Assembly: GCA_026014665.1 (NCBI GenBank)
Contig: JAOZHX010000034.1
Span: 186,001-250,000 of the forward strand
Length of the DNA: 64,000 nt
Source of the DNA: Candidatus Bathyarchaeota archaeon
GTDB taxonomy: Archaea > Thermoproteota > Bathyarchaeia > Bathyarchaeales > Bathycorpusculaceae
Direction: 5' to 3'
Part shown: piece after piece, positions 1-64,000 of the stretch
How the letters are laid out: every line of letters starts with the position of its first letter
Position numbering within the stretch: the stretch's first letter is position 1
The notes under the pieces: model-generated
What the model was told of the DNA's origin: nothing
What the model saw: only the letters and a program-made list of their open reading frames with translations
Databases searched by the model: none
Program-made: the position numbers and the translations under genes

Positions 1-1
1 A

Positions 2-355
2 GATATTATTAAATTCGATAAAAACAAGAAAAAATCCGAACCGCCCTGCCTTAGCCTCATTGACACAGAAATATTAGAGGGAAAAATGCATTTAACTTGT
101 TACTTACGCAGTTGGGATGCATACGGCGGATTGCCAGCTAACATCGCGGGGCTGCAATTGTTCAACGAAGCTTTCGTTAACGAAATTAACGAACGAGGCA
201 ATCTGTCATTGCAGACAGGTAAACTGGTTTTTCATAGCAAAAACTGCCACGTTTACCAACGTCAATTTAACCTCGTTAAGGAACTGCTTGAGCCTACAGA
301 CAGTGCTAAAACTTCAAGATTGGCTAAGACTCTGAAGCAAAAAGAGGAAAATTAA
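2..355 (+). CDS. thyA: Thymidylate synthase, C-terminal part (5' end outside window)
   Basis: The reading frame is open from base 2, so this is the end of a longer gene. The visible 117 residues carry the C-terminal core of ThyA-type thymidylate synthase, which methylates dUMP to dTMP with methylene-tetrahydrofolate or an archaeal pterin. The stretch FRSWDAYGGLPANIAG-like (here YLRSWDAYGGLPANIAG) contains the Arg, Asp and Asn that contact dUMP in the family, and it is preceded by a PPCL segment as in archaeal forms. The catalytic Cys lies upstream of the window. The stop codon overlaps the stop of the convergent MBL-rhodanese gene by 4 bp. Family call firm; methanogen-type subgroup is inferred. 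Confidence 0.8.
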   Translation, partial: DIIKFDKNKKKSEPPCLSLIDTEILEGKMHLTCYLRSWDAYGGLPANIAGLQLFNEAFVNEINERGNLSLQTGKLVFHSKNCHVYQRQFNLVKELLEPTDSAKTSRLAKTLKQKEEN

Positions 356-1728
356 GGTACCCGAACAACTGGGTAGCCAAGGCTTGTCCACGCCTCCATG
401 CCGCCCAACACATTGCTAACCTCTTTGAAGCCTGCTCGCTCGAGAATACTCACAGCGATGCTTGTTCGGTTCCCTACTGAACAGGTGACAGCGATGGTTT
501 GGTCTTTTGGCAGTAACTCGGTTTTGTCAGGCAAATCAGCGAAATGAATCAACCTCCCGCCTTCGATGATGCCTTCTTCTTTCCATTCATGTGGCTCCCG
601 TACATCCAACAGCAAAACTTCGTCTCCCTCAAGCTTGCTTTTGAGCTCAGTCACCGTCATTGTTCCTGTGTGATTGAATGGTTTGCCAGATTCTTGCCAA
701 GAATCCATGCCGTCGCAAAGGTAACCGCACATGTTATCAAAACCCAGCCGCCTCAATCTCGCCGTAGCGACATCCATATCTTCGGGTCGTTCGTGCACAA
801 AGATGATGTATTGGTTGGTGTCTAACAGCCAGCCGGGATAAACGCTGGTTCCATCGAGCCAGATGCTGAGCGAGTTAGGGATATGTGAACTTGCATACGC
901 ATATGGTTTGCGTGTGTCGATAACTATCATGTTTTCTTCATGCATTTCCTCTTCAAAGCGAAGTAGTGAAAGCGGTTTAGGGTATGCTAATTCGCTCAGA
1001 AGAGGCGGACCGTTGAGGTTGTACTCTTCCATCCGCTTGAAATAGCGGGGTGCAACTAACTCTTCACGCATAACTCTTTGGACAAATTCTTCATTATTCA
1101 ACTGCAAGTATGGATTGGTCTTTTTTTCGAACCCAATGGTGGTTGGTTCATTTCCGCTTATCCTGCTGCCACAGACGCTGCCTGCCCCATGACCAGGATA
1201 AACAAGCACCCCATCATCAAGAGAAAGTAGCTTTTCATGCAAGGTGTTGTAGAGCCTCTCAGCTTGGGCTGACTGAGCATCTTTGCCATAGAGGTCGGTT
1301 CTGCCAACGGAGCCTGAAAACAGGGTGTCTCCAGAAAAAACCAGAGTGGCTTCAGAGCTTCCTGAATAGACAACGTAGCACAAGGATTCGTTAGTGTGTC
1401 CTGGAGTGTAGAGGGCTAGGATTTTGGTGTTGCCCACGTTTAGGGTTTCACCGTCGGCCAAGTTATGTTCGCCGTACTTGAAGGGTAATGCGTTGCTGTG
1501 GCCGATTTCTGCCTCTGTCATGTTTTGCAGTTCCAGGGAGCCGACGACATAGTCCTCGTTTCGATGTGTTTCAAGGATGTATTTGATTTCTACGCAGTCT
1601 TGTTTAGCAAGTTGGGTGTAGATTTCGCAGTCTCGGCGTGGGTCCACCACCACCGCTTCGTTTCCATCCGATAGAAAGTAGCTGTTGTGCGATAGTCCTT
1701 CTGATTTAACAGTCCTTACCTTCATCAT
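352..1728 (-). CDS. MBL-fold hydrolase fused to two rhodanese domains (persulfide dioxygenase-like)
   Basis: A 458-residue protein with a metallo-beta-lactamase fold (about 1-245) and two rhodanese domains (about 255-345 and 355-455), the layout of ETHE1/CstB-like persulfide-handling enzymes. The usual HxHxDH metal motif is altered to HRNEDY (H55, N57, D59, Y60), while H111, D134 and H180 are kept. Thus one metal site looks intact and the second lost, which fits a mononuclear iron enzyme. The first rhodanese domain has no Cys in its active loop; the second has C416 in CSVGNR and could carry persulfide. It lies 8 bp after the DUF438-hemerythrin gene and is probably cotranscribed with it. Role in sulfane sulfur metabolism is inferred. 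Confidence 0.8.
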   Translation of the reverse strand: MMKVRTVKSEGLSHNSYFLSDGNEAVVVDPRRDCEIYTQLAKQDCVEIKYILETHRNEDYVVGSLELQNMTEAEIGHSNALPFKYGEHNLADGETLNVGNTKILALYTPGHTNESLCYVVYSGSSEATLVFSGDTLFSGSVGRTDLYGKDAQSAQAERLYNTLHEKLLSLDDGVLVYPGHGAGSVCGSRISGNEPTTIGFEKKTNPYLQLNNEEFVQRVMREELVAPRYFKRMEEYNLNGPPLLSELAYPKPLSLLRFEEEMHEENMIVIDTRKPYAYASSHIPNSLSIWLDGTSVYPGWLLDTNQYIIFVHERPEDMDVATARLRRLGFDNMCGYLCDGMDSWQESGKPFNHTGTMTVTELKSKLEGDEVLLLDVREPHEWKEEGIIEGGRLIHFADLPDKTELLPKDQTIAVTCSVGNRTSIAVSILERAGFKEVSNVLGGMEAWTSLGYPVVRVP

Positions 1729-1736
1729 ATTCGCCG

Positions 1737-2969
1737 CTAATCAGTCCAATCAAGCAGCCTTTTTTCCCCTTGCAGCTTCTGAATATCGGTAACGTCCTGA
1801 ACAACTTCCATGGTTCCCAAGTAGGTGCCCTCTGGGCTGCGAACTGCAAAAAACCGGATAAAAATCATGCGTCCACTAAGGTTTATCCAAAATTCAGCAA
1901 GGTTTTTTCTGCCTGACTTGAAGGAATCCAATATCTTAGTTACTGTATCGAGGCTTTTGGCTGGGTGGCAGTTCTGCACTTTTCTGCCAATTATGGCCTT
2001 TGTGCGCACGAATATTATTTTTTCTGGGAGGTTGAAGTAGCGCACGGTATCATTTTCATCTATGAAGGTTATCTCCACCGGCAGTGTGTCTAGTAGACTG
2101 TTGAGTTGGGGTTCAGTCAAGTTGCCATTTTCAAACTGCATCAGTGTTGATGGCGTGGGAATTTCTGGTTGCAGTGGTGCTTCGGACGGTGCAGTAATAA
2201 GGGTTGGGGGAGTGAAGCAGCAGTAGCCAATTTGGTCGAATTGTTTCCGTATGTCTATCCATTCCTGCTGCGTAAATACGCTTAAAGCAGTTGGGAAAAG
2301 TATGTTGTTTTCTTTGAAGAAGTGACTCGGAAGCAAATTGGCAAGTGCGTTGGCAGTTTCCCAAAGGTTCTGCTTGAACTTCTCTTTATCAGGGTCCATA
2401 GCTTGCTGAAGCACAGTCAGTAACTTCTTTTTAGTTTCTCGGATTTTGTCGTGTTCCATCCACATTACGCTCGGCGGCTCACTGATTCCATGCTTTTCAA
2501 GGTAAGGAAAAAGAACGTTTTCTTCACGTTGATAGTGCTTTTCTGAATCAGTAAAATTACTTGCGAGATGCTCGATTTGATGAATGTCCTCTTCAATATA
2601 GCGGAAGTCAGCAACATTGTGGATTTTATCAGCGACAGCGAGGAGGTCTTCCGCCATCTTAGTCATAATTTTATGTTCTTCCATAAGTATGCTGATAGGT
2701 TGAGTAGGCTTCAGGTTTAGGCTTTGTTTTTCAATTTGGTCCTTGAAAATTGCCATGTGGACGTCGCAGAGTCTTTGCATATCCTCACGTTTCATGCCTT
2801 CCCTGATTAGTTCATCTTCGATTTTAGCAATCTCCAACGAATCAATGCCCTCCAGAACAGTTCGAAATTTCTCTTTCACCTGCTGGGGCGGCACACCTGC
2901 ATGGAGTTGGCGTATTGCTTCTTTAATCTGCGTTTTCTTGTCTGTGGACAAAAATAAAATACTCCTCAA
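1737..2969 (-). CDS. DUF438 / hemerythrin HHE / PAS domain protein
   Basis: About 410 residues with a DUF438 helical domain (about 10-80), a hemerythrin-like HHE cation-binding domain (about 92-225, with His and Glu in EEHKIM, REENVLFPYLEKHG, EHDKIR and HFFKENNILFP) and a C-terminal PAS-like sensor (about 275-400). Such proteins are thought to sense or bind O2, NO or iron in anaerobes; the function here is inferred. Two TTG starts are possible: 2969, behind a GAGGAG in the upstream repeat copy, and 2951 (giving MSTDKKTQ), behind the second GAGGAG. Family members usually begin near the second. The first gene of a probable two-gene unit with the MBL-rhodanese gene. Confidence 0.78.
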   Translation of the reverse strand: MRSILFLSTDKKTQIKEAIRQLHAGVPPQQVKEKFRTVLEGIDSLEIAKIEDELIREGMKREDMQRLCDVHMAIFKDQIEKQSLNLKPTQPISILMEEHKIMTKMAEDLLAVADKIHNVADFRYIEEDIHQIEHLASNFTDSEKHYQREENVLFPYLEKHGISEPPSVMWMEHDKIRETKKKLLTVLQQAMDPDKEKFKQNLWETANALANLLPSHFFKENNILFPTALSVFTQQEWIDIRKQFDQIGYCCFTPPTLITAPSEAPLQPEIPTPSTLMQFENGNLTEPQLNSLLDTLPVEITFIDENDTVRYFNLPEKIIFVRTKAIIGRKVQNCHPAKSLDTVTKILDSFKSGRKNLAEFWINLSGRMIFIRFFAVRSPEGTYLGTMEVVQDVTDIQKLQGEKRLLDWTD

Positions 2970-2990
2970 TTTAAATACTCCTCAATTTAA
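2959..2990 (-). repeat. Perfect 16-bp tandem duplication covering promoter-like and ribosome-binding sequence
   Basis: The unit ATACTCCTCAATTTAA occurs twice head to tail (2959-2974 and 2975-2990). On the coding strand each copy carries TTTAAATTGAGGAG: a TATA-like TTTAAA, a TTG codon and a GAGGAG Shine-Dalgarno sequence. The duplication therefore doubles both the ribosome-binding site and the start codon of the DUF438-hemerythrin gene. Confidence 0.85.
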
Positions 2991-3090
2991 ATACAAAAAA
3001 TCCTTTAGATTTATTCCTTTCCAAAACCCAAAACAGCATGATTAACGTTTTATAGCGCAAAGTGCCTAAGCATTAGGCGAGGCATCAGCT

Positions 3091-3603
3091 ATGGGTCACA
3101 GCATGGCATCTTGGAAATTGCTTGAAGACATGATGATTGAACTGAAAAAGAAAGGAGTAGCCATCCCACCCCATGTCATCAACGATTTAAGGTCCGCTAA
3201 ATCAATGATCCTGTTGGGATGCAACGAGGACAGCCGCGGAGAAGTCTACCAGAAAGCAGAAGAATTCTCGGCTAACGTTGAAGCCTTCTTGGTAACTGAA
3301 GCCCAAAAAGTCCTAGGCTCAGAGCAAGTGGACCTGTGGCTTAGGCGGCTAGAGGAAGCCAACGCTGAAACATGTGAGGTACAATCAAAAGAAGCAGACA
3401 AATTCATCACAGGCGTTCCCCGAGACCAAAAATGGATAAGAGTTGAACCAACAGGTGACCTCACCTTGGAACTTGTGGAGCAAGCGGCTAAAGAAAACAA
3501 CCTACAAGTAAAACACCAAGAAAACGGGCGCATAGTAGTCTACGGACAACCCCAAGATATCAAAGTTTTCCTAAAAAAGATAACTCCCCAAAAAAAGATG
3601 TAG
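3091..3603 (+). CDS. Conserved archaeal protein, probable DUF2096 family
   Basis: A 170-residue soluble protein with an N-terminal helical half (WKLLEDMMIELKKKG, then IPPHVINDLRSAKSM) and a C-terminal alpha/beta part (KWIRVEPTGDLTLE, GRIVVYGQPQDIKVFLKKI) that could be a small nucleic-acid-binding or KH-like fold. It resembles the archaeal DUF2096 family as I remember it; no biochemical function is known to me. The start at 3091 has an AGGCGAGG-like site about 8 bp upstream; a second ATG at 3103 is possible. It is convergent with the rubredoxin-TPP enzyme gene and shows no operon partner. No signal peptide or membrane segment. Confidence 0.6.
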   Translation: MGHSMASWKLLEDMMIELKKKGVAIPPHVINDLRSAKSMILLGCNEDSRGEVYQKAEEFSANVEAFLVTEAQKVLGSEQVDLWLRRLEEANAETCEVQSKEADKFITGVPRDQKWIRVEPTGDLTLELVEQAAKENNLQVKHQENGRIVVYGQPQDIKVFLKKITPQKKM

Positions 3604-3617
3604 CCAACAGGAACATA

Positions 3618-3633
3618 GTCAAGAAAACTTGAC
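3618..3633. repeat. Palindrome GTCAAG-AAAA-CTTGAC
   Basis: A perfect 6-bp inverted repeat with a 4-bp loop lies between the stops of two convergent genes. The half-site and the GACGAA that follows recur in the larger inverted repeat at 36829-36879. It may be a transcript-end hairpin or a binding site; its position between convergent genes favours the former. Confidence 0.5.
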
Positions 3634-3680
3634 GAAGAACCTTTTAATCGCCAAGAAAGAGGGAACGATTGTGTTTGATG

Positions 3681-5456
3681 TTAAGTGAAGAATCTTCGGG
3701 GGTCCGTGTCAATATCCACAATCGCAGGCTTATCGGCAGCTAGCGCCCGCTTTACAGCTACTTCCAAATCTTTGGGTTCGGTTACCTTTATGCCTAAGCC
3801 GCCTGAGTGTTCAGCAAAATCTGCGAAACTATAGTCATGCAGCTCGGTTTGCCAGCCCTCGTAGCCTTCCACCTTCTGCTCCTGCATAATCATCCCTAAC
3901 CGCTTGTTGTTCATGACAAACACTTTGACCTTCAAGTTGTACTTTAGAGCCGTCAAGAAATCGCCTAAAACCATCGTCAATCCGCCGTCACCCGTTAAGC
4001 AAATTACCTGTCGCTGAGGATAAACCAATGCACAAGCCAGAGCTCCAGGCAACCCAAAACCCATCGTTGCCAAGTTCCCTGTCATCACCAACTTCTGTGT
4101 CTTTTTCATCAAGAAGTTGCGTCCAAACCACCAGCAATTCTCGCCCACATCAAGCGAAAAAACTGCATCATCAGCGGCTTGGTCGTTGAGCACTTTGATT
4201 ATGTATGGGGGTCGAATCGGTTTAATGGTGGCATCAGCTTCGCTCTTCAACTGGTTTAGCCACGCCTGCTTAAGCCGTCCAACCTCAGACAGGTAATCTT
4301 CCCTCTTCTTGGGCTGAACTTTCTCCGTTAGCTTCGGAATCAAAACGGCGCTGTTGCCCAGCAAACCTACTTCAACAGGATAACGGCGGGCAATCATGAG
4401 CGGGTTAATGTCAATCTGCACCATCCGCTTCTTAGGAATCTGCGAAAGGTCAGCGAAAGAAGAACCAATCACTATGAGCAAATCAGTCTTATTCATGAGC
4501 TCACCTGCAGCCGTGGAGCCAACGCCACCATGGCAACCGACATAAAGCGGCTCCCGCTCGTCAACAACGCCTTTAGCCCTAAATGTCCCAACGATTGGCG
4601 CTGAAATCTTAGAAGCCAACGCCAGCAGCTTATTGCCCTGTCCTCGAGAGCCAAAACCAGCCAAAATCAGTGGTCGCTCTGCCCTATCAATGACCTTAGC
4701 TGCTTTCTCAATTACCCAGTCCTCTTGCCCATAAGCAAGGTTTGGCATTCTGCCTTCAAACGGCAAAATCTCTGTGTCATATGGCAACTTTTGCACGTCG
4801 TTTGGAATCCCTATGTGCACTACGCCTTGATCCAGAAGGGCATGTTTAATCGCCAAAGTAGCCAACGAAGTGGTTTGTTCTTCAGTCATTAAGGTTTTGT
4901 TGTAGACTGTTAAAGGTTCAAAGAACGCTTGTTGATCTATCTCCTGCAATGAACCTTGCCCGATAAGGTTCCGCGGCACCATACCCGTCAATGCCAACAC
5001 CGGTGAATGGTCCAACTGGGCATCGTACAACCCTGTGACAAGGTTCGTCGCACCAGGACCCGAGATTCCAAGGCAAGCCGCGATATGCCCCGTTAATTTG
5101 CCATAAGCCGAAGCCATAAACGCAGCAGTCTCTTCATGCCGAACCTGCAGGAACTTGACTTTACCGCCTGTCTTTCGGATAGCATCCACCACACCCAACG
5201 TTGATGTACCTGGAATGCCAAAAACGTACTTGATGCCCCACTCAGCAATCTGCGCCACCAAGACGTCGGAAACCGTATGCTCCGCTTTCTTCTCAGCAAC
5301 TTTCTCTTCTTTTACTTGCTCAGCCAACAGGATGAAGGTTGATTTGGGTGCTCCGCAAACTGGACAAACCCATTCTTTTGGTAAATCAGAAAACTTGAGC
5401 TTCTCTTTTGCTTCATCATAAACCCAATTGCAAACAGTACAACGGTATTTCGCCAT
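3681..5456 (-). CDS. Rubredoxin-fused thiamine pyrophosphate enzyme (pyruvate oxidase / acetolactate synthase-like)
   Basis: A 591-residue fusion. Residues 1-45 form a rubredoxin with both CxxC knuckles (C6/C9 and C31/C34). The rest is a three-domain TPP enzyme: N-terminal domain with GIPGTSTLG and [18 protein letters not shown] (E108 would activate TPP), a central domain, and a C-terminal TPP/Mg domain with GDGGLTM near 490 and the matching NN near 516. It should decarboxylate pyruvate or a related 2-oxo acid. The fused rubredoxin suggests electrons leave to, or come from, a redox partner, but this is inference. It is divergent from a thioredoxin reductase at 5593. Exact substrate unknown; acetolactate synthase cannot be excluded. 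Confidence 0.82.
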
Positions 5457-5592
5457 AACTAACCCTCAAAAACACTAAAATTAAATTGCTTCACACTTAT
5501 CAGCTTATTGGAAACCAAAAACACTCGCCAACTATCGAACAATTCATAAACTGCTCCAACCAAGTATTCATCCATAGCGAGACGAACACACC

Positions 5593-6525
5593 ATGGAAAA
5601 CTGGGACGTCATAATCATAGGCGCAGGCTCCGCTGGATTAGCCGCTGGCATATACGCCGTACGAAGCGGACTCAAAACATTAATTTTAGACGAAAAATTC
5701 GCTGGCGGAACCATCTCTGATGCACCAACCATTGTCAATTACCCCGGTTTTGCAGAAATCAGCGGTGGCGAACTTGCCCAAAAAATGACAAATCACGCCA
5801 GAAAACTCGGTGCAACCATTCGCGACCTCGAAACCGTAACCGCCTTGAACCTGTCAGGCGAAATCAAAACTGTGACAACCACCAGAACCACGTATGGAGC
5901 CAAAGCCATCATAATTGCCACAGGCTCGCATTACAAGGAAATAGGCGTTAAGGGTGAAAAAGAGTTTCGAGGGAGAGGCGTAAGCTACTGTGGTGTATGT
6001 GATGGCCCCTTCTTTAAGGGCAAACGTGTCCTTGTGGTTGGCGGCGGAAACACAGCCGCAACTACAGTCCTTTACCTTTCAGGCATCGCCGCCGAAGTAA
6101 TCGTTGTACACAGGCGAGGTGGGTTCCGAGCGGAGGAATCTTTGATTTCAGGAATATTCACAAAGCCCAACGTCAAAATAATGTGGAATACCGAAATTTT
6201 GGAAATAAAAGGAGAAAAAGTGGTTAAGTCAGTGACCTTAATCGATAACATGACACAACAACAAAGCGAAATAGCCACTGACGCAGTATTTGTGCAAATC
6301 GGAGAAGCCCCCAACAGCCAACTAGCCATAGCCAACGGAATCGAAACCGACGAGCATGGCTACATCAAGATCGACATTCGGCAACAAACCAATCAACCCG
6401 GTGTCTTCGCAGCAGGCGACGTAACTAATCATCCAGTTAAGCAAGTGGGCACGGCGGTGGGGCAAGGTATAACCGCTGCGTTGGAAGCGTACAGTTACAT
6501 TCGGAAGCCGTACTACAGAAAATAA
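5593..6525 (+). CDS. trxB: Thioredoxin reductase-like FAD/NAD(P) disulfide oxidoreductase
   Basis: A 310-residue low-molecular-weight thioredoxin reductase. It shows the FAD motif GAGSAGLAAG near the N terminus, the redox-active CGVCDG (usual CATCDG) in the middle, a second Rossmann motif GGGNTAATT, HRRGGFR (the HRRxxxR pattern linked with NADPH preference) and the C-terminal FAD motif GVFAAGDV. It transfers electrons from NADPH to thioredoxin or a glutaredoxin-like protein in the cytosol. It is transcribed away from the rubredoxin-TPP gene with a 136-bp shared intergenic region, so both may be controlled together. Family firm, partner unknown. Confidence 0.88.
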   Translation: MENWDVIIIGAGSAGLAAGIYAVRSGLKTLILDEKFAGGTISDAPTIVNYPGFAEISGGELAQKMTNHARKLGATIRDLETVTALNLSGEIKTVTTTRTTYGAKAIIIATGSHYKEIGVKGEKEFRGRGVSYCGVCDGPFFKGKRVLVVGGGNTAATTVLYLSGIAAEVIVVHRRGGFRAEESLISGIFTKPNVKIMWNTEILEIKGEKVVKSVTLIDNMTQQQSEIATDAVFVQIGEAPNSQLAIANGIETDEHGYIKIDIRQQTNQPGVFAAGDVTNHPVKQVGTAVGQGITAALEAYSYIRKPYYRK

Positions 6526-6671
6526 GACTTTGCCGTATCATTGCTTTTCTATTAGTCCTGTTAATCATAAGTCCTGTTTAGTCAATAAGGCCGCTTTAAA
6601 GAAGCGACCGGTAGGTTGTCAGTCGGAGCGACTTCTTACTACATTTTATAAGTCAGCGACAACAACCAACC

Positions 6672-6712
6672 TTCCGTGAAGATAACAATAAATCTTCATT
6701 CAAAAAACGGAA
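6672..6712. promoter_or_regulatory. Nested inverted repeats in the leader of the exported beta-propeller gene
   Basis: Inner arms TGAAGAT (6677-6683) and ATCTTCA (6692-6698) are nested in outer arms TTCCGT (6672-6677) and ACGGAA (6707-6712), ending 9 bp before the ATG. A TATA-like ATTTTATAAG lies at about 6643-6652. The structure could be an operator or an RNA hairpin around the start site. Confidence 0.4.
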
Positions 6713-6721
6713 GAGTAAAGA

Positions 6722-9367
6722 ATGAAAAGAACTAAAGTCTTTATCGCCATATTATTTCTGACGCTAACAATCACACTCACGCTTATCCCGCTACAAACTG
6801 TTACCGCACATTATCCTGAATGGGTATATCCCACATGGTGCTACTGTGTCGTCGGCAACAACATCATCGGAGTTGGTCAAACACAGAAAATAATCTTCTG
6901 GATAAATAGTGTGCCGCCAACAGCCAACGGACAATACGGTGACCGATGGAAGTTCATGATAGACATAATAAGACCCGATGGGAGAAACGACACCCTTGGA
7001 CCTATAACATCCGATCCGGTGGGAAGTGCATACGCTTTCTACACTCCCGATACGGCAGGGAATTACACCGTGGTCGTAAAATTTTCCACCACAGTGATTA
7101 CCGGTCTGCCCAAGAAACCCGGAGTAGCCGATACAGCACAACAAGGTTATGCATACATTAATGACACCTACCTAGCCAGCGTAAGCGACCCAACGCCCTT
7201 CACAGTACAAGACGAGCCCATTCCATTGTGGCCTGAAACGCCTCTCCCAACCGAATACTGGACACGGCCTATTAACTGCGCAAACATTTACTGGTATCAA
7301 GTTGCAGGCAACTGGTTAGGCGGCGCAGCTCAAAACGTCGGTCCCACCACCAACTTTGCTTACGGCAAAGGCCCCGAAAGTGCACACGTCATGTGGTCAA
7401 CCTCAGTGTTCACAGGTGGTCTTATGGATGAACGATTTGGCGACTACGGATATGCCACTTCGCACTATGAAGGCATAAGCCTCTCACCTCTCGTGCTTGA
7501 TGGCAAAGTATTCTTCAACGCACCCAACTCTGGCATGAAAATGGGTTGGTACTGCCTCGACCTCTACACTGGCAAACAACTCTACTTCTTCAACACCACT
7601 GGACCTGTTTCAGGCATTGGCGGCGGCTTCGATGCACATGGCAGCATTTCGCAGCAATCTTTGGCGTTTGCACAGATATACGACCCTGAATTAGCTAACC
7701 AAATGGGCGGCTACCCGTATCTTTGGAGTACCAACGGAATCCAAGCTAACTCTTGGATGATGTATGACGCCTTCACGGGCAACTACATATGCAGCATAGC
7801 CAACGTTACCCAGACTGACCGAACAGCCGCTGGAACCAGCGTAACCATTGGAGCCACGGGCACCGCGGTCTACGGTAAAGACGGCAGCATACTACGCTAC
7901 AACATAGTCAACATGGGCACAACAGCAGCACCTAAGTACTATCTGCATTGCTGGAACACCACCCAAGCTATCTGGTGGAAGGGCACCCAGCAGATGTTCC
8001 AAAACGGCGACTACTCAGGCTTCTCAGGCAACAACTATGAAAGCTGGAGACCCTACCTCAACTACACCTTCGACGGTTCCCACGGCTACTCCATAAACGT
8101 AACCATTCCAGCAGTTCAAGGAACCATACGGGCAGTGCGTGAAGACCAATACGTAATCGGCGGAACTCAAGGTTCAAACAACGAGCAAGGAGTAACACCT
8201 GGCAACTTGTGGGCACTTAACTTAGACCGAACAAAAGGTGCAGTAGGTTCTCTGCTTTGGAACATAACCTTCACACCGCCCTCATCAGCAGGAAATAAAA
8301 CAATAAGCATGGGAACAGTGGACCCAGAAGACGGCGTATTCCTGTTTGCTTGTACCCAGACAAGGACACGGTGGGGCTACAGCCTCTCAACTGGACAACA
8401 GATATGGCAAAGCGAGCCCGAGGAACCAATGAAATACTACGGCATGGGCTATACAAACATCTACCAAGGTATGTTACTTTCAGGCTGCTATCTTAACGGC
8501 GGAATACTGGTTTGCTATAACATAACGACGGGTAAAGTCCTTTGGAAATATGAACCAGTGCAAATCGGCTTTGAATCTCCATTCGGCGATTACCCCGCAC
8601 AAATCGGTTGCATTGCAGATGGAAAAGTTTACATTTACTCGAGCCCTCTGTGGCGTACTCAACCTCTTTGGCGTGGCTCATACATACGCTGCATAAACAT
8701 GACCAATGGAGAAGAAATCTGGAAAGTCCTGCATTATGGATCATTAGTCATAGCTGATGGCTATGCTTTGGGCCTTAACTACTACGATAACAAACTATAC
8801 TGCTACGGCAAGGGACCAACTTCACTCACAGTTTCAGCTCCTGACAGTGGCATAGATCTTGGCAAATCTATAGTGATTCGCGGTACAGTCACAGATATTT
8901 CAGCGGGTACAAAACAAACCGAGCAAGCTGCTCGCTTCCCCAACGGCGTCCCCGTTGTCTCAGATGAAAGCCAAGAAGCATGGATGGGTTATGTATACGC
9001 ACAGCAAGCCATGCCAACAAACGTCAAGGGTGTTGAGGTTACAATCAACGTTATTGACGCTAATGGCAACTATCGTCCCGTTGGAACAGCAATTACTGAT
9101 AAAAGCGGATTCTACAGTCTCGACTGGAAGCCCGATGTTCCCGGCAAATACACAGTTTACGCTTCGTTTGTAGGCTCTAAGGCTTATTGGCCATCATCAT
9201 CGCAAACCGCCTTCGTTGTTGATGAGCCAGCCCCAACTGCAACGCAGCAACCAGCGATTGCCTTGCCACCGACAGAAAACTACATCATCGCGGCAACCGC
9301 CGCCATAATCATTGCTATCGCCATAGTCGGTGCTGTCCTGTTCTTAGCGATTAGAAAACGACCATAG
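6722..9367 (+). CDS. Large exported PQQ-like beta-propeller protein with C-terminal membrane anchor
   Basis: An 881-residue surface protein. Residues 1-30 are a signal peptide (MKRTKVFIAILFLTLT...), the ectodomain has many N-glycosylation sequons and blades of the PQQ/BamB-like propeller type (motifs such as CLDLYTGKQLYFF, CYNITTGKVLWKYEP and CINMTNGEEIWKV). An Ig-like or carboxypeptidase-regulatory domain follows (GVEVTINVIDANGNYRPVGT), then a Pro/Thr linker, one transmembrane helix (about 855-877) and an RKRP tail. A related gene sits at 26214-28601. Single-gene transcription unit with an inverted repeat in its leader. It may be a cell-envelope or substrate-binding protein; the function is unknown. 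Relatives are numerous in Bathyarchaeia as far as I recall. Confidence 0.75.
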   Translation: MKRTKVFIAILFLTLTITLTLIPLQTVTAHYPEWVYPTWCYCVVGNNIIGVGQTQKIIFWINSVPPTANGQYGDRWKFMIDIIRPDGRNDTLGPITSDPVGSAYAFYTPDTAGNYTVVVKFSTTVITGLPKKPGVADTAQQGYAYINDTYLASVSDPTPFTVQDEPIPLWPETPLPTEYWTRPINCANIYWYQVAGNWLGGAAQNVGPTTNFAYGKGPESAHVMWSTSVFTGGLMDERFGDYGYATSHYEGISLSPLVLDGKVFFNAPNSGMKMGWYCLDLYTGKQLYFFNTTGPVSGIGGGFDAHGSISQQSLAFAQIYDPELANQMGGYPYLWSTNGIQANSWMMYDAFTGNYICSIANVTQTDRTAAGTSVTIGATGTAVYGKDGSILRYNIVNMGTTAAPKYYLHCWNTTQAIWWKGTQQMFQNGDYSGFSGNNYESWRPYLNYTFDGSHGYSINVTIPAVQGTIRAVREDQYVIGGTQGSNNEQGVTPGNLWALNLDRTKGAVGSLLWNITFTPPSSAGNKTISMGTVDPEDGVFLFACTQTRTRWGYSLSTGQQIWQSEPEEPMKYYGMGYTNIYQGMLLSGCYLNGGILVCYNITTGKVLWKYEPVQIGFESPFGDYPAQIGCIADGKVYIYSSPLWRTQPLWRGSYIRCINMTNGEEIWKVLHYGSLVIADGYALGLNYYDNKLYCYGKGPTSLTVSAPDSGIDLGKSIVIRGTVTDISAGTKQTEQAARFPNGVPVVSDESQEAWMGYVYAQQAMPTNVKGVEVTINVIDANGNYRPVGTAITDKSGFYSLDWKPDVPGKYTVYASFVGSKAYWPSSSQTAFVVDEPAPTATQQPAIALPPTENYIIAATAAIIIAIAIVGAVLFLAIRKRP

Positions 9368-9648
9368 GCGAAAGGTAATCACATTTCCCTTTTTTTGTTT
9401 TATCACTGTTCAGTTTGCTCTTGCAGTTACTCGTTACTCTCTTTCTTGTTCTATTGATGTTGCGTCTGCTTTGTACTGGTCAATTTGGAATTGACTTGAT
9501 ATGTGAATTAAAATTTCCTATCTATTTTTTTTTTAAAAAAAAAACATTGAAGACAAGGTCAAAATGTTCAAAAATGTGGATTAGCACTTATAGTTTTCGC
9601 AAGTTTCTTATAGATAGACCTTTAAAAGATAAACTTGGGGTTTTGGAG
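9368..9648. other. Intergenic region with a T10-A10 block
   Basis: No convincing gene. It contains a perfect T10A10 self-complementary block (9525-9544) and T-rich runs shortly after the stop of the exported protein, suitable for archaeal U-tract termination. A TATA-like TTTAAAAG lies at 9621-9628, about 21-28 bp before the next start. Confidence 0.5.
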
Positions 9649-10008
9649 ATGAGGGGACTCGGAGAAATAATAGTCGGATTCATTTTAATCGGTATTTTCT
9701 TTTTCACATTGACGGAAGATTCGATCCCAATTATATGGACTGGAGCGCTGATTGCCGGTGTTGTGTTTATAGGGAGTGGAATCAAACACCTGATCACTTC
9801 AGAGCAGCATCCCAGACAGTACCCAGTTACCCAGTACCCTGTCAATCAACCGTATTATCAAAACCCTGCTAACATGCCACCACCAACTTCTCCTGATTTG
9901 ACCTCTGGTTTGCCGCCGCCACCTCCTCGTTCGAGAGTATGCAGTGTGTGCGGGTTTAGAAACAAAGAAGGCGTACCTCTGTGTGCAAGATGCGGGAGGC
10001 AGTTATAG
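9649..10008 (+). CDS. Small membrane protein with C-terminal zinc ribbon
   Basis: A 119-residue protein, if started at ATG 9649, which lies about 21-28 bp after a TATA-like TTTAAAAG and so may be leaderless. Two hydrophobic segments (GEIIVGFILIGIFFF and WTGALIAGVVFIGSGI) are followed by a Pro/Tyr/Gln-rich linker and a zinc ribbon with CSVCGF and CARCGR. The open frame extends upstream to 9415 but that part lacks an initiation signal and looks like noise. Function unknown; the layout is common among small archaeal membrane adaptors. Confidence 0.6.
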   Translation: MRGLGEIIVGFILIGIFFFTLTEDSIPIIWTGALIAGVVFIGSGIKHLITSEQHPRQYPVTQYPVNQPYYQNPANMPPPTSPDLTSGLPPPPPRSRVCSVCGFRNKEGVPLCARCGRQL

Positions 10009-10223
10009 CCAAAGCAGGCGGTTCTCGCCCAAAATGCCACTCGTTTCTACGTCGGAAGACAATTTTGTTGTGGAAAGTGACCCTGTCGATATCATATAGA
10101 TATTGCGGAATCCTTAGGGAAAGGATTATATGATTCTAAAGCCCTTTTTGTGCTTTCAATAAGCTTAGCTAGCATGCTCAAGCCGTCAAAGTAACAGCGG
10201 AAACGCATGAGAGAGGTTTACGA

Positions 10224-11447
10224 ATGAGCGAAAAATGTCTTGCTGTAGTAGAAATCAACCAAGACCTATGCAGCAGATGTTACGTCTGCAAATCCATCTG
10301 TCCCTATGAAGCCATAAAGGCTGACTCCACCGGAAAAGTGGAGATTAACACTCAGGATTGTCAGGTTTGTGGTATCTGCTACAGCGCTTGTCCTTCTTCA
10401 GCCATTAAAATGCAATATTACACTTATGATACATTATCGGATTACCTAAAGAAAGCCCAAGCCAAAACCCCTAACGTTGACACTCTTGTTCTTATGTGCC
10501 GCGGAAACTCACCTTCAACAGGTGAAGTCCAAGATATTCTCAAAGAACAGGGACTAAACATAGACAATTACCTTGCCCTGAGGTTGCCTTGTGCAGGACG
10601 TGTTCCAACCGATTTTGTTTTTGAAGCTCTCAACTCTGGCGTAGAAAACATTGTTTCAGTACAGTGCGAAGACCCGTTTTGCCGCTACAAAGAAGGCACA
10701 AAGATTAACACCCGCAGGCTGGTTTTGGCTCGGAATGTTCTCAAACAGTTAGGCTTTGACGAGAACGCTGTAAGAATCATCAAGTATTCAAGAAAAGCAG
10801 TCTACGACGTGATGGAATGCGTCGGTTGTGACAAATGCATCTTCATATGCCCATATGATGCGCTTGAGTTTGAGTCGTTTGCCACGCCCAAAGTCAACGT
10901 TGAAAAATGCGTTGGTTGCGGCGCTTGCCAGCTGGTTTGTCCTCATCATGCTATCCAAGTGAAAGGCTTCGAGTTCGAAAATGTCCTCAACCGCTACGGC
11001 GCCTCAGCTGAACAGTTAAAAGCTAAGGGTAACGGTCCCGCGGTTCTGGCTTTTGTTTGCCAATGGTCCGAGTTCTCGGCACTGGACAATCCCAATCAAG
11101 CCTTTGAAGGGAAAAACGTGTTGGCGTTGGAGGTTCCCTGTTTCAAATCTCTTGACCCAGTACACGTCGTTAACGCGTTGAACTGCGGGTTTGACGGCGT
11201 CATGGCTGTGGTTTGTTCATCCAAAGACTGCAAGCTCCAAGAAGGCAGGGACACTGCAGAGCGCAACCTTGGCGTAATGCTAAACGTCCTCAAGAAGAAG
11301 GGCTTGCTTGACAGATTCGAACTCTATGAGGAATCACCAAGATGCGCTAGCGATTTCAGCCAAAAACTTGACGCTTTCTACCAAAAGATTGCATCTTTAC
11401 CTAAACGTAAAGTAACTGTGGAGGCGACTGCGAAACGTACAGAATAA
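10224..11447 (+). CDS. Duplicated ferredoxin-MvhD iron-sulfur electron-transfer protein
   Basis: A 407-residue protein made of two similar halves. Half one: two 4Fe-4S clusters (CSRCYVCKSICP, CQVCGICYSACP, residues 17-60) and an MvhD/FrhD-type domain (about 85-190; LPCAGRV, CEDPFCRY). Half two: two more 4Fe-4S clusters (CVGCDKCIFICP, CVGCGACQLVCP, about 200-245) and a second MvhD domain (about 265-370; VPCFKSLDP, CSSKDCKL). MvhD links hydrogenase or formate dehydrogenase to heterodisulfide reductase in methanogens. The gene has a good site (GAGAGG, 8 bp before ATG) and leads an operon with NfnA- and NfnB-like genes, so it probably connects ferredoxin to that NAD(P)H module. No hydrogenase or HdrA is in view. 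Confidence 0.82.
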   Translation: MSEKCLAVVEINQDLCSRCYVCKSICPYEAIKADSTGKVEINTQDCQVCGICYSACPSSAIKMQYYTYDTLSDYLKKAQAKTPNVDTLVLMCRGNSPSTGEVQDILKEQGLNIDNYLALRLPCAGRVPTDFVFEALNSGVENIVSVQCEDPFCRYKEGTKINTRRLVLARNVLKQLGFDENAVRIIKYSRKAVYDVMECVGCDKCIFICPYDALEFESFATPKVNVEKCVGCGACQLVCPHHAIQVKGFEFENVLNRYGASAEQLKAKGNGPAVLAFVCQWSEFSALDNPNQAFEGKNVLALEVPCFKSLDPVHVVNALNCGFDGVMAVVCSSKDCKLQEGRDTAERNLGVMLNVLKKKGLLDRFELYEESPRCASDFSQKLDAFYQKIASLPKRKVTVEATAKRTE

Positions 11448-12280
11448 TCAGTAAAAAGGAGCTAGTTCCAAAGATTAAACTGTTTGAAGTGGAAGCTCCA
11501 GATGTTGCAGCTAAATCGCAACCTGGACAATTCCTAATCGTCATAAACGGCAAAGAAGGCGAACGAATCCCCCTGACCATCTGTGGATACGACCGATCTA
11601 AAGGCACGGTTTCTTTTGCTTTCCACGAAGTCGGCAAAACCACCAAAGCCTTGGGGTTGCTGAACGAAGGCGACTGCATCGATAACGTTACAGGTCCATT
11701 GGGCAATCCCTCTGAAATCAAAAAATTCGGTAAAGTGCTCTGCGTCGGCGGAAGCGTGATGATTGCGCCGTTGCTGTTGCAAGCTAAAGCGATGAAAGAA
11801 GCAGGCAACAATGTAACGACGATTCTTGGTGCACGAACCAAAGAGTTCATCATGATGGAGGACGAGGCAAAAGTCTACAGTGACAGAGTCATGGTTGCAA
11901 CCGATGACGGTTCAATGGGCTTTAAAGGATTAGACTTTCTCAAGGAGATGCTAAAGAAGGAAAAGTTTGACCGTTGTGTCGTCATGGGTCCAGTGATCCT
12001 CATGAAGGACGTCAGCGAAATAACAAAGCCTTACGGTATCCCAACGATTGTTACGACAACACCCATAATGATCGATGGTATGGGCATGTGCGGAGTTTGC
12101 CGTGTCACCGTTGGCGGTAAGATGCAGTTTGGCTGCGTTGACGGACCAGAATTTGATGGTCACAAAGTTGACTTTGATGGGTTGATTTTACGTCAGCGCA
12201 CGATGCTTCCTGAAGAAAGGTTAAGTTCAGTGCTGTGGGAAATGCGTGGAGGTTGTAAGTGTGGCAGAAACAAAGCCTAA
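11435..12280 (+). CDS. NfnA-like ferredoxin-NAD(P)+ oxidoreductase small subunit (FAD, 2Fe-2S)
   Basis: A PyrK/SudB/NfnA-type flavoprotein: ferredoxin-reductase FAD barrel (PGQFLIV), NAD-binding part (GGSVMIAPLL) and a C-terminal 2Fe-2S site (MCGVCRVTVGG, FGCVDG). The only standard start is GTG 11489, but that would delete the first beta strand. The frame continues upstream without a stop to 11411 and reads YRIISKKELVPKIKLFEVEAP, exactly the family N terminus, led by ACG at 11435 where ATG is expected. A GGAGG lies at 11420-11424, correctly spaced. I therefore place the start at ACG 11435, overlapping the previous gene by 13 bp. It works with the downstream NfnB-like subunit in NAD(P)H/ferredoxin electron transfer. 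Confidence 0.8.
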   Translation, partial: TYRIISKKELVPKIKLFEVEAPDVAAKSQPGQFLIVINGKEGERIPLTICGYDRSKGTVSFAFHEVGKTTKALGLLNEGDCIDNVTGPLGNPSEIKKFGKVLCVGGSVMIAPLLLQAKAMKEAGNNVTTILGARTKEFIMMEDEAKVYSDRVMVATDDGSMGFKGLDFLKEMLKKEKFDRCVVMGPVILMKDVSEITKPYGIPTIVTTTPIMIDGMGMCGVCRVTVGGKMQFGCVDGPEFDGHKVDFDGLILRQRTMLPEERLSSVLWEMRGGCKCGRNKA

Positions 12281-13670
12281 ACCAAAACTAAACAAGAAAG
12301 CAGTTGAAATGGCAAAGCAAGACCCTAAAGTTAGGGCTAAAAACTTCAATGAAGTTGCTTTAGGTTACACTGAAGCAGAAGCGTTAGAAGAAGCAAACCG
12401 TTGTTTACAGTGTCCAAAGCCGCTGTGTATTACTGGTTGCCCTGTTGAAGTTCCTATTCCAGGCTTCATTAAACTCCTAAAGGAGAAAAAGTATGATGAA
12501 GCCATCGCTTTGATAAAATCTAAGAACGCGTTGCCTGCTGTTTGCGGAAGAGTTTGCCCTCAAGAAGTGCAATGTCAAGCTAAATGTATCGTTGGAAAGA
12601 TGGGTGACCCAATCAGCATCGGACGGCTAGAACGTTTCTTAGCAGACTGGGAACGCGACAACGGTTACCAGCTACCACAAAAAAACCCGCCCACGGGAAA
12701 GAAAGTAGCCATTGTCGGTGCAGGTCCAGCTGGGTTGACGGCTGCCGCTGACCTTGTTAAGCTTGGTCACGAAGTTACGATGTTTGAGGCTTTGCACGTT
12801 GGCGGCGGAGTGTTAATGTACGGTATTCCCGAGTTCCGTTTACCCAAAGTCATCGTACAAAACGAAGTAAACTACATTCAAAAACTCGGCGTTGATCTAC
12901 GCCTAGGTAACCTGATTGGCAGAATCCACACTATTCCAGAACTCATGAAAGAAGGCTATGATGCTGTGTTCATCGGTAGCGGCGCTGGCTTGCCCCAGTT
13001 CACAGGTTGCCCCGGAGAAAACCTCGGCGGCATCTACTCAGCCAACGAGTTCCTAATCCGAGTTAACCTCATGAAAGCATTCCAGTTTCCAGAATCAGAC
13101 ACTCCAATACGCATAGGCAAACACGTGGTCGTCATCGGCGGTGGAAACGTAGCCATGGACTGCGCAAGAAGCAGCATGCGGTTGGGCGCTGATGTTTGCT
13201 TGCTTTACAGGCGTTCACGCGACGAGTTGCCTGCAAGGCACGAAGAAATCGAAAATGCTGAAGAAGAGGGCCTAGTTTGTAAGTTCCTCGCTGCTCCAGT
13301 TGAATTCTATGGAGACGAAAAAGGCTGGGTTAAAGCAATGAAATGCATCGCCATGGAACTCACCGAACCAGATGCAAAGGGCAGAAGAGGCGTCAAACCA
13401 ATCCCAGGCAGCGAATTCATCATGGAAACCGACACGGTTATCATTGCCATTGGACAAACACCTAACCCAATCATACAGCGCACAACAGAAGGCTTACAAA
13501 GCGACCCGAGACACGGCACCATATGCGTTAACGAAGTTGGAAAAACTAGCCTTGATGGCGTCTATGCGGGCGGAGATGTCGCAACCGGAGCAGCCACAGT
13601 CATCAGTGCAATGGGCGCAGGCAAACGCGCAGCTAAAGCCATACACGAATACCTCACCAACAAAAAATAA
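12261..13670 (+). CDS. gltA: NfnB / glutamate synthase small chain-like NADPH oxidoreductase
   Basis: About 469 residues. An N-terminal Fe-S region (CLQCPKPLCITGCP; CGRVCPQEVQCQAKC) precedes an FAD Rossmann motif (GAGPAGLTAA), an NAD(P) motif (GGGNVAMDCARS) with YRRSRDELPA, and the closing FAD motif GVYAGGDV. Archaeal annotations often read homotetrameric NADPH-dependent glutamate synthase, but the adjacent NfnA-like gene points to NADH-dependent ferredoxin:NADP+ oxidoreductase or sulfide dehydrogenase. I chose GTG 12261 because GGAGG lies 8 bp upstream; GTG 12246 is also open. It overlaps the NfnA gene by 20 bp, implying coupled translation. The glutamate synthase reading cannot be excluded from sequence alone. 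Confidence 0.85.
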   Translation: MAETKPKPKLNKKAVEMAKQDPKVRAKNFNEVALGYTEAEALEEANRCLQCPKPLCITGCPVEVPIPGFIKLLKEKKYDEAIALIKSKNALPAVCGRVCPQEVQCQAKCIVGKMGDPISIGRLERFLADWERDNGYQLPQKNPPTGKKVAIVGAGPAGLTAAADLVKLGHEVTMFEALHVGGGVLMYGIPEFRLPKVIVQNEVNYIQKLGVDLRLGNLIGRIHTIPELMKEGYDAVFIGSGAGLPQFTGCPGENLGGIYSANEFLIRVNLMKAFQFPESDTPIRIGKHVVVIGGGNVAMDCARSSMRLGADVCLLYRRSRDELPARHEEIENAEEEGLVCKFLAAPVEFYGDEKGWVKAMKCIAMELTEPDAKGRRGVKPIPGSEFIMETDTVIIAIGQTPNPIIQRTTEGLQSDPRHGTICVNEVGKTSLDGVYAGGDVATGAATVISAMGAGKRAAKAIHEYLTNKK

Positions 13671-13878
13671 ACCAGACTAATTTTTAATTCCCTTTGTTTT
13701 TTGTAATTATTCCCTAAGCTAAGTGGCAAAGCTAACAATTACGTAACAAAATAAGAGGATGAGATCGTTGCAAAGGAACAAAACTCTCAATCCTCAACCT
13801 TCTTTTGGTTCTGCATAAAATTTAACAGTTAGGCTGAACTAATACTCCACAAACAATCCATATAGAGAGGAAATCAAG

Positions 13879-15498
13879 ATGCGCAGTGACGAGATAAAAA
13901 AGGGTCCTGAAAGGGCGCCACATCGAGCCCTCCTTAAAAGTTTAGGTTTAACAGATCAAGATTTAACTAAACCATTCATAGGCATCGCAAACAGTTACAC
14001 AACCATAGTGCCAGGGCACATCCACCTCCAAACTCTGGGGCAAATCGTCAAAGAAGGCATCATACAAGCAGGTGGCACACCCTTTGAATTCAACACCATA
14101 GCCATCTGCGACGGCATCGCTATGGGACATGAAGGCATGCGCTATAGTCTTCCAAGCCGAGAACTCATCGCCGACTCAGTCGAACTCATGATGCAAGCCC
14201 ACCGTCTCGACGGCATGGTCCTTATCTCTGACTGCGACAAAATCACGCCAGGTATGCTTATGGCAGCCGCACGCTTAAACGTCCCAACGATTGCCTTGAC
14301 TGGCGGACCCATGGCATCTGGCATATTCGAAGGCAAAAAAGTTGGCGTTAACAATGTGTTTGAAGCTGTCGGCAAGGTCTTCGCTGGAAAAATGACTGTA
14401 GAAGAATCAGCCGCGTTAGAAAACGTTGCTTGTCCTGGATGTGGCAGCTGCAACGGCATGTTCACAGCCAACACCATGGCATGTATGACTGAAGCACTCG
14501 GTATGTCATTTCCATACTGTGCGACTGCCCTTGCAAATGGGGCGCTCAAGCAGCGGATTGCTAAAGAAACAGGTCGGAAAATCGTTGAATTAGTTAACAA
14601 AGACGTCAAGCCCCTCCAGATCTTAACGCAGGAAGCCTTCGAAAACGCAGTTGCCGTTGACATGGCGCTCGGTGGTTCCACGAATACGGTTCTTCATCTT
14701 TCTGCCATTGCTAGAGAAGCAGAGATTAAGCTTGATTTAGTGAAGTATGATGAAATCGGTCGAAAGGTTCCGCATTTATGCAACATGGTTCCCAGTGGAC
14801 CGTATGATATGGAAGCTCTTGGTTTGGCAGGCGGCTTACCTGCTCTAATGAAAGAGTTAAACCCCTTCATTCATCCTGATGCGCTCACAGTCACCACGAA
14901 GACTGTTGGCGAAAACATCGCACAAGCTCAGGTAACCGACAGTGAAGTCATTCGTCCATTAAGCAATCCTGTGCATAAAGAAGGTGGCATAGCCATCCTC
15001 AGGGGTAATTTGGCACCCAAAGGAGCCGTCGTGAAAGCAGTCGCGATTGCTCCCAGCATACTAAGACATCAAGGACCCGCTAAAGTCTACGATTCAGAAC
15101 GTGAAGCAGAAGAAGCCATGAAACGCAAAGAAGTTGAAGCTGGCGATGTTGTCGTTATCCGCTATGAAGGTCCTAAAGGTGGACCGGGAATGCCTGAGAT
15201 GCTGATTCCAACAGCCACCATTGCAGGTATGGGGCTTAGCGAAAGTGTGGCACTGATTACGGATGGACGTTTTTCAGGTGCGACTCGCGGACCATGCATT
15301 GGTCATGTTGCTCCAGAAGCCTTTGAAGGTGGACCAATCGCTGCCATCAAAGACGGTGATGTGATCACTATTGATATTCCCAATCGCGTGTTGAGGGTTG
15401 AGTTGTCTGAGCAGGAACTGAAAAAACGGTTGGCTGCGTGGAAGCCTAGAAAGCCCAAGATTATGAAAGGTTATCTTTCAAGGTATGCACCAACGTAA
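13879..15498 (+). CDS. ilvD: Dihydroxy-acid dehydratase
   Basis: A 539-residue IlvD, close to the usual 550. It removes water from 2,3-dihydroxy-isovalerate and -methylvalerate in valine and isoleucine synthesis. The iron-sulfur and substrate motifs are all present: [51 protein letters not shown] and the C-terminal [11 protein letters not shown] and [25 protein letters not shown] precedes the ATG. It stands alone here, but LeuA/CimA (19 kb) and threonine deaminase (23 kb) lie on the same strand. Identity is firm. Confidence 0.95.
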
Positions 15499-16424
15499 GT
15501 GGAGTAAGCTATAACATGGTTGGTGCCTTTTTGCGGTAACCTAAATATCTTTTTACTTTTTTGGTCGTAGTTTTTGTTGAGAAAAATTGTGTTTTGTGGC
15601 AGAATCCTTAAATCTGTATCTGGGTAAGCCTTTTTTAGATATAACATAAAAAGAGTTAGCGTGTTTCTTGTCATAGTAATTGTTTCCCTTGCGGCGTTAT
15701 TATCGTTAACCGTTGGTAGTTTTATGATTGCTTCTAATTCGGCAACGCAACAGGGCTCTAGTGATTGATGCATCGTATGTGGTGTAGCGGTGGAATTATG
15801 GGGCAGAACGGTCAGGTGACGACTTAGATTGACTCGTTGCCTTATTTGGCGTTACCTTTGCAGTGCTGATTGCTACGACAGTCATCGGGTTAGTTGGTTT
15901 GGGGTATTATCTTTTGTATCCTCAAATTCGGGTTGGTGTTGTTTCCTTTAGGATAACTGCGATTTTTTTCTATAGCCCCCTTATTTATAGGCGGTATATG
16001 CAAGCGTATGCGAAAAAGGCGAAGGCTTGTTTGCTTTGCAGGTAGACCCTATCCCCCTATAGGGTGGGTTAAGCCGTTGATTAGTTTGTTTTTTATTAGT
16101 AGAAGGTGAGAGTGGCTGCTGCCTTGCTCATCATCTACTCGCAGATTTTTACGTGGATTTTTTGTGCGTATCAGCGTTAGCCCCCAGACTGCAGGCAGGT
16201 TGTAGCCAAATCCTCAAGCAGAAACCACCAAACTGTCGCTCACAGCACTTGCTAAAATAAGCGGGTTTACGAGAATCACCCAAAAACTCAGCCTATACCA
16301 CATGTCCACCTAAATACGGGGCTATTCAACCTACTCGCCCATCAAACAACAAAAAACAAAACCCAACTCCGGCTTTTTGGGTATGTTTTAAAACACGCTA
16401 TAGAGAAGCGTTAATCTTTCATGA
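15499..16424. other. Low-coding spacer between ilvD and the restriction-modification locus
   Basis: No gene can be called with confidence in these 926 bases. Two short hydrophobic frames on the plus strand may be small membrane peptides or decayed fragments: GTG 15661 to 15768 (36 codons, MFLVIVIVSLAALLSL-like) and GTG 15863 to 16045 (60 codons, one or two membrane segments). A hairpin ACCCTAT-CCCCCT-ATAGGGT lies at about 16046-16065. The rest shows nothing recognisable. Confidence 0.4.
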
Positions 16425-17118
16425 TTAGCAATCTTTTTTTAACAGTTCTTTCAAGTCCTGAATAAATTTATCAAACATTTTGACTTTGGAGCTTTCCTCT
16501 ACAGTTTTTTCGCTCATTACATAGCTCCCATCTAAGTCGACCTCTGATATTGCGCGTCCTTTTTTGGCAGGCGTTCTCGTTGTTAAAGTTCCATCTTCAT
16601 CAGGTGTTACGAAATAAACTTTCACGCTCTTAGTGACAGGGTCTTTCGACAACTTGATCTTCCAATAGCCTGTTTGTGCGATCCGTTCACGCAAGGTGAC
16701 TTTACTAGACAAAACAGCCAGCACTTTGTAAGACTTCGGGTTGTATATTATGCAGTCAACATCAGGTAAATGGGAACCAAATTCTCCATAATCAATTAAC
16801 AAGTTGTGTTTTACTGAGCTAAGTTCAAGAGAGATTCTCTGCTTTTGTCCTATCTAAAGTAGCGCCATTAATAATTTTAAGCCCCAAGGTTTCGACCTCA
16901 TCCTTCAGTATATAGGCAATTAATTTCTCTAGGTTTTTTCCTTTAAAAGCTCTCCACGATTGCTCATGATCCCCGTTTGGTGTAGGGTTCTTCAACCAGT
17001 CTTTTTTATGGATTTCTTTTGCTTCTGTGAGAAGCTCTGAAATATGCTTATAAGTTTCAGCTCCGCAAATAACCTTCTTTTTTTCATAAAGAGCTATTAA
17101 ATCTTTGAAATTCATCAA
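16425..17118 (-). pseudogene. Type II restriction endonuclease (BsaWI-like) broken by a frameshift
   Basis: Two minus-strand pieces make one protein of about 230 residues. Piece one (17118-16825) ends GATLDRTKAENLS-stop. Piece two resumes in another frame as LELSSVKHNLLIDYGEFG and runs to 16425. The break is at a short AG/CT tract (16828-16834); adding one CT unit restores one continuous frame. The core PDVD (in GSHLPDVDCIIYNP) and SSKVTLRERIAQTGYWK resemble PD-(D/E)xK enzymes of the BsaWI group that cut around CCGG. The methyltransferase ends 3 bp upstream. As sequenced, the nuclease should be inactive. The frameshift could also be a sequencing error. Specificity is inferred from memory of the family. 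Confidence 0.7.
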
Positions 17119-17121
17119 TTG

Positions 17122-18372
17122 TCACTTGAGAGTATCAGTCTTCCTATTCCTATCATAATATGCCCATTTAACATTTCTCTTTTCAGGTGTAACCTGTGTC
17201 TCGGAAGGCTTACGCATTATAAATAGATACTTAAAACCTCTTAGATAGAAATTATAACGCTTCGCTCGGTTATGCCAAAAAGAGGTATTAGATGCTTGAC
17301 TTCTCCGAACTACACAGATGATATCGACTGTTTCGAAGTTCTTGCATAAACTTTCATAGACTTTAAAACCAACAGGGGTGAATTTCTTTTTTACCCATTG
17401 GTCGCCTATGAGCCAGCCAATGACTTTGCCTGGTTTTAATACGCGGTAGCATTCGTCCATAACTTTTTCTAGTGCTGTATAGAATTCCTGTTTTTCGCTT
17501 GAAATGTGACCAATATTGTCAGGGTGATCGTTATATCGAATATTATCCCCATAAGGCGAATCAATAAAAATCATGTCTACTGAATTATCAGGGAGCGGTA
17601 TATGGCGAGCATCATTTTGTACCACATCAGATCTATATGGCGGTGGCGCTATATCGTAACCGATCGCTTTTCTGCCTTCTTCTTTACAAACATCTATCGT
17701 TGTTCCACTACCGCACATTGGATCTAGAACTAAGTCGCCAGGTTCAGTATATCTTTGTATCATATTCCAAATTACAAAGGCAGGGGTAACTCCTGCATAT
17801 TTGTTATTTCCTTTTGGAGATTTTCCATAACTTTGACGAGGAAAATCCCACAGAGTGGTTGATTCTAGTTTGGGTTTTTCTTCAGAGGATAAGTTAGCAT
17901 TCTTAGTCTTTTCATTTTTTTCATATTCAGGAGTTAAAAGCCCCCAAACTTTGTTGTCCGCAAGTTGTTTGAGATAATCTGTTTCGGTCAGTGCAAAAAG
18001 GGTAAGAATACGCCTAGTTACTGCATCATTCAGAGATTTATGAGACATAACGCCAAGCTTTTTTAGTAATATCCTTGCTTTTTTCAGCGTTTGAAGGTTG
18101 CCAACTTGCTCAACTTCGACCTGATATGGATATTTGCCTTTCCATGCTTCAGGCACAATGTCTTTTCTGCCATTGGACTTTGCACGGAAAACGCCATGCA
18201 AAACATTAGTATCAATATTCAAGAGAAAAAGCAAATCGCCTTTTTTTACTGCTAAGGCATCTTCACTATAAACTTTGCTGGTCCCAAAAAGCATTCGATC
18301 TAAACACTCGTTTTCAGTCTTCTTTGATGAAACGAAAATATGGGAAGTAACTTGTGCCGTTTCCTCTAACAT
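17122..18372 (-). CDS. DNA methyltransferase with N-terminal DCD/EVE-like domain
   Basis: A 416-residue modification enzyme. The SAM motif DPMCGSGTT (about 217-225) precedes the catalytic-type motif DSPYGDN (about 262-268), the N6-adenine/N4-cytosine class, with PMCGSG before DSPY. Residues 8-110 match the plant DCD signature closely: FVSSKKTENECLDRMLFG, KKGDLLFLLN, LHGVFRA and IVPEAW, a member of the PUA/ASCH/EVE-like fold group proposed to read modified bases. Directly upstream of the broken restriction endonuclease gene, so it was the protective half of a type II system and is now perhaps solitary. The operon start at 18372 faces a 220-bp spacer shared with the divergent cupin gene. Confidence 0.8.
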   Translation of the reverse strand: MLEETAQVTSHIFVSSKKTENECLDRMLFGTSKVYSEDALAVKKGDLLFLLNIDTNVLHGVFRAKSNGRKDIVPEAWKGKYPYQVEVEQVGNLQTLKKARILLKKLGVMSHKSLNDAVTRRILTLFALTETDYLKQLADNKVWGLLTPEYEKNEKTKNANLSSEEKPKLESTTLWDFPRQSYGKSPKGNNKYAGVTPAFVIWNMIQRYTEPGDLVLDPMCGSGTTIDVCKEEGRKAIGYDIAPPPYRSDVVQNDARHIPLPDNSVDMIFIDSPYGDNIRYNDHPDNIGHISSEKQEFYTALEKVMDECYRVLKPGKVIGWLIGDQWVKKKFTPVGFKVYESLCKNFETVDIICVVRRSQASNTSFWHNRAKRYNFYLRGFKYLFIMRKPSETQVTPEKRNVKWAYYDRNRKTDTLK

Positions 18373-18592
18373 CAGGGTACACTCAAATAATACCGCTTTT
18401 TTCTACAGTATAAATATACTGGTGATATCATCGTTTTACTTAATTTTCAGTCTACCAAGTTAGATTTTAGTTTTAAGTTAGCGCTGGTTTGGAGCAATAT
18501 AATTCTTATAGTTGTTTACACAGTAAAAGCAATTTATCCCTTAGTTATTAGGGGGTAACTCTAAATTGTTATTGTCGCTTTAGTGTGTTGTT

Positions 18593-18913
18593 ATGAGAAT
18601 CGTTAAGGTTAAAGATACAAAGTCTTTCCCGAATGCTCATGGGGTTGATGCTAAAAGAATCTATGAAACAAAAGATGCTGAGGTTATCTGTATGGCTTTG
18701 GCGGCTGGTCAGAGCCTTAAGAAGCATACCACGCCTGTGAACGTTTTTTTCTACATTTTAGAGGGCAAAGGTGTTGTTGAGATTGGGGAAGAAGCTCAAG
18801 AAGTGGAGAAGGACATGGTGATTGATAGCCCGAAGGGGATTCCGCATCTTCTTCGAAATACTGGAGACGACGTTTTCAGGTTTCTTGTCGTGAAACTGCC
18901 AAAAACAGCCTAA
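18593..18913 (+). CDS. Small cupin-domain protein
   Basis: A 106-residue single-domain cupin, a beta-barrel often holding a metal. The two cupin motifs are visible as KKHTTPVNVFFYILEGKG and PKGIPHLLRNTGDD, with His residues in both, so metal binding is plausible. Such proteins are isomerases, dioxygenases or binding modules; nothing here selects one. It has no clear operon partner: the R-M genes are divergent upstream and LeuA/CimA follows after 124 bp with its own TATA box. Confidence 0.8.
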   Translation: MRIVKVKDTKSFPNAHGVDAKRIYETKDAEVICMALAAGQSLKKHTTPVNVFFYILEGKGVVEIGEEAQEVEKDMVIDSPKGIPHLLRNTGDDVFRFLVVKLPKTA

Positions 18914-18957
18914 CTAACCACTAAAGCAATAAGCGCCCGAATCAAAACACCATAAAT

Positions 18958-19037
18958 CTTATATCTTCGCAATACGCCTTCAAGAGAGATGTGATTTAGA
19001 ATGGGGTATTGCTTTATTCAACCGCTTCCCTAAGATC
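18958..19037 (+). promoter_or_regulatory. Promoter and possible 10-codon leader ORF of the LeuA/CimA gene
   Basis: A TATA-like CTTATATC (18958-18965) would start transcription near 18985-18992. A mini-ORF ATG 19001 to TAA 19033 (MGYCFIQPLP) then ends 4 bp before the GTG start at 19038. It could couple or regulate translation, though it is not rich in Leu or Ile codons. Confidence 0.35.
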
Positions 19038-20546
19038 GTGAAATTTTTAGACACCACCCTTCGTGATGGTGAACAAACACCTGGCGTATCCTTGGTTCCT
19101 GAAAACAAACTGCGTATAGCCCAGCGGCTAGATGAGCTAGGAGTGGATTTCATCGAGGCTGGATTCGCTGCTGTTTCTGAGGGTGAACTCGAATCCGTAC
19201 GGTTAATCGCCAAGCAGGGTTTACGTGCGCAAATCTACAGCGCGGCAAGGGGCACGATAAACGACATTGACGCTGTTTTGAAAAGCGGCGCTTCAGGCAT
19301 ATGTATGATTATACCTACCTCGGACTTGCACATCGAATGCAAGTTGCGCAAGACACGCGAGCAAGTGCTCAAGGCGACTGAGGAGTGCGTGCAGTATGCC
19401 AAGGCTCACGGGTTAACCGTGGAGCTGTTGGCTGAGGATGCCACCCGCTCAGACTTCAACTACCTATCTAAAGTATTCCAGACCGCCGTTAATGCTGGCG
19501 CAGACAGGCTGGTTCCATGTGACACCGTAGGCATCCTAACGCCTGAGCGCACTGCCGAATTCTTCTCCAAACTAAAAGAAGCCTTCGATGTGCCCATCGG
19601 AGTGCATTGTCACAACGATTTCGGCATGGCGGTCGCCAACAGCGTAGCCGCGCTGGGTGCTGGAGCACAAGAAGCTCACGCCACAGTGAACGGACTTGGC
19701 GAACGCGCAGGAAACGCAGCGATAGAAGAGATTGTAATTACCCTACGGTCACTTTATAAACTGGACCTCAACATCAAAACCGAGCTACTCTACGGAACCT
19801 CACAGTTGGTTTCACGCCTCACAGGGATTCATGTGCAACCTAACAAAGCGGTCGTGGGCGAGAACGCCTTCACCCATGAATCAGGCATCCACACCCAAGG
19901 CTTACTCTCAAACCCCCTCACATACGAGCCCATTACACCCGAACTAGTCGGACGCACACGTCGCCTATCTCCAGGAAAACATTCTGGCTCACACGCCATA
20001 CGCCAAGACCTCCAAAACATGGGATTAATGCCCACAGAGGAGCAGTTCAAAGAGATTTTCCAGCGGATAAAAGAACTCGGTGATAAAGGCAAAACCGTTA
20101 TGGACGCAGACGTTTTGGCTATCGCCGAGAACGTGATGGGTCTTAGCCCAATCAGGCCAATTCAGCTACAAGAAATGACCTTCGTAGGAGGCGACAAAGT
20201 CACAGCAACAGCTTCGGTAAAGCTTAGGTTAAACGGCAAAGATGTCTGGGGTGCAGCGGTAGGCGTCGGACCCGTGGATGCTGCAATTAATGCAGTGAAA
20301 GCAGCCATCGCCGAAGTAGAACCAATAACGCTTGAACAATACAACGTCAAAGCCATCACAGGCGGAACCGATGCCATGGTCGAGGTAGTGGTGCGCATGC
20401 GCAAAGGCAACCGAACCGTCACAGCCATGGGTGTCCGCGAAGACATCGTAAAAGCAAGCATGGAAGCAGTCCTAAGCGGCATGAACGTGCTCACAACAGA
20501 CTACAACCACAAAAACCAAAAGGCAAAACCCCAAACCTCCCCCTAA
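19038..20546 (+). CDS. 2-isopropylmalate synthase / (R)-citramalate synthase family
   Basis: A 502-residue DRE-TIM metallolyase with FLDTTLRDGEQTPG at the N terminus, VHCHNDFGMAVAN and NGLGERAGNA in the barrel and an HESGIHTQG subdomain, followed by a C-terminal LeuA dimer/feedback domain (about 380-490). It condenses acetyl-CoA with 2-oxoisovalerate (LeuA) or pyruvate (CimA). Archaeal paralogs are too similar for me to choose by eye. GTG 19038 is the only start next to the conserved KFLDTTLRD. A threonine deaminase gene at 23 kb offers the alternative 2-oxobutyrate route, which slightly favours LeuA. Confidence 0.88.
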   Translation: MKFLDTTLRDGEQTPGVSLVPENKLRIAQRLDELGVDFIEAGFAAVSEGELESVRLIAKQGLRAQIYSAARGTINDIDAVLKSGASGICMIIPTSDLHIECKLRKTREQVLKATEECVQYAKAHGLTVELLAEDATRSDFNYLSKVFQTAVNAGADRLVPCDTVGILTPERTAEFFSKLKEAFDVPIGVHCHNDFGMAVANSVAALGAGAQEAHATVNGLGERAGNAAIEEIVITLRSLYKLDLNIKTELLYGTSQLVSRLTGIHVQPNKAVVGENAFTHESGIHTQGLLSNPLTYEPITPELVGRTRRLSPGKHSGSHAIRQDLQNMGLMPTEEQFKEIFQRIKELGDKGKTVMDADVLAIAENVMGLSPIRPIQLQEMTFVGGDKVTATASVKLRLNGKDVWGAAVGVGPVDAAINAVKAAIAEVEPITLEQYNVKAITGGTDAMVEVVVRMRKGNRTVTAMGVREDIVKASMEAVLSGMNVLTTDYNHKNQKAKPQTSP

Positions 20547-20605
20547 CGCAGCAGCCAATTTGCATATGCTGCCCTGCTCAATTTAGGTAAAAGTTGCCTG
20601 AAGAA

Positions 20606-20773
20606 TCAGCGGCTTGACTGCGTTGTTTGCGTTTCTTTTTTATCGGATCGTTCTTTAGCTAACAAGTACTCAACAAATTCTAGCATGCTAAGGTTTGCTT
20701 CTTGAGCCCTTCTTTTGAGGTCTCCATGAATTTCTTCGCTGACAGTTATGCATTTGTAGCCTTTTCGAGGCAA
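20606..20773 (-). CDS. Small ribbon-helix-helix-like (CopG/antitoxin type) protein
   Basis: A 55-residue ORF from TTG 20773: MPRKGYKCITVSEEIHGD then LKRRAQEANLSMLEFVEYLL. A short beta strand (KCITVS) followed by two helices is the ribbon-helix-helix pattern of small archaeal repressors and antitoxins. No toxin-like gene is adjacent; a COG1709-type regulator gene lies 95 bp upstream on the same strand. The start lacks a strong Shine-Dalgarno sequence. Likely a DNA-binding dimer; its target is unknown. Confidence 0.55.
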   Translation of the reverse strand: MPRKGYKCITVSEEIHGDLKRRAQEANLSMLEFVEYLLAKERSDKKETQTTQSSR

Positions 20774-20868
20774 CCAGCATTCCCTATTGTTTTACTGTCT
20801 ATTGCAGTATATAATTCGGTTGGTGCCGTATAAAAGGAGCCGTAAAATCAACTCAATACCCTGTATTT

Positions 20869-21639
20869 TTATGCGCTTATTTTCGGCGGCGGACGCACCC
20901 GTTTCTTGCCCAACTTTACTCGCAAAGCTATACGGTAAAGCTTCCGAAGAGACTTCACCAACTGTTCCACGCTGGGTGAGGTGGAGTAAATGAGCGGTAT
21001 CTGCTCATACTCTGCTATACGCATGGCTTCAGCATCAGGTTGAGTTCGGTGGAAAACCACGACGCGCGGTTTGAGGCTACTTACCCGCACAATCATCATT
21101 GGGATTAACCCTGATTCGACGTTTGTAAATATCAGAGCTCGTTCAGTTGTGGCACCAAAAAGCTGCAAATACTCCGAGCCAGAGTAAGCCTCAATCGCCT
21201 TGCGACTATCAATGACTGTGTAACCGTTGATTTCTTTCACATACTTCTCCTTGCAAGCCACAACCTCGCCGCCGATAGCCTTGCATAAGTATTCAACACG
21301 CACCGGAATCGGAAACTCACGTAAATCAACCACCGCCATGCTTGGTGAACTGGTGAGTTTTGCGAATTCTCGAATAAAGCGGCTGCCTTTTTGCTCATCA
21401 ATCTGCAGTAGGGAAAGCACGAACCTACGGATAAATTTGGCCCCGGGACTTTTTCTTCTGCCGCTTTCATAATCACTAACCACAGAGGAAGAGAGCATCA
21501 TAGTTTCTGAGAGGCTCATCTGCGAGACAGCAAAGAGTTCCCGCCATTTACGCATAGTGGCGCCTGGCTTGCTTGAAAGGATGATTTCTCCAGCGATTCT
21601 TCTTGCTAAAACTTCTCTTAAACCAGGCGATACAGACAT
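20869..21639 (-). CDS. Archaeal XRE-type transcriptional regulator (COG1709-like)
   Basis: About 256 residues from ATG 21639, which has AAGGAG 9 bp upstream; an in-frame TTG at 21672 is less likely. The N terminus holds a Cro/C1-type helix-turn-helix (WRELFAVSQMSLSETMMLSSSVVSDYESGRR). The C-terminal domain (about 125-240) is an alpha/beta sensor-like region (GYTVIDSRKAIEAY, TERALIFTNVESGLIPMMIV) with a basic tail KKRVRPPPK. The conserved archaeal family is thought to sense a small ligand; none is known to me. Divergent from the Alba gene, with about 300 bp between them. Confidence 0.75.
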   Translation of the reverse strand: MSVSPGLREVLARRIAGEIILSSKPGATMRKWRELFAVSQMSLSETMMLSSSVVSDYESGRRKSPGAKFIRRFVLSLLQIDEQKGSRFIREFAKLTSSPSMAVVDLREFPIPVRVEYLCKAIGGEVVACKEKYVKEINGYTVIDSRKAIEAYSGSEYLQLFGATTERALIFTNVESGLIPMMIVRVSSLKPRVVVFHRTQPDAEAMRIAEYEQIPLIYSTSPSVEQLVKSLRKLYRIALRVKLGKKRVRPPPKISA

Positions 21640-21826
21640 GGTGCGGTTCTCCTTGCTTGCATCTTCCTTCAAGTTTGAGGTATAAAACTATAACGTTTTT
21701 TTATCTAACAGATCGCTATTGACTCGAAGTTTATATCGTCACAAACGCCAAAAACGTTAAGTTAAGCTGCAAACAAGAGAAATCCTTGTTCATTATTTTG
21801 TTGATATATCGGAATGCTGAATTGCG

Positions 21827-21938
21827 TTTATAAGGAAGTTTTACGTACTAATGCACACCAACGTTCCAAGTCTAAACGTAGACATCAAGAACGTTCTTCC
21901 CTATGCATAGAAACAACCAAAAAAGGAGTGAAAGAAAA
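21827..21938 (+). promoter_or_regulatory. Alba promoter with a possible leaderless 19-codon upstream ORF
   Basis: TTTATAAG at 21827-21834 is a good TATA box, placing the transcript start near 21851-21858. An ORF begins at ATG 21851 and ends at TAG 21910 (19 residues, MHTNVPSLNVDIKNVLPYA), 28 bp before the Alba start, which has its own AGGAGTG site. The uORF may be translated leaderless. Confidence 0.4.
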
Positions 21939-22229
21939 ATGTCTGAAAAAGCTAGTGACGTAATCTTTGTTGGAAACAAACCACCCATGAGCTATGTACT
22001 CGCCATCATAACAGCGTTCTCTTCAGGTGCACAAAAAGAAATCACCCTGAAGGCACGAGGCCAAGCAATAACCACAGCAGTCGACGTTGCGGAAATTACA
22101 AGAAGCCGCTTCATAAAAGACCTCAAAGTTGAAAAAATCGCAATCGGAACCGCAGAGATGCCACCACGAGAAGGCGAAAACAGGTCCAGAATGGTTTCCA
22201 CCATAGAGATAACTCTATCCAAAGCGTAA
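21939..22229 (+). CDS. albA: DNA/RNA-binding chromatin protein Alba
   Basis: A 96-residue Alba with the family signature GNKPPMSYVLAIITAF, the conserved helix region KARGQAITTAVDVAEITRSRF and a C-terminal beta hairpin. Alba dimers coat DNA and RNA and are controlled by lysine acetylation in some archaea. The frame is open upstream to 21903, but AGGAGTG lies about 9 bp before ATG 21939, giving MSEKASDVIFVG, the usual start. A 19-codon ORF lies in the leader. Identity firm. Confidence 0.93.
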   Translation: MSEKASDVIFVGNKPPMSYVLAIITAFSSGAQKEITLKARGQAITTAVDVAEITRSRFIKDLKVEKIAIGTAEMPPREGENRSRMVSTIEITLSKA

Positions 22230-22285
22230 ACCATAAAGGACAAACTGGAACGGAGTTTTTAACTCCTACACAATCTTTTTTGCAC

Positions 22286-23146
22286 TTAAGTTATTGTTTT
22301 TTTGTTTATCCGCTCATCCACCGCTTCGACAATTTTCATGAAGGCCATAGTAGCAGCAGAATCCTTATGCGAAAGAATAAACGGCGTTCCCTTATCTGAA
22401 TCAGCCCCCACTTTGGGGTCTATAGGGATGCTGCCTAAAAAGGGAACCCCTGCCTCCTCAGCCATCTTTTTTCCACCGCCCGATTGAAAAATTTCAATTT
22501 TTTCACCACAACCAGGACAAACGAACCCACTCATGTTTTCCACCACACCGATGATTGGCATGTTGAGTCTTTGGGCAAACGTGATTGCTTTCTTTACTAT
22601 GGCGCTTGAGAGTTCAGAGGGCATGGTTACGATGACAACGCCGTCTATCTCAGGCAGCAACTGTGCGATGCTAAGCGGTTCATCACCTGTTCCAGGGGGC
22701 AAGTCGATGAAGAGAAAATCCAGTTCTCCCCAAACAATATCTGCTAAAAATTGCCGAATTGCACGCATCTTTAGCGGTCCACGCCAAATCGTCGGCATCT
22801 GCTCGGCTAAAAAGAAATCAATCGACATAACCTTCATGCCCAGCGGGCCTTCAACTGGAAAAGCTCCCGGCGGACCAGTTTTTACTTGTTTGCCTTCAAG
22901 CCCAAGAAGCTTTGGAACGCTTGGTCCGTGGATGTCTGCGTCTAGAATGCCTACTTTATTTCCTTTTTGTGCAAAAGCGGTCGCTAGGTTGACGGTTATG
23001 GTGCTTTTGCCAACGCCGCCCTTGCCGCTTATAACTGCGATTTTGTGTTTTATTTTTCCCATGCGCTCTTTGAGGCGCTGCTGCTCATCAGAGGCTTGCT
23101 GCCTGTAGGCTTGAAGCTGCGCCACATTTCTTTCATAGCTGCTCAT
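22286..23146 (-). CDS. apbC: Mrp/NBP35-family ATPase, Fe-S cluster carrier
   Basis: A 286-residue ParA-like P-loop ATPase that carries Fe-S clusters to target proteins. The deviant Walker A GKGGVGKST is near residue 40, the IDLPPGTGDEPLS switch near 145, and the cluster-binding CxxC in FVCPGCGEK near 220. A short helical N-terminal extension (RNVAQLQAYRQQ...) replaces the DUF59 domain of bacterial Mrp. Monocistronic, convergent with Alba and divergent from the threonine deaminase gene. Identity firm. Confidence 0.92.
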   Translation of the reverse strand: MSSYERNVAQLQAYRQQASDEQQRLKERMGKIKHKIAVISGKGGVGKSTITVNLATAFAQKGNKVGILDADIHGPSVPKLLGLEGKQVKTGPPGAFPVEGPLGMKVMSIDFFLAEQMPTIWRGPLKMRAIRQFLADIVWGELDFLFIDLPPGTGDEPLSIAQLLPEIDGVVIVTMPSELSSAIVKKAITFAQRLNMPIIGVVENMSGFVCPGCGEKIEIFQSGGGKKMAEEAGVPFLGSIPIDPKVGADSDKGTPFILSHKDSAATMAFMKIVEAVDERINKKTIT

Positions 23147-23251
23147 AAAAACACCAATTGATAATTTGTTTAAAGAGTTGATTCCTAAGTAAACTAAAAT
23201 AGTTTATGGTGCTTACCTACAAGTAAACCAAATCTTCTAGGCGAGTAAAAC

Positions 23252-24235
23252 ATGGTTACCCTTCAAGACATACAAACTGCGCAAAAAACAATATCGCATT
23301 ATGCAAAGCTAACACCCCTGATTCGTTCCGAATGGCTAAGCAAGCAAAAAAAGGCAGACATATACCTTAAACTAGAAAACATGCAGGAAACCCATTCGTT
23401 CAAAGTTCGCGGCGTCCTAAACAAACTGTTGCACCTGACCGTTGAAGAGAAAGCTAAAGGGGTCGTGACTGCTTCAGCGGGCAATCATGGGCAAGCTGTT
23501 GCTTTCGGCGCTAAAGAGCTTGGTTTTTCAGCAAAAATCGTCGTTCCAACCAACACGCCCCAGGTAAAAGTAGAAGGCATCCGAAAATGGGGCGCTGATC
23601 TTCTGCTGTTTGGCGAAACCTACAGCGAGGCTGAAACCAAAGCTAAACAACTGGCAACTCAAGAAGGGCGGCTTTACATTTCACCCTACAATGACCCTTT
23701 GATTGTGGCCGGGCATGGAACAGTGGGCTTGGAAATTCTCCAAGCACTACCGGCGGTGGACGCCGTTGTGGTTCCTGTGGGTGGAGGCGGCTTAATCGCT
23801 GGCGTAAGCATCGCCGTAAAAAATCTAAAGCCTAAGGTACAAGTTATCGGTGTTCAATCGGAGGCTGTGCCAATCATGTATGAATCGCTAAAGGCAGGTA
23901 GAATTGTCCCACCACACAGACACGAAAACTACACCGTTGCAGAGGGACTCTCAGGCAGCATCGAAGAAGGCTCCATAACCTTTAGTATAGCCCAAAAGAA
24001 CGTCGATAAGGTTATGCTGGTAGAGGAAGAAACCATCAGGCGAGCGGTCTATTTGCTCTACGAAGAGGAGGGGCAAGTTGTCGAGGGTTCAGGCGTTGTC
24101 GGGATTGCTATGCTGCTAGAAAACCCTAAAGTATTCGCTGGAAAAACGGTTGCTTTGGTGGTGACTGGCGGAAACATAGACCATTTGCTGCTCGAATGCA
24201 TTAAAGCAGAACAAAATGCAGCTCAGAGCTTGTAG
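23252..24235 (+). CDS. ilvA: Threonine ammonia-lyase (short, catabolic-type length)
   Basis: A 327-residue fold-type II PLP enzyme that deaminates threonine (or serine) to 2-oxobutyrate (pyruvate). The PLP lysine lies in ETHSFKVRGV (K54 by my count), the phosphate loop is GGGGLIAG and the substrate loop SAGNHGQAVAF. It lacks the C-terminal ACT regulatory domain of long IlvA. With IlvD and LeuA/CimA nearby on the same strand it may feed isoleucine synthesis. Overlaps the convergent adenosine-specific kinase gene by 13 bp at the 3' end. A serine racemase or other fold-II enzyme is a minor alternative. Confidence 0.87.
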   Translation: MVTLQDIQTAQKTISHYAKLTPLIRSEWLSKQKKADIYLKLENMQETHSFKVRGVLNKLLHLTVEEKAKGVVTASAGNHGQAVAFGAKELGFSAKIVVPTNTPQVKVEGIRKWGADLLLFGETYSEAETKAKQLATQEGRLYISPYNDPLIVAGHGTVGLEILQALPAVDAVVVPVGGGGLIAGVSIAVKNLKPKVQVIGVQSEAVPIMYESLKAGRIVPPHRHENYTVAEGLSGSIEEGSITFSIAQKNVDKVMLVEEETIRRAVYLLYEEEGQVVEGSGVVGIAMLLENPKVFAGKTVALVVTGGNIDHLLLECIKAEQNAAQSL

Positions 24236-24705
24236 CCAATTTTCCGCAGAAAATCACGCCGCTCTGTAACGTCCTGGTCGCTTTCTATACCCCTACTCTT
24301 CAATCCATCAACGACGCCTATGATGCCCCTGCCCTGCTCAGTTTCCGCAATCAGCACTTCCAGCGGATTAGCAGTCGCCGCGTAAATCGTGCAAACCTCA
24401 GGCACCTTCTTGATTTTATCAAGCACATTGAGAGGATAGGCGTTTCTAAGATAAATCAGAAAACTGTGGCCACAGCCGATTTCAAACGCCTTCTGGGCTG
24501 CTGAACGACGCAACTCCTCGTCGTTTCCTTCATGCCGAATTAAGCATGGTCCAGAGCTTTCACAGAAGCCTAAGCCAAATTTGATGGCCGGCACAGAATT
24601 AACAAGGGCTTCGTAGAGGTCTTCAGCAGTCTTTATGAAATGAGCCATACCTAATATGACGTTTGCGTCTTTAGGCGGGTCGACTTTAACGGTTTTAAAC
24701 TCCAA
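24223..24705 (-). CDS. Adenosine-specific kinase family protein
   Basis: About 160 residues of the archaeal adenosine-binding family (PAE2307-like), recognised by FKTVKVDPPKDANVILGMAHFI, CESSGPCLIRHEGND and the C-terminal EQGRGIIGVVDG. Structures of relatives bind adenosine or AMP; the kinase role is weakly established. TTG 24705 gives MEFKTVKV, the normal family start, and has AGGGGA 6 bp upstream. ATG 24726 or 24780 are alternatives. A TATA-like TTATATTC about 40 bp upstream would put the transcript start close to these. Soluble; no operon. Confidence 0.75.
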   Translation of the reverse strand: MEFKTVKVDPPKDANVILGMAHFIKTAEDLYEALVNSVPAIKFGLGFCESSGPCLIRHEGNDEELRRSAAQKAFEIGCGHSFLIYLRNAYPLNVLDKIKKVPEVCTIYAATANPLEVLIAETEQGRGIIGVVDGLKSRGIESDQDVTERRDFLRKIGYKL

Positions 24706-24913
24706 ATGGCATCCCCTAAAATGCATAGGTATTTTGAGAATATAACGTTTGATATTTTCTAATGTTAGACATTTGTTCAATAAGAATAATCAGGTAGGCG
24801 GTTTCTTTTTTTGCCTTTGACGACAAGTCTTATATGGTACCTCGTGTTGCTTGTAGACATCGTGCAAGACAATGCTTTTGCACTTTAAACAGTCAGAAGG
24901 AGTTGAAAGTAGA

Positions 24914-25057
24914 GTGGCAGAAAAAGAAATGCATAAGGCAACATGCTCTGAATGTGGTCAAGAATGTGAAGTTCCATTCAAACCCGACCCAAACAGGCCT
25001 GTGTATTGCCGTGAATGCTGGTCCAAGAAACGACCCGCAAGACCCAGACGATACTAA
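24914..25057 (+). CDS. Small CxxC-CxxC zinc-binding protein
   Basis: A 47-residue protein with two zinc knuckles, CSECGQEC and CRECW, separated by EVPFKPDPNRPVY, and an Arg-rich tail (KKRPARPRRY). Such small proteins are common in archaea and may bind RNA; no role is known to me. GTG 24914 is preferred because GAAGGAG lies 11 bp upstream; ATG 24929 (MHKATC) is possible, and the frame is also open from ATG 24872. A TATA-like CTTATATGG at about 24829 drives it. Confidence 0.6.
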   Translation: MAEKEMHKATCSECGQECEVPFKPDPNRPVYCRECWSKKRPARPRRY

Positions 25058-25205
25058 ACCTTATAACCGCTTAATAGAGACCAATCAAGTTCATTTCTAA
25101 TTTTTTATTATTTGTATCAGCCTTGTTTTTGTCAGCACTTTGAGATTTGTGTTTGTTTGGCAAAACCTAAATATCATTGAATGATAACAGAATGGGAAAG
25201 GCAGC

Positions 25206-25279
25206 GGGCCGGTAGTTCAGTTGGTATGAACGCTTGACTTGCACTCAAGAGGTCGGGGGTTCAAATCCCCCCCGGTCCA
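25206..25279 (+). tRNA. tRNA-Ala (anticodon UGC)
   Basis: A complete 74-nt cloverleaf. Acceptor GGGCCGG/CCGGTCC, D arm GTTC/GAAC with the GG pair, anticodon stem CTTGA/TCAAG with loop CTTGCAC (anticodon TGC), and T arm GGGGG-TTCAAAT-CCCCC. Position 3-70 is a G-U wobble, the universal alanine identity element. Discriminator A; CCA not encoded; no intron. A decayed integrase gene lies just downstream. Confidence 0.97.
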
Positions 25280-25336
25280 CTTATACATGCTTTCTAGTGA
25301 TTCCCGGTACTCTGGCGGTTGCTATGTTTAACCTTG

Positions 25337-25925
25337 TTATTTGCGTTTTCTGAAGATATTGTTGCGGTCAAAATCGCATACTTACTCAAAGCCTGATTCT
25401 ACGAGTTTGCAAGCTTCTTCGTCTGGATGTGCTACTTGGATATAACTTCTTCATCTTTGAAGTTTATTAGGTTGAGTGTAGAGTATAATGTTGGGAGGGA
25501 TTTGTGACGGAGGATTATTTTCACAATGTCTCTGGTTTTATAGTATTCCATGGTTGCTTTCCAGTGGCAGAAGGTGTGGAAAGTTATTGTTTGAGTCTTG
25601 AGTGTTGTAGTTTAGCTGCCAATTGGTTGCGTTGTTTGCTATAGCTTCTTCTTGTTAATTCCGCTTTGATGCCGAAGACTGTGGTGGTGTTTTTGGATAT
25701 TGAGTTTAGCGCGTCTACAAGTTTGTTCGAAAGGGGCATGATTCTTGGGTCGCTTCCTTTTTCAGGTGTGATTCTTACGGATTTGCCGAGAAGGTCTCTC
25801 GGTTCATTTGAGTTGCCAGATTTCGGCACATCTTGCGCCTGTCTCTTTGAGCATCTGCAGGTAGGTTGCATTTTTGGATTGCATGCTGCGATTTATTGCT
25901 CCCTAATGTTGATGTTTGTTTTAGA
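25337..25925 (-). pseudogene. Decayed tyrosine recombinase / integrase
   Basis: Reading the minus strand in shifting frames recovers an archaeal XerA-like integrase catalytic domain: IAACNPK, ATYLQMLKETGARCAEIWQLK (then TGA where Trp is expected), KSVRITPEKGSDPRIMPLS, FGIKAELTRRSYSKQRNQLA, ITFHTFCHWKATMEYYKTRDI (the RHxxR box as CHWK), then HPDEEACKLVESGFE, a stop, and VCDFDRNNIFRKRK. At least two nonsense codons and several frameshifts make it nonfunctional. The active-site Arg of FRH is changed to Cys. It points at tRNA-Ala, 58 bp from its 3' end, as expected for a relic of an element inserted at that tRNA. Confidence 0.8.
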
Positions 25926-26004
25926 GAATAATGGTGCAGCCAAAGGATTTTTTCCAATTTAAAGGTAGAATAAAGAAAAATAAAAAAGTGATAATTTATT
26001 TTTT

Positions 26005-26245
26005 TTACAGTCGTTTTCTTAGCATAAGAATTGTTACTGTAAATCCTATCGCGATAGCTATTATTATTGCTGCTGTAGAAAGCGCAAAGTACAATTCAGT
26101 TGGAGGCGACGCTGCTAAAGGCTGCTGTGTCGGTGTTGGTGCGGCATCTGAAACGGTAAATGCGGTTTCTGCATGTGATGGCCAGTATGATTGGGACCCT
26201 GCGAAACTAGCGATTACTGTGTATTTTCCCGGTATGTCTGGTTGC
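26005..26245 (-). pseudogene. Out-of-frame C-terminal anchor of the next gene
   Basis: After the stop at 26214 another minus-strand frame reads QPDIPGKYTVIASFAGSQ, a Pro/Thr linker (DAAPTPTQQP), a membrane helix (STAAIIIAIAIGFTVTI) and a basic end (LRKRL), closing at TAA 26005-26007. This is homologous to the C terminus of the 6722-9367 protein. The switch lies at about 26242-26249 and no long homopolymer is present there. Confidence 0.8.
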
Positions 26246-28601
26246 CGAAGCTGTAGAAGCCGTTTGCGTCGGTGGTTGTTGAACCGATCGGGCGGTAGTT
26301 TCCGTTAGCGTCAATAACATTTAATATCACATCGACTCCATTGGTGTCGGTGGGTCGCGGTTTCTGCATGTACACGTATTCCATCCAAGCGCTCATGCTG
26401 TCATCAGAGACTGCTGGAACACCATGTGGAAAACGTGCCGCCTGCTCCTCCTGCTTTGTACCCGCAGATATATCAGTAACAGTTCCGCGAATGACTAGCC
26501 TTGTTCCTATTGTTATAGCAGTCATTGGTGCGTCTACTGTGGTAGCACTCGGTCCCTTGCCGACACAGTATACTTTACCGTCATATTCGTTAAAGTATGC
26601 AAGGTAGCCGTCTGCAATAGCGCTTCCGCCCATGTTTCCAGTTCCTCTGCCATAATAGCCCATCATAGTCCAAATTTCCTCTCCGGTGGTTGCGTTAAGG
26701 CAGCGTATTCTCAAATTCTTGTAGTATGGAGAGGTGATGGAGTGTTCATTAGGGAATAGGTAAAGTTTTCCATCGGCAATATTGCCAAAGAAGAGCGGAT
26801 AATTACCCCATGGGGCATCGATGCCACAGTTAGTACTGTTGCCAGGGCCTCCATTACCATAAGTCCACAATCGTTTTCCCGTCTTCATGTCATAGCAGTA
26901 GACTAATCCACCATAGCCTGCAACGTAAAGCTTGCCGTAAGCCACTGTTCGCCCTGAATTCTCCGGATGTCCTGACCAAGTGTACGTCTGAAAAGCTCTT
27001 GCATCTCCACCGATTGGACCCCATTGATAGCTTCCATCATCCAAGCTATAGCCTGTATATTCCATTGTTTCTTTGTCATAGAAAACGAAAACGCGACTCT
27101 GTGCATCTGCCAGGTCATATCTTCGGGTGAGATTGCCTGCTGGTGCCGTATAGTTTTTGATCCACAATAGTGCTCCTCGCGATTCTGGCTTCAGACTTAA
27201 AGCAAACATTGTGCAACCTGGATTTTCGCCGAGTCCGCCGGGTGTGCCGAAGCTGCCGAGCAATAAGTCATCGGGAAAAATTCTCTGAACGGTTGGCGAC
27301 CCGCCAACGTTCGGCAAAGTCGGTATTGTTACATTCCAGGAATATGCTTGGCTCATGTTTACTGACTTTCCAACAGGTCGAAACTGATAAGCATTGGTGT
27401 CGTTTCCTATCGAAGTTTCTAGTCCCATGTTATGCTGAGTATTGTTCCATAAAGCCAGCCAGCGTCCCGGATAGTTGAGGATATACCTTGTTATCTCCCC
27501 GTATGCGCCGTAAATATTGCCGCCACCTGTGCCTCCTGAAGGAACGTCAGTTAAGTTGAACAGCCATTTCCCAGTTAATGAATCATATGCACTCCACGTA
27601 GTGCCAGTTTCTTGCCACAAATATCCGTTCGGGATTACGCCGTGTTGGTTCATTGACTCGTAATTCAAGAGTTGACCGAATCTTGGTGCAGCACTCCCAG
27701 TTACTCCGATTTTGTCGCTATACCATATCTCTTTGCCAGTAAGCAGGTCTACACAGATGTATCCGCCACCTGTGACTGCATCACTTAGTGGTAGATTGTA
27801 AAAGAGCCTTCCGTTAATTATCAGCGGATTTTGGAATCTGGGTTCGTACGATGCCCCAGCGTAATATGCGACGCCCTGAATAGCGTAGCTTCCCCCGACA
27901 ACTCCACCGTTCTGAAGTACTCTTGACCACATTATGTGGGGACTGTTAGGTGCAATCCCGTCTGGCTGGATAAAATAGTGACCGGTGGGATAAGGATAGG
28001 CTTCGCGTAACCAGTTTGATGCAATCGTGTACCATTCGGTGTTTTGACCTTCTATCGGGCGCGTCCAGTATTCCGTTGGAAGCGGAATGTCCGGTGTTTT
28101 CTGTATTGGTTCTTGTTGTACGGTTAGTGTCGTTGTTGCATTGCTGGGTAAGAATGTATCGTTTACGTAGTCGTTAGCAGTGCCGGGCAATCCGTTAGGG
28201 CCAACCAAAGATAGAACTTGTCCAGGATAGGTTACTGTGAAAGAGTATACGCCGACTTGACTGGGTGTGTACGTGGTGAAGGTGCCTCCTATTGAGTCAG
28301 AAGTAAATGTCCCCAGCGTCTCCGTCGTTCCGTCAGGCTTTGTAACATCAACTTTTAGGTTGCGGTACCTGTCGCCAGTAATGCCTGTTGCTCCCGGCGG
28401 TACGCGGTCAAGCCAAAACATAACAAACACTTCTTGACCGACACCTACGGGATTGGGGTTTGCAGTGATAAAGGCATGAGTAGGAATTTGCCATGGAGGA
28501 GTATGCGCAATAGCAATTGGTAAAACAATAATCGGAGCAATAATAGTTAACATCAGAAATAACACCGTCAATACTGTAGTTTTTTTCCTTGTTATTTTCA
28601 T
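26214..28601 (-). CDS. Exported PQQ-like beta-propeller protein, frameshifted before its membrane anchor
   Basis: A 795-residue paralog of the 6722-9367 protein: signal peptide (TVLTVLFLMLTIIAPI), then VGVGQEVFVMFWLDRVPPG, PLPTEYWTRPI, propeller-like blades (CVDLLTGKEIWYS, CYDMKTGKRLWTY, CLNATTGEEIWTM) and the INVIDANGNYRPIG-like domain. The frame breaks at about 26245 and the protein ends SFGNQTYRENTQ, so as sequenced it loses its linker, membrane helix and basic tail and would be secreted freely. A 9-bp inverted repeat lies 37-67 bp upstream of the start. The frameshift may be real or an assembly error. Confidence 0.75.
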   Translation of the reverse strand: MKITRKKTTVLTVLFLMLTIIAPIIVLPIAIAHTPPWQIPTHAFITANPNPVGVGQEVFVMFWLDRVPPGATGITGDRYRNLKVDVTKPDGTTETLGTFTSDSIGGTFTTYTPSQVGVYSFTVTYPGQVLSLVGPNGLPGTANDYVNDTFLPSNATTTLTVQQEPIQKTPDIPLPTEYWTRPIEGQNTEWYTIASNWLREAYPYPTGHYFIQPDGIAPNSPHIMWSRVLQNGGVVGGSYAIQGVAYYAGASYEPRFQNPLIINGRLFYNLPLSDAVTGGGYICVDLLTGKEIWYSDKIGVTGSAAPRFGQLLNYESMNQHGVIPNGYLWQETGTTWSAYDSLTGKWLFNLTDVPSGGTGGGNIYGAYGEITRYILNYPGRWLALWNNTQHNMGLETSIGNDTNAYQFRPVGKSVNMSQAYSWNVTIPTLPNVGGSPTVQRIFPDDLLLGSFGTPGGLGENPGCTMFALSLKPESRGALLWIKNYTAPAGNLTRRYDLADAQSRVFVFYDKETMEYTGYSLDDGSYQWGPIGGDARAFQTYTWSGHPENSGRTVAYGKLYVAGYGGLVYCYDMKTGKRLWTYGNGGPGNSTNCGIDAPWGNYPLFFGNIADGKLYLFPNEHSITSPYYKNLRIRCLNATTGEEIWTMMGYYGRGTGNMGGSAIADGYLAYFNEYDGKVYCVGKGPSATTVDAPMTAITIGTRLVIRGTVTDISAGTKQEEQAARFPHGVPAVSDDSMSAWMEYVYMQKPRPTDTNGVDVILNVIDANGNYRPIGSTTTDANGFYSFGNQTYRENTQ

Positions 28602-28963
28602 CTTGCCTTTCTCCCTACGTTTTTCTTAAATGCTTTTGGCAAAGTACCCTTTTAGTTGATACTTTGCCATTGAAAATGGCGTTTGTTTGCAAGTTATATT
28701 TATAATTATTGGTGCTGAATTTTGACGAAATTAAAGCACATCTTTCTGAATTCTGTTTTGGTTGTTAATTTTGTTGTTAGTTCATTTCTTGTTTATTCGG
28801 TTAATATTATTGAATTATTCTCTTTTACTATTACCTCAGTTGTATAACCCGCACCAAACCACCAATAGCGGTCTATGATATGCCTGTTTCTTAATTTGTC
28901 AGTAACGGGTGCTTCAAATGGTTTTTATGTTAAGACTGCTATAGTTAGTGGTAGGTGTTTTTT
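28602..28963. other. Divergent promoter region with an inverted repeat
   Basis: No gene seen in 362 bp. A perfect 9-bp inverted repeat GGCAAAGTA (28638-28646) / TACTTTGCC (28660-28668) lies in front of the minus-strand exported protein. The region is strongly A+T rich (TTATATTTATAATTATT near 28692) and probably holds the promoters of both neighbours. Confidence 0.4.
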
Positions 28964-29245
28964 ATGGTTGAAGATTTTGAGCAAGAAGATTTCGATATGC
29001 TTCCTCAGTCAGCCAAACAGGTTCTATTAGCCCTATCTCAATTTGAGAAAGGTCTGCTTGTAAAAGTGGACCTAATACATAGAAAGACAGGTTTAATGCC
29101 TGAAGGACTCAACGACGCAGTGAGGCACCTATCAAAATCTAAGCTCGTTGACATACTGGATACACCAAAAAGAATCGGTCCCTATGAATTTTACGCCCTT
29201 GAAATAACCGACTTAGGACGGGAAGTGCTGGCCAAATTCGGGTAA
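28964..29245 (+). CDS. Small winged-helix DNA-binding protein
   Basis: A 93-residue protein from ATG 28964 (a GTG at 28955 is also open). Predicted helices QSAKQVLLALSQF, LIHRKTGLMPEGLNDAVRHL and a beta wing (LVDILDT ... YEFYALEITDLGREVLAKFG) fit the archaeal winged-helix regulators of the ArsR/MarR-like fold. The acidic N terminus (EDFEQEDFD) is unusual. It is divergent from the frameshifted exported protein and may regulate surface genes; that is inference. Confidence 0.6.
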   Translation: MVEDFEQEDFDMLPQSAKQVLLALSQFEKGLLVKVDLIHRKTGLMPEGLNDAVRHLSKSKLVDILDTPKRIGPYEFYALEITDLGREVLAKFG

Positions 29246-29638
29246 GGCCTAGAAAACACGCGCCTATTGGAAAGGATTCTATTAGACTAACCGATTTGTG
29301 CTCAAGAGAAGACTTTACATCACTCTGCTTATGGCATCTTGCGCAACGGGTCTGCAGTCCATCGTGAACGTTGAAGTAAAGAACAATTATCCTCAGAGCC
29401 ACTCAAAGAAGATATAAGTAAGAGCAAGCCTTTTTTGCTCTATTACTTGAAAAAACGCTTGCTTTCACCAAAGAGGTTAAGGATTCAAAATCCCCTGTCT
29501 GCTCAGTTATTGAAACAGGTCCTCGAAGTTTTTGATAGCCCATGTTTCCAAAGGTCATTTTGGAGTTAATACAACTGCCTATTCACCAAATTTGGCAAAA
29601 ACTCATAAGGCAACAGCAACCCATTACAATTGGTCGGT
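29246..29638. other. Spacer with a hairpin and a tRNA T-arm-like sequence
   Basis: No gene seen in 393 bp. A hairpin AAGTAAGAGCAA / TTGCTCTATTACTT occupies about 29416-29447. At about 29470-29497 AAGAGGTT...GGATTCAAAATCCCC resembles the 3' half of a tRNA (compare AAGAGGTC...GGTTCAAATCCCC of tRNA-Ala at 25246) but is incomplete. Confidence 0.3.
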
Positions 29639-30271
29639 ATGAGACGAATAGTTGCTTTAGCTATACTTCTTGCACTCTCAATATTGGTTGGAATAGAGGC
29701 AATCGGTGTAGTAGTTGCTAACCCTTTTGGTATGGCTAAGCAGATTGATACTCCGTCTGATGCTAAGCCACCAATTATTTCCATAAACAGCCCTCAAAAC
29801 AACACTGACTATTCAGGATCATTCAACATTAGCTTTAACATTAAAACAATTCAATACTACGCTCATTCCGCTATAGTCGATGTCATATATACATTAGACA
29901 ATGAAACTGTCACCATCCCCCACCAATATTGGGTTCTCGCCCAAGGACCCGGTGTTTGCCAATACAGCACTTCCATAATAGCGCCCACCCTCCCTGCAGG
30001 CAACCATAGCCTAAAAATCAGGGCACAAGGCGCTTCCTATGATTTCTATAATTTCTTCCTTATTGATGCTTACTCTCAAGTCTACTTTACAGTATCAGAC
30101 AATAGCACAAAAACTAATCCTACAAACCAAGCCACCGCTACAGATGCTTTAGAAAGCAAAACAGCCTTTAGTTTACCCACTTTACCATTAATGATAGCAA
30201 TAATCAGCGTTATAGTAATCATAACTGTTGCTTCAGTATCATTGGTTTCCCTTAAAAAAAGAAGAGAATGA
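29639..30271 (+). CDS. Exported surface protein with C-terminal anchor
   Basis: About 210 residues: signal peptide (MRRIVALAILLALSILVG), a short ectodomain that looks like one beta-sandwich (ISINSPQNNTDYSGSF, YTLDNETVTIP, LPAGNHSLKIRAQG), a Thr/Asn linker, one membrane helix (about 183-203) and a KKRRE tail. The type is common in archaeal surface layers and pili-like adhesins. ATG 29639 is preferred over TTG 29630. Tandem with the frameshifted gene at 30487, which has the same layout. Function unknown. Confidence 0.65.
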   Translation: MRRIVALAILLALSILVGIEAIGVVVANPFGMAKQIDTPSDAKPPIISINSPQNNTDYSGSFNISFNIKTIQYYAHSAIVDVIYTLDNETVTIPHQYWVLAQGPGVCQYSTSIIAPTLPAGNHSLKIRAQGASYDFYNFFLIDAYSQVYFTVSDNSTKTNPTNQATATDALESKTAFSLPTLPLMIAIISVIVIITVASVSLVSLKKRRE

Positions 30272-30486
30272 TTCTCCTACGCCGCCTGCGCCACACTTCC
30301 CTAGCACTATTTTAAGCCTTATCTCAACCGTTCCAGATTCCCATTAGCAGGCAATCTTCATAAGCTTACAACAATCTACTTGTTTTCTTTAAGAGCCGAA
30401 TTTTAAAACGTCTTTGTGAAGAATTCAAGAATCAAGAATCTAAAACCTCATAAGGGTACAATAACATATTAGCGAACTGGTGCTAA

Positions 30487-31232
30487 ATGAAAAAGAAAGT
30501 TCATGGCTCACTAATTATTCTGCTAACTCTGTTGCTTGTTATATTTCAGATTAGGCAAGTGGTTGAAGCCAACCCCATTCCATATCCAGCTACGCCAAGC
30601 CAAGAAAAACCCATTTTAACTATAAAAACCTGCAAAATTATTCCATATACGGAATATGTGGTATGGCTGTTGATTTCTCAGTGGTTCAGCCGCAATCTTG
30701 GGCTGTGACCTATGATTTCTTTTTTCATATCGGACAAGTAAAAAACATAACCGCGACGTTGGATGGAACACTTTGCAGTAGCTTCCCTTATAACTCCACA
30801 GATTATTCTCTTCTAATAAATGCACCACCCTTAGGGATTCATAAATTAGAGGTTGCGGTTTTTTCTCGCGCCTTCTATACCACGCCAATGGAAGGTGTTC
30901 AAAATATCCGTTCAACGGTAATGTACGATGGAAATTACCTCTTTGAATATCCCATAGTTGTCTCTGACGTGGTTTACTTCACTACGAGCTCATCTTCTTC
31001 AGATTTGCCAACCCATATTCCTGCAACCCCAACACCGCCTCAAAGCTCGTCACCAACGAATGCTCCCATCAACAATCCAACACCTTATCAAACCAGTAAT
31101 TTTCCCTCTCCTAACCCAAGCTCGACTCCAATCGCTCCAGAGTTCCAATTAGCAGCAGCGTTGTCTTTGTTATTTTTTGCCTCTATCACATTGATTTACT
31201 TTAAGAGAAGAAGGGGAGAAGGCAACAAATAA
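30487..31232 (+). pseudogene. Exported surface protein, frameshifted near codon 48
   Basis: The first frame (from ATG 30487) gives a signal peptide and PSQEKPILTIKT, then runs out of homology and stops at 30708. A second frame, open upstream of 30663, reads LQNYSIYGICGMAVDFSVV and continues as a beta-sandwich domain, Pro/Ser/Thr linker, membrane helix (FQLAAALSLLFFASITLIYF) and KRRRGEGNK. The join is at about 30624-30632 in AAAAACC, and one extra A or C would restore a full protein of about 248 residues. The product resembles its upstream neighbour in layout. A homopolymer sequencing error is possible. Confidence 0.7.
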
Positions 31233-31582
31233 GTTGTAGTTTATCAATTTAACAACCAGAAACCTGAAGACAGCTGTCTGGTGTTTCTCAGAAGATGAGG
31301 GCCTCCCCTTGGTTGTCTATAAGCGTGTCCTTCTCAATCTATTTTGTTTCATCCGTCTATCCTTACAATGCTTTTGCACTCAAAACTTTAGCTGCACCTT
31401 GAATGGTTCTCATTTGATTTAAACTCCGCATCTCCATGATTGGCGCATGATATAGGTTTTCGCTCAAGCACATTTGCCCATAGGTCTTCAACACCACAAC
31501 AGGGTAATGGATAGGCTGAAAGCTGTGTTAGTAAGTAAGTTTTTTATCGTTGGCTGCTTCCTTATCTATAGGCTGTTTTCTT
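31233..31582. other. Spacer with a perfect palindrome
   Basis: No gene seen in 350 bp. A 12-bp palindrome AGACAGCTGTCT (31268-31279) is flanked by AGAAAC and GTTTCT arms, making a hairpin shortly after the previous stop. The rest carries nothing I recognise. Confidence 0.35.
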
Positions 31583-32119
31583 ATGGCTGATGATTCTGGG
31601 CAGAAAGGAAGCAAGACGAGTTCTTCCCTCTTTGAGCAGATGTTTAATTTACTTAGCGAAGTCACAGGAGAACAACCCAACCTCAAAATTAACATTAAAA
31701 ACTTGAAACTAAACTTATCCAGCCAACCTAAAGAATGGGGGCAACTGTTTGAATCAGCGAACGTTACCGTTTCAGCCAACGATATGAGTCTTATTAAGGT
31801 GGCCGTTGAAGAAAAGACGATCAACATCGATGTGGAAAACAAAAAATTCCTCAAAGGGCTGATAAAAATTGGCCGTAACTTCACCAAACAACAAAGCCCC
31901 AAAAAAGAGGGTAAACAAAAATCACGTAGTGCACTAAACACGGCTCGAACTGTAGCGGAAACCCTAGAGAAAAACGGCATTACTATGACAATATCCTACA
32001 AGGGCAAACTTGTTGCCACACTAGGAGCAGAGGCGCATTCTACTCTTCTTCAATTGGTTATGAAGACAAGAGCGATAGCGCTCAACAGCCCCTTGCAAGC
32101 GTTAAGGATGATAATTTAA
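31583..32119 (+). CDS. Hypothetical soluble protein
   Basis: About 178 residues from ATG 31583 (MADDSGQKGSK); the frame extends to 31550 but without support. No family recognised. The N-terminal half has regular beta-rich repeats (LKINIKNLKLNL, NVTVSANDMSLIKVAVEEKTINID), followed by a Lys-rich linker (KQQSPKKEGKQKSR) and a C-terminal helix-strand segment (TARTVAETLEKNGITMTISYKGK). No signal peptide or membrane helix. Convergent with the AIM24-family gene. Confidence 0.5.
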   Translation: MADDSGQKGSKTSSSLFEQMFNLLSEVTGEQPNLKINIKNLKLNLSSQPKEWGQLFESANVTVSANDMSLIKVAVEEKTINIDVENKKFLKGLIKIGRNFTKQQSPKKEGKQKSRSALNTARTVAETLEKNGITMTISYKGKLVATLGAEAHSTLLQLVMKTRAIALNSPLQALRMII

Positions 32120-32149
32120 TTTAACCCAGAAAAAGGGATAAAAAAGATT

Positions 32150-32848
32150 TTAGCGTGCTCTTGAACTGCGCACTTTGGGCTCCAGCAAGGTCCAAAGCCA
32201 TTCAGTGAATTCTCGGAGGTTCTTGGTTTGAATGTGCACTTCGCCTGGACCTGTTATTTGGGTGACTAAGCCTTCGCCGCTGAGCAGGGTTTCTTTTAAG
32301 CCGCCAAAGCGCGTGACTCTGTAGTTGCATGTTTCGCTAAAGCCAACAAGGTGGAAGTTATCGACGATTAGAGTTTGTCCTGGCTGCAGAGTATGCGTAT
32401 CTATGGCACCAAACGTGTTGATGAACATCTGTCCGCTGCCCGTTGCTTTAAGCATGAACAAGCCCTGTCCAAAGAGCCCCTTTGTAAAGCCTTCCCACTT
32501 CACATCCAAATCGATGCCCTGTGTGGAGGCTATGTATGCGGATTTTTGGATGACGTAGCCACTGCCTGGTGCGATATCGAGTTGTTTGATGTCGCCGACC
32601 GGTGCCGCAACAAAACCTGCTTCGCCTGCGCCATTGACGGCAGTGTAGTCGTTTACCCAAAACGATTGGCCGCCGATGAGGCTTAAGCCTAAACTGCCCA
32701 GTAGGCTTTTTTCTCGTTTGCGGGTGTGCACTTCAATGTTTGGGGTGAGATAAGTCATGGCACCCGATTCCGCGGTTATGGTTTCGCCTTGGTTTAGGGT
32801 GGCGACAAGCATTGCGTAAGAGGGTTTGTATTTAATTTCAAACTTCAT
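32150..32848 (-). CDS. AIM24 / TIGR00266 family protein
   Basis: About 232 residues of the TIGR00266/AIM24 beta-helix-like family: KYKPSYAMLVATLNQGETITAESGAMTYL at the N terminus, then SFWVNDYTA, the Gly-rich middle and GPGEVHIQTKNLREF near the end. Members are found in all domains; a role in membranes or secretion has been proposed but not settled. ATG 32848 (MKFEIKYKP) is the family start; an in-frame ATG at 32872 adds 8 residues. No operon partner. Confidence 0.85.
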   Translation of the reverse strand: MKFEIKYKPSYAMLVATLNQGETITAESGAMTYLTPNIEVHTRKREKSLLGSLGLSLIGGQSFWVNDYTAVNGAGEAGFVAAPVGDIKQLDIAPGSGYVIQKSAYIASTQGIDLDVKWEGFTKGLFGQGLFMLKATGSGQMFINTFGAIDTHTLQPGQTLIVDNFHLVGFSETCNYRVTRFGGLKETLLSGEGLVTQITGPGEVHIQTKNLREFTEWLWTLLEPKVRSSRAR

Positions 32849-33125
32849 GTTCTTACTTCCTGTGTTCTTCATATTTCTGTGGCTTGTTAATAAAACTTCA
32901 AAGTGCTGTGACGGAATACTCGGTTGTCGCTTTGTTATTTGCTAGCTATGTTTTTCCGTCTTATGTATGACCTGTGAAATGTCTGATTTACCGTAATGTA
33001 ATTCTTATTTTAGCTCAAATGTTTGATTAAATTTAGGCTTGGATATGCGTTACTTATAAAAGCTGGATGTACAAACCTTTGGTTAAAGTTAACCATAAGG
33101 GCTTATCTAAAGGTCATGGCATAAA

Positions 33126-33830
33126 ATGGCTGGCTCCGTTGGAACAATCTTAAAGAAAATATACAGTTTAGCACTAATCTTTAATGCGCTCATCAGCGTC
33201 GCCTGCGTAGCCGGCATTATCTATGGATATTACATGGCTTATCCCTACTGGCGTCCCTACTGGCCTTTTCTCATAAACGGTAATATTTTTTGGTTCGCGC
33301 TTGCAGCTGGCTTAATCAACATATTCCCAAGCGCCGCCATCGGTAGAGCGTTGCATACAGGTCGGTTTCTGTTCCACCACTATGTCTACGGTTTCTTTGT
33401 CTTAGCTTCAACTTCTGCTTTCGTAACGGCGTTTACGCCTCTCTCCGTTATCAGCATGTTTTTTGTCGATGACAGCACAGTCCCGGTTAATGCTGGAAGA
33501 GTGTTCTTTTTAGCTGGTTTAGCTTTGTTCTTGGACGATTTACCTGATGTTTCCAAAAAAATTCATTCAGGCTTGAACTGGATAAAAGCGAAAGTGTACC
33601 GAATAAGAAAATCGCTCCACGTCTTGCAAGCCCTCACGGGTGCGTTTGCGCTTTACTGCTCGTTTTCGATTCTTTTCTCGACATTGCAGTATAGTGCACG
33701 TGCGTTACCTAACTCGTTTGTCATCGTTAGCCTATTTATTACTGGTATAACTTCCTTTGCCCTTGTAAAACGCAAAGCATGGCTCAGCATCGCTCCGCCC
33801 GACTCCAAAGAACTTACTGTTTCTGTTTGA
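33126..33830 (+). CDS. Multipass membrane protein of unknown function
   Basis: A 234-residue protein with about six hydrophobic segments (for example IFNALISVACVAGIIYGYYM, FWFALAAGLINIF, VYGFFVLASTSAFVTAF, ALTGAFALYCSFSIL and FVIVSLFITGITSFALV). A conserved-looking YPYWRPYWPF follows the first helix. I do not recognise the family. ATG 33126 is the first start after a possible TATA box (CTTATAAAAG near 33052). Its 3' end overlaps the convergent NERD gene by 17 bp. Confidence 0.6.
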   Translation: MAGSVGTILKKIYSLALIFNALISVACVAGIIYGYYMAYPYWRPYWPFLINGNIFWFALAAGLINIFPSAAIGRALHTGRFLFHHYVYGFFVLASTSAFVTAFTPLSVISMFFVDDSTVPVNAGRVFFLAGLALFLDDLPDVSKKIHSGLNWIKAKVYRIRKSLHVLQALTGAFALYCSFSILFSTLQYSARALPNSFVIVSLFITGITSFALVKRKAWLSIAPPDSKELTVSV

Positions 33831-34530
33831 TTATTTCTTTTGCTATGGCTTGAAGTTCTTGCGCTGAATAGCGGCGTGTGTTCGAATGAGTAATTATGTA
33901 GTGGGGCAAGTTTTGCAGTTTGAGAACGGGCACTGTGGGGTTGTTAAGGTGGAGAGTGGCGTGCTTGTTTGTGAAGACAACTATCCCTTCAACCCAAACG
34001 TTCAGCGACCTCAGGCTTGCGGAGTTATCGATTAAGCGTTTTATTCTCATAGCGTTCCGCTTTGCTTGATGGCTTGGTTGCGCTGAGAAACCTCGTTTGC
34101 CTGTTCTTTGCCAATTGTCGCCGTTGCAGGTAATGTTACCGCTCCAATTTTTGGTTTCTAAAACGAAAATACCGTTTGGACCCAGCACCACGTGGTCTAT
34201 GTCTCCGCCGCCGTTCTGGAGGGATAGGTCGTTTACGAGGTAGTAGTCATCGTTTAATTTGCTGCTTAGGAGTTTGGTGACGCTTTTTTCACCTTGCCAG
34301 CCGCTGTTGTAGACGTGGTATTTGTGCAGATAGGTGTAGGTTGCTATGGCAAGAACAAGCAAGAATACAAGTGCTGTTACCTCTAGAATGCTGATTTGAA
34401 GTTTGGTGAGAATTCTATACGTAAGGGCAGCCAAAACAGCGATGAATAATAGGATGCTGAGGACTGCTTTAGCTAGATTTTTCCTGACTTGGTTTTTAAG
34501 GTAGCTGCTGGAAGCTTTAATTTTTCTCAT
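33814..34530 (-). CDS. Membrane-anchored NERD-domain protein
   Basis: A 238-residue protein. Two N-terminal membrane helices (AVLSILLFIAVLAAL and ISILEVTALVFLLVLAIATY) precede a nuclease-related NERD domain (about 85-195) with WQGEKSVTKLL, LVNDLSLQNGGGDIDHVVLGPNGIFVLETKNWSG and VWVEGIVVFT. The E, D and ExK positions of a PD-(D/E)xK-like active site are kept (GEK, DIDHV, ETK). The role is unknown; such proteins often occur in accessory regions. Confidence 0.8.
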   Translation of the reverse strand: MRKIKASSSYLKNQVRKNLAKAVLSILLFIAVLAALTYRILTKLQISILEVTALVFLLVLAIATYTYLHKYHVYNSGWQGEKSVTKLLSSKLNDDYYLVNDLSLQNGGGDIDHVVLGPNGIFVLETKNWSGNITCNGDNWQRTGKRGFSAQPSHQAKRNAMRIKRLIDNSASLRSLNVWVEGIVVFTNKHATLHLNNPTVPVLKLQNLPHYIITHSNTRRYSAQELQAIAKEIIKQKQ

Positions 34531-34672
34531 TAGCAGGTGAGTAGTCGTTATGCTATATTACCGTATGCCAATTTCAAGCCTGAATTTTAGGTGTTCTTTT
34601 TGCGGAACAGTCTGTTCTCTGAGGAGAGCTATTAGTTGCATAGGAATCATTTACTTAAATGGTGGCAAAGAC

Positions 34673-35605
34673 ATGACTTTAAAAAAAATTCATAATGCTG
34701 CGTATAAATTACTCATAGTTTGCTTATTGAGCGTAGGCCTTTTGATTGGTATTGGCGTCAAAGCGCAAGGCAGTGGAGTAACGGTTGGTTACTGGCCCCT
34801 AAATGAGATAAAATCGAGCGGCTACAACGTTATTACGCCTGATGCCACAGGAGTGAATCCAGGAATCGTGGCAGGTTCACCCCAACCAGCGCTGGTGGAT
34901 GGTAAGTTTGATAAGGCTTTGCAGTTTGATGGAAACAATTTCGTGTATGTGCCTATCAAGTTTGTGGTTGGTTTTCCGCCGACGCCTCAGCCGATTTATG
35001 TTTCGATTTCGCCCAATCTCGATGTGCAGAAATACGTGGAAGTTGACGCATGGATTAATGTGCCGGGGTTTAAGAATGCAACTTACAACACAATCGTGAT
35101 GAAAGCTACTCATACTGATCAAGCTTGTGCATGGCAGAATGCCACCCGAGTCTTAGGTTTAGCCTTGAGGGCGGGGACGCCTGCGTATGGTGAGCAATAT
35201 GTTGAGGGTGCCCTCAGCGGTTTTGTGTTGACTGAAACTGGATTCAATGAAATCGTTACTACGCAACCGGTACCTTTGAACGAGTGGATCAACGTTGAAT
35301 TTACGCGAACAGCAACGGGTCTGCACCTATATGTTAACGGACATGAGCAAAGCATCAACGTTCTCCACGGTAGCCAAAACCCTCAGGGCAACATCGTGAA
35401 CGGCACAGAGTACTATTTTGGACATGATGGATTCGCAACCATAGATGATGTTCGCATAACTGATCTTTCGCCGCCAGTTGAGGAAAACGCCTTTGACATA
35501 GGACCAAACATAATGATCGCTATAATTGCTGTTTCGGTGATTTTTGCAGTTGCTTGGCTTCTACGCCGAGCGATTCAGCTTTGGGTTATTCGTCCCAAAG
35601 CATAA
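34673..35605 (+). CDS. Exported LamG/concanavalin-like protein with C-terminal anchor
   Basis: About 310 residues: signal peptide (YKLLIVCLLSVGLLIGIGV), a LamG-like jelly roll (VGYWPLNEI, GKFDKALQFDGNNFVYVP, VEVDAWINVPG, EWINVEFTRTATGLHLYVNG, YYFGHDGFATIDDVRI) and a C-terminal membrane helix (IMIAIIAVSVIFAVAWLL) with an RRA..RPKA tail. LamG domains bind sugars or proteins at the surface. ATG 34673 is chosen because the 41 codons before it show no signal peptide logic. It ends 24 bp before the radical SAM gene, so the two are probably cotranscribed. Confidence 0.75.
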   Translation: MTLKKIHNAAYKLLIVCLLSVGLLIGIGVKAQGSGVTVGYWPLNEIKSSGYNVITPDATGVNPGIVAGSPQPALVDGKFDKALQFDGNNFVYVPIKFVVGFPPTPQPIYVSISPNLDVQKYVEVDAWINVPGFKNATYNTIVMKATHTDQACAWQNATRVLGLALRAGTPAYGEQYVEGALSGFVLTETGFNEIVTTQPVPLNEWINVEFTRTATGLHLYVNGHEQSINVLHGSQNPQGNIVNGTEYYFGHDGFATIDDVRITDLSPPVEENAFDIGPNIMIAIIAVSVIFAVAWLLRRAIQLWVIRPKA

Positions 35606-35629
35606 CTTAAACGTGTGGAGGGTTGGTCT

Positions 35630-36802
35630 GTGGGCACGATGCTAAAGATGTTGGAGTTGATGCTTAGACAAAAGCTTTTAGGTCAAGGACTTAAAGGTGA
35701 ATTAAACACGCCGCTGATTGTTTCCTATGCTGTCACGCGAGCCTGCAACCTGCGTTGCCTCCACTGCCATGTATCTGCTCGAGAAGCCATGCCCAACGAG
35801 CTCAATTTGAGGGAAGCGATGCGTGCCATTGACGAGATGGCGAACCTTGGCATGGAAGCCTTGATTTTTAGCGGTGGCGAACCACTGTTGCGCAAGGATT
35901 TTGTGCTAGCACTTGCCCAGTACTGTGAAGATATAGGTGTCATAACTGCTCTGCTTTCCAACGGACTCTTGATGACGCCGCAAACGGCTTTGCAGCTTAA
36001 AGAGGCAGGCATTAAAGCCGTCGGCATCCCTATAGATTCCGTTATCCCTGAATGCCACGACCACCTCAGAAATTTGCCTGGCACTTTCCAAAAAGCTGTT
36101 GCTGCCATTAAGACCTGTCTAGAGCTCGACTTAGAAGTCGTTGTTACGACCATGGCGCTTAAAGATACTTATGATGAGATGCCAAAGCGCCTTCAGTTCC
36201 TTGCGGATTTGGGTGTGGATGAAGTGGCGGTTTATGATTTGGTGCCTGTGGGCAGGGGTAAAGATGTCATGGATCAAGCTATGACTAAGGAGCAACGGGT
36301 TAATTTGATTCGGTGGCTGCAGGCGATGCAGGAAGATACGGAGATGACTTTCACTATGTCCGGGGGCATACCGCTTTACCCAGAAATTACCATGGAGATG
36401 CATCGCAACCATGGCACCAGCCCAAAAGACCTTCTCATAAAAGAGTTCTATATACATAACAGTGTCGGCTGTCATGCGGGGGTTCTCTACTTCAGTTTAC
36501 GCCCAAACGGCGATGTCTACCCATGCACTTTCCTACCCATCAAGGCTGGAAATATACGAGAGCAAAGCCTCACCGAGATATGGCGAAACTCAGCAGTCCT
36601 CAACAGCCTACGGCAAAGACAAAAGCTCAAAGGAGCCTGCGGAAGCTGTGAGTACAGAGAAACCTGCGGCGGCTGCCGAGGGAGAGCTTACGCTTGCACG
36701 GGCGACTATTTGGAGTCGGACCCTGTTTGCCTCAAAGATTTGATGTCGCAAGAAGGAATTTCGGCGGTGGACGTGAAGCGGTTCGGATGGTGCGTTGGCT
36801 AA
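35630..36802 (+). CDS. Radical SAM enzyme with SPASM domain
   Basis: About 390 residues. The SAM cluster is CNLRCLHC (three Cys near 39-46), followed by SGGEPLLRKDF. The C-terminal SPASM-type auxiliary Fe-S region contains GCHAGVLYFSLRPNGDVYPC, GNIREQSLTEIW and CGSCEYRETCGGCRGRAY plus a last Cys in DPVCL. Relatives modify peptides (PqqE-like) or mature cofactors (AhbD/NirJ-like). GTG 35630 has GGAGGG 7 bp upstream; GTG 35615 and ATG 35639 are alternatives. It sits between a LamG surface protein and four beta-helix surface proteins, so a surface-protein substrate is possible but unproven. Confidence 0.85.
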   Translation: MGTMLKMLELMLRQKLLGQGLKGELNTPLIVSYAVTRACNLRCLHCHVSAREAMPNELNLREAMRAIDEMANLGMEALIFSGGEPLLRKDFVLALAQYCEDIGVITALLSNGLLMTPQTALQLKEAGIKAVGIPIDSVIPECHDHLRNLPGTFQKAVAAIKTCLELDLEVVVTTMALKDTYDEMPKRLQFLADLGVDEVAVYDLVPVGRGKDVMDQAMTKEQRVNLIRWLQAMQEDTEMTFTMSGGIPLYPEITMEMHRNHGTSPKDLLIKEFYIHNSVGCHAGVLYFSLRPNGDVYPCTFLPIKAGNIREQSLTEIWRNSAVLNSLRQRQKLKGACGSCEYRETCGGCRGRAYACTGDYLESDPVCLKDLMSQEGISAVDVKRFGWCVG

Positions 36803-36828
36803 ACTCGTCTGACCTTGTGTGGTTGTTA

Positions 36829-36895
36829 GTCAAGAAAGTTTGACTAAGGCAAAACTCGGGTTAGTCAAGGTTTCTTGACGAAAACACATTATAAC
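36829..36895. promoter_or_regulatory. 19-bp imperfect inverted repeat upstream of a TATA box
   Basis: GTCAAGAAAGTTTGACTAA (36829-36847) and TTAGTCAAGGTTTCTTGAC (36861-36879) are reverse complements at 17 of 19 positions with a 13-bp spacer. The TATA-like CATTATAA follows at about 36888-36895 and the first beta-helix gene starts at 36928. The placement directly upstream of the TATA box suggests an operator. The half-site recurs at 3618-3633. Confidence 0.55.
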
Positions 36896-36927
36896 CTCCC
36901 CAAGCCTCTGGAAATATTGATGGCGCT

Positions 36928-37821
36928 ATGGGCAACGAAGCGGCAGCATTAGTGGTTGGTCTCCTAACGTTGATTCTTCTTTCTTTGTGCGCAGTAAATT
37001 TCAGGTCTGTCGAGGCTCAGTTTGATGGCATATACATCAATGCTGATGGCTCAGTCACTGGAACCAACAGCATCCAACGCAATGGTAACATGTATACTTT
37101 GATGGACAATGTTTCAGGCGGCATCCAAGTTCAAAAGAGTTACATCGTAATTGACGGCGCAGGCTACGCTATCGAGGGAAACGGAAAAAACGTAGGCATA
37201 GACCTTGGCAACGGAGTAGGACAGGACCCTTCACGTTCCCCCATCTGCAACGTAACTGTAAAAAACCTCAAAATCATAAACTGCTATTACGCAATAGGCA
37301 ACGAAAACACCTACAACAATACTTTCATCGGCAACTACATTGACCACTGCGATACAGGCTTTTGGATAACTGGAAGCGCCAACAACACTCTATTTCATAA
37401 CACAATCAAGAATTGCACTACGGGCATATCCATAAATTACGGCAGCGGCGGCAACGTTATAGTTGAAAATAACATCATGAGCAGTTTTTCAGTCTGGCTC
37501 TCGCCTGCACCAGTCGTGGACAGGAATTACTGGAGCGACTACACAACAAGATATCCAAACGCTAAAGAAATAGACGACTCAGGAATCTGGGATACACCTT
37601 ACGACCGCGAGGCTTTTGCAGACAATAACCCCCTAATCGAACCAATAGCTATTTCATCTGACGGCAATTCTCAAGTCCCTAAGGAAACAGACAAGCCACC
37701 ATCAAACGCTCAACCTTCCTCAGCAACGTTTTTCGCAGTAGCTGCCGCAGCGTTAGTAGCAGTCATCGGCATCGGCCTATTCCTATACTTCAACAAACGC
37801 GATGCGAGTCGGAAACCATGA
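36928..37821 (+). CDS. Exported right-handed beta-helix protein 1 of 4
   Basis: A 297-residue surface protein: signal peptide (LVVGLLTLILLSLCAVN), the common N-terminal module (GIYINADGSVTGTNSI ... VVIDGAGYAIEGNG-like), NosD/PbH1-type beta-helix turns (NNTFIGNYIDHCDTGFWI, NNTLFHNTIKNCTTGISI) and the closing RNYWSDY...IWDTPYD block, then linker, membrane helix (FFAVAAAALVAVIGIGLF) and KRDASRKP tail. First gene of a four-gene operon driven from the TATA box at about 36888. It overlaps gene 2 by 4 bp (ATGA). Likely a carbohydrate-binding or structural surface protein. Confidence 0.75.
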   Translation: MGNEAAALVVGLLTLILLSLCAVNFRSVEAQFDGIYINADGSVTGTNSIQRNGNMYTLMDNVSGGIQVQKSYIVIDGAGYAIEGNGKNVGIDLGNGVGQDPSRSPICNVTVKNLKIINCYYAIGNENTYNNTFIGNYIDHCDTGFWITGSANNTLFHNTIKNCTTGISINYGSGGNVIVENNIMSSFSVWLSPAPVVDRNYWSDYTTRYPNAKEIDDSGIWDTPYDREAFADNNPLIEPIAISSDGNSQVPKETDKPPSNAQPSSATFFAVAAAALVAVIGIGLFLYFNKRDASRKP

Positions 37822-39116
37822 AAACAACAACGCTGAAACTATCAATCATCTTAACCTTACTCATGTTGTTAGCGGCGGCTCAATTTACAGATTTTTCATC
37901 CGCGAATTTCTTCCCAGACCCCGGACCAGACCTACCTCGCATTTACATAAAAAGCAACGGCGACATCGAGCCGTCGACAGCGCCCATCGAGAGGTCAGGC
38001 AACCTCTACAAACTAACCGGTAACATTGTTCAATATACAATCGAAATCCAACGTGACAACGTCGTCTTAGATGGAGCAGATTACGCGATTCAAGGAAATG
38101 CAAGTCGAATCAAAGGTTATGATGATGGAAACAACGGCATTATCATTGTTGGCAGACATAATGTGAACATTACGCGATTGAATTTTGAGCTAGGCGATGC
38201 GGGCATTAGAGTCTCGAACTCTGCAAACATAAAAATCATTAACAACCGATTCTCCAACGATATCAACAGGGGCATAGTTGTCAAGGATTCTTCATTTGTT
38301 TTGATAGAATCAAACGTTTTTGCAGATATAGCTCATGACCTTCCATCAATCAGCCTCAACGGCTCAAGAAATACAATCATAAATAACGTAATAACCGGCA
38401 GTATCAGGGCCATTGAAATCGAAGGCTCATCAAATGTCATATCTAACAACAGAATCGAGTCAGTCCTTCCAATAATACTGGATAAAGCACATTTGAATAT
38501 GATAAACAGAAACATTATCACTGGATCTGCACCATCTCAAAGAATGTCTGATCGCAACTATACTGGCAACGAAGGCATAGCGCTTTTCCGTCAGTGCTCA
38601 AACAACATAATCTCATTAAATAACATAACAGGATTCGTCAATCAAGCTATTCGACTAGCTTTTGACTGTTCAAACAACACCATCTACGGCAATTACCTGG
38701 GAAATAACCAGTTCGCTATAGCCCTTCAAGAGAGAGCTACAAACAACAAGTTTTATGGTAATACCTTCGCGGCTGACTCATGCAATATCTCCATACATAA
38801 TTCTGAGGGCAATTTCTGGGATAACGGAACCATAGGCAACTACTGGGGCAACTATAAGGGAGTAGACAGAGACGGGGACGGGATAGGAGATACCCCTTAC
38901 AAACTTGATGGGTACATGTGGGACCTTAAGGCTGGAGGGTTTGTAAGTGCTCACGCAGGTCAAGACAACTACCCACTTATGGCACCACACAACGTTGAAC
39001 ATGAAGCCGTCGTAGTACCGCAGAACAAGTCGCTTCCAGCCATACTAATCGCCTTCACTGTTGCATTGGTTGCCGTTGCTGGCTTACTTATCTATCGTAA
39101 AAAAAAGCCGCTATAG
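37818..39116 (+). CDS. Exported right-handed beta-helix protein 2 of 4
   Basis: A 432-residue paralog of its neighbours. Signal peptide (LSIILTLLMLLAAAQF), the module PRIYIKSNGDIEPSTAPIE, a long beta-helix of Asn-rich turns (NNIISLNNITGFVNQAI, NNTIYGNYLGNN), the Asp-rich motif GNYWGNYKGVDRDGDGIGD followed by TPY, a membrane helix (AILIAFTVALVAVAGLL) and KKKPL tail. The DRDGDGIGD segment resembles a calcium-binding loop. The start codon overlaps the previous stop, so translation is probably coupled. Confidence 0.75.
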   Translation: MKTTTLKLSIILTLLMLLAAAQFTDFSSANFFPDPGPDLPRIYIKSNGDIEPSTAPIERSGNLYKLTGNIVQYTIEIQRDNVVLDGADYAIQGNASRIKGYDDGNNGIIIVGRHNVNITRLNFELGDAGIRVSNSANIKIINNRFSNDINRGIVVKDSSFVLIESNVFADIAHDLPSISLNGSRNTIINNVITGSIRAIEIEGSSNVISNNRIESVLPIILDKAHLNMINRNIITGSAPSQRMSDRNYTGNEGIALFRQCSNNIISLNNITGFVNQAIRLAFDCSNNTIYGNYLGNNQFAIALQERATNNKFYGNTFAADSCNISIHNSEGNFWDNGTIGNYWGNYKGVDRDGDGIGDTPYKLDGYMWDLKAGGFVSAHAGQDNYPLMAPHNVEHEAVVVPQNKSLPAILIAFTVALVAVAGLLIYRKKKPL

Positions 39117-39128
39117 GGTTGAATAATC

Positions 39129-40478
39129 ATGAGTAAAATCAAAGTGTTGCTCCTTGTGCTCGTCTTAATTTTTTCAAGTGCAGTGGTTCTTCCTGTTGAT
39201 GCTGGCTCTAGAACAATTGTTGTTCCAGATGATTACCTGACTATATCTTCAGCCATTGAAAATGCTTCGGCTGGAGACACCATTTTTGTGAGGAAAGGAA
39301 CCTACCAAGAACAAAGCTTAGAAATCAACAAATCAATATCACTATTCGCCGAAGATTCCCGCCAAACAATCCTAAACCTTAACCCACCGCTTGTCAAAAC
39401 CGAGTACCTGCGAAATTGGCTTTGGATTCCCGCTTCAGCCATCAACATCAACGCAAACGATGTCACACTGCAGGGTTTCATGATAAACTTGCCAGACGAT
39501 CGCTATGGCATCGGCAGCGGAGTGTACATCATAGGTGACAGAATAGCCCTGATAGATAATACGATTGCTAACCGCAGTGTCTATCTACGAGGCAACATGC
39601 AGAACATCACAGGAAACCTGTTGCCAAGCGCCCTCGAAGTTATAGGCTCGCATCAAATCATCGCAAATAATGCAATAGGGGGAAACCTGAAAATACAGGG
39701 CTCTTTCAACCAAATATTTGCCAACAACATAACCAACAGTTACTATTTCAGCGGAATCCACCTTAACGGCTCCAACAATGTTATTATAAAAAACTTTTTT
39801 TCAGAAATAACCATGGAGGATTCTAATTCAAATATTATCGGCGATAACGTCTTTGCACGTTTGGTCCTTGAGAATTTCGGAAGAGGTTGCTCACACAACA
39901 TCATTACAAAGAATAGTGTGGCAGGTAACGGCGGAATCAATGACGGCATACAGGTTTTGTCTGGTTCAAACAACACCGTCAGCGTAAACAACATTCGCGA
40001 CTGCGAATACGGCTTGCGTGTAGGCAGCGAGGCTACGCAAAATTTTGTGTACCTTAACAATTTCTTTAACAACAGCGAACAACACATTTTTTGTTATTCA
40101 AACTACACCGAAAACCAATTCGATAACGGCATCAAAGGCAACTACTATGACTCTTACCATGGTAATGATGGAAACTGGGATGGAATTGGCGATTCTCCGT
40201 ATACAATCCAAGAAATCCATTGGGACGAGGAACTGCAAAGAGAAGTAACTGTCGTTTATTTCCAAGATAATCTTCCGCTTATGGCTCCCTTTGACATTGA
40301 TGGCGTTAGCATTCAACTTCCAGATTGGGCGACTGCGTCATTGAATTCTTTACCCGAGACCCAAACATCGGAGGCTTCCCCACTAAGCTTAGTTACAATA
40401 ACATCAGCTTCAGCCGTTTTTTCGGCTGCCGGCCTTTTAGTTTATTTTAAGAAGTACAAAAAGAGGGCAGTTCCATGA
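39129..40478 (+). CDS. Exported right-handed beta-helix protein 3 of 4
   Basis: A 449-residue paralog that starts differently: after the signal peptide it begins with TIVVPDDYLTISSAIENASAGDTIFVRKGTY, the pectin-lyase-like NosD opening, instead of the IYIKSDG module of the others. Beta-helix turns (NNVIIKNFFSEI, NNTVSVNNIRDCEYGLRV), the block GNYYDSYHGNDGNWDGIGD with SPY, a membrane helix and KKYKKRAVP tail follow. It starts 12 bp after gene 2 and overlaps gene 4 by 4 bp. No catalytic residues of pectate lyases can be recognised. Confidence 0.75.
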   Translation: MSKIKVLLLVLVLIFSSAVVLPVDAGSRTIVVPDDYLTISSAIENASAGDTIFVRKGTYQEQSLEINKSISLFAEDSRQTILNLNPPLVKTEYLRNWLWIPASAININANDVTLQGFMINLPDDRYGIGSGVYIIGDRIALIDNTIANRSVYLRGNMQNITGNLLPSALEVIGSHQIIANNAIGGNLKIQGSFNQIFANNITNSYYFSGIHLNGSNNVIIKNFFSEITMEDSNSNIIGDNVFARLVLENFGRGCSHNIITKNSVAGNGGINDGIQVLSGSNNTVSVNNIRDCEYGLRVGSEATQNFVYLNNFFNNSEQHIFCYSNYTENQFDNGIKGNYYDSYHGNDGNWDGIGDSPYTIQEIHWDEELQREVTVVYFQDNLPLMAPFDIDGVSIQLPDWATASLNSLPETQTSEASPLSLVTITSASAVFSAAGLLVYFKKYKKRAVP

Positions 40479-41749
40479 GAAAGAAATCATCGGCATCTTC
40501 AATCGCGGCGTTGTTGTTATTGATTTTGATTTTAGTTGGTGCCCTCTTATTTGCCACTTTGGTTAGTGCAAATTTCACACCCCTTCCAGAATTGCCAACG
40601 CCGATTTACATAAAAAGTGACGGAAGCATTGATCCATCATCAGCACCTATAAAGCAGGTCGGAAGCACCTACACGTTCACTAATGATATCAACAATACAA
40701 TAGAGGTTCAGCGCTCAAATGTAGTGCTTGATGGCAACGGCTACACTCTTACAAAACCCTCAGTTGACACCCACCTCATGGTGCCCATCGGCTGGCTTCC
40801 TGGGGTTCACGTCGCTGGCGTAAGTGTTGTGTCAATCACCAACATAGCGTTTGAGGGCTGCATCACCGGAATAACAGTTGAGAACTCAACCAACATAACA
40901 ATTATCCAGAACACCTTTAGGGAAACCCTGTGCGGCATAGTTGTAAGGAACGCTTCATATGTGAACATCGTTAGTAACGACATAGCATTGATGAATCAGT
41001 CCTTTGCCACCGGAATCCAGTTCTTGCCCGGCAGTCCTAAAGAAAGTGTTCCTCGAAACATAAAGATTGAGGGAAACAACATCGTTGGAACCAGTCAGGA
41101 AGTTCCAGCTTTTGCGCCTCAGCCTGAACAATATGGCATTTGGGGTGGGATCAGAGAGTCGGAAATTTGCAAAAACACCTTAACTGACATCAAAGGAATC
41201 GCCCTCTACAATCTTGGAGTCAACAACCGGGTAGTCGGTAACAATTTCCAAGACAACTATGAAGGCATTCTCATGAACACAAACCAAGAAGCCTGGTTTA
41301 ACAACTTCATCTATGGCAACAACTTTAACCATAACAGCAAAAACGCGGTTGTGGCATTCATCAGAAACCCGCCCGTTAACTTCTGGTATAATGGCACAGT
41401 GGGCAACTACTGGAGCGATTACGAGGGTGCTGATAAAGACGGCGATGGCGTAGGCGATTCACCCTACATACTAAAAATCACTTACACAGATTATGAGCAA
41501 TATAGGAATGTAACCGTGGAAGTAGGCAGAGATCGCTACCCTTCCATGTCACCGTTTGATATCCCTGCCATCAACGTGAAACTACCCCACCCAGCAACTG
41601 CATCGTCTCCCGCTCCAACAGAACCTCAAACAACAGAGCCTCTCCCAACAGCACTGGTCATAGCAGCCCTTTCAGCGTTACTAACTATAGTTAGTGTAAG
41701 CTTGATAGTCTATCTTACAAAGTTCAAGAAATCAACCATGAAAGGATAA
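40475..41749 (+). CDS. Exported right-handed beta-helix protein 4 of 4
   Basis: A 424-residue paralog with signal peptide (IAALLLLILILVGALLF), the module TPIYIKSDGSIDPSSAPIKQ, beta-helix turns (NITIIQNTFRETLCGIVV, NRVVGNNFQDNYEGILM), GNYWSDYEGADKDGDGVGD with SPY, a Pro/Thr linker, a membrane helix (ALVIAALSALLTIVSVSLIVYL) and KFKKSTMKG tail. Closest to gene 2 in the opening module. Last gene of the operon; the start overlaps the stop of gene 3 (ATGA). Confidence 0.75.
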   Translation: MRKKSSASSIAALLLLILILVGALLFATLVSANFTPLPELPTPIYIKSDGSIDPSSAPIKQVGSTYTFTNDINNTIEVQRSNVVLDGNGYTLTKPSVDTHLMVPIGWLPGVHVAGVSVVSITNIAFEGCITGITVENSTNITIIQNTFRETLCGIVVRNASYVNIVSNDIALMNQSFATGIQFLPGSPKESVPRNIKIEGNNIVGTSQEVPAFAPQPEQYGIWGGIRESEICKNTLTDIKGIALYNLGVNNRVVGNNFQDNYEGILMNTNQEAWFNNFIYGNNFNHNSKNAVVAFIRNPPVNFWYNGTVGNYWSDYEGADKDGDGVGDSPYILKITYTDYEQYRNVTVEVGRDRYPSMSPFDIPAINVKLPHPATASSPAPTEPQTTEPLPTALVIAALSALLTIVSVSLIVYLTKFKKSTMKG

Positions 41750-41866
41750 AGGCACCACAATAAGTCTTTAATGTGAATACCAATCCAGTCCCTTCATTGT
41801 TCGCTTGGTTGCTTTAATTAACGGTTTTTTCTTCACTTTTCGATGTACCACCTTAGGCTCTTTCAG

Positions 41867-42034
41867 CATGCCTCCACACCCACACCCAGCAAAACTCAAC
41901 ATGCAACCATGTAGAGCATGTGGAGAGAAACACGGCTTTCACACCAAGGCAGACATTGGAAAGCGTTGCAAACCAAAAAAGCAAAGCGTTCCTAAAACAA
42001 CCATGTGGCAACCCTAAAACCTCCACACACATAA
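41867..42034 (-). repeat. Dispersed ~170-bp element, copy 1
   Basis: On the minus strand it begins GTGTGTGGAGGTTTTAGGG, passes GTTGCCACATGG, GTCTGCCTTGGTGTG and CTACATGGTTGCATGTTGAG and ends GTGTGGAGGCATG. The same order of blocks occurs at 47826-48000 and 52226-52398 (both plus strand). GTGTGGAGG lies at both ends as a direct repeat. Confidence 0.75.
41868..42017 (+). CDS. Small Cys/His-rich protein encoded within the dispersed element
   Basis: A 49-residue ORF: MPPHPHPAKLNMQPCRACGEKHGFHTKADIGKRCKPKKQ... with CRACG and a later Cys and His residues that could form a zinc site. The frame is open further upstream (to 41805) but that part is not shared with the other copies. Equivalent frames in copies 2 and 3 retain NMEPC and CGE-type remnants but carry stops after 15-31 codons. 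It may be a real gene whose duplicates have decayed, or a chance frame in an RNA or mobile repeat. Confidence 0.4.
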   Translation: MPPHPHPAKLNMQPCRACGEKHGFHTKADIGKRCKPKKQSVPKTTMWQP

Positions 42035-42207
42035 AGCTTACAATTCTCTAACAGTAGATGAGACGAAAACAGTTTTTTGGTTGCATTAACTAGTAATCTA
42101 AACGAGCCAGCAGAGCTCAAAGGACGTGGCTATCGACAATTTACAAACGGATATGTTTATATTGAAACAGACAATTTTACTGACTACGCAATCAGGGAAA
42201 GAGGACT

Positions 42208-42600
42208 ATGTCTACTCAAAGCCATTTACGCAAAAGAAAATTAACAGGCGGCAAAAAACGAGTCTATCGTACCAAGAAAAAATTTGAAGCAGGCGGATAC
42301 CCAGCTGAAACAATCCTTGGAGAGCCCAGAAGGAAAATCTCACGTGGCTTAGGTGGAAACAAAAAAGTTAAAGTTTTAGCCGACAAATACGCTTCCGTAA
42401 CCGACCCCAAAACTGGCAAAACTCAGAAAACCGAAATTGTCAGAGTTGTTCACAATGCTGCCAACGTTGACTACAACCGCCGAGGCGTTATAACTAAGGG
42501 TGCAGAAATCGAAACTGCCTTGGGCTTAGCAAAAGTTACTAGCCGCCCAGGCAACGACGGCGTAATCAACGCTGTCCTGATAAGCAAAGAAAAAGCCTAA
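42208..42600 (+). CDS. rps8e: 30S ribosomal protein S8e
   Basis: A 130-residue archaeal/eukaryotic S8e, with the expected basic N terminus (SHLRKRKLTGGKKRVYRTKKK), GGYPAETILGEPRRK, the NAANVDYNRRGVITKG core and SRPGNDGVINAVL near the end. It is a small-subunit protein without bacterial counterpart. Convergent with SRP19. Preceded by AGAGAGG-like site before ATG 42208. Identity firm. Confidence 0.95.
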   Translation: MSTQSHLRKRKLTGGKKRVYRTKKKFEAGGYPAETILGEPRRKISRGLGGNKKVKVLADKYASVTDPKTGKTQKTEIVRVVHNAANVDYNRRGVITKGAEIETALGLAKVTSRPGNDGVINAVLISKEKA

Positions 42601-42608
42601 GGTTTTCT

Positions 42609-42923
42609 TTAACGTTTAATCGGTTGTTGTGGTTGCTGACTCTTAATCTTCACTAACTGTTTTGCGATCTTTTGAATGAGCTTCTCTTTGGATTCCTTCT
42701 TCTCAACTGTAAGCATGCCAGTTTTAGCCCATGGCATCTTGGGATAATGTGCATCAACGTTTACTTCATATTTTAAAGCAAGCTTCTCAACTGCCTGCTC
42801 AATTTCAAAGATCTTCGGAGATTGAACCGCCTGATTTTTGGGTATCCGACGCCCCTCTTTACGGGTTTTAGCTTGGTCGAAGTAGATTGGCCAAATTATC
42901 GCTTTATCGTTGAGTTTTCGCAT
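42609..42923 (-). CDS. srp19: Signal recognition particle protein SRP19
   Basis: A 104-residue SRP19 that binds the tips of helices 6 and 8 of 7S RNA and prepares it for SRP54. IIWPIYFDQAKTRKEGRRIPKNQAV is the diagnostic N-terminal block and HYPKMPWAKTGML the second. The C terminus is Gln/Lys rich (KIKSQQPQQPIKR). It is the last gene of the GluRS-isoprenoid block, 10 bp after GluRS. Identity firm. Confidence 0.93.
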   Translation of the reverse strand: MRKLNDKAIIWPIYFDQAKTRKEGRRIPKNQAVQSPKIFEIEQAVEKLALKYEVNVDAHYPKMPWAKTGMLTVEKKESKEKLIQKIAKQLVKIKSQQPQQPIKR

Positions 42924-42933
42924 CTTTCTCCAC

Positions 42934-44703
42934 CTATTTTTGAGCGTAATAAGCTACCAGTTTTCCGCCGACTTCATCCACGCGGACAAAACCATAACGC
43001 TCAAACTGTATGATTGTGTTAGGCTTTAACTTTTTGCAAGCTAACTCTGCAAACCCCTCAGTAACCGATGCATCTTGCAAGATAACCTGCGTTGGGTACT
43101 CTGCACCCTTAGGAATCCACTGGATAAGCTGGGCTTTGAGTTTTCTAGCCTCTTCATAGGATTCACTAGCATAGGTACCCGTTACAGCCTTGTCGCTTAC
43201 TTTTTGAATTTGGACATTAAAGAGTTCCATGAGTCGGATGGTCTGTTGTGGTTGCATAGTTTTTGCATCTGCACGTGAAATCCAAAAGCTTACAATCTCT
43301 CCTTCACCGCTTGGTTTAACTGTAAATTCTCGGTAGCCTCGTTCGGGATGCTCCGGATGCAGGAGCAGTTTAGCCTGAAAAACTTTCGGCACCTTCAACA
43401 CCGTTAACTCTACAGGTTGCGCTACGAAGAAGTAGCGATTGCTCGTTGCATCCAGAATTTTGCGGTTGTAAGCGTTAAGAGTTTCCCAACTGAGCGTGAC
43501 ATCGTTTGATTTTATACCAACGTCGATGATGACTTTTTTGATGGCTTCTGGAGTGATACCTCGTTTTCTGAGGGCTTGGAAGGTGCCCAGCCGTGGATCA
43601 TCGAAATCGGCAAAATCTCCTTCTTTAATTCCGGCGACGATTTTTGATTTACTCAACGATGCACCTGTGATTTTAAGTCTACCATAGTGGATGGCTTCTG
43701 GGTATTCCCAGCCAAAGTGTTGGTACATGTATTTCTGTCGAACCATGTTTGTGTAGTGTTCTTTGCCTCGTATGATGTGGGTAATGCCCAGTAAATGGTC
43801 ATCTAATCCTGCCGCCAAGTTGTAGAGTGGCCAAACAACGTATTTGCTGCCTACACGAGGATGGGGATACTTTTTGGTATCGATTATGCGCAGGGCTGGC
43901 CAGTCGCGGACAGCAGGATTCGGGTGCTCCAAATCAGTTTTCACTCGTACGACTGCTTGCCCTTCTTGATAGCCGCCGTTCAGCATCCGATTCCAGCGTT
44001 CCAATTGTTCAGAGGTGGGCAGGTTGCGGCATGGGCACGGTTGTTTTGCCAGGATTTTTGATCGAAACTCGTCGGGTATGCAAGTGCAGACATAGGCGTT
44101 TCCGCTAGCGATGAGCTTCTCTGTGTACTCATAGTATATTGGAAGTCGGTCGCTTTGGATGTATTCCTCGTCGGCCTTGCAACCTAGCCACTTGAGGTCT
44201 GCTCTGATGCTGTCATAGAATTTTAGGCTGGGTTTTTTCACTTTTGGGTCGGTGTCTTCAAAGCGGAGGATAAACTTGCCGTTGTATATGCGTGCGTACT
44301 CGTGGCTTAAGAGTATGGCTCTAGCTGAGCCGAGATGTAGGACACAGTCTGGGTTGGGAGAAAAGCGGGTGACGATTTGCTTGTATTTATCAGCGTTTGG
44401 AAGTGGCGGGAGCTTTTTGTCCTCAGCTTCATGTTTTTTCAGGGTTTGAGGCCAGTTTTTCTCCACGATTGCCTTCTGCTCTTCAAGTGACAGACTGTTA
44501 ACTTCATTGACGACTGAGTTAATTACAACTGAAAGCTCCTTCACGCGGGTGCGCAACTCTGCTTTTTCGCCGAGAATCTTACCGACCAAAGCGCCTGCCT
44601 GCGCTTTGCCATCATGCGAAACCGCGTTTAAAAGGGCTGCTTTTCTGATTAACTCTTTAAGCTCTGCATTTTGTTCTAGTGCCAAACTCTCTACGCTCGC
44701 CAA
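42934..44703 (-). CDS. gltX: Glutamyl-tRNA synthetase, archaeal type
   Basis: A 589-residue class I synthetase of the archaeal/eukaryotic GlxRS group. The HIGH-like box is in RFSPNPDCVLHLGSAR (about 113-128), the KMSKS-like box is LSKSKIV, and the C-terminal half is the beta-barrel anticodon domain seen in archaeal GluRS and GlnRS rather than the bacterial helical cage. Residues 1-90 are the usual helical extension. It is nondiscriminating in many archaea (also makes Glu-tRNA-Gln), which cannot be judged here. It begins 3 bp after the prenyl synthase gene, as in the common archaeal idsA-gltX arrangement. Confidence 0.94.
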   Translation of the reverse strand: MASVESLALEQNAELKELIRKAALLNAVSHDGKAQAGALVGKILGEKAELRTRVKELSVVINSVVNEVNSLSLEEQKAIVEKNWPQTLKKHEAEDKKLPPLPNADKYKQIVTRFSPNPDCVLHLGSARAILLSHEYARIYNGKFILRFEDTDPKVKKPSLKFYDSIRADLKWLGCKADEEYIQSDRLPIYYEYTEKLIASGNAYVCTCIPDEFRSKILAKQPCPCRNLPTSEQLERWNRMLNGGYQEGQAVVRVKTDLEHPNPAVRDWPALRIIDTKKYPHPRVGSKYVVWPLYNLAAGLDDHLLGITHIIRGKEHYTNMVRQKYMYQHFGWEYPEAIHYGRLKITGASLSKSKIVAGIKEGDFADFDDPRLGTFQALRKRGITPEAIKKVIIDVGIKSNDVTLSWETLNAYNRKILDATSNRYFFVAQPVELTVLKVPKVFQAKLLLHPEHPERGYREFTVKPSGEGEIVSFWISRADAKTMQPQQTIRLMELFNVQIQKVSDKAVTGTYASESYEEARKLKAQLIQWIPKGAEYPTQVILQDASVTEGFAELACKKLKPNTIIQFERYGFVRVDEVGGKLVAYYAQK

Positions 44704-44706
44704 ACC

Positions 44707-45777
44707 TTACTTATTGCGCTTTATCAAGAATTCGGCGAACGCTTTTAATTTTTCCTTAGCCAGCGGCGTCGGCAAAAGTTTTTCCGCTTCAGCCCAGCTT
44801 TCCATAACCATCCGTTCTGCGGTTTCCTTGACGTGTTGCATGGCACCATACTTTTGCATGAGTGCGATAGCTTCGTCACGTAGTTGCTGGTCAGAAGTGT
44901 GCATGTTGAGGATTTCAATTAGCCGTTTCCTATCGGCGTTGCTGGCTTTTTTGATTGTGTAAATAACCATCAGGGACCGTTTCCCTTCAGTAATATCCTG
45001 CCCAACGCCGCCTTTTTTCTTGGCAAACTCTTCTCCTGTCAAGTCCAACAGGTCGTCTTGCATTTGGAAGGCAACACCGATGCTTTCAGCAAAACGCCCG
45101 AGTTTTTCCACAAGCTTGGGGTCAGCGCCTGAAAGAACCGCAGCCATCTTCGCAGCCATACGCGCAAGTGTCCCTGTCTTGTAGGCGCACATCTGAAGGT
45201 AATCCTGCTCGTCTAAATCATCGGCGTTGGCTATGCCTCGATGCCAAGCTATATCCATGGCTTGTCCCATGCTCAGGTTAATCATTTCTTGCACGTAAAC
45301 CTCGTAGATATCCCGCTGCATCTCTGCTGGAAGCTGATTTTTTTGAGTCATGAGGGACAGGAGCGGCAGGTAGTACATGGCGTTTCCAGCGTTAACAGCA
45401 ATGTCCATTTGGAAAATCTTGTAGGTACATGGTTTGCCACGGCGAAGTTCAGAGGAATCTTCGATGTCGTCGATGACTAGGGTGCCGTTGTGGATAACTT
45501 CGGGGATGATGGATAGGTCAAGGCAGTAATCATCCTTTTTGCCGAGGGCTTCACATATAAGTAGGAAGAGGGCTGGTCGCCAACGTTTGCCTCCGCGGTC
45601 CAGCATGTCCCAGATGGGTTCAGCAATTGCCTTGTTGAGTGGTTCAAGGGTGTAGCTGTACATTGGTGGGTTAACTTTGAAGAGCACCGAGTTTTCGGTG
45701 AACCTGCGGGGAATGTATTTTTCGATTGCTTTGTCGATTAAGGGTGCTTTTTCTTCCAAGAACTTCTCAACATCCAT
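44707..45777 (-). CDS. idsA: Geranylgeranyl-type polyprenyl diphosphate synthase
   Basis: A 356-residue trans-prenyltransferase that adds IPP to allylic diphosphates to build the C20/C25 chains of archaeal lipids. The first aspartate-rich motif is DDIED (103-107) followed by SSELRRGKP; the second is QMQDDLLDLTG; GGKRWRPAL marks IPP binding. The residues before the first motif decide chain length, but I cannot predict it reliably. It starts 2 bp after IPP isomerase in a tight operon. Identity firm, product length inferred. Confidence 0.93.
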   Translation of the reverse strand: MDVEKFLEEKAPLIDKAIEKYIPRRFTENSVLFKVNPPMYSYTLEPLNKAIAEPIWDMLDRGGKRWRPALFLLICEALGKKDDYCLDLSIIPEVIHNGTLVIDDIEDSSELRRGKPCTYKIFQMDIAVNAGNAMYYLPLLSLMTQKNQLPAEMQRDIYEVYVQEMINLSMGQAMDIAWHRGIANADDLDEQDYLQMCAYKTGTLARMAAKMAAVLSGADPKLVEKLGRFAESIGVAFQMQDDLLDLTGEEFAKKKGGVGQDITEGKRSLMVIYTIKKASNADRKRLIEILNMHTSDQQLRDEAIALMQKYGAMQHVKETAERMVMESWAEAEKLLPTPLAKEKLKAFAEFLIKRNK

Positions 45778-45779
45778 GG

Positions 45780-46883
45780 TTAGTAGGCTCCTCTTTTGGC
45801 GTATTTTTGCAGGTTAAAGCCTCGGGCTTGCAGCCACTGAGCGGTTTTACCCGTAATCACAACAGGCGTTTGTGGTAGGTCGGATAGTTTTTGAGCGCCT
45901 ACCAAGAACAGGGCGTTTCTTAATTCCTCGATTAAACATCGAAGTTTTTCCTCTGTTTCTTTTACGCCTAGGACTGCGGTTTCAAGGATGGGCTGGGAGA
46001 TGCTTGCTAAGCTGGCGTTGATTGCTATGGCTTTTGCTATATCGGTGCCGCTTCGTATGCCCCCGCTGGCAATCAAGGGCAATTTCACGGTTTGAGCGAC
46101 TTCGATTAAGCTGACTGCGGTTGGTATGCCCCAGTCCCAGAATGCCTCGCCTAAAAAATTGTGGACAACGTTTGTTTTCTTGTCTGAACGGTGATATTCG
46201 ACTGCGGCAAAACTTGTGCCTCCCACCCCGCTGATGTCGATGGCTTTGACGCCTGCAGCTTCAAGTGCTTTAGCGTCTTCGGCGGAGATTCCTGCGCCTG
46301 TTTCTTTGACGATTACTGGCACGTCGATTGCATCTACGACTTCGGCGATTTTGCCCAAGACGCCTTGGAAGTTAGTTTGTCCTTCTGGTTGCACGGCTTC
46401 CTGTAGAGCGTTAAGGTGGATTGCAACGGCGTCAGCGTCAATCATCTCCACGATGTGCCTTACCTCTTTTACGCCGTAACCGTGAACAAGCTGTACACCG
46501 CCGACGTTGGCGATTAAGAAGGCGTTTGGCGCTTTTTCGCGTGCCACCCTGTAGGTTTTTTCAAGGCTTGATTTTTCTACGGCTGCTCTCTGGCTTCCCA
46601 CTCCCATACCTAATCCTAGCTGTTCCACGGCTTGGGCTATGGCTGAGTTGATCGGTATGGCTTCTTCGGTACCGCCCGTCATGGCGCCAACGATGATGGG
46701 TGCTTTGAATTTTTTGCCTAAGAAGGTAGTTGAAAGGTCGATTGTTTGCCTGTTGATTTCAGGGAGGGCGCGGTGGATGAGTTGGATGTCTTCAAAGCCG
46801 GCTGTGGCTTTTTTGGCTTGAGCTTTTTTTTCTAGACAGATTTTTATGTGGTCAATTTTTCGTTTTTCTGTTTTTTCTGCCAT
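45780..46883 (-). CDS. fni: Type 2 isopentenyl-diphosphate delta-isomerase
   Basis: A 367-residue FMN- and NAD(P)H-dependent enzyme that interconverts IPP and DMAPP. FMN and substrate motifs include APIIVGAMTGGT, GMGVGSQRAA, IANVGGVQL, HLNALQEAVQPEGQTNF, IVKETGAGIS and ASGGIRSGTDIAKA. It follows the isopentenyl phosphate kinase stop by 1 bp and supplies DMAPP to the prenyl synthase next to it. Identity firm. Confidence 0.95.
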   Translation of the reverse strand: MAEKTEKRKIDHIKICLEKKAQAKKATAGFEDIQLIHRALPEINRQTIDLSTTFLGKKFKAPIIVGAMTGGTEEAIPINSAIAQAVEQLGLGMGVGSQRAAVEKSSLEKTYRVAREKAPNAFLIANVGGVQLVHGYGVKEVRHIVEMIDADAVAIHLNALQEAVQPEGQTNFQGVLGKIAEVVDAIDVPVIVKETGAGISAEDAKALEAAGVKAIDISGVGGTSFAAVEYHRSDKKTNVVHNFLGEAFWDWGIPTAVSLIEVAQTVKLPLIASGGIRSGTDIAKAIAINASLASISQPILETAVLGVKETEEKLRCLIEELRNALFLVGAQKLSDLPQTPVVITGKTAQWLQARGFNLQKYAKRGAY

Positions 46884-46884
46884 G

Positions 46885-47688
46885 TTACGCCTTCTCGATT
46901 TCTGTGCCTAGGATGCTTTGGTCTGTTAATGCTCTGTAGATGGATAAGCCTTTTGTGGCTCCTGTGATTGTGACGTGGGTTCCCTGTTCGATGGCTGGGA
47001 TAAGCTCGGCGATTTTGCTTGCCATGCCGCCGGTGACGTCGGTGCCCGTTGCTTTGCCGAGTTTTGGTTGAATCTCTTTGAGTTCCTTTAGGGTTAGGTG
47101 TTTGTAGGGTTTGGCGTTGGGGTTGGTTTTGGGGTCGCTGTCAAATAGTCCGTCCGTGTCGGTGCCTATGACGATTTTTTTAGCGTTGTATTTTATGGCT
47201 AAGTAGGCAACGAGTTGGTCGCCGGACAGGATTGTGAAACCTAATTTTTCGTCTAAAACTGCGTCGCCGTACATGACGGGTGTGAATACCAGTTTTGCCA
47301 TGGATTTAAAGACTGTTTCATCGAAGTACTTGACTTTGCCGTTCTCAGTAACCATGCAGGATGAAGGTGCCACGCTCACCGCAGGGATTTCATGCCAAAT
47401 AAGTGCATCCATAACTAGGCCGTTGAGCACGGTCATGACGTGGTGGGTTTCGGCAAAGCCTATCTTTTGGGCAGGGTCTTCTTTGTAGCCGTCTTTTATG
47501 CCGTATTTAGCGGCGGTCGGGTGACCAAAGCTGCCGCCTCCGTGGACGATGATGAGGTTATCGAGGTCTGCCCTCTTGATTTCTTCTGCTAAGCGGTTTA
47601 TGACTTCGGTTTTTGCGGCTAATTCGCCTGTTTTATCTGTTATGGCTGAACCGCCAAGTTTAAGGATGACTGGTCTTTCAGTATTCAT
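46885..47688 (-). CDS. ipk: Isopentenyl phosphate kinase
   Basis: A 267-residue amino-acid-kinase-fold enzyme that phosphorylates isopentenyl phosphate to IPP with ATP, the last phosphorylation of the archaeal mevalonate pathways. VILKLGGSAITDK is the N-terminal nucleotide loop; HGGGSFGHPTAAKYG contains the catalytic His (H56); SGDQLVAYLAIKY, GTDTDGLFDSDP and GTDVTGGMASKI complete the site. First gene of the IPK-IDI-IdsA-GluRS-SRP19 block. A 513-bp gap containing repeat copy 2 separates it from the dehydratase genes. Confidence 0.94.
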   Translation of the reverse strand: MNTERPVILKLGGSAITDKTGELAAKTEVINRLAEEIKRADLDNLIIVHGGGSFGHPTAAKYGIKDGYKEDPAQKIGFAETHHVMTVLNGLVMDALIWHEIPAVSVAPSSCMVTENGKVKYFDETVFKSMAKLVFTPVMYGDAVLDEKLGFTILSGDQLVAYLAIKYNAKKIVIGTDTDGLFDSDPKTNPNAKPYKHLTLKELKEIQPKLGKATGTDVTGGMASKIAELIPAIEQGTHVTITGATKGLSIYRALTDQSILGTEIEKA

Positions 47689-47825
47689 CGTAATCGAAAC
47701 CTACCTATGACTTATCAAGTTCTGCTAATTTAATATTACAGTTGTTTGCCCAAAGCTTGGTGTGGCAATCGCGGATTTAATAGGTGAATTCTCGGTTTTT
47801 TTTACGTATGATTGTTTTTCGTCTT

Positions 47826-48000
47826 TATGTGAGTGTGGCCGTTTTTAGTGTGCCACAAGATGGTTTGTGTGGGCGGTTGTTTTTTGTGGTTGCAACGTTT
47901 CTTTTTGTCTGTTTCGGTGTGGCATAAGATAATCACACCACACGTTCAACATGGCTCCATGTTGGTTGGGTATTCTTGTGGTTGTGGAAGCATGTTGAGT
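47826..48000 (+). repeat. Dispersed ~170-bp element, copy 2
   Basis: Shares with copy 3 TATG...GTGGC.GTTTT, GTGCCACA, the exact block TTGTCTGTTTCGGTGTGG, then ACATGGCTCCAT and GGAAGCATGTTGA. CAACATGGCTCCATGTTG (47946-47963 region) is a near-perfect palindrome. The reverse-strand frame MLPQPQEYPTNMEPC is stopped by TGA at the next codon. It lies in the gap between the dehydratase and IPK blocks. Confidence 0.75.
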
Positions 48001-48201
48001 CCACATAAATCCTCACAAGCTATCGCTTGATTAAGCATTGTAAGCAAGCATCCAAGTGCTCCAAATCCTTAGCGGACGAAAAAATTTGGCGGACAGTTAA
48101 AGGGCAGAAAGGGTTCAATAAAGCGGTAGTAGTAAAAAGGGAGCAAACAAGCATCTGCAGACGATGCATCAATTATTAGTTCATAAACACATTAGAAAAA
48201 A
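48001..48201. other. Remaining spacer between the two isoprenoid blocks
   Basis: No gene seen. Together with 47689-47825 it surrounds repeat copy 2. Minus-strand TATA-like sequence near 47737 (TTAATATTA on the plus strand at about 47731) may drive the IPK block. Confidence 0.3.
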
Positions 48202-48588
48202 TTACAGTAGAGAAATTGTGTCATCTTCCACTTTTACTTTATCGCCTGTCTTGATTTTGGTAATATCGATTTTGTCTACGAAGGGAATTTCGCTGATGAT
48301 GGCGCCCACAGCGACGATGGTTTCGGTTTCTTTGTTTATCATGGCTGCAGGGGCAGTTTGGTTCTTTTTCATGCGGTACAGTGTGTAACTGCCCACGGTG
48401 CTTCCTTTGCCCTGCGGAAACACCAAAATCTTGCCCTTGATGCTTTGCCCTTGCAACTCATGCCCCTTTTCGAGCACGACACCCGTGTTTGGGTCCACGC
48501 CGCCGTAGAAGCTAATGGGCATCGACGTGACGAGTGCTTCGCCTTCCGCCTTGCCTTTGTAGATTATTCTTCCTTTTAGTTGTTCCAT
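48202..48588 (-). CDS. Phosphomevalonate dehydratase small subunit (AcnX swivel, DUF126)
   Basis: A 128-residue AcnX swivelling domain (RIIYKGKAEGEALVTSMPISFYGGVDPNTG, GKILVFPQGKGSTVGSYTLYRM). With the large subunit it dehydrates (R)-5-phosphomevalonate to trans-anhydromevalonate 5-phosphate in the modified mevalonate pathway described from Aeropyrum. The conserved GSTVGSYTLY loop holds the Ser that meets the cluster-bound substrate in aconitase relatives. It overlaps the large-subunit gene by 13 bp, implying equal, coupled synthesis. Confidence 0.9.
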   Translation of the reverse strand: MEQLKGRIIYKGKAEGEALVTSMPISFYGGVDPNTGVVLEKGHELQGQSIKGKILVFPQGKGSTVGSYTLYRMKKNQTAPAAMINKETETIVAVGAIISEIPFVDKIDITKIKTGDKVKVEDDTISLL

Positions 48589-49784
48589 TTTCCAGTCACC
48601 GCCGCATCAACACATTCTTTCATACTTCCCATCTTAGTTTTCATAAGGTTCTGCCGTGAGTAGAAGCAGCCCTTAGCCGACGTGGTCGCAAGCGCCTTAA
48701 ACCTGCCCTTGAGGGGTGCCACCGCCATACAGGTGTCACAGGCGAATTTGCCGCCTGCCTCCTCGATGATGGCCGTGTAGCCACGCTTGTCCGAGAGTTG
48801 CTTTGCGGTTCGGGATGTGGCAACCCAAAGCTCCGTGCCCCTTGCGACCTTTTTGCCCTTGATTAGGTCGGCGATTTGCTGGATTTCTTTGATGCTGCAG
48901 TGGGGGCACCCGACGCAGACAAAGTCTATGTCGCTTACTTGGTCGTTGATGTTGTCATAAGCGTTTTTGATGTCGGCTGACTCTATTGTCACGGTTTGGG
49001 CGGGCTGTTTTTGTGCTTCAGCGCCAGGCGTTACGCCCTTAACGTAGAAGAGCGGTTTAGCCCCGTAAGTCACCACTGACGCGCAGAACGATTTGAGGCT
49101 ATCGAGGTCGGCTGTTTTAATACCTGTGATGTATGGGATCTTGTTTTCCGCCTTCTTGCCCACCGCATAGCCCAGTGCACCCCAATCAGAAAGCTTGGAA
49201 AGTTCTGTGTTGACTTGAACATGCACGTCTGGCACTCGGTTCTCGTCAAGATGCAACCCATAATTGGGCGTCTTGCCCACAAAAGCCGCTGCCAAGGCTG
49301 ACGGTCCGCCTTCACGGTTGGTCCGTGCGCCCAAGACCGAGTTGGCAAAGGTTACCGCTGAGCTTTCGGACCATGCGACGTGTTCGCCATAGAGGGGTAG
49401 GTTGCCGATGAGGTAGGGTGTGCAGGTGCAGCTGACAAGGATGCCCATGCGTTGGAAAGCGTCGATGACAAGGTTTTGTTTTTCTGCAAATTCGGGGCTT
49501 ATGCCGAGTTGCTGCCAGTTTTCCAAGTCCATGCCCGCAGGGTTAAGGGTTGTTAGCACTTTGACCTTGCCGTCAGCCGCCAACGAATCCAGAAATTCTA
49601 GGCCAGCATCGCCAAGGTTGTGGTAGCTTACGCCTGCCACTTGCACGCTTCCAACGTCGATTAAGCTTTTTGCACCGAAAATCTCGCCCAGCGCAACCAG
49701 TATCTCCATGCTTTTGCGCACAGCATAGCCTTCTTTGCCATCCAGCATGGCTTGCTCTTGCTTGGTTAATTCCATACCTGTCAC
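48576..49784 (-). CDS. Phosphomevalonate dehydratase large subunit (AcnX, DUF521)
   Basis: A 402-residue aconitase-X catalytic subunit. Cys residues of the Fe-S site are visible in CTCTPYLIGN, CVGCPHCSI and CDTCMAVAPLKG; GVSYHNLGDAGLEFL, CTPY and SARTAKQLS-like blocks match the family. The neighbouring UbiD and mevalonate kinase genes support the phosphomevalonate substrate rather than cis-hydroxyproline. The GTG at 49784 overlaps the UbiD stop (GTGA); ATG 49775 (MELTKQEQ) agrees better with the usual family start and is a good alternative. Confidence 0.91.
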   Translation of the reverse strand: MTGMELTKQEQAMLDGKEGYAVRKSMEILVALGEIFGAKSLIDVGSVQVAGVSYHNLGDAGLEFLDSLAADGKVKVLTTLNPAGMDLENWQQLGISPEFAEKQNLVIDAFQRMGILVSCTCTPYLIGNLPLYGEHVAWSESSAVTFANSVLGARTNREGGPSALAAAFVGKTPNYGLHLDENRVPDVHVQVNTELSKLSDWGALGYAVGKKAENKIPYITGIKTADLDSLKSFCASVVTYGAKPLFYVKGVTPGAEAQKQPAQTVTIESADIKNAYDNINDQVSDIDFVCVGCPHCSIKEIQQIADLIKGKKVARGTELWVATSRTAKQLSDKRGYTAIIEEAGGKFACDTCMAVAPLKGRFKALATTSAKGCFYSRQNLMKTKMGSMKECVDAAVTGKWNN

Positions 49785-51091
49785 TTGTACTTGGTTAAGT
49801 CAACTTTCATGTAGTCTACTTTCTTAAAGCCCTTGCCCGTTGACACCAACGGTGCAGTCGCATCTAGGCCTGCTTTGGCTGTTGTTGCTTTCTTGCCTTC
49901 CGATAGGTCGCCGGATGGGTCAAGCGACGAACCGGGTTGATTCGAGAGAATAACGGCGTTCTTGTCAGCTTGGAACCTGGTTGCAATCGCCCATTCCACG
50001 TCATGCGGGTCATAGATGTTAATGTCCTCATCGACGATGACGCAGTGTTTGAGCGAACCGTGCCCTTTGAACGCGGCGGCTATGGCTTTCTTGCCGTCGT
50101 CAGCATTCTGTTTTCTGATTTGTACAACTGCATGCAGCCAACTGCAACCGCCGGGTGTAATATACACATCTTTGCAATCGCATACTTTGCTGACTTCAGC
50201 GAAGATGGTGGGTTCTTTGGGCATGCCCATGAGGAACTTGTGCTCGTTCTTGCCTGCTAGGATGGTTTGGTAAATGGGGTTTTGACGGTGGGTTATGCAG
50301 TTGATTTCAACAATCGGTTGCTGGCGTTCCCGGTCAACGATGCCTGTCAAATCAAGGAACGGGCCTTCTGACGCTTTTTCTTTGGTTATCCACCCTTCCA
50401 ACACAAACTCGCAGTCCGCAGGCACCTCAATATCCACGGTCTTGCACTTGACAAGGTCACTTTTCTCCAGGGCGTTAGCCATTCCCAGCTCATCAACACC
50501 CATCGGCAAGGTCGTGGCGGCAGCAAGCAACGTGGCAGTGGAGTTGCCAATGCAGAAGGCTATTTCGAGTTCTCCGCCCGCTTTCTTTAGCGCAGTGTCG
50601 GTGCCTCTGTTCTCGACTATGCGGGCGACAAAGTGATTTTTGTCCTTTAGCATGAGCCGGTGGAAGCACATGTTGCGGGCGCCGGATTCTGGGTCTTTGA
50701 TGATTGCGACGGCTGAAGCGATGTATTTGCCGCCGTCCCGCTCCGTGTAACGCATGATGGGCAGTTTGGTTAAGTCCACGTCTGCTTCAACGACTTCTTG
50801 GCAAGCGCCCTCCTCTACGACCTGGGGCGGAATTGGGTTTTGGATGGCGCTGAGCAGTTTTGGCAGCAGTTGCTCTTTGGTTATCCCCATGGAACGGCAA
50901 ATCCGCTCTTTGCTGGAAACCAACCCCGCCACCACAGGATAATTGGACTCTTTCACGTTCTCAAAGTAGACTGGGGCTTCTCCCAGCGCGTTTATGATGC
51001 CTGCCATCTCATACTCCGTGGAGACAGGCGTTCTGATTCTTGCAAGTTCACCGTTCTTGTCGAGCATTTCAATGAAAGTTCGCAAACCCAA
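49781..51091 (-). CDS. UbiD-family decarboxylase, probable anhydromevalonate phosphate decarboxylase
   Basis: A 436-residue UbiD-type enzyme that uses prenylated FMN. Recognised by RICRSMGITKEQLLPK, YTERDGGKYIASAV, FHRLMLKDKNHFVAR, EGPFLDLTG and the C-terminal NQPGSSLDPSG. In the archaeal pathway the homolog decarboxylates trans-anhydromevalonate 5-phosphate to isopentenyl phosphate. The position between mevalonate kinase and the two dehydratase subunits makes that role likely. The UbiX-type prenyltransferase needed for its cofactor is not in the window. Confidence 0.9.
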   Translation of the reverse strand: MGLRTFIEMLDKNGELARIRTPVSTEYEMAGIINALGEAPVYFENVKESNYPVVAGLVSSKERICRSMGITKEQLLPKLLSAIQNPIPPQVVEEGACQEVVEADVDLTKLPIMRYTERDGGKYIASAVAIIKDPESGARNMCFHRLMLKDKNHFVARIVENRGTDTALKKAGGELEIAFCIGNSTATLLAAATTLPMGVDELGMANALEKSDLVKCKTVDIEVPADCEFVLEGWITKEKASEGPFLDLTGIVDRERQQPIVEINCITHRQNPIYQTILAGKNEHKFLMGMPKEPTIFAEVSKVCDCKDVYITPGGCSWLHAVVQIRKQNADDGKKAIAAAFKGHGSLKHCVIVDEDINIYDPHDVEWAIATRFQADKNAVILSNQPGSSLDPSGDLSEGKKATTAKAGLDATAPLVSTGKGFKKVDYMKVDLTKYK

Positions 51092-51100
51092 AATTATTCC

Positions 51101-52042
51101 TCAGTATGTTACAACGCCGATTTTTGTGCTTAAGAACTCAAAGCCTGCAGTCTTAAATGCGCTTGCAACTTTGCCCTGCAAATCCTTGCCCGGCGTTAGT
51201 GCGACCATGCAGCCTCCGCCTCCGCCACCCGTAAGTTTCGCACCAAACGCACCCTGTTTTCGAGCCATATCCACGAGCAGGTCGAGTTCTTTGCTGGAAA
51301 CGCCGATTTCTTGGAGGAGGCGGTGGTTTTCGTTCATGAGGTCGCCGACTTTTTTTAGGTCGCCTGATTCAAGGGCTTTGCGTCCTGCGACTGCGAGGTT
51401 TTCGGCCTGCTTGAAGAGCGGGTCGTATTTTTTGGGGTTTGCTTTTTTGCGTTCGGCCACGCCCTCGACCATGGCTTTGGTGTTGGCAACTTTCCCCGTG
51501 CTGCCTATGACGATTTCGATGGGACGTTTAACATGGATTTTTTCTACGAAGTCTTGTCCGCCAGCGGGGTTCTTCTTAAACCACATCAAACCGCCATAAG
51601 TTGCCGCGGTATTGTCGATGCCGCTGGGGTTGCCAGCGTAAGCTTTTTCGCCCTCATAAGCTACTGCATTGATTTTCTCGTTTGAGAGGTTGAGGTTTAA
51701 TTCTTGGCTGATGGCTCGTGCGATGGCAACGCTGCTTGCGGCGGAAGCTCCAAGACCGCTAAAACCCGGAAGTGTGCCGCCTATCCAGATGTCAAGCGGT
51801 GTTTTGGGGTCTAAATCCATGGCTTTTAGCATGCGTTCGATGGATTCGACCTGTTGTAGCCGTTTTTCTTCGCTGTACCCCTTGGCAGTTTTGCGTTCGT
51901 CTTTGATGTTTAAACCTTTGATGCCTTTTTTGACCTCTGCATCAGTTGAGGAATCAATCGCGGATACGATGCCTGGCACCCCGTGGACCACGAAATGTTC
52001 CCCGAACAATATTACTTTCCCATACCCTGACCCTTTACCCAT
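51101..52042 (-). CDS. mvk: Mevalonate kinase
   Basis: A 313-residue GHMP kinase that makes 5-phosphomevalonate. GKVILFGEHFVVHGVPGIV is the N-terminal substrate block, PGFSGLGASAAS (91-102) is the GHMP phosphate loop, and GAKLTGGGGGGCMVAL is the C-terminal motif. It is the first gene of a four-gene unit (MVK, UbiD, AcnX large, AcnX small) with 9-bp or overlapping junctions. No phosphomevalonate kinase or diphosphomevalonate decarboxylase is present here. Identity firm. Confidence 0.95.
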   Translation of the reverse strand: MGKGSGYGKVILFGEHFVVHGVPGIVSAIDSSTDAEVKKGIKGLNIKDERKTAKGYSEEKRLQQVESIERMLKAMDLDPKTPLDIWIGGTLPGFSGLGASAASSVAIARAISQELNLNLSNEKINAVAYEGEKAYAGNPSGIDNTAATYGGLMWFKKNPAGGQDFVEKIHVKRPIEIVIGSTGKVANTKAMVEGVAERKKANPKKYDPLFKQAENLAVAGRKALESGDLKKVGDLMNENHRLLQEIGVSSKELDLLVDMARKQGAFGAKLTGGGGGGCMVALTPGKDLQGKVASAFKTAGFEFLSTKIGVVTY

Positions 52043-52225
52043 AAAGTTACACCTTGAATGGATGCTAATAGCACTAGACAGATAAAAAATATTCTTTGCT
52101 CAACCAATCGAACCTGTAGTGTCAGAACAGCGGATTTAGAAGAAACACTAAGACAACCTTGGTTAGCCTATGATATTATTGTAATGGGTTTGCAAGATCA
52201 GTTTTTGCGGCTGCTTCTTTTTTGT

Positions 52226-52398
52226 TATGCGGATGTGGCGGTTTTAGGGTTGCCACATGGCGGCTTATGGTTTTGGTTGCTTTGCGGGGTTAGGATGTTT
52301 TACGTTGTCTGTTTCGGTGTGGGAATGCGTCTTTCTCCACACATTCTACATGGCTCCATATTGAAAACGCTGCAATGTGAGTGTGGAGGCATGTTGAA
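52226..52398 (+). repeat. Dispersed ~170-bp element, copy 3
   Basis: Blocks in order: TATGCGGATGTGGCGGTTTT, AGGGTTGCCACATGG (identical to copy 1), TTGTCTGTTTCGGTGTGG (identical to copy 2), CTCCACACATTCTACATGG, CTCCATATTGA and GTGTGGAGGCATGTTGAA. The reverse-strand frame MPPHSHCSVFNMEPCRMCGE parallels copy 1 but ends after 31 codons. Confidence 0.75.
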
Positions 52399-52559
52399 GA
52401 AGCCTAAAGGTGTGCATTGGAAAAGGGATGGAAAAGCCGTTATGGAACAATCAAACGAGCAATAAAAAGACAAGGCTGTGTCTTGCCAAAATCTTTTATC
52501 ATCAACCCGCCATAAAGGTTCATGGGCAGATATACCCGAGAAGAAGGTGAGGCAGGGGC
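52399..52559. other. Spacer between repeat copy 3 and the next gene
   Basis: No gene seen. The whole 52043-52559 interval is otherwise occupied by repeat copy 3 and the presumed promoters of the divergent mevalonate kinase and 52560 genes. Confidence 0.3.
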
Positions 52560-53213
52560 ATGAGCGTAAACCTCGATGGGTTAATTGAGCAGAAAGAAAG
52601 TCAGCTTTTGCCCTACCTCAAGCGAATGGAACAACTCAAAACAAGATTTATCACCCAGACTGCAGCGTTCGCTTCAGAATGGTACAAGAAAACTGCCAAA
52701 GAATACTTCGCTAAGTATCTCAATGTAACCCTGAAGTTGAAGGAAGAGCAAATCAGCCAGATGAAGATGGAAGTCAACGAACTCATAGATGATGCTGAAA
52801 AAAACGTCAAACAAGAACTTGACAACCCTGAACCATGGTGGCACCTCAAACCGCATATCCATGAATCCATTGATCAGTACCTCCAAGTTGCCGATAAATA
52901 TCCCATAGTCATTGACCGTCCAGTTAGACGTGTACTTGGACGTTTGGGTTTAATTTTAGAGAAGCATGGCTATAACATAACTGTTCAGGGCAAAAGGGGC
53001 AGCTATCCTGAGTTCTGGTTTGAAAATGCACAGGAAACCGCAGAAGTTATGCCATACTATCCACATTTGTTGAAGTGGTCAGAGGACATGACGGAAACCA
53101 TTCGAGAATACCACAACCAATACCTCAAAGCCAGCGCTCTTTTCATGGAAATCCAAGACCTAAAACAAGAAAAGAAACGTCAAGAAGCCCTAAACCGTTG
53201 GAACAGCTTATAG
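52560..53213 (+). CDS. Conserved-looking helical protein of unknown function
   Basis: A 217-residue, highly charged, mostly helical protein with coiled-coil character at both ends (LKLKEEQISQMKMEVNELIDDAEKN; MEIQDLKQEKKRQEALNRW) around a central part (YPIVIDRPVRRVLGRLGLILEKHGYNI, GSYPEFWFEN). I do not recognise the family. GAGGCAGGGGC precedes ATG 52560. It sits 84 bp before enolase on the same strand and could belong to the same unit. Confidence 0.6.
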   Translation: MSVNLDGLIEQKESQLLPYLKRMEQLKTRFITQTAAFASEWYKKTAKEYFAKYLNVTLKLKEEQISQMKMEVNELIDDAEKNVKQELDNPEPWWHLKPHIHESIDQYLQVADKYPIVIDRPVRRVLGRLGLILEKHGYNITVQGKRGSYPEFWFENAQETAEVMPYYPHLLKWSEDMTETIREYHNQYLKASALFMEIQDLKQEKKRQEALNRWNSL

Positions 53214-53297
53214 CACCCCAAAACAAAAACCTTCTTTTCAGGTTTCCGAAACCTAAAATAAGCGCGTAACAAAATTATAGCCATTTGAGGTAACAGC

Positions 53298-54554
53298 TTG
53301 TCGTCAATCATCGAGGACCTCATCGCCCGAAAAATTTTTAACAGTCGTGGAGAAGAAACCATAGAAGTCGATGTCATCACAACCTCAGGCTTCGGCAGAG
53401 CAGGCGCACCAGCAGGCAAAAGCCGTGGAAAAACAGAAGTCGTATACTATCCTCCTCAGGGCGGTGTAGAAGCTGCCATCAAAAAAGTTGACGACATAAT
53501 AGCCCCTGAACTTGCAGGGTTAAACGCTGATTTCCAAGAAGAAATCGATAACACATTACGTGAAATCGACGGCACCACCGATTTTAAGAACATCGGGGGA
53601 AACACCGCTTTTGCCATCAGCATCGCAAACGCCGAAGCAGCAGCAAACAGCCATGGGCTTCTTCTCTTCCAATTCCTAGGAGGCAACGCTGCAAACACCC
53701 TGCCCTTTCCTTTAGGCAACTGCATAAGCGGTGGAGCACACACCCAGGGGAAAACACCTGACATCCAAGAATACCTTGCTCTCCCACATGGCGCAGAGAG
53801 TTTTCTGGAAGCTCAAACCGCCAACACCCTTATCCATAAGAAAATTGGCGATTCTCTGAGGCGAAAAAGCACCAGCTTCAATGGGGGCAAAAGCGATGAA
53901 GGCGCTTGGATAGCCAACATAGACACTGAAAGCGCTTTTGAAGCCATTGCCCGAGCCACCGAAGAGGTCGGTAACGAAATGGATTTTGAATGCGGGTTCG
54001 GTATAGATGTGGCCGCTTCATCGTTTTGGAAGCCTAAAGAAGAAAAATACGTTTATGAAAGCGAGGGCAAAAAACGCGACACTGCCGAGCAGTTAGAATA
54101 CATGTTAGAACTCATCGATAAATATCATCTTGCTTATGTTGAAGACCCCTTCCAAGAAGAGGACTTCGAAAGTTTTGCTGAACTAACCCGCAGAGCAAAG
54201 AATTGCATAGTTTGCGGAGACGATTTGTTCACGAGTAATACTGAAAGGTTAAATAATGGAATTAAGATTAACGCTGGAAACGCTATCATCATAAAAGTCA
54301 ACCAGATAGGCACCTTAACCGATGCAGCTGAAACAATTGAGACTGCCCAGCGGAATGGGTATTATGCCGTCATGTCTCACAGAAGCGGTGATACGTGTGA
54401 CTGGCACATCGCTCATTTGGCAGTTGCCTACAGATGCCCTGTGATTAAGACAGGCGTGGTTGAAGGTGCACGTATAGCCAAACTCAACGAGCTCATACGT
54501 ATTGAGCATTTCCTTGGCGACCGAGCCAGGATGGCTGACTTAAACATACGCTAA
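53298..54554 (+). CDS. eno: Enolase
   Basis: A 418-residue phosphopyruvate hydratase converting 2-phosphoglycerate and PEP. ARKIFNSRGEETIEVDV, GGNTAFAISIANAEAAA, the Mg ligands in FGIDVAAS and VEDPF...GDDLF, and the C-terminal VMSHRSGDTCDWHIAHLAV are all present. The start is TTG 53298 with TGAGG about 9 bp upstream; no ATG fits. Next gene S2 follows 7 bp later, the usual archaeal eno-rpsB-MEMO order. Identity firm. Confidence 0.95.
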   Translation: MSSIIEDLIARKIFNSRGEETIEVDVITTSGFGRAGAPAGKSRGKTEVVYYPPQGGVEAAIKKVDDIIAPELAGLNADFQEEIDNTLREIDGTTDFKNIGGNTAFAISIANAEAAANSHGLLLFQFLGGNAANTLPFPLGNCISGGAHTQGKTPDIQEYLALPHGAESFLEAQTANTLIHKKIGDSLRRKSTSFNGGKSDEGAWIANIDTESAFEAIARATEEVGNEMDFECGFGIDVAASSFWKPKEEKYVYESEGKKRDTAEQLEYMLELIDKYHLAYVEDPFQEEDFESFAELTRRAKNCIVCGDDLFTSNTERLNNGIKINAGNAIIIKVNQIGTLTDAAETIETAQRNGYYAVMSHRSGDTCDWHIAHLAVAYRCPVIKTGVVEGARIAKLNELIRIEHFLGDRARMADLNIR

Positions 54555-54561
54555 AGAGAAG

Positions 54562-55332
54562 ATGAATCGAATGTCTGAAGACCAAGAAAAAGAAAATCAA
54601 CCAGTTGAAGGCGAAGAGGGAATCATAGAAACCGAGATTCCCCTCGACGAAAAAACGGAAAACACGTCATCCGAGATTGAACAGGCATCGGAGGTTGTGG
54701 AAACCCAGCCTGAAGAAACCCTTCTTTTGCCAAGAGATACCTTGCTCTCTGCAGGTATCCACATAGGGACACGCATGAAAACTCTTGACATGGAGCCATT
54801 CATCTACCGTGTTCGACCAGATGGTCTATTCGTCTTGGATGTTAAAAAAACCGATGACCGCATCCGAACCACAGCCAAATTCCTCTCACGCTATGAACCG
54901 GCAAAAGTCGCTGTTGCAGCGACCAGGCTCTATGCGCATGAACCAGTTAGAATGTTTTGCAAGCTTACCGGCGCCACACCGCTTATCGGAAGGTTCATTC
55001 CTGGGCAACTCAGTAATCCACAGTACAGCAACCGCATTGATCCCGAAGTCATCGTCGTTTCTGATCCACGTGCAGACGCTCAGGCTGTTAAAGAAGCCAG
55101 CGCCGTCGGCATCCCTATCGTCGCTTTATGCAGCACCGATAACGAGTTCACAGGCGTCGACTTGGTTATTCCAACCAACAATAAAGGACGCAGAGCCTTA
55201 GCCGTCATATTCTGGCTGCTAGCTCGCCAAGTGCTCCGTGAAAGAGGCGAATTAGCTCCAGACCGCGATCCACCCGCCACGATAGAAGACTTTGAAGCCA
55301 AAGTCACACGCGAAGAGGAGGAGGAAGGCTAA
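54562..55332 (+). CDS. rpsB: 30S ribosomal protein S2
   Basis: A 256-residue archaeal S2 with an acidic N-terminal extension (EGIIETEIPLDEKTEN) and the conserved core LSAGIHIGTRMKT, FIYRVRPDGLFVLDVKKTDDRI, RFIPGQLSNPQY, VSDPRADAQAVKEA and DLVIPTNNKGRRALA. ATG 54562 and ATG 54571 are both possible. The gene ends in an EEEEEG tail and precedes MEMO by 4 bp. Identity firm. Confidence 0.94.
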   Translation: MNRMSEDQEKENQPVEGEEGIIETEIPLDEKTENTSSEIEQASEVVETQPEETLLLPRDTLLSAGIHIGTRMKTLDMEPFIYRVRPDGLFVLDVKKTDDRIRTTAKFLSRYEPAKVAVAATRLYAHEPVRMFCKLTGATPLIGRFIPGQLSNPQYSNRIDPEVIVVSDPRADAQAVKEASAVGIPIVALCSTDNEFTGVDLVIPTNNKGRRALAVIFWLLARQVLRERGELAPDRDPPATIEDFEAKVTREEEEEG

Positions 55333-55336
55333 GAAT

Positions 55337-56188
55337 TTGCCGACGATTCGGCGTCCCATCGTAGCAAACCAGTTTTATGAGGGCAACGCCGAAGCGCTCA
55401 GAGCACAAATTCGCTCCTGTTTCCTCCATGAGCTCGGACCCAAAAAACTCCCCCAAGTTAACATTCATAGTCACCCGCGAGACATCGTGGGATTGATTTG
55501 TCCCCATGCAGGCTACATGTATTCCGGTCCTGTGGCAGCCCATGCTTTCTTTGAGTTAGCCCAAGACGGCAAACCTGACACGGTTGTATTGCTTGGACCC
55601 AACCACACTGGGTACGGCAGTGCGTTGGCATTGATGCGTGAAGGCGTTTGGCGTACACCATTAGGCGACATCGAAGTGAACTCTGGTTTGGCTGATGCGA
55701 TTTTGCGTGAAACCGCCATCGTCGATGTTGACGAGACTGCGCACCGGTTTGAGCATTCAATTGAAGTTCAACTCCCGTTTCTGCAGTTCCTCTACGGCAA
55801 CTCATTTAAGGTTGTGCCTTTGTGCTTTTTAATGCAGGATTATGACTCAGCAGTCGAGGTTGGCAGAGCACTCACTGAAGCCTTGGATGCCACAAACACG
55901 GTAGTCATTGCTTCCTCTGACATGACGCACTATGAAAGCGCAAAGGCTGCAGCTGCCAAGGATCAAGCTGCCCTCAAAGCTGTAACTGCTTTAGATGCTA
56001 AAGGCTTCTTTGACATTGTTGAGAAACAGAATATAACTGCATGTGGTTACGCGCCGATAACCACTTTGATTACCTATGCAGTAGGCGTGAATGCGAAGGC
56101 TTCACTTCTAAGTTACCACAACAGTGGAGACATCACCGGCGACCACTCTAGTGTAGTCGGATATGCTGCTGTGAGCTTTAAAAAATAA
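55337..56188 (+). CDS. MEMO family protein (AmmeMemoRadiSam system protein B)
   Basis: About 283 residues of the MEMO1 family, related to extradiol dioxygenases. Starting at TTG 55337, with a GAGGAGGAGGAAGG run 9 bp upstream inside the S2 gene, gives MPTIRRPIVANQFYEG, the normal N terminus. The metal-site His residues lie in CPHAGYMYSGPVAA, LGPNHTGYG, EHSIEVQLPFLQF and SSDMTHYES; GDHSSVVGYAA closes the protein. The other AmmeMemoRadiSam partners are not in the window. It usually follows S2 in archaea; the exact role is unsettled. Confidence 0.9.
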   Translation: MPTIRRPIVANQFYEGNAEALRAQIRSCFLHELGPKKLPQVNIHSHPRDIVGLICPHAGYMYSGPVAAHAFFELAQDGKPDTVVLLGPNHTGYGSALALMREGVWRTPLGDIEVNSGLADAILRETAIVDVDETAHRFEHSIEVQLPFLQFLYGNSFKVVPLCFLMQDYDSAVEVGRALTEALDATNTVVIASSDMTHYESAKAAAAKDQAALKAVTALDAKGFFDIVEKQNITACGYAPITTLITYAVGVNAKASLLSYHNSGDITGDHSSVVGYAAVSFKK

Positions 56189-56194
56189 TTTGTG

Positions 56195-58486
56195 CTAAGT
56201 TGGAAATTGAAGGATGAAGGTTGTTCCTTGCCCAGGCTGGCTTTCAAAGGTCACGGTGCCGTTCATTGCTTCGGTCATGCGCTTAACAACAGCTAAGCCG
56301 AAGCCTTGCCCCTTGGCTTTAGTTGTCATTAAAGGTGTGAATAGTTTGTCTTGGATTTCAGCGGGGATTCCTTCGCCTGTGTCTTTGATTTCAAGGCTTA
56401 TGTAACGATTCTTGAGCTGAGCGTGAACTGTGAGGTTTCCGCCTTTAGGCATGGCTTGGACGCCGTTTTGTAGCAGGTTTGTTAACACGCGTTTGAGCAT
56501 CGTTGAATCGCCGATAAGATACGGTAAGTCTTTATCGATGGTTACGGTTATTTTGATATTTTTGGGAATCGTTACCATGGATAAGGCATCATTTACAGCT
56601 TTTTCGACGTCGACTTGTTCTTTCTTAGGGTTTAAGGGTTTAGCGAAGTCTTGTAGGTCTGCCACAATCTTGTTAATATAGAGCAAATTATCCTCGATAC
56701 TTTTCATACCTTCCAGAAGTTCTTGCTTTGCCCCGCTGGGAGGTAGCGATTCAATCGTCATCCGTTGAAGGTACATTTCACCGGTTATTGCTTGCAGGGG
56801 ATTGCGTATGTCATGTCCCACCATGCCTGCAGTTGCACCTATAGCAGAGAGGCGCTCTGCATCTTTTAGTTTACGCGCCCTTTCCTCTGCAAGCTGCTCC
56901 ATTTGGGAAGCGTATTCTTCAACTTCGGCTGCTTTGTCTTCGAGTTTTGCTTGCAGTTCTTTTTGGTTGTATAAGGATTTAGCTAATTTGAGGTTGGAAT
57001 AACTTAGCTTAGAAATTAACTCGGAGAGGTAAGCGTAAAATATCATGAGGTCGTTGATTCTTTGTCGGCTGAACCGTGGAATACGGTCGAAAGCTGCAAG
57101 GTACTCCTCTTTAAAGCCGTATTTTTCTGCTTGTGCTATGAATAAGTCTCGGTCGACCGTTTCGTCGTCAAAGAAGAATTGACCAAAGAAGACGTTGCCC
57201 ACATGTTTATCACCTATAAATAGTGGAGTAGCGACGTCCCACATGTTATTTTTGCATTTGTAGAGGCGAACTTCCCCTTTCCTCAGCCCATTCGTTAGTT
57301 CGAGGTCGCTTTCGACACAGTTCTTGCATGTTTGCGGGTTAACTCTGTGGAATTTGGTGCATATGTCTTGCCAGCCCGTGCCAACGAGAACGTTTCCTTT
57401 GAGGTCTATTAAGGCAAACCCCATCTTGGTAACGTTATAGAGGTAGTTCATGGTTGATTGAAGAGAGGGAACATCTATGATGTTGGCTAAGTCTTGCTCT
57501 TCTATCGCTACATCGGGAGAAAGCACGGAATCCAGCTTTAACTTCAGGCGTTCTTCGCTTTCTCTTAATGTCTCTTGAATAGCTTCACGTTCAGCAATCT
57601 CTGCTTCCAACCGCTCGTTAACTTGCGTAAGTTCTTGTGCATGGTTTGCAAGTGCTGTTTCGCTTTGTTTTAAGTTGCGGAATAGGCTGTCATATGGTTT
57701 TGTGAGGCTTGTTTCTATGAGTGCTTGGTAGATGAAGATGAAGGAAACAATGTTTAGCATGTGCCCAACTATGTTTGCGATGCCATAAACATCCGTGTAG
57801 AGAGTGAATGCCATCTCCGTGGCGATTGCCAACGCCATAGCAGCAAGCAACATTTTATAGACACTTGGGTCGAACTCCTTTTTCTTTTTGATAAGTAAAC
57901 CAATCGTCACCAAAAGAATCAACGATATAATATATTCGCTGATTATTTTGAAAGGAGTCTGAGTCAGGGTGGCGTCATCGTAGGCTTGCGGGAAAAACCC
58001 GAAAACGAATGAAAAAGCCAGCAAAACCATGAATGCCGAGTAGCTGATAAGGACTGTTCTTGGTTTTATCCTGTGTTTGATGAGGAGCAGTGGAATCAAG
58101 AATGAGAAAGCAAAAACATACCTCTCGGCAATCCACAGTTGGGTCGCTAGGTTAGCTCCTGCCACGTTCGGGAACACACCCATTCCCTTGTACGCCAACG
58201 TGTGAAAGAGTGCAAGACCTGCCACAAAGAGAAGCGCGATGCCCAAGAACAGAAGGTAATTATTGTCTGTTATGTGTCTAGTATTCCAAGCTATGGCGAA
58301 AATGGCTATCGCCGTAACGATGCTGAAGACTTCAACGATGGTGTGAAACAGGGGATAACTATAAGTAGTTATAGCATACAGACCTGCCAAACTAACCGCT
58401 GCAAGCACGATAATCAAGGCAGTTCTGAGGCGCGGCTGCTTTTTCGCAGCTTCTCTTTTATCGTTGCTGCTGCAAAAATCGCTCAA
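56195..58486 (-). CDS. Sensor histidine kinase: MASE3 membrane sensor, PocR domain, HisKA-HATPase
   Basis: A 763-residue kinase. Residues 20-265 form seven to eight membrane helices of the MASE3 type (ends FIFIYQALIETSLTKPYDSLFRNL). A coiled coil (280-320) leads to a PocR ligand domain (about 340-500) with Cys residues in ICTKFHRVNPQTCKNC and LYKCKNNMWDVATPL. The kinase core has GHDIRNPLQAITGE (phospho-His), DLQDFAKPL, the N box NLLQNGVQAMPKGG and G boxes DTGEGIPAE and GQGFGLAVV. TTG 58486 has GAGAGGGG 4 bp upstream. No response regulator nearby. Ligand unknown; PocR-like domains bind small organics or metals. Confidence 0.87.
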   Translation of the reverse strand: MSDFCSSNDKREAAKKQPRLRTALIIVLAAVSLAGLYAITTYSYPLFHTIVEVFSIVTAIAIFAIAWNTRHITDNNYLLFLGIALLFVAGLALFHTLAYKGMGVFPNVAGANLATQLWIAERYVFAFSFLIPLLLIKHRIKPRTVLISYSAFMVLLAFSFVFGFFPQAYDDATLTQTPFKIISEYIISLILLVTIGLLIKKKKEFDPSVYKMLLAAMALAIATEMAFTLYTDVYGIANIVGHMLNIVSFIFIYQALIETSLTKPYDSLFRNLKQSETALANHAQELTQVNERLEAEIAEREAIQETLRESEERLKLKLDSVLSPDVAIEEQDLANIIDVPSLQSTMNYLYNVTKMGFALIDLKGNVLVGTGWQDICTKFHRVNPQTCKNCVESDLELTNGLRKGEVRLYKCKNNMWDVATPLFIGDKHVGNVFFGQFFFDDETVDRDLFIAQAEKYGFKEEYLAAFDRIPRFSRQRINDLMIFYAYLSELISKLSYSNLKLAKSLYNQKELQAKLEDKAAEVEEYASQMEQLAEERARKLKDAERLSAIGATAGMVGHDIRNPLQAITGEMYLQRMTIESLPPSGAKQELLEGMKSIEDNLLYINKIVADLQDFAKPLNPKKEQVDVEKAVNDALSMVTIPKNIKITVTIDKDLPYLIGDSTMLKRVLTNLLQNGVQAMPKGGNLTVHAQLKNRYISLEIKDTGEGIPAEIQDKLFTPLMTTKAKGQGFGLAVVKRMTEAMNGTVTFESQPGQGTTFILQFPT

Positions 58487-58618
58487 TTTTCCCCTCTCTC
58501 AAGTATATTAAATGTTAATTTGTTGAGTACTTTAAAAATGTAGTGAACCTTTCCTCAAAAAATCAGGCAGATAATTAAGACCTAAATCATAAAATAGGCA
58601 TTTGCCCATTCTTCTGGC

Positions 58619-59383
58619 TCAATGCTTTTTCAGTAGGTTCTCAAAGAGTGCTTTTGTTTTGGCAATTTCTTCAATTGGGGTTGAATGCTTAATCTCCAAT
58701 GTTATTGGCCCCTCATAACCATACCCTTGCAGCGTTTCAAGGAACTCTGTTAGCTCTGGGGTTTCCTTCATGAAGGGTTTGTGAGCTTTGTCTGCCATAT
58801 GCACGTTGCACACACGCCTGCCGTACTTTTCGAGTAAGTTTTTGGTTTGTTTGGTTTCTAAGGCATGACAAAAATCAAAGGTTATGCCCATCCTGCCGTC
58901 GTCTATGATGCCGAGGACTTCTTCAAGTTGTTCAACGTTTTTGCCAAACCCCGTCGACGTGTAGGATAGGTTTTCAAGAGCCAGCTTTACCCTGTGCTTG
59001 TTTGCGTAATCGTTCAGTCCGCTAAAAATTTCCGCTAGGCAGCTTTCACGGATCGGCTTAGGCAGCATTTTTGAAATGTTTGAGTGCACAGTCATGATTG
59101 GCACCCGCATTTTTTGGGCAAACTCAAGCGATATTTTTCCGTAGTAAACGGCTCGGTGGACTTCAACTGGGTCTTTGACGTGGAGAACCGCGGAATGAAG
59201 CGTGAGGCAGTTTAGTCCTGATTGGTCCAAAAGTTCTTTTGCTACATAGACCGCTGTGTCGTTTTCTTTTTTGACTGTTTTCATGTTGAACTCAATGTTT
59301 TGAAAGCCTAGCTGTTGGATAGAAGCGAAGTTTTTTGTTAAGCTTAATTTGCTAAAGATGCCGTTGGATAAACTCAGTTTCAT
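58619..59383 (-). CDS. Sugar phosphate isomerase/epimerase-like TIM-barrel protein
   Basis: A 254-residue AP-endonuclease-2/xylose-isomerase-like barrel. Metal-site segments are visible as LTLHSAVLHV, MTVHSNISK, LALENLSYTSTG, ITFDFCHA, VCNVHMADKAHKPF and ITLEIKHS, so divalent metals are probably bound. Family members isomerise sugars or inositol, or cleave DNA at abasic sites; this short version without extra DNA-binding motifs looks metabolic. Monocistronic, divergent from a sensor kinase gene. Confidence 0.8.
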   Translation of the reverse strand: MKLSLSNGIFSKLSLTKNFASIQQLGFQNIEFNMKTVKKENDTAVYVAKELLDQSGLNCLTLHSAVLHVKDPVEVHRAVYYGKISLEFAQKMRVPIMTVHSNISKMLPKPIRESCLAEIFSGLNDYANKHRVKLALENLSYTSTGFGKNVEQLEEVLGIIDDGRMGITFDFCHALETKQTKNLLEKYGRRVCNVHMADKAHKPFMKETPELTEFLETLQGYGYEGPITLEIKHSTPIEEIAKTKALFENLLKKH

Positions 59384-59542
59384 TGTTGGATTCCTACTAT
59401 TTTGTCAGTGTTGCTTTGAAATTAAAGTTTGCCTGCATTCTGATGGGCTTGCTCTAAATTGAGTGAAAAATGGTTTTAGTGGAAGACTCAAATATCCCAG
59501 TACACCCATATTTTCTTGACGGTTTTGTCAGTTGAAGATTGC

Positions 59543-61381
59543 ATGGCCGAATTAATCAGGGTAACCTTAGACACTATTTTAGCGGCGATTTCCATTGGCG
59601 TTGTCGTCGTCGAAAAAGAAAGCAAAAAAGTAAGCTACGCCAATGAACGAGCCATCGAACTCCTCGGTGTAGACCCCAGGGGGCTTGAAATCCCTGACCC
59701 ATCAACCAAAAAAGTGCACTTGTTGCTTCTAGGCGGTGGGGCTTATCCGCCTGAGAAACTCCCCGTAAACCGAGCGCTTCTTATTGGCAAACAGGTGAAA
59801 GATGAGTTAATAATAGAACGCCCTGACGGTTCACGAGTGACAGTTTTGACATCTGCTGTACCCATTAAAGATGGGGAAGGCAAGACGATAGCCTCGGTCG
59901 GAGTATTTGACGATATTACAGAACAGAAGAAAGCTGAAGAGGAAGTAAAAAGCAGTGAACTTTATTATCGCACCCTTATTGAAACCTCAACCGATGCAAT
60001 CGTAGTCCACAAAGAAGGACGTTTTATGTTCGCTAATCCAGCAGCACTGAAACTTTTTGGAATCGGCTCTTTCGAAGAACTCCAAAACAGAACAATCTTT
60101 GACTTCATTCCACCTCAAGAGCAGGCGAGCGTTCAGGCTAGAATTAGCAGCGTTCAGGCAGGCAAAAAGGTGCTTCCTAGAGAAGAAGAAATGATTAGAG
60201 CGGATGGACGGCACTTGTCTGTTGAAGCCACAGGCGCCCCGATTTATTATAAAGGTGATTGGGCTGTCTTGGCGATTCTTCGTGACATAACAGAACGCAA
60301 ACAGATGCAGAGGCAACTTGAGCAATACGCAAAGACTCTGGAGGCACAGGTAGAAGAGCGTGCCAGAAAGATACGTGAGAACGAGCAGAGCTACAGAGAG
60401 CTCTATGAGAGTTTTGGCGAAGCCTTCATAGCTACAGATTGGGAACTAAACGTAATCCACTGGAATAAAGCTGCTGAAAGAGTCACAACTGTGCCTGCAA
60501 AGGATGCGCTAGGTAAGAAGATCTATGATGTTTTGCCTGAAATGGAAGAGATTGATACAACGCCTTATTTTGAGGCTCTCCGAGACAGGAAGCCAGCGCG
60601 TTTTATGATGAATACCATAAGTCGGCAGACTGAGCAAGAAGCGGTGTTTGAGGTTTCCACTTATCCTTCAACTTTGGGCATCATAATTATCGTTGAGGAC
60701 AAGACTGAAGAAGAGCGTACTAAACGGTTATCCGCTATAGGGCAGACCGCCAGCATGGTTGGGCATGATATACGTAACCCTCTGCCGGCGATTACGGGCG
60801 ATTTGTATTTGCTAAAGGAGGAACTCAAAGGCATGCCGAAAAGCAAACGCCGGCAGCTTATGGATGAGAGCATAGATGCCATTGATAAAAACATTGCTTA
60901 CATAAACAAGATTGTAAGTGACCTGCAGGATTACACTAGACCACTTAAACCCAACGTAGAGAAAGTCAACCTCACCGAGCTAATAGCAGGCACCCTTTTG
61001 GTTGAAAATATCCCAAACAACATTGAGACTCTTGTTAATGTTGCTAGAGAGCTTTATGTTAGGACTGACCCGGCATATCTTAGACGAGCGCTATCAAACC
61101 TTATCATAAACGCCGTGCAGGCTATGCCAAACGGTGGAAAACTCATGATTAGCGCTCAACAAATCAGTGATAAGATGCTGATCGGTATAGCGGACACGGG
61201 CGTGGGCATACCTGAAGAAGTCAAAAGCAAGGTATTCTCACCTTTGTTTACGACTAAAGCTAAGGGGCAGGGTTTGGGTTTGGCTGTGGTGAAGCATCTT
61301 TTGGATGGGTTGAATGGAAAAATAAGTTTCGAGAGCCAAGAAGGCAAGGGAACAAAATTCACCATTGAATTGCCCGTGTAA
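59543..61381 (+). CDS. Soluble PAS-domain sensor histidine kinase
   Basis: About 612 residues from ATG 59543 (a TTG at 59516 would add 9). Three PAS domains (about 10-130, 140-265 and 290-400; SYANERAIELLGVDP, ALKLFGIGSFEELQNRTIFD, ELNVIHWNKAAERVTTV) are joined by a coiled coil. The kinase core reads VGHDIRNPLPAITGD (phospho-His), NLIINAVQAMPNGG, DTGVGIPEE and GQGLGLAVVKH, very close to the core of the 56195-58486 kinase. No transmembrane segment, so it is cytosolic. No adjacent response regulator. The PAS ligands are unknown. Confidence 0.87.
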   Translation: MAELIRVTLDTILAAISIGVVVVEKESKKVSYANERAIELLGVDPRGLEIPDPSTKKVHLLLLGGGAYPPEKLPVNRALLIGKQVKDELIIERPDGSRVTVLTSAVPIKDGEGKTIASVGVFDDITEQKKAEEEVKSSELYYRTLIETSTDAIVVHKEGRFMFANPAALKLFGIGSFEELQNRTIFDFIPPQEQASVQARISSVQAGKKVLPREEEMIRADGRHLSVEATGAPIYYKGDWAVLAILRDITERKQMQRQLEQYAKTLEAQVEERARKIRENEQSYRELYESFGEAFIATDWELNVIHWNKAAERVTTVPAKDALGKKIYDVLPEMEEIDTTPYFEALRDRKPARFMMNTISRQTEQEAVFEVSTYPSTLGIIIIVEDKTEEERTKRLSAIGQTASMVGHDIRNPLPAITGDLYLLKEELKGMPKSKRRQLMDESIDAIDKNIAYINKIVSDLQDYTRPLKPNVEKVNLTELIAGTLLVENIPNNIETLVNVARELYVRTDPAYLRRALSNLIINAVQAMPNGGKLMISAQQISDKMLIGIADTGVGIPEEVKSKVFSPLFTTKAKGQGLGLAVVKHLLDGLNGKISFESQEGKGTKFTIELPV

Positions 61382-61445
61382 CACGTTGTGTGGTTGCATA
61401 AGGGTTAATTTCTACCGCACGCTTCATCGTTATGGTGTAGTTTGA

Positions 61446-61739
61446 GTGGAAGTTAGAGTTCGCCTCTTCACTGTATTGCGGGAAATCACAAACAAGCGGG
61501 AAGAAACCCTGCAATTTCCGGATGACAAAGAGGTTACCGTGGAAGTGGTTCTAAAGACACTTTCTCAGAAATACGGTGCTGCCTTCACTGAGTACGTTTA
61601 TAGTGGCAAAACGGGTGAGCCCAAGGGTTTTTTGCAGTTCCTCGTCAACGGAGTTAGCATTCAAACGCTTAGTGGGTTACAGACAAAGCTTGGAGACGGG
61701 GATGTCTTGGCTGTTTTGCCCCCTGTTGGCGGTGGTTGA
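61446..61739 (+). CDS. MoaD/ThiS-like ubiquitin-fold protein (SAMP-like)
   Basis: A 97-residue beta-grasp protein ending in VGGG: MEVRVRLFTVLREITNKREE at the start, FLQFLVNGVSI in the middle and GDGDVLAVLPPVGGG at the C terminus. After E1 activation the terminal Gly-Gly would carry sulfur for molybdopterin or thiolation, or be conjugated to proteins as an archaeal SAMP. GTG 61446 is the only nearby start. No MoaE or E1 gene is close, so which job it does is open. Confidence 0.82.
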   Translation: MEVRVRLFTVLREITNKREETLQFPDDKEVTVEVVLKTLSQKYGAAFTEYVYSGKTGEPKGFLQFLVNGVSIQTLSGLQTKLGDGDVLAVLPPVGGG

Positions 61740-61917
61740 TTGGGCAATATTTGCGGTTTTGTTGGTTGATTGAATTTTATTACGTTTTGTTACTTGTGGG
61801 CTATGGAGGAAAGGTAGCGCTTAACATAGATTGCTTTACAATTATGGAATAATTTAAAATAACCCCTCTTGTTTATATGAGAGAAACACAAGCAAAACAA
61901 GCGGAAGACGAGTAAAC

Positions 61918-62118
61918 ATGAGTGAAGAAGGCGACACATTCTGGGTTTCGTTGTCAGAGAAATTTTTTGGACTAATCCTAATCATAATTGGCGCTATAAT
62001 GCTTTATTATTCTGCCACCACTCCTGACTTGGGAACTTTCACTGTGTTCTTTGGCATACTAAGCGTGATTATGCTCTTAATCGGCATCTTCCTCCTAATA
62101 GTTAAACCGCCTGAATAA
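61918..62118 (+). CDS. Small two-helix membrane protein
   Basis: A 66-residue protein with two membrane helices (FFGLILIIIGAIMLYY and VFFGILSVIMLLIGIFLLIV) and an acidic cytosolic start (MSEEGDTFW). No family recognised. ATG 61918 follows a TATA-like AATTTAAAATAA at about 61850. Convergent with the DUF4342 gene, 6 bp apart. Confidence 0.55.
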   Translation: MSEEGDTFWVSLSEKFFGLILIIIGAIMLYYSATTPDLGTFTVFFGILSVIMLLIGIFLLIVKPPE

Positions 62119-62124
62119 GCGGTT

Positions 62125-62442
62125 TTATTCCCTTCTTTCAACGACGATTCTGCAATTCGCCACCAAAGCAGCTATGGCACCCAACGCAACTGCCCATGGA
62201 GCGATAACGACGCCGATTACGCCGATGGTCGCTGGGATTTCAAGCAACGTTTTACCTGTCTCGTCCTTAACGATTACGCGGGTTACATTCCCCTCATGCA
62301 ACAGCTCCGTAACCTTATCAACCAGTTTGCTGCCAGCAACTGAGAACTCTTCGCTGGAAACCTTGGGAACGGCTGCACCACAAACTCGGCAAAACTTATC
62401 CGTATCTTTTACTGGAGAGCCACATTTGACACAATAAGGCAA
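62125..62442 (-). CDS. Zinc-ribbon DUF4342 protein
   Basis: A 105-residue protein: N-terminal zinc ribbon (YCVKCG ... FCRVCG), then a DUF4342 domain (FSVAGSKLVDKVTELLHEGNVTRVIVKDETGKTLLEIP) and a hydrophobic stretch (TIGVIGVVIAPWAVALGAIAALVA) that could be a membrane segment. Starts at TTG 62442. Function unknown; relatives are widespread in prokaryotes. It lies 78 bp after the acyl-CoA synthetase stop on the same strand's downstream side. Confidence 0.75.
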   Translation of the reverse strand: MPYCVKCGSPVKDTDKFCRVCGAAVPKVSSEEFSVAGSKLVDKVTELLHEGNVTRVIVKDETGKTLLEIPATIGVIGVVIAPWAVALGAIAALVANCRIVVERRE

Positions 62443-62520
62443 TCAACATTCACCAAACCCAAGAAGGCGCGGAGAGAATAAAAGATTTACCTTAAACAAC
62501 GGCTCTACCTCTTTGGTTAT

Positions 62521-63999
62521 TTATTTTAGTTGTCTCCTTAGGACTTTGCCTGCACCACTTACTGGCAACTCTTTTCGGAACTCAAGCATGCGTATTGCTT
62601 TGTAGGGGGCAACTTTATCGTTTACATAAGCCATGATTTCCGTCTCCGTGGCAAATGCGCCTTCCTTGAGAACTACGAAAGCCTTTGGTACTTCGCCGAC
62701 GGCTGGATCAGGCTTGCCCACCACTGCGCACAACTTTACGGCTGGGTGCTCGTAGAGGACGTCTTCGAGTTCTCTGGGGTACACGCTGTAGTCTTTGTAT
62801 TTTATGAGGTCTTTTTTGCGGTCAGTAATGTAGAAATAGCCATCGCTATCCATCCGGGCAATGTCACCTGTTAAAAGCCAGCCATCACAGAACACAAGGG
62901 CGGTTTCCTCTGGCTTTTGCCAGTACCCCCGCATCACCTGAGGTCCCTTCACGGCAAGTTCACCTGTCTCGCCGACTGATAGCGTTCTCATGCCCGTTTC
63001 TAAATCTACAATTTTTGCTTGTGTGTCAGGGATTGGCAGACCGATTGAGCCCACTTTCACAGTTGCCATAGTCTTGTCGACTGGGTTGCAGTGAGTAACT
63101 GGTGAGGCTTCAGTGAGTCCATAGCCTTCGGCGAGGAACCCGCCAGTGACTTCCATGAAGCGTTTCTGCACTTGTGGCGGCAACGGCGAGGCGCCCGAAA
63201 TACACACACGAATCGAGGTTAAATCGTACTTGGCAAGGTCCGGGTTAGCCAGAAGTACCGTATACATGGTTGGGGCGCCGCAGAAAACCGTGGCTTTTTG
63301 CTGTTGGATGGTTTGGAGGATCTTAGCCGATTCAAACTTTGGCGTCAAAACCATTTTCGCCCCCAAACTGATTGGCACCGTCATGCTGGTTGTCATACCG
63401 TAGATGTGGAATAGCGGAAGAGCGGTTAAGAAAACGTCGTTTGGGGTTCCGCGTATCCAAGCGGCGAAGGCAAGTGCGTTTGAGAGCAGATTTTTGTGGG
63501 TTAGCATTGCGCCTTTGGCTGTTCCCGTGGTGCCGCCAGTGTACTGGAGCGCCGCCAAATCCTCCGCAGGGTTTAAAGGCAGGTTAAGCTTGTTTTGCGG
63601 TGCTGAATCCACGAGACACTTTAGGGACAGCACATCGTGTGGTATTGGAGCTGGAGATTCGGAGGAGAACTCGTCTAAGCTTGTGGCTATGACGTTTTTG
63701 AGCTGTGTTTTCTGCCGTACCGCCTCCACGATTGGACAGAGCGAATCCAAGGCAACTATGGTTTTTGCGCCTGAATCGGCAAGTTGGTATTCGACCTCAC
63801 GTTCACGATGCAGAGGACTGATTGCTGTGACGGCGGCGCCGGCTTTGAGAGCGCCAAAAAAAGCGATGATAAATTGGGGCGTGTTAGGAAGGTAGACTGC
63901 TACGCGGTCACCCCTTTGAATGCCCATTTCGAAGAGAGCGTTGGCGAATTGGTTGCAGAACTGGTTAAGCTGGCGGTAAGTGATTTCCTTATCGAAGAA
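62521..63999 (-). CDS. AMP-forming acyl-CoA synthetase (5' end outside window)
   Basis: The frame stays open to the window edge (FFDKEITYRQLNQFCNQFANALFEMGIQRGDRV), so the ATG at 63927 is internal. About 493 residues of an ANL-superfamily ligase are visible: the P-loop LQYTGGTTGTAKGAML, the A5-type GYGLTEASPV, the hinge WLLTGDIARMDSDGYFYITDRKKDLIK and the catalytic Lys near the end in PVSGAGKVLRRQL. It activates a carboxylic acid to an acyl-adenylate and then acyl-CoA; a medium- or long-chain fatty acid is most likely but the substrate is not fixed by sequence. Confidence 0.88.
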   Translation of the reverse strand, partial: FFDKEITYRQLNQFCNQFANALFEMGIQRGDRVAVYLPNTPQFIIAFFGALKAGAAVTAISPLHREREVEYQLADSGAKTIVALDSLCPIVEAVRQKTQLKNVIATSLDEFSSESPAPIPHDVLSLKCLVDSAPQNKLNLPLNPAEDLAALQYTGGTTGTAKGAMLTHKNLLSNALAFAAWIRGTPNDVFLTALPLFHIYGMTTSMTVPISLGAKMVLTPKFESAKILQTIQQQKATVFCGAPTMYTVLLANPDLAKYDLTSIRVCISGASPLPPQVQKRFMEVTGGFLAEGYGLTEASPVTHCNPVDKTMATVKVGSIGLPIPDTQAKIVDLETGMRTLSVGETGELAVKGPQVMRGYWQKPEETALVFCDGWLLTGDIARMDSDGYFYITDRKKDLIKYKDYSVYPRELEDVLYEHPAVKLCAVVGKPDPAVGEVPKAFVVLKEGAFATETEIMAYVNDKVAPYKAIRMLEFRKELPVSGAGKVLRRQLK

Positions 64000-64000
64000 G

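What the first reader, a model, noticed from the sequence alone, without database searches (positions are those of the whole stretch)
44707..52042. Complete phosphomevalonate-dehydratase (modified) mevalonate pathway in one cluster
Seen: mevalonate kinase, UbiD decarboxylase, AcnX large and small subunits, isopentenyl phosphate kinase, type 2 IPP isomerase and polyprenyl synthase lie on one strand with overlaps or 1-13 bp junctions inside two blocks. Known: this set performs mevalonate to prenyl diphosphate through trans-anhydromevalonate 5-phosphate, as first shown for Aeropyrum. Inference: the linkage of all seven genes, with GluRS and SRP19 behind them, independently supports the functional assignment of the UbiD and AcnX members.
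Basis: partly seen in the sequence, partly recalled or inferred. Interest (0 to 1): 0.75.

Follow-up and report, generated by a model that had tools for sequence, protein, structure and literature searches.

The report
Archaeal isoprenoid operon without its cofactor-maker
A seven-gene cluster in a Bathyarchaeia genome encodes the known archaeal route from mevalonate to membrane-lipid precursors, but the enzyme that normally makes the special flavin needed by one of its steps was not found in this genome or in almost any of its close relatives.

Summary
On the minus strand, 52042-44707, lie mevalonate kinase, UbiD, AcnX large, AcnX small, a 513-bp gap, isopentenyl phosphate kinase, type 2 IPP isomerase and a polyprenyl synthase, then GluRS and SRP19, in a Bathyarchaeia MAG. 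The assignment as the archaeal modified mevalonate pathway is well supported: one AcnX and one UbiD in the genome, an HMG-CoA reductase, no phosphomevalonate kinase or (di)phosphomevalonate decarboxylase found, and the named Fe-S and mevalonate-5-phosphate residues of the solved Thermococcus enzyme conserved. This pathway is already known to dominate in archaea. 'Complete' fails on one point: no UbiX, the known maker of the prenylated FMN that UbiD enzymes need, was found. The single UbiX-fold protein is AfpA, which lacks 6 of 7 UbiX residues checked. In the window's family 43 of 44 sampled UbiD-bearing genomes (90% or more complete) lack UbiX; in other orders of the class 15 of 17 have it. 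The order also holds two separate UbiD/AcnX lineages: the window's cluster, and one in which UbiD directly follows a gene for a protein with the PAC3/PAC4/LpdD fold, a fold that includes a prFMN chaperone. The cluster is ordinary; the missing cofactor maker is the real question.

The parts
51101..52042 (-). mevalonate kinase (313 aa)
   Evidence: TIGR00549 243.6 bits over cut-off 163; the other three GHMP genes found in the genome are of other kinds
49781..51091 (-). UbiD-family decarboxylase, inferred trans-anhydromevalonate 5-phosphate decarboxylase (436 aa, TTG start)
   Evidence: PF01977/20695/20696 and TIGR00148; only UbiD found in genome; N140, R145, E/D pair in EGPFLD conserved in the rows printed
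48576..49784 (-). AcnX large subunit, inferred phosphomevalonate dehydratase large subunit
   Evidence: PF04412 512.9 bits; C121/C293/C352 and MVA5P-contact residues conserved; only AcnX over cut-off in genome
48202..48588 (-). AcnX small (swivel) subunit, inferred phosphomevalonate dehydratase small subunit
   Evidence: PF01989, NF003046 over cut-off; matches 7cnr chain B E 2.7e-44 with GSTVGSY kept
47689..48201 (.). 513-bp intergenic gap that splits the cluster; carries one copy of a dispersed repeat; in related loci this site ranges from 22 to 3797 bp
46885..47688 (-). isopentenyl phosphate kinase (267 aa)
   Evidence: NF040647 246 bits over cut-off 120
45780..46883 (-). type 2 isopentenyl-diphosphate isomerase (367 aa)
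   Evidence: TIGR02151 423.5 bits over cut-off 281
44707..45777 (-). short-chain polyprenyl (probably geranylgeranyl) diphosphate synthase (356 aa); chain length not assigned
   Evidence: PF00348 222.7 bits; no chain-length model reaches its cut-off
42934..44703 (-). glutamyl-tRNA synthetase, conserved downstream neighbour
   Evidence: NF003169 760 bits; conserved order in relatives
42609..42923 (-). SRP19, conserved downstream neighbour
   Evidence: PF01922
53298..56188 (+). divergent neighbours enolase, ribosomal S2, Memo-like protein
   Evidence: kept near MVK in several relatives

Best explanation
The cluster encodes the lower half of the archaeal (Aeropyrum-type) modified mevalonate pathway. 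MVK makes mevalonate 5-phosphate. The two-subunit AcnX, a [4Fe-4S] dehydratase, makes trans-anhydromevalonate 5-phosphate. UbiD decarboxylates this to isopentenyl phosphate. IPK, IDI2 and the prenyl synthase then give IPP, DMAPP and polyprenyl diphosphates for ether lipids. Mevalonate comes from an HMG-CoA reductase encoded elsewhere in the genome. UbiD chemistry needs prenylated FMN, yet this genome and nearly all sampled members of its family show no UbiX, so the cofactor must come from an unrecognised source. Shown: gene content, order, conservation, ligand residues, and that searches found neither the rival enzymes nor UbiX. Inferred: the catalytic activities, the substrate of UbiD, and the cofactor gap.
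For: Families and order. One AcnX over cut-off, one UbiD and one HMG-CoA reductase in the genome. The four GHMP genes found are MVK, shikimate kinase, a beta-RFAP synthase family protein and a pantoate-kinase-like protein; the MVD-like profile hits three of those same genes only. AcnX-L: all 13 cluster or substrate residues named in PMC8184944 for TkAcnX (G48, V49, S50, N53, N79, C110, E129, S130, S131, C283, C342, K361, Y365) are kept in the window and in 43 of 43 window-type sequences. UbiD: Asn/Arg and Glu...Asp network kept. Cluster order conserved. UbiX: the only PF02441 protein found is AfpA; 43 of 44 UbiD+ genomes sampled in the family lack UbiX.
Against: No enzyme activity is shown for any of these proteins. 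No characterised anhydromevalonate phosphate decarboxylase sequence was available, so the UbiD substrate rests on context and on being the only UbiD found. At the usual UbiD metal-ligand histidine the window has N, and the window-type rows printed show N, H, D or E; the alignment there is uncertain. In the MVD-like search the shikimate kinase gene is marked as reaching that profile's cut-off (27 bits with its neighbours), though its own model gives 248 bits. PMC8329499 (abstract and passages seen) reports UbiX in Bathyarchaeia MAGs, which conflicts with a class-wide absence, though not with the family-level absence found here. The window genome is 94% complete, so its own lack alone proves little.
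Confidence: 0.9

Rival explanations
1. UbiX is not missing: AfpA, the one UbiX-fold flavoprotein found in the genome, is the flavin prenyltransferase of this lineage, supplied with reduced FMN by the overlapping FMN-reductase gene.
For: AfpA is the only PF02441 protein found in G000, and its genus mates mostly show one hit of the same size and score; its gene overlaps an FMN reductase gene by 4 bp (family); it keeps K129 and has Asp at E140.
Against: In 7 of 7 AfpA-type rows (5 of the 7 confirmed as AfpA by NCBIfam) S15, E49, R122, R139 and Y169 are not kept and E140 is D, so 1 of 7 is identical. Its closest solved relative is a dihydromethanopterin reductase (3wis, E 1.1e-14); the best UbiX-type chain (2ejb) scores E 0.0023. 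Family f9 has UbiD in 9 of 10 sampled genomes, and the 7 members show no PF02441 protein at all.
Confidence: 0.08
2. The UbiD runs without prenylated FMN, or prenylated FMN (or a precursor) is taken up from neighbours, so no maker gene is needed.
For: The same genus also shows no CoaBC-length flavoprotein (32 genomes), which would fit reliance on supplied cofactors. UbiD without UbiX also occurs in another family of the phylum (f37, 12 genomes with UbiD and none among the UbiX matches).
Against: The catalytic network that works with prenylated FMN is conserved, and the UbiD of three UbiX-bearing f6 genomes is 74-76% identical to the window's, so a different cofactor is unlikely. Uptake of this labile cofactor is unknown to me (recalled).
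Confidence: 0.25
3. A non-homologous flavin prenyltransferase, not yet recognised, replaces UbiX in this lineage.
For: UbiD and AcnX are kept while UbiX is missing in several families; detection works elsewhere (UbiX over cut-off in 274 of 397 genomes).
Against: No candidate gene was identified; the inserts beside UbiD or IPK that I read in four relatives do not look like one by eye.
Confidence: 0.45
4. AcnX and UbiD serve another pathway (hydroxyproline or aromatic acid metabolism) and isoprenoids are made by a different route.
For: AcnX-L also hits the hydroxyproline dehydratase model (314 bits), but far below its cut-off of 700.
Against: Substrate residues match the mevalonate 5-phosphate enzyme, small and large subunits are separate genes, no rival lower pathway was found, and the genes sit between MVK and IPK.
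Confidence: 0.03

Closest known systems
Modified mevalonate pathway of Aeropyrum pernix (Hayakawa et al. 2018; seen here only as cited in PMC9128505 and PMC8184944)
   Same: MVK, two-subunit AcnX dehydratase, UbiD decarboxylase, IPK, isomerase; no phosphomevalonate kinase or decarboxylase found
   Different: A. pernix has a UbiX partner (APE_RS05555, per PMC8184944); none was found here. Gene arrangement in A. pernix was not compared.
Thermococcus kodakarensis AcnX type IIb (PDB 7cnr/7cns, PMC8184944)
   Same: 50% identity in the large subunit, all named cluster and mevalonate 5-phosphate contacts kept, split subunits
   Different: Leu27 of the small subunit is Tyr here (my mapping, chain numbering shifted by one); T. 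kodakarensis has a UbiX partner (PMC8184944)
Second AcnX/UbiD lineage of Bathyarchaeia (type 2, here)
   Same: Same domains; the three Cys and most substrate residues kept; AcnX large and small subunits side by side
   Different: 39-42% identity to the window's AcnX-L; not in the MVK cluster; N53 is Thr in 8 of 9 non-window-type rows; UbiD directly follows a PAC4/LpdD-fold gene
LpdD, prFMNH2-binding chaperone of gallate decarboxylase (PMC10865409; PDB 8pzo)
   Same: The small protein upstream of type-2 UbiD has this fold (TM 0.61-0.64, E 2.4e-5)
   Different: Human proteasome assembly chaperones are closer (8qyj_M E 4e-8, PAC3 6jpt E 4.6e-6); no invariant histidine like those mutated in LpdD (H35, H61 by PDB titles); in the window genome it is about 62 kb from UbiD

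Membership tests
Archaeal (Aeropyrum-type) modified mevalonate pathway | MVK, AcnX large and small, UbiD, IPK, IDI2 all encoded | tested here: met
Archaeal (Aeropyrum-type) modified mevalonate pathway | no phosphomevalonate kinase, no (di)phosphomevalonate decarboxylase, no mevalonate 3-kinase | tested here: met
   GHMP_kinases_N finds 4 genes, none of these; MVD-like_N finds only three of the same genes; genome 94% complete
Archaeal (Aeropyrum-type) modified mevalonate pathway | HMG-CoA reductase to supply mevalonate | tested here: met
   one PF00368 gene, over the cut-off of TIGR00532, the 'degradative' model
Archaeal (Aeropyrum-type) modified mevalonate pathway | UbiX partner for the UbiD | tested here: not met
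   no UbiX in G000; 43 of 44 sampled UbiD+ family members lack it
Archaeal (Aeropyrum-type) modified mevalonate pathway | enzyme activities and intermediates | not testable with these tools
   needs biochemistry
Phosphomevalonate dehydratase (AcnX type IIb) | separate small and large subunits | tested here: met
   48202-48588 and 48576-49784
Phosphomevalonate dehydratase (AcnX type IIb) | three Cys ligands at sites A, 1 and 2 | tested here: met
   C121, C293, C352; 43 of 43 window-type rows and 9 of 9 others
Phosphomevalonate dehydratase (AcnX type IIb) | residues named as contacting mevalonate 5-phosphate in TkAcnX, directly or through a partner or water | tested here: met
   10 of 10 in the large subunit and Thr63 of the small one; the Leu27 position, not a contact, is Tyr
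Hydroxyproline dehydratase (AcnX type I) | single chain and NF051439 cut-off of 700 bits | tested here: not met
   two genes; 314 and 93 bits
Anhydromevalonate phosphate decarboxylase (UbiD family) | UbiD domains and Glu-Arg-Glu/Asp network | tested here: met
   PF20695/01977/20696; N140, R145, E..D in EGPFLD kept (mapping by spacing is mine)
Anhydromevalonate phosphate decarboxylase (UbiD family) | groups with characterised members in a tree | not tested
   no characterised sequence in the held data; nearest solved relatives are 6h6v and AnInD 7p9q
UbiX flavin prenyltransferase (claimed for AfpA) | NF004685 cut-off and residues S15, E49, R122, K129, R139, E140, Y169 (PaUbiX numbering; E49, E140, Y169 named in the passages seen of PMC6541611, the others recalled) | tested here: not met
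   26 bits against 188 for NF004685; 1 of 7 residues
PAC4/LpdD-type chaperone (protein upstream of type-2 UbiD) | PAC3/PAC4/LpdD fold | tested here: met
   AlphaFold model pLDDT 85; the 18 best Foldseek hits are proteasome assembly or LpdD entries; PF16093 (PAC4) below its cut-off in 3 of 3, best 30.4/31
PAC4/LpdD-type chaperone (protein upstream of type-2 UbiD) | binds reduced prFMN | not testable with these tools
   context only

The most novel reading that the evidence does not exclude
In this family of Bathyarchaeia the essential isoprenoid pathway depends on a prenylated-FMN decarboxylase whose cofactor is made by an unknown, non-UbiX flavin prenyltransferase, and a widespread PAC4/LpdD-fold protein, encoded directly before UbiD in 33 of 76 UbiD-bearing relatives sampled, delivers the cofactor to it.
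Probability: 0.3. Interest if true: 0.8.

Novelty: new variant of a known kind. Interest (0 to 1): 0.45.

Why it matters
The archaeal mevalonate pathway feeds the membrane lipids of these cells, so its UbiD step cannot be idle. UbiX (with its fungal form Pad1) is the only flavin prenyltransferase I know of; PMC10865409 calls it a single highly conserved enzyme found with UbiD. A family that keeps UbiD and AcnX but shows no UbiX either holds a second, unknown flavin prenyltransferase, lives on supplied cofactor, or runs UbiD differently. Each option would be new, and each can be tested directly. The PAC4/LpdD-fold gene beside UbiD in sister lineages offers a first candidate for cofactor handling in archaea.

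Tried and rejected
Hydroxyproline or aromatic-acid role for AcnX/UbiD: rejected on residues, gene split, scores and context. Hidden classical lower pathway: none found. AfpA as UbiX: rejected on residues and nearest solved relative. AfpA as phosphopantothenoylcysteine decarboxylase: considered; the catalytic His motif of CoaBC (recalled) is not in AfpA by eye; not pursued. UbiX lost because the window's UbiD type no longer needs it: not supported, since UbiX presence does not follow the UbiD type (6 UbiX+ among 45 genomes with UbiD next to AcnX, 5 among 33 with PAC4 next to UbiD). A UbiX replacement in inserts inside the cluster of relatives: I read the ORFs of three MVK-UbiD inserts (L027, L030, L036, of 7 gaps over 400 bp) and one AcnX-S-IPK insert (L028, of 9 over 400 bp); by eye they are a beta-CASP-like protein, PadR-like regulators, membrane proteins and the like. 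A horizontal origin of the window's AcnX type is suggested by 50% identity to Thermococcus against 39-42% to type 2, but the tree does not resolve it. The promoter/terminator scan of the gap gave nothing clearly above chance. Hayakawa 2018 (PMC6176645) is not held.

Counts: numbers per family were counted by hand from the printed rows. One search prints its matched genomes and 20 no-match genomes and leaves 45 no-match genomes unlisted; genomes absent from its matched rows were taken as without UbiX. The f1 total of 47 was checked against (44 with UbiD plus 3 without). In one search the line 'PAC4 present in 43 of 43' is wrong (a dictionary created entries while being read); the right figure is 68 minus 33 minus 3 = 32 of 43.
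Full report
What is there. The window lies in contig C2 (186001-250000) of a 2.37-Mb, 36-contig genome, 94% complete. Its AcnX-L is up to 91% identical to those of contigs labelled Candidatus Bathyarchaeota, so it is a Bathyarchaeia MAG (inference). On the minus strand, in transcription order, lie mevalonate kinase, UbiD, AcnX large, AcnX small, a 513-bp gap, isopentenyl phosphate kinase, type 2 IPP isomerase, a polyprenyl synthase, GluRS and SRP19.

Conservation. In 42 related loci the order is kept: UbiD and AcnX-L are within 60 bp in 39 of 40 loci that hold both, IPK-IDI2 in 29 of 29, IDI2-prenyl synthase in 29 of 29, GluRS-SRP19 in 28 of 28 (distances between tblastn matches). Two junctions are loose: MVK-UbiD (15-2723 bp, 30 loci) and AcnX-S-IPK (22-3797 bp, 31 loci). 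Enolase, ribosomal S2 and Memo lie beside MVK in several relatives.

Function of AcnX. The large subunit matches the solved Thermococcus AcnX type IIb at 379 bits and 50% identity, hydroxyproline dehydratases at 219-224 bits and 35%. PMC8184944 (one section and passages seen) names the Fe-S and mevalonate 5-phosphate ligands of that enzyme, and PMC10040528 (abstract and passages seen) reports from mutants that three cysteines hold the [4Fe-4S] cluster in Aeropyrum. All 13 large-subunit residues are conserved in the window and in 43 of 43 sequences of its type. Of the nine other rows, eight have Thr at N53 and one has Ala at S50. In the small subunit Thr63 and Val64 are kept, but Leu27 is Tyr (my mapping).

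Function of UbiD. All three UbiD domains are present. N140, R145 and the E...D pair in EGPFLD, which I map by spacing to the network described in PMC5818171 (abstract and passages seen), are kept in the 20 rows printed of 61 aligned; in L120 the letters between the pair differ (EERMVD). The position of the usual metal-ligand histidine is N, H, D or E in the window-type rows printed. The closest solved relatives are 6h6v (a decarboxylase by its title; HmfF is recalled) and AnInD. No characterised anhydromevalonate phosphate decarboxylase sequence was available.

Rest of the genome. One AcnX over cut-off; the weaker hit is an aconitase. One UbiD. One HMG-CoA reductase, over the cut-off of the 'degradative' model TIGR00532, class II by recall. 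Four GHMP genes: MVK, shikimate kinase, a beta-RFAP synthase family protein and a pantoate-kinase-like protein below its models' cut-offs. The MVD-like profile finds three of these only; the shikimate kinase gene just reaches its cut-off. So no phosphomevalonate kinase, phosphomevalonate decarboxylase, diphosphomevalonate decarboxylase or mevalonate 3-kinase was found.

The missing UbiX. The only PF02441 flavoprotein found is AfpA. Its nearest solved relative is a dihydromethanopterin reductase, and it shares 1 of 7 UbiX active-site residues. Among 81 relatives, 76 have UbiD, 72 have AcnX over cut-off and 11 have a UbiX-type protein, taken as PF02441 hits of 130 bits or more; 10 of these 11 also pass TIGR00421, G059 rests on PF02441 alone. 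So 65 of 76 UbiD-bearing relatives lack it. In a draw of 397 genomes of the phylum at 90% completeness or more, UbiX passes its cut-off in 274 and UbiD in 375. By hand count: window's family f1, UbiX 1 of 47 (G034), UbiD 44 of 47, so 43 of 44 UbiD+ without UbiX; other families of the order, 31 genomes, 10 of 29 UbiD+ with UbiX (8 of 9 in f6); other orders of the class, 22 genomes, 15 of 17 UbiD+ with UbiX; rest of the phylum, 297 genomes, UbiX in 246 and UbiD in 285. Incomplete assembly is an unlikely cause of 43 of 44. UbiD without UbiX is also seen in family f37 (12 genomes with UbiD, none among the UbiX matches). Against this, PMC8329499 (abstract and passages seen) reports UbiX in Bathyarchaeia MAGs; other orders of the class do have it, and AfpA may be named UbiX by some pipelines (inference).

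Two UbiD/AcnX lineages. In 76 UbiD-bearing relatives UbiD is directly followed by AcnX (43 genomes, the window's arrangement), or directly preceded by a gene for a protein of about 125 residues (31 genomes), or both (G045, G065); none shows neither. In the 19-row tree each AcnX lineage is one side of a branch (100/99, three ungrouped rows left aside), 39-42% identical across; their order relative to the Thermococcus row is unresolved. The small protein has the PAC3/PAC4/LpdD fold: AlphaFold pLDDT 85; best Foldseek hits include a chain of a human 20S proteasome assembly structure (8qyj_M, E 4e-8), PAC3 (6jpt, E 4.6e-6) and LpdD (8pzo, E 2.4e-5). LpdD is a prFMNH2-binding chaperone that helps activate UbiD (PMC10865409, abstract and passages seen). 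Its mutated histidines have no invariant counterpart here. The protein is also present, away from UbiD, in 32 of the 43 genomes of the first kind and in 3 genomes without UbiD, so its role need not be tied to UbiD. In the window genome it sits at C2:174221-174586, followed by an acetyltransferase and Sua5. In 6 of the 16 loci with the small protein read a CBS-domain gene follows UbiD, and in 4 of these Sua5 comes next; L038, with the window's cluster, shows small protein-acetyltransferase-CBS-Sua5 with no UbiD between. The simplest reading is that an older UbiD was lost from this spot and that the clustered type took over (inference).

What is known. PMC11052028 (section 3.1 and passages seen) states that the archaea-type pathway with AcnX and AMPD is dominant in Archaea, that mevalonate genes usually form clusters, and that phosphomevalonate decarboxylase also occurs in Bathyarchaeia; PMC5852551 (passages seen) noted UbiX/UbiD/AcoX neighbourhoods in 2018. 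The cluster itself is therefore a new example of a known thing. I did not find the UbiX gap or a PAC4/LpdD-fold partner of this UbiD described in the listings or the passages read; that library lacks most subscription papers, including Hayakawa 2018.

Verdict. Observation confirmed; pathway assignment right; 'complete' not shown, because no maker of the cofactor was found, family-wide. The cluster alone would score about 0.2; the UbiX gap and the UbiD neighbour raise it to 0.45.

Noticed in passing
window 47799-47998, 52202-52466, 41793-42036: A dispersed intergenic repeat, three copies around the cluster, 67-71% identical over 166-238 columns; similar stretches also in relatives L016, L019 and L046.
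   Followed up: partly
L150:8221-8586 (G000:C2, 11.4 kb before the window): PAC4/LpdD-fold small protein; its homologue is the direct upstream neighbour of UbiD in 33 of 76 UbiD-bearing relatives.
   Followed up: partly
genus g1 genomes: None of the 32 genomes of the genus shows a CoaBC-length (over 400 aa) PF02441 flavoprotein, so coenzyme A synthesis also seems to lack its usual enzyme.
   Followed up: no
L151:7490-8074 and 8071-8658: AfpA gene overlaps a gene for an FMN-reductase-family protein; likely an electron-transfer pair.
   Followed up: partly
L009:1453-2721: HMG-CoA reductase passes the 'degradative' NAD model TIGR00532 (480 bits) and not the NADPH model (67 bits).
   Followed up: no
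G045 (L156-L159) and G065:C36: Genomes that hold both UbiD arrangements; G065 C36 has PAC4-like (weak match, 69 bits), UbiD and AcnX in one line on one strand.
   Followed up: no
L047: A contig labelled Aenigmatarchaeota carries an AcnX 74% identical to the window's next to a distant IPK: transfer or misbinning.
   Followed up: no
L018 and L032: Two contigs of one Bathycorpusculum termitum MAG each carry UbiD-AcnX, possibly two strains in one bin.
   Followed up: no
phylum family f37 (for example G138, G168, G204): 12 genomes with UbiD and none among the UbiX matches, in another family of the phylum.
   Followed up: no
window 38500-41749: Tandem secreted-looking ORFs with repeats that resemble NosD-type beta-helix proteins by eye.
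   Followed up: no
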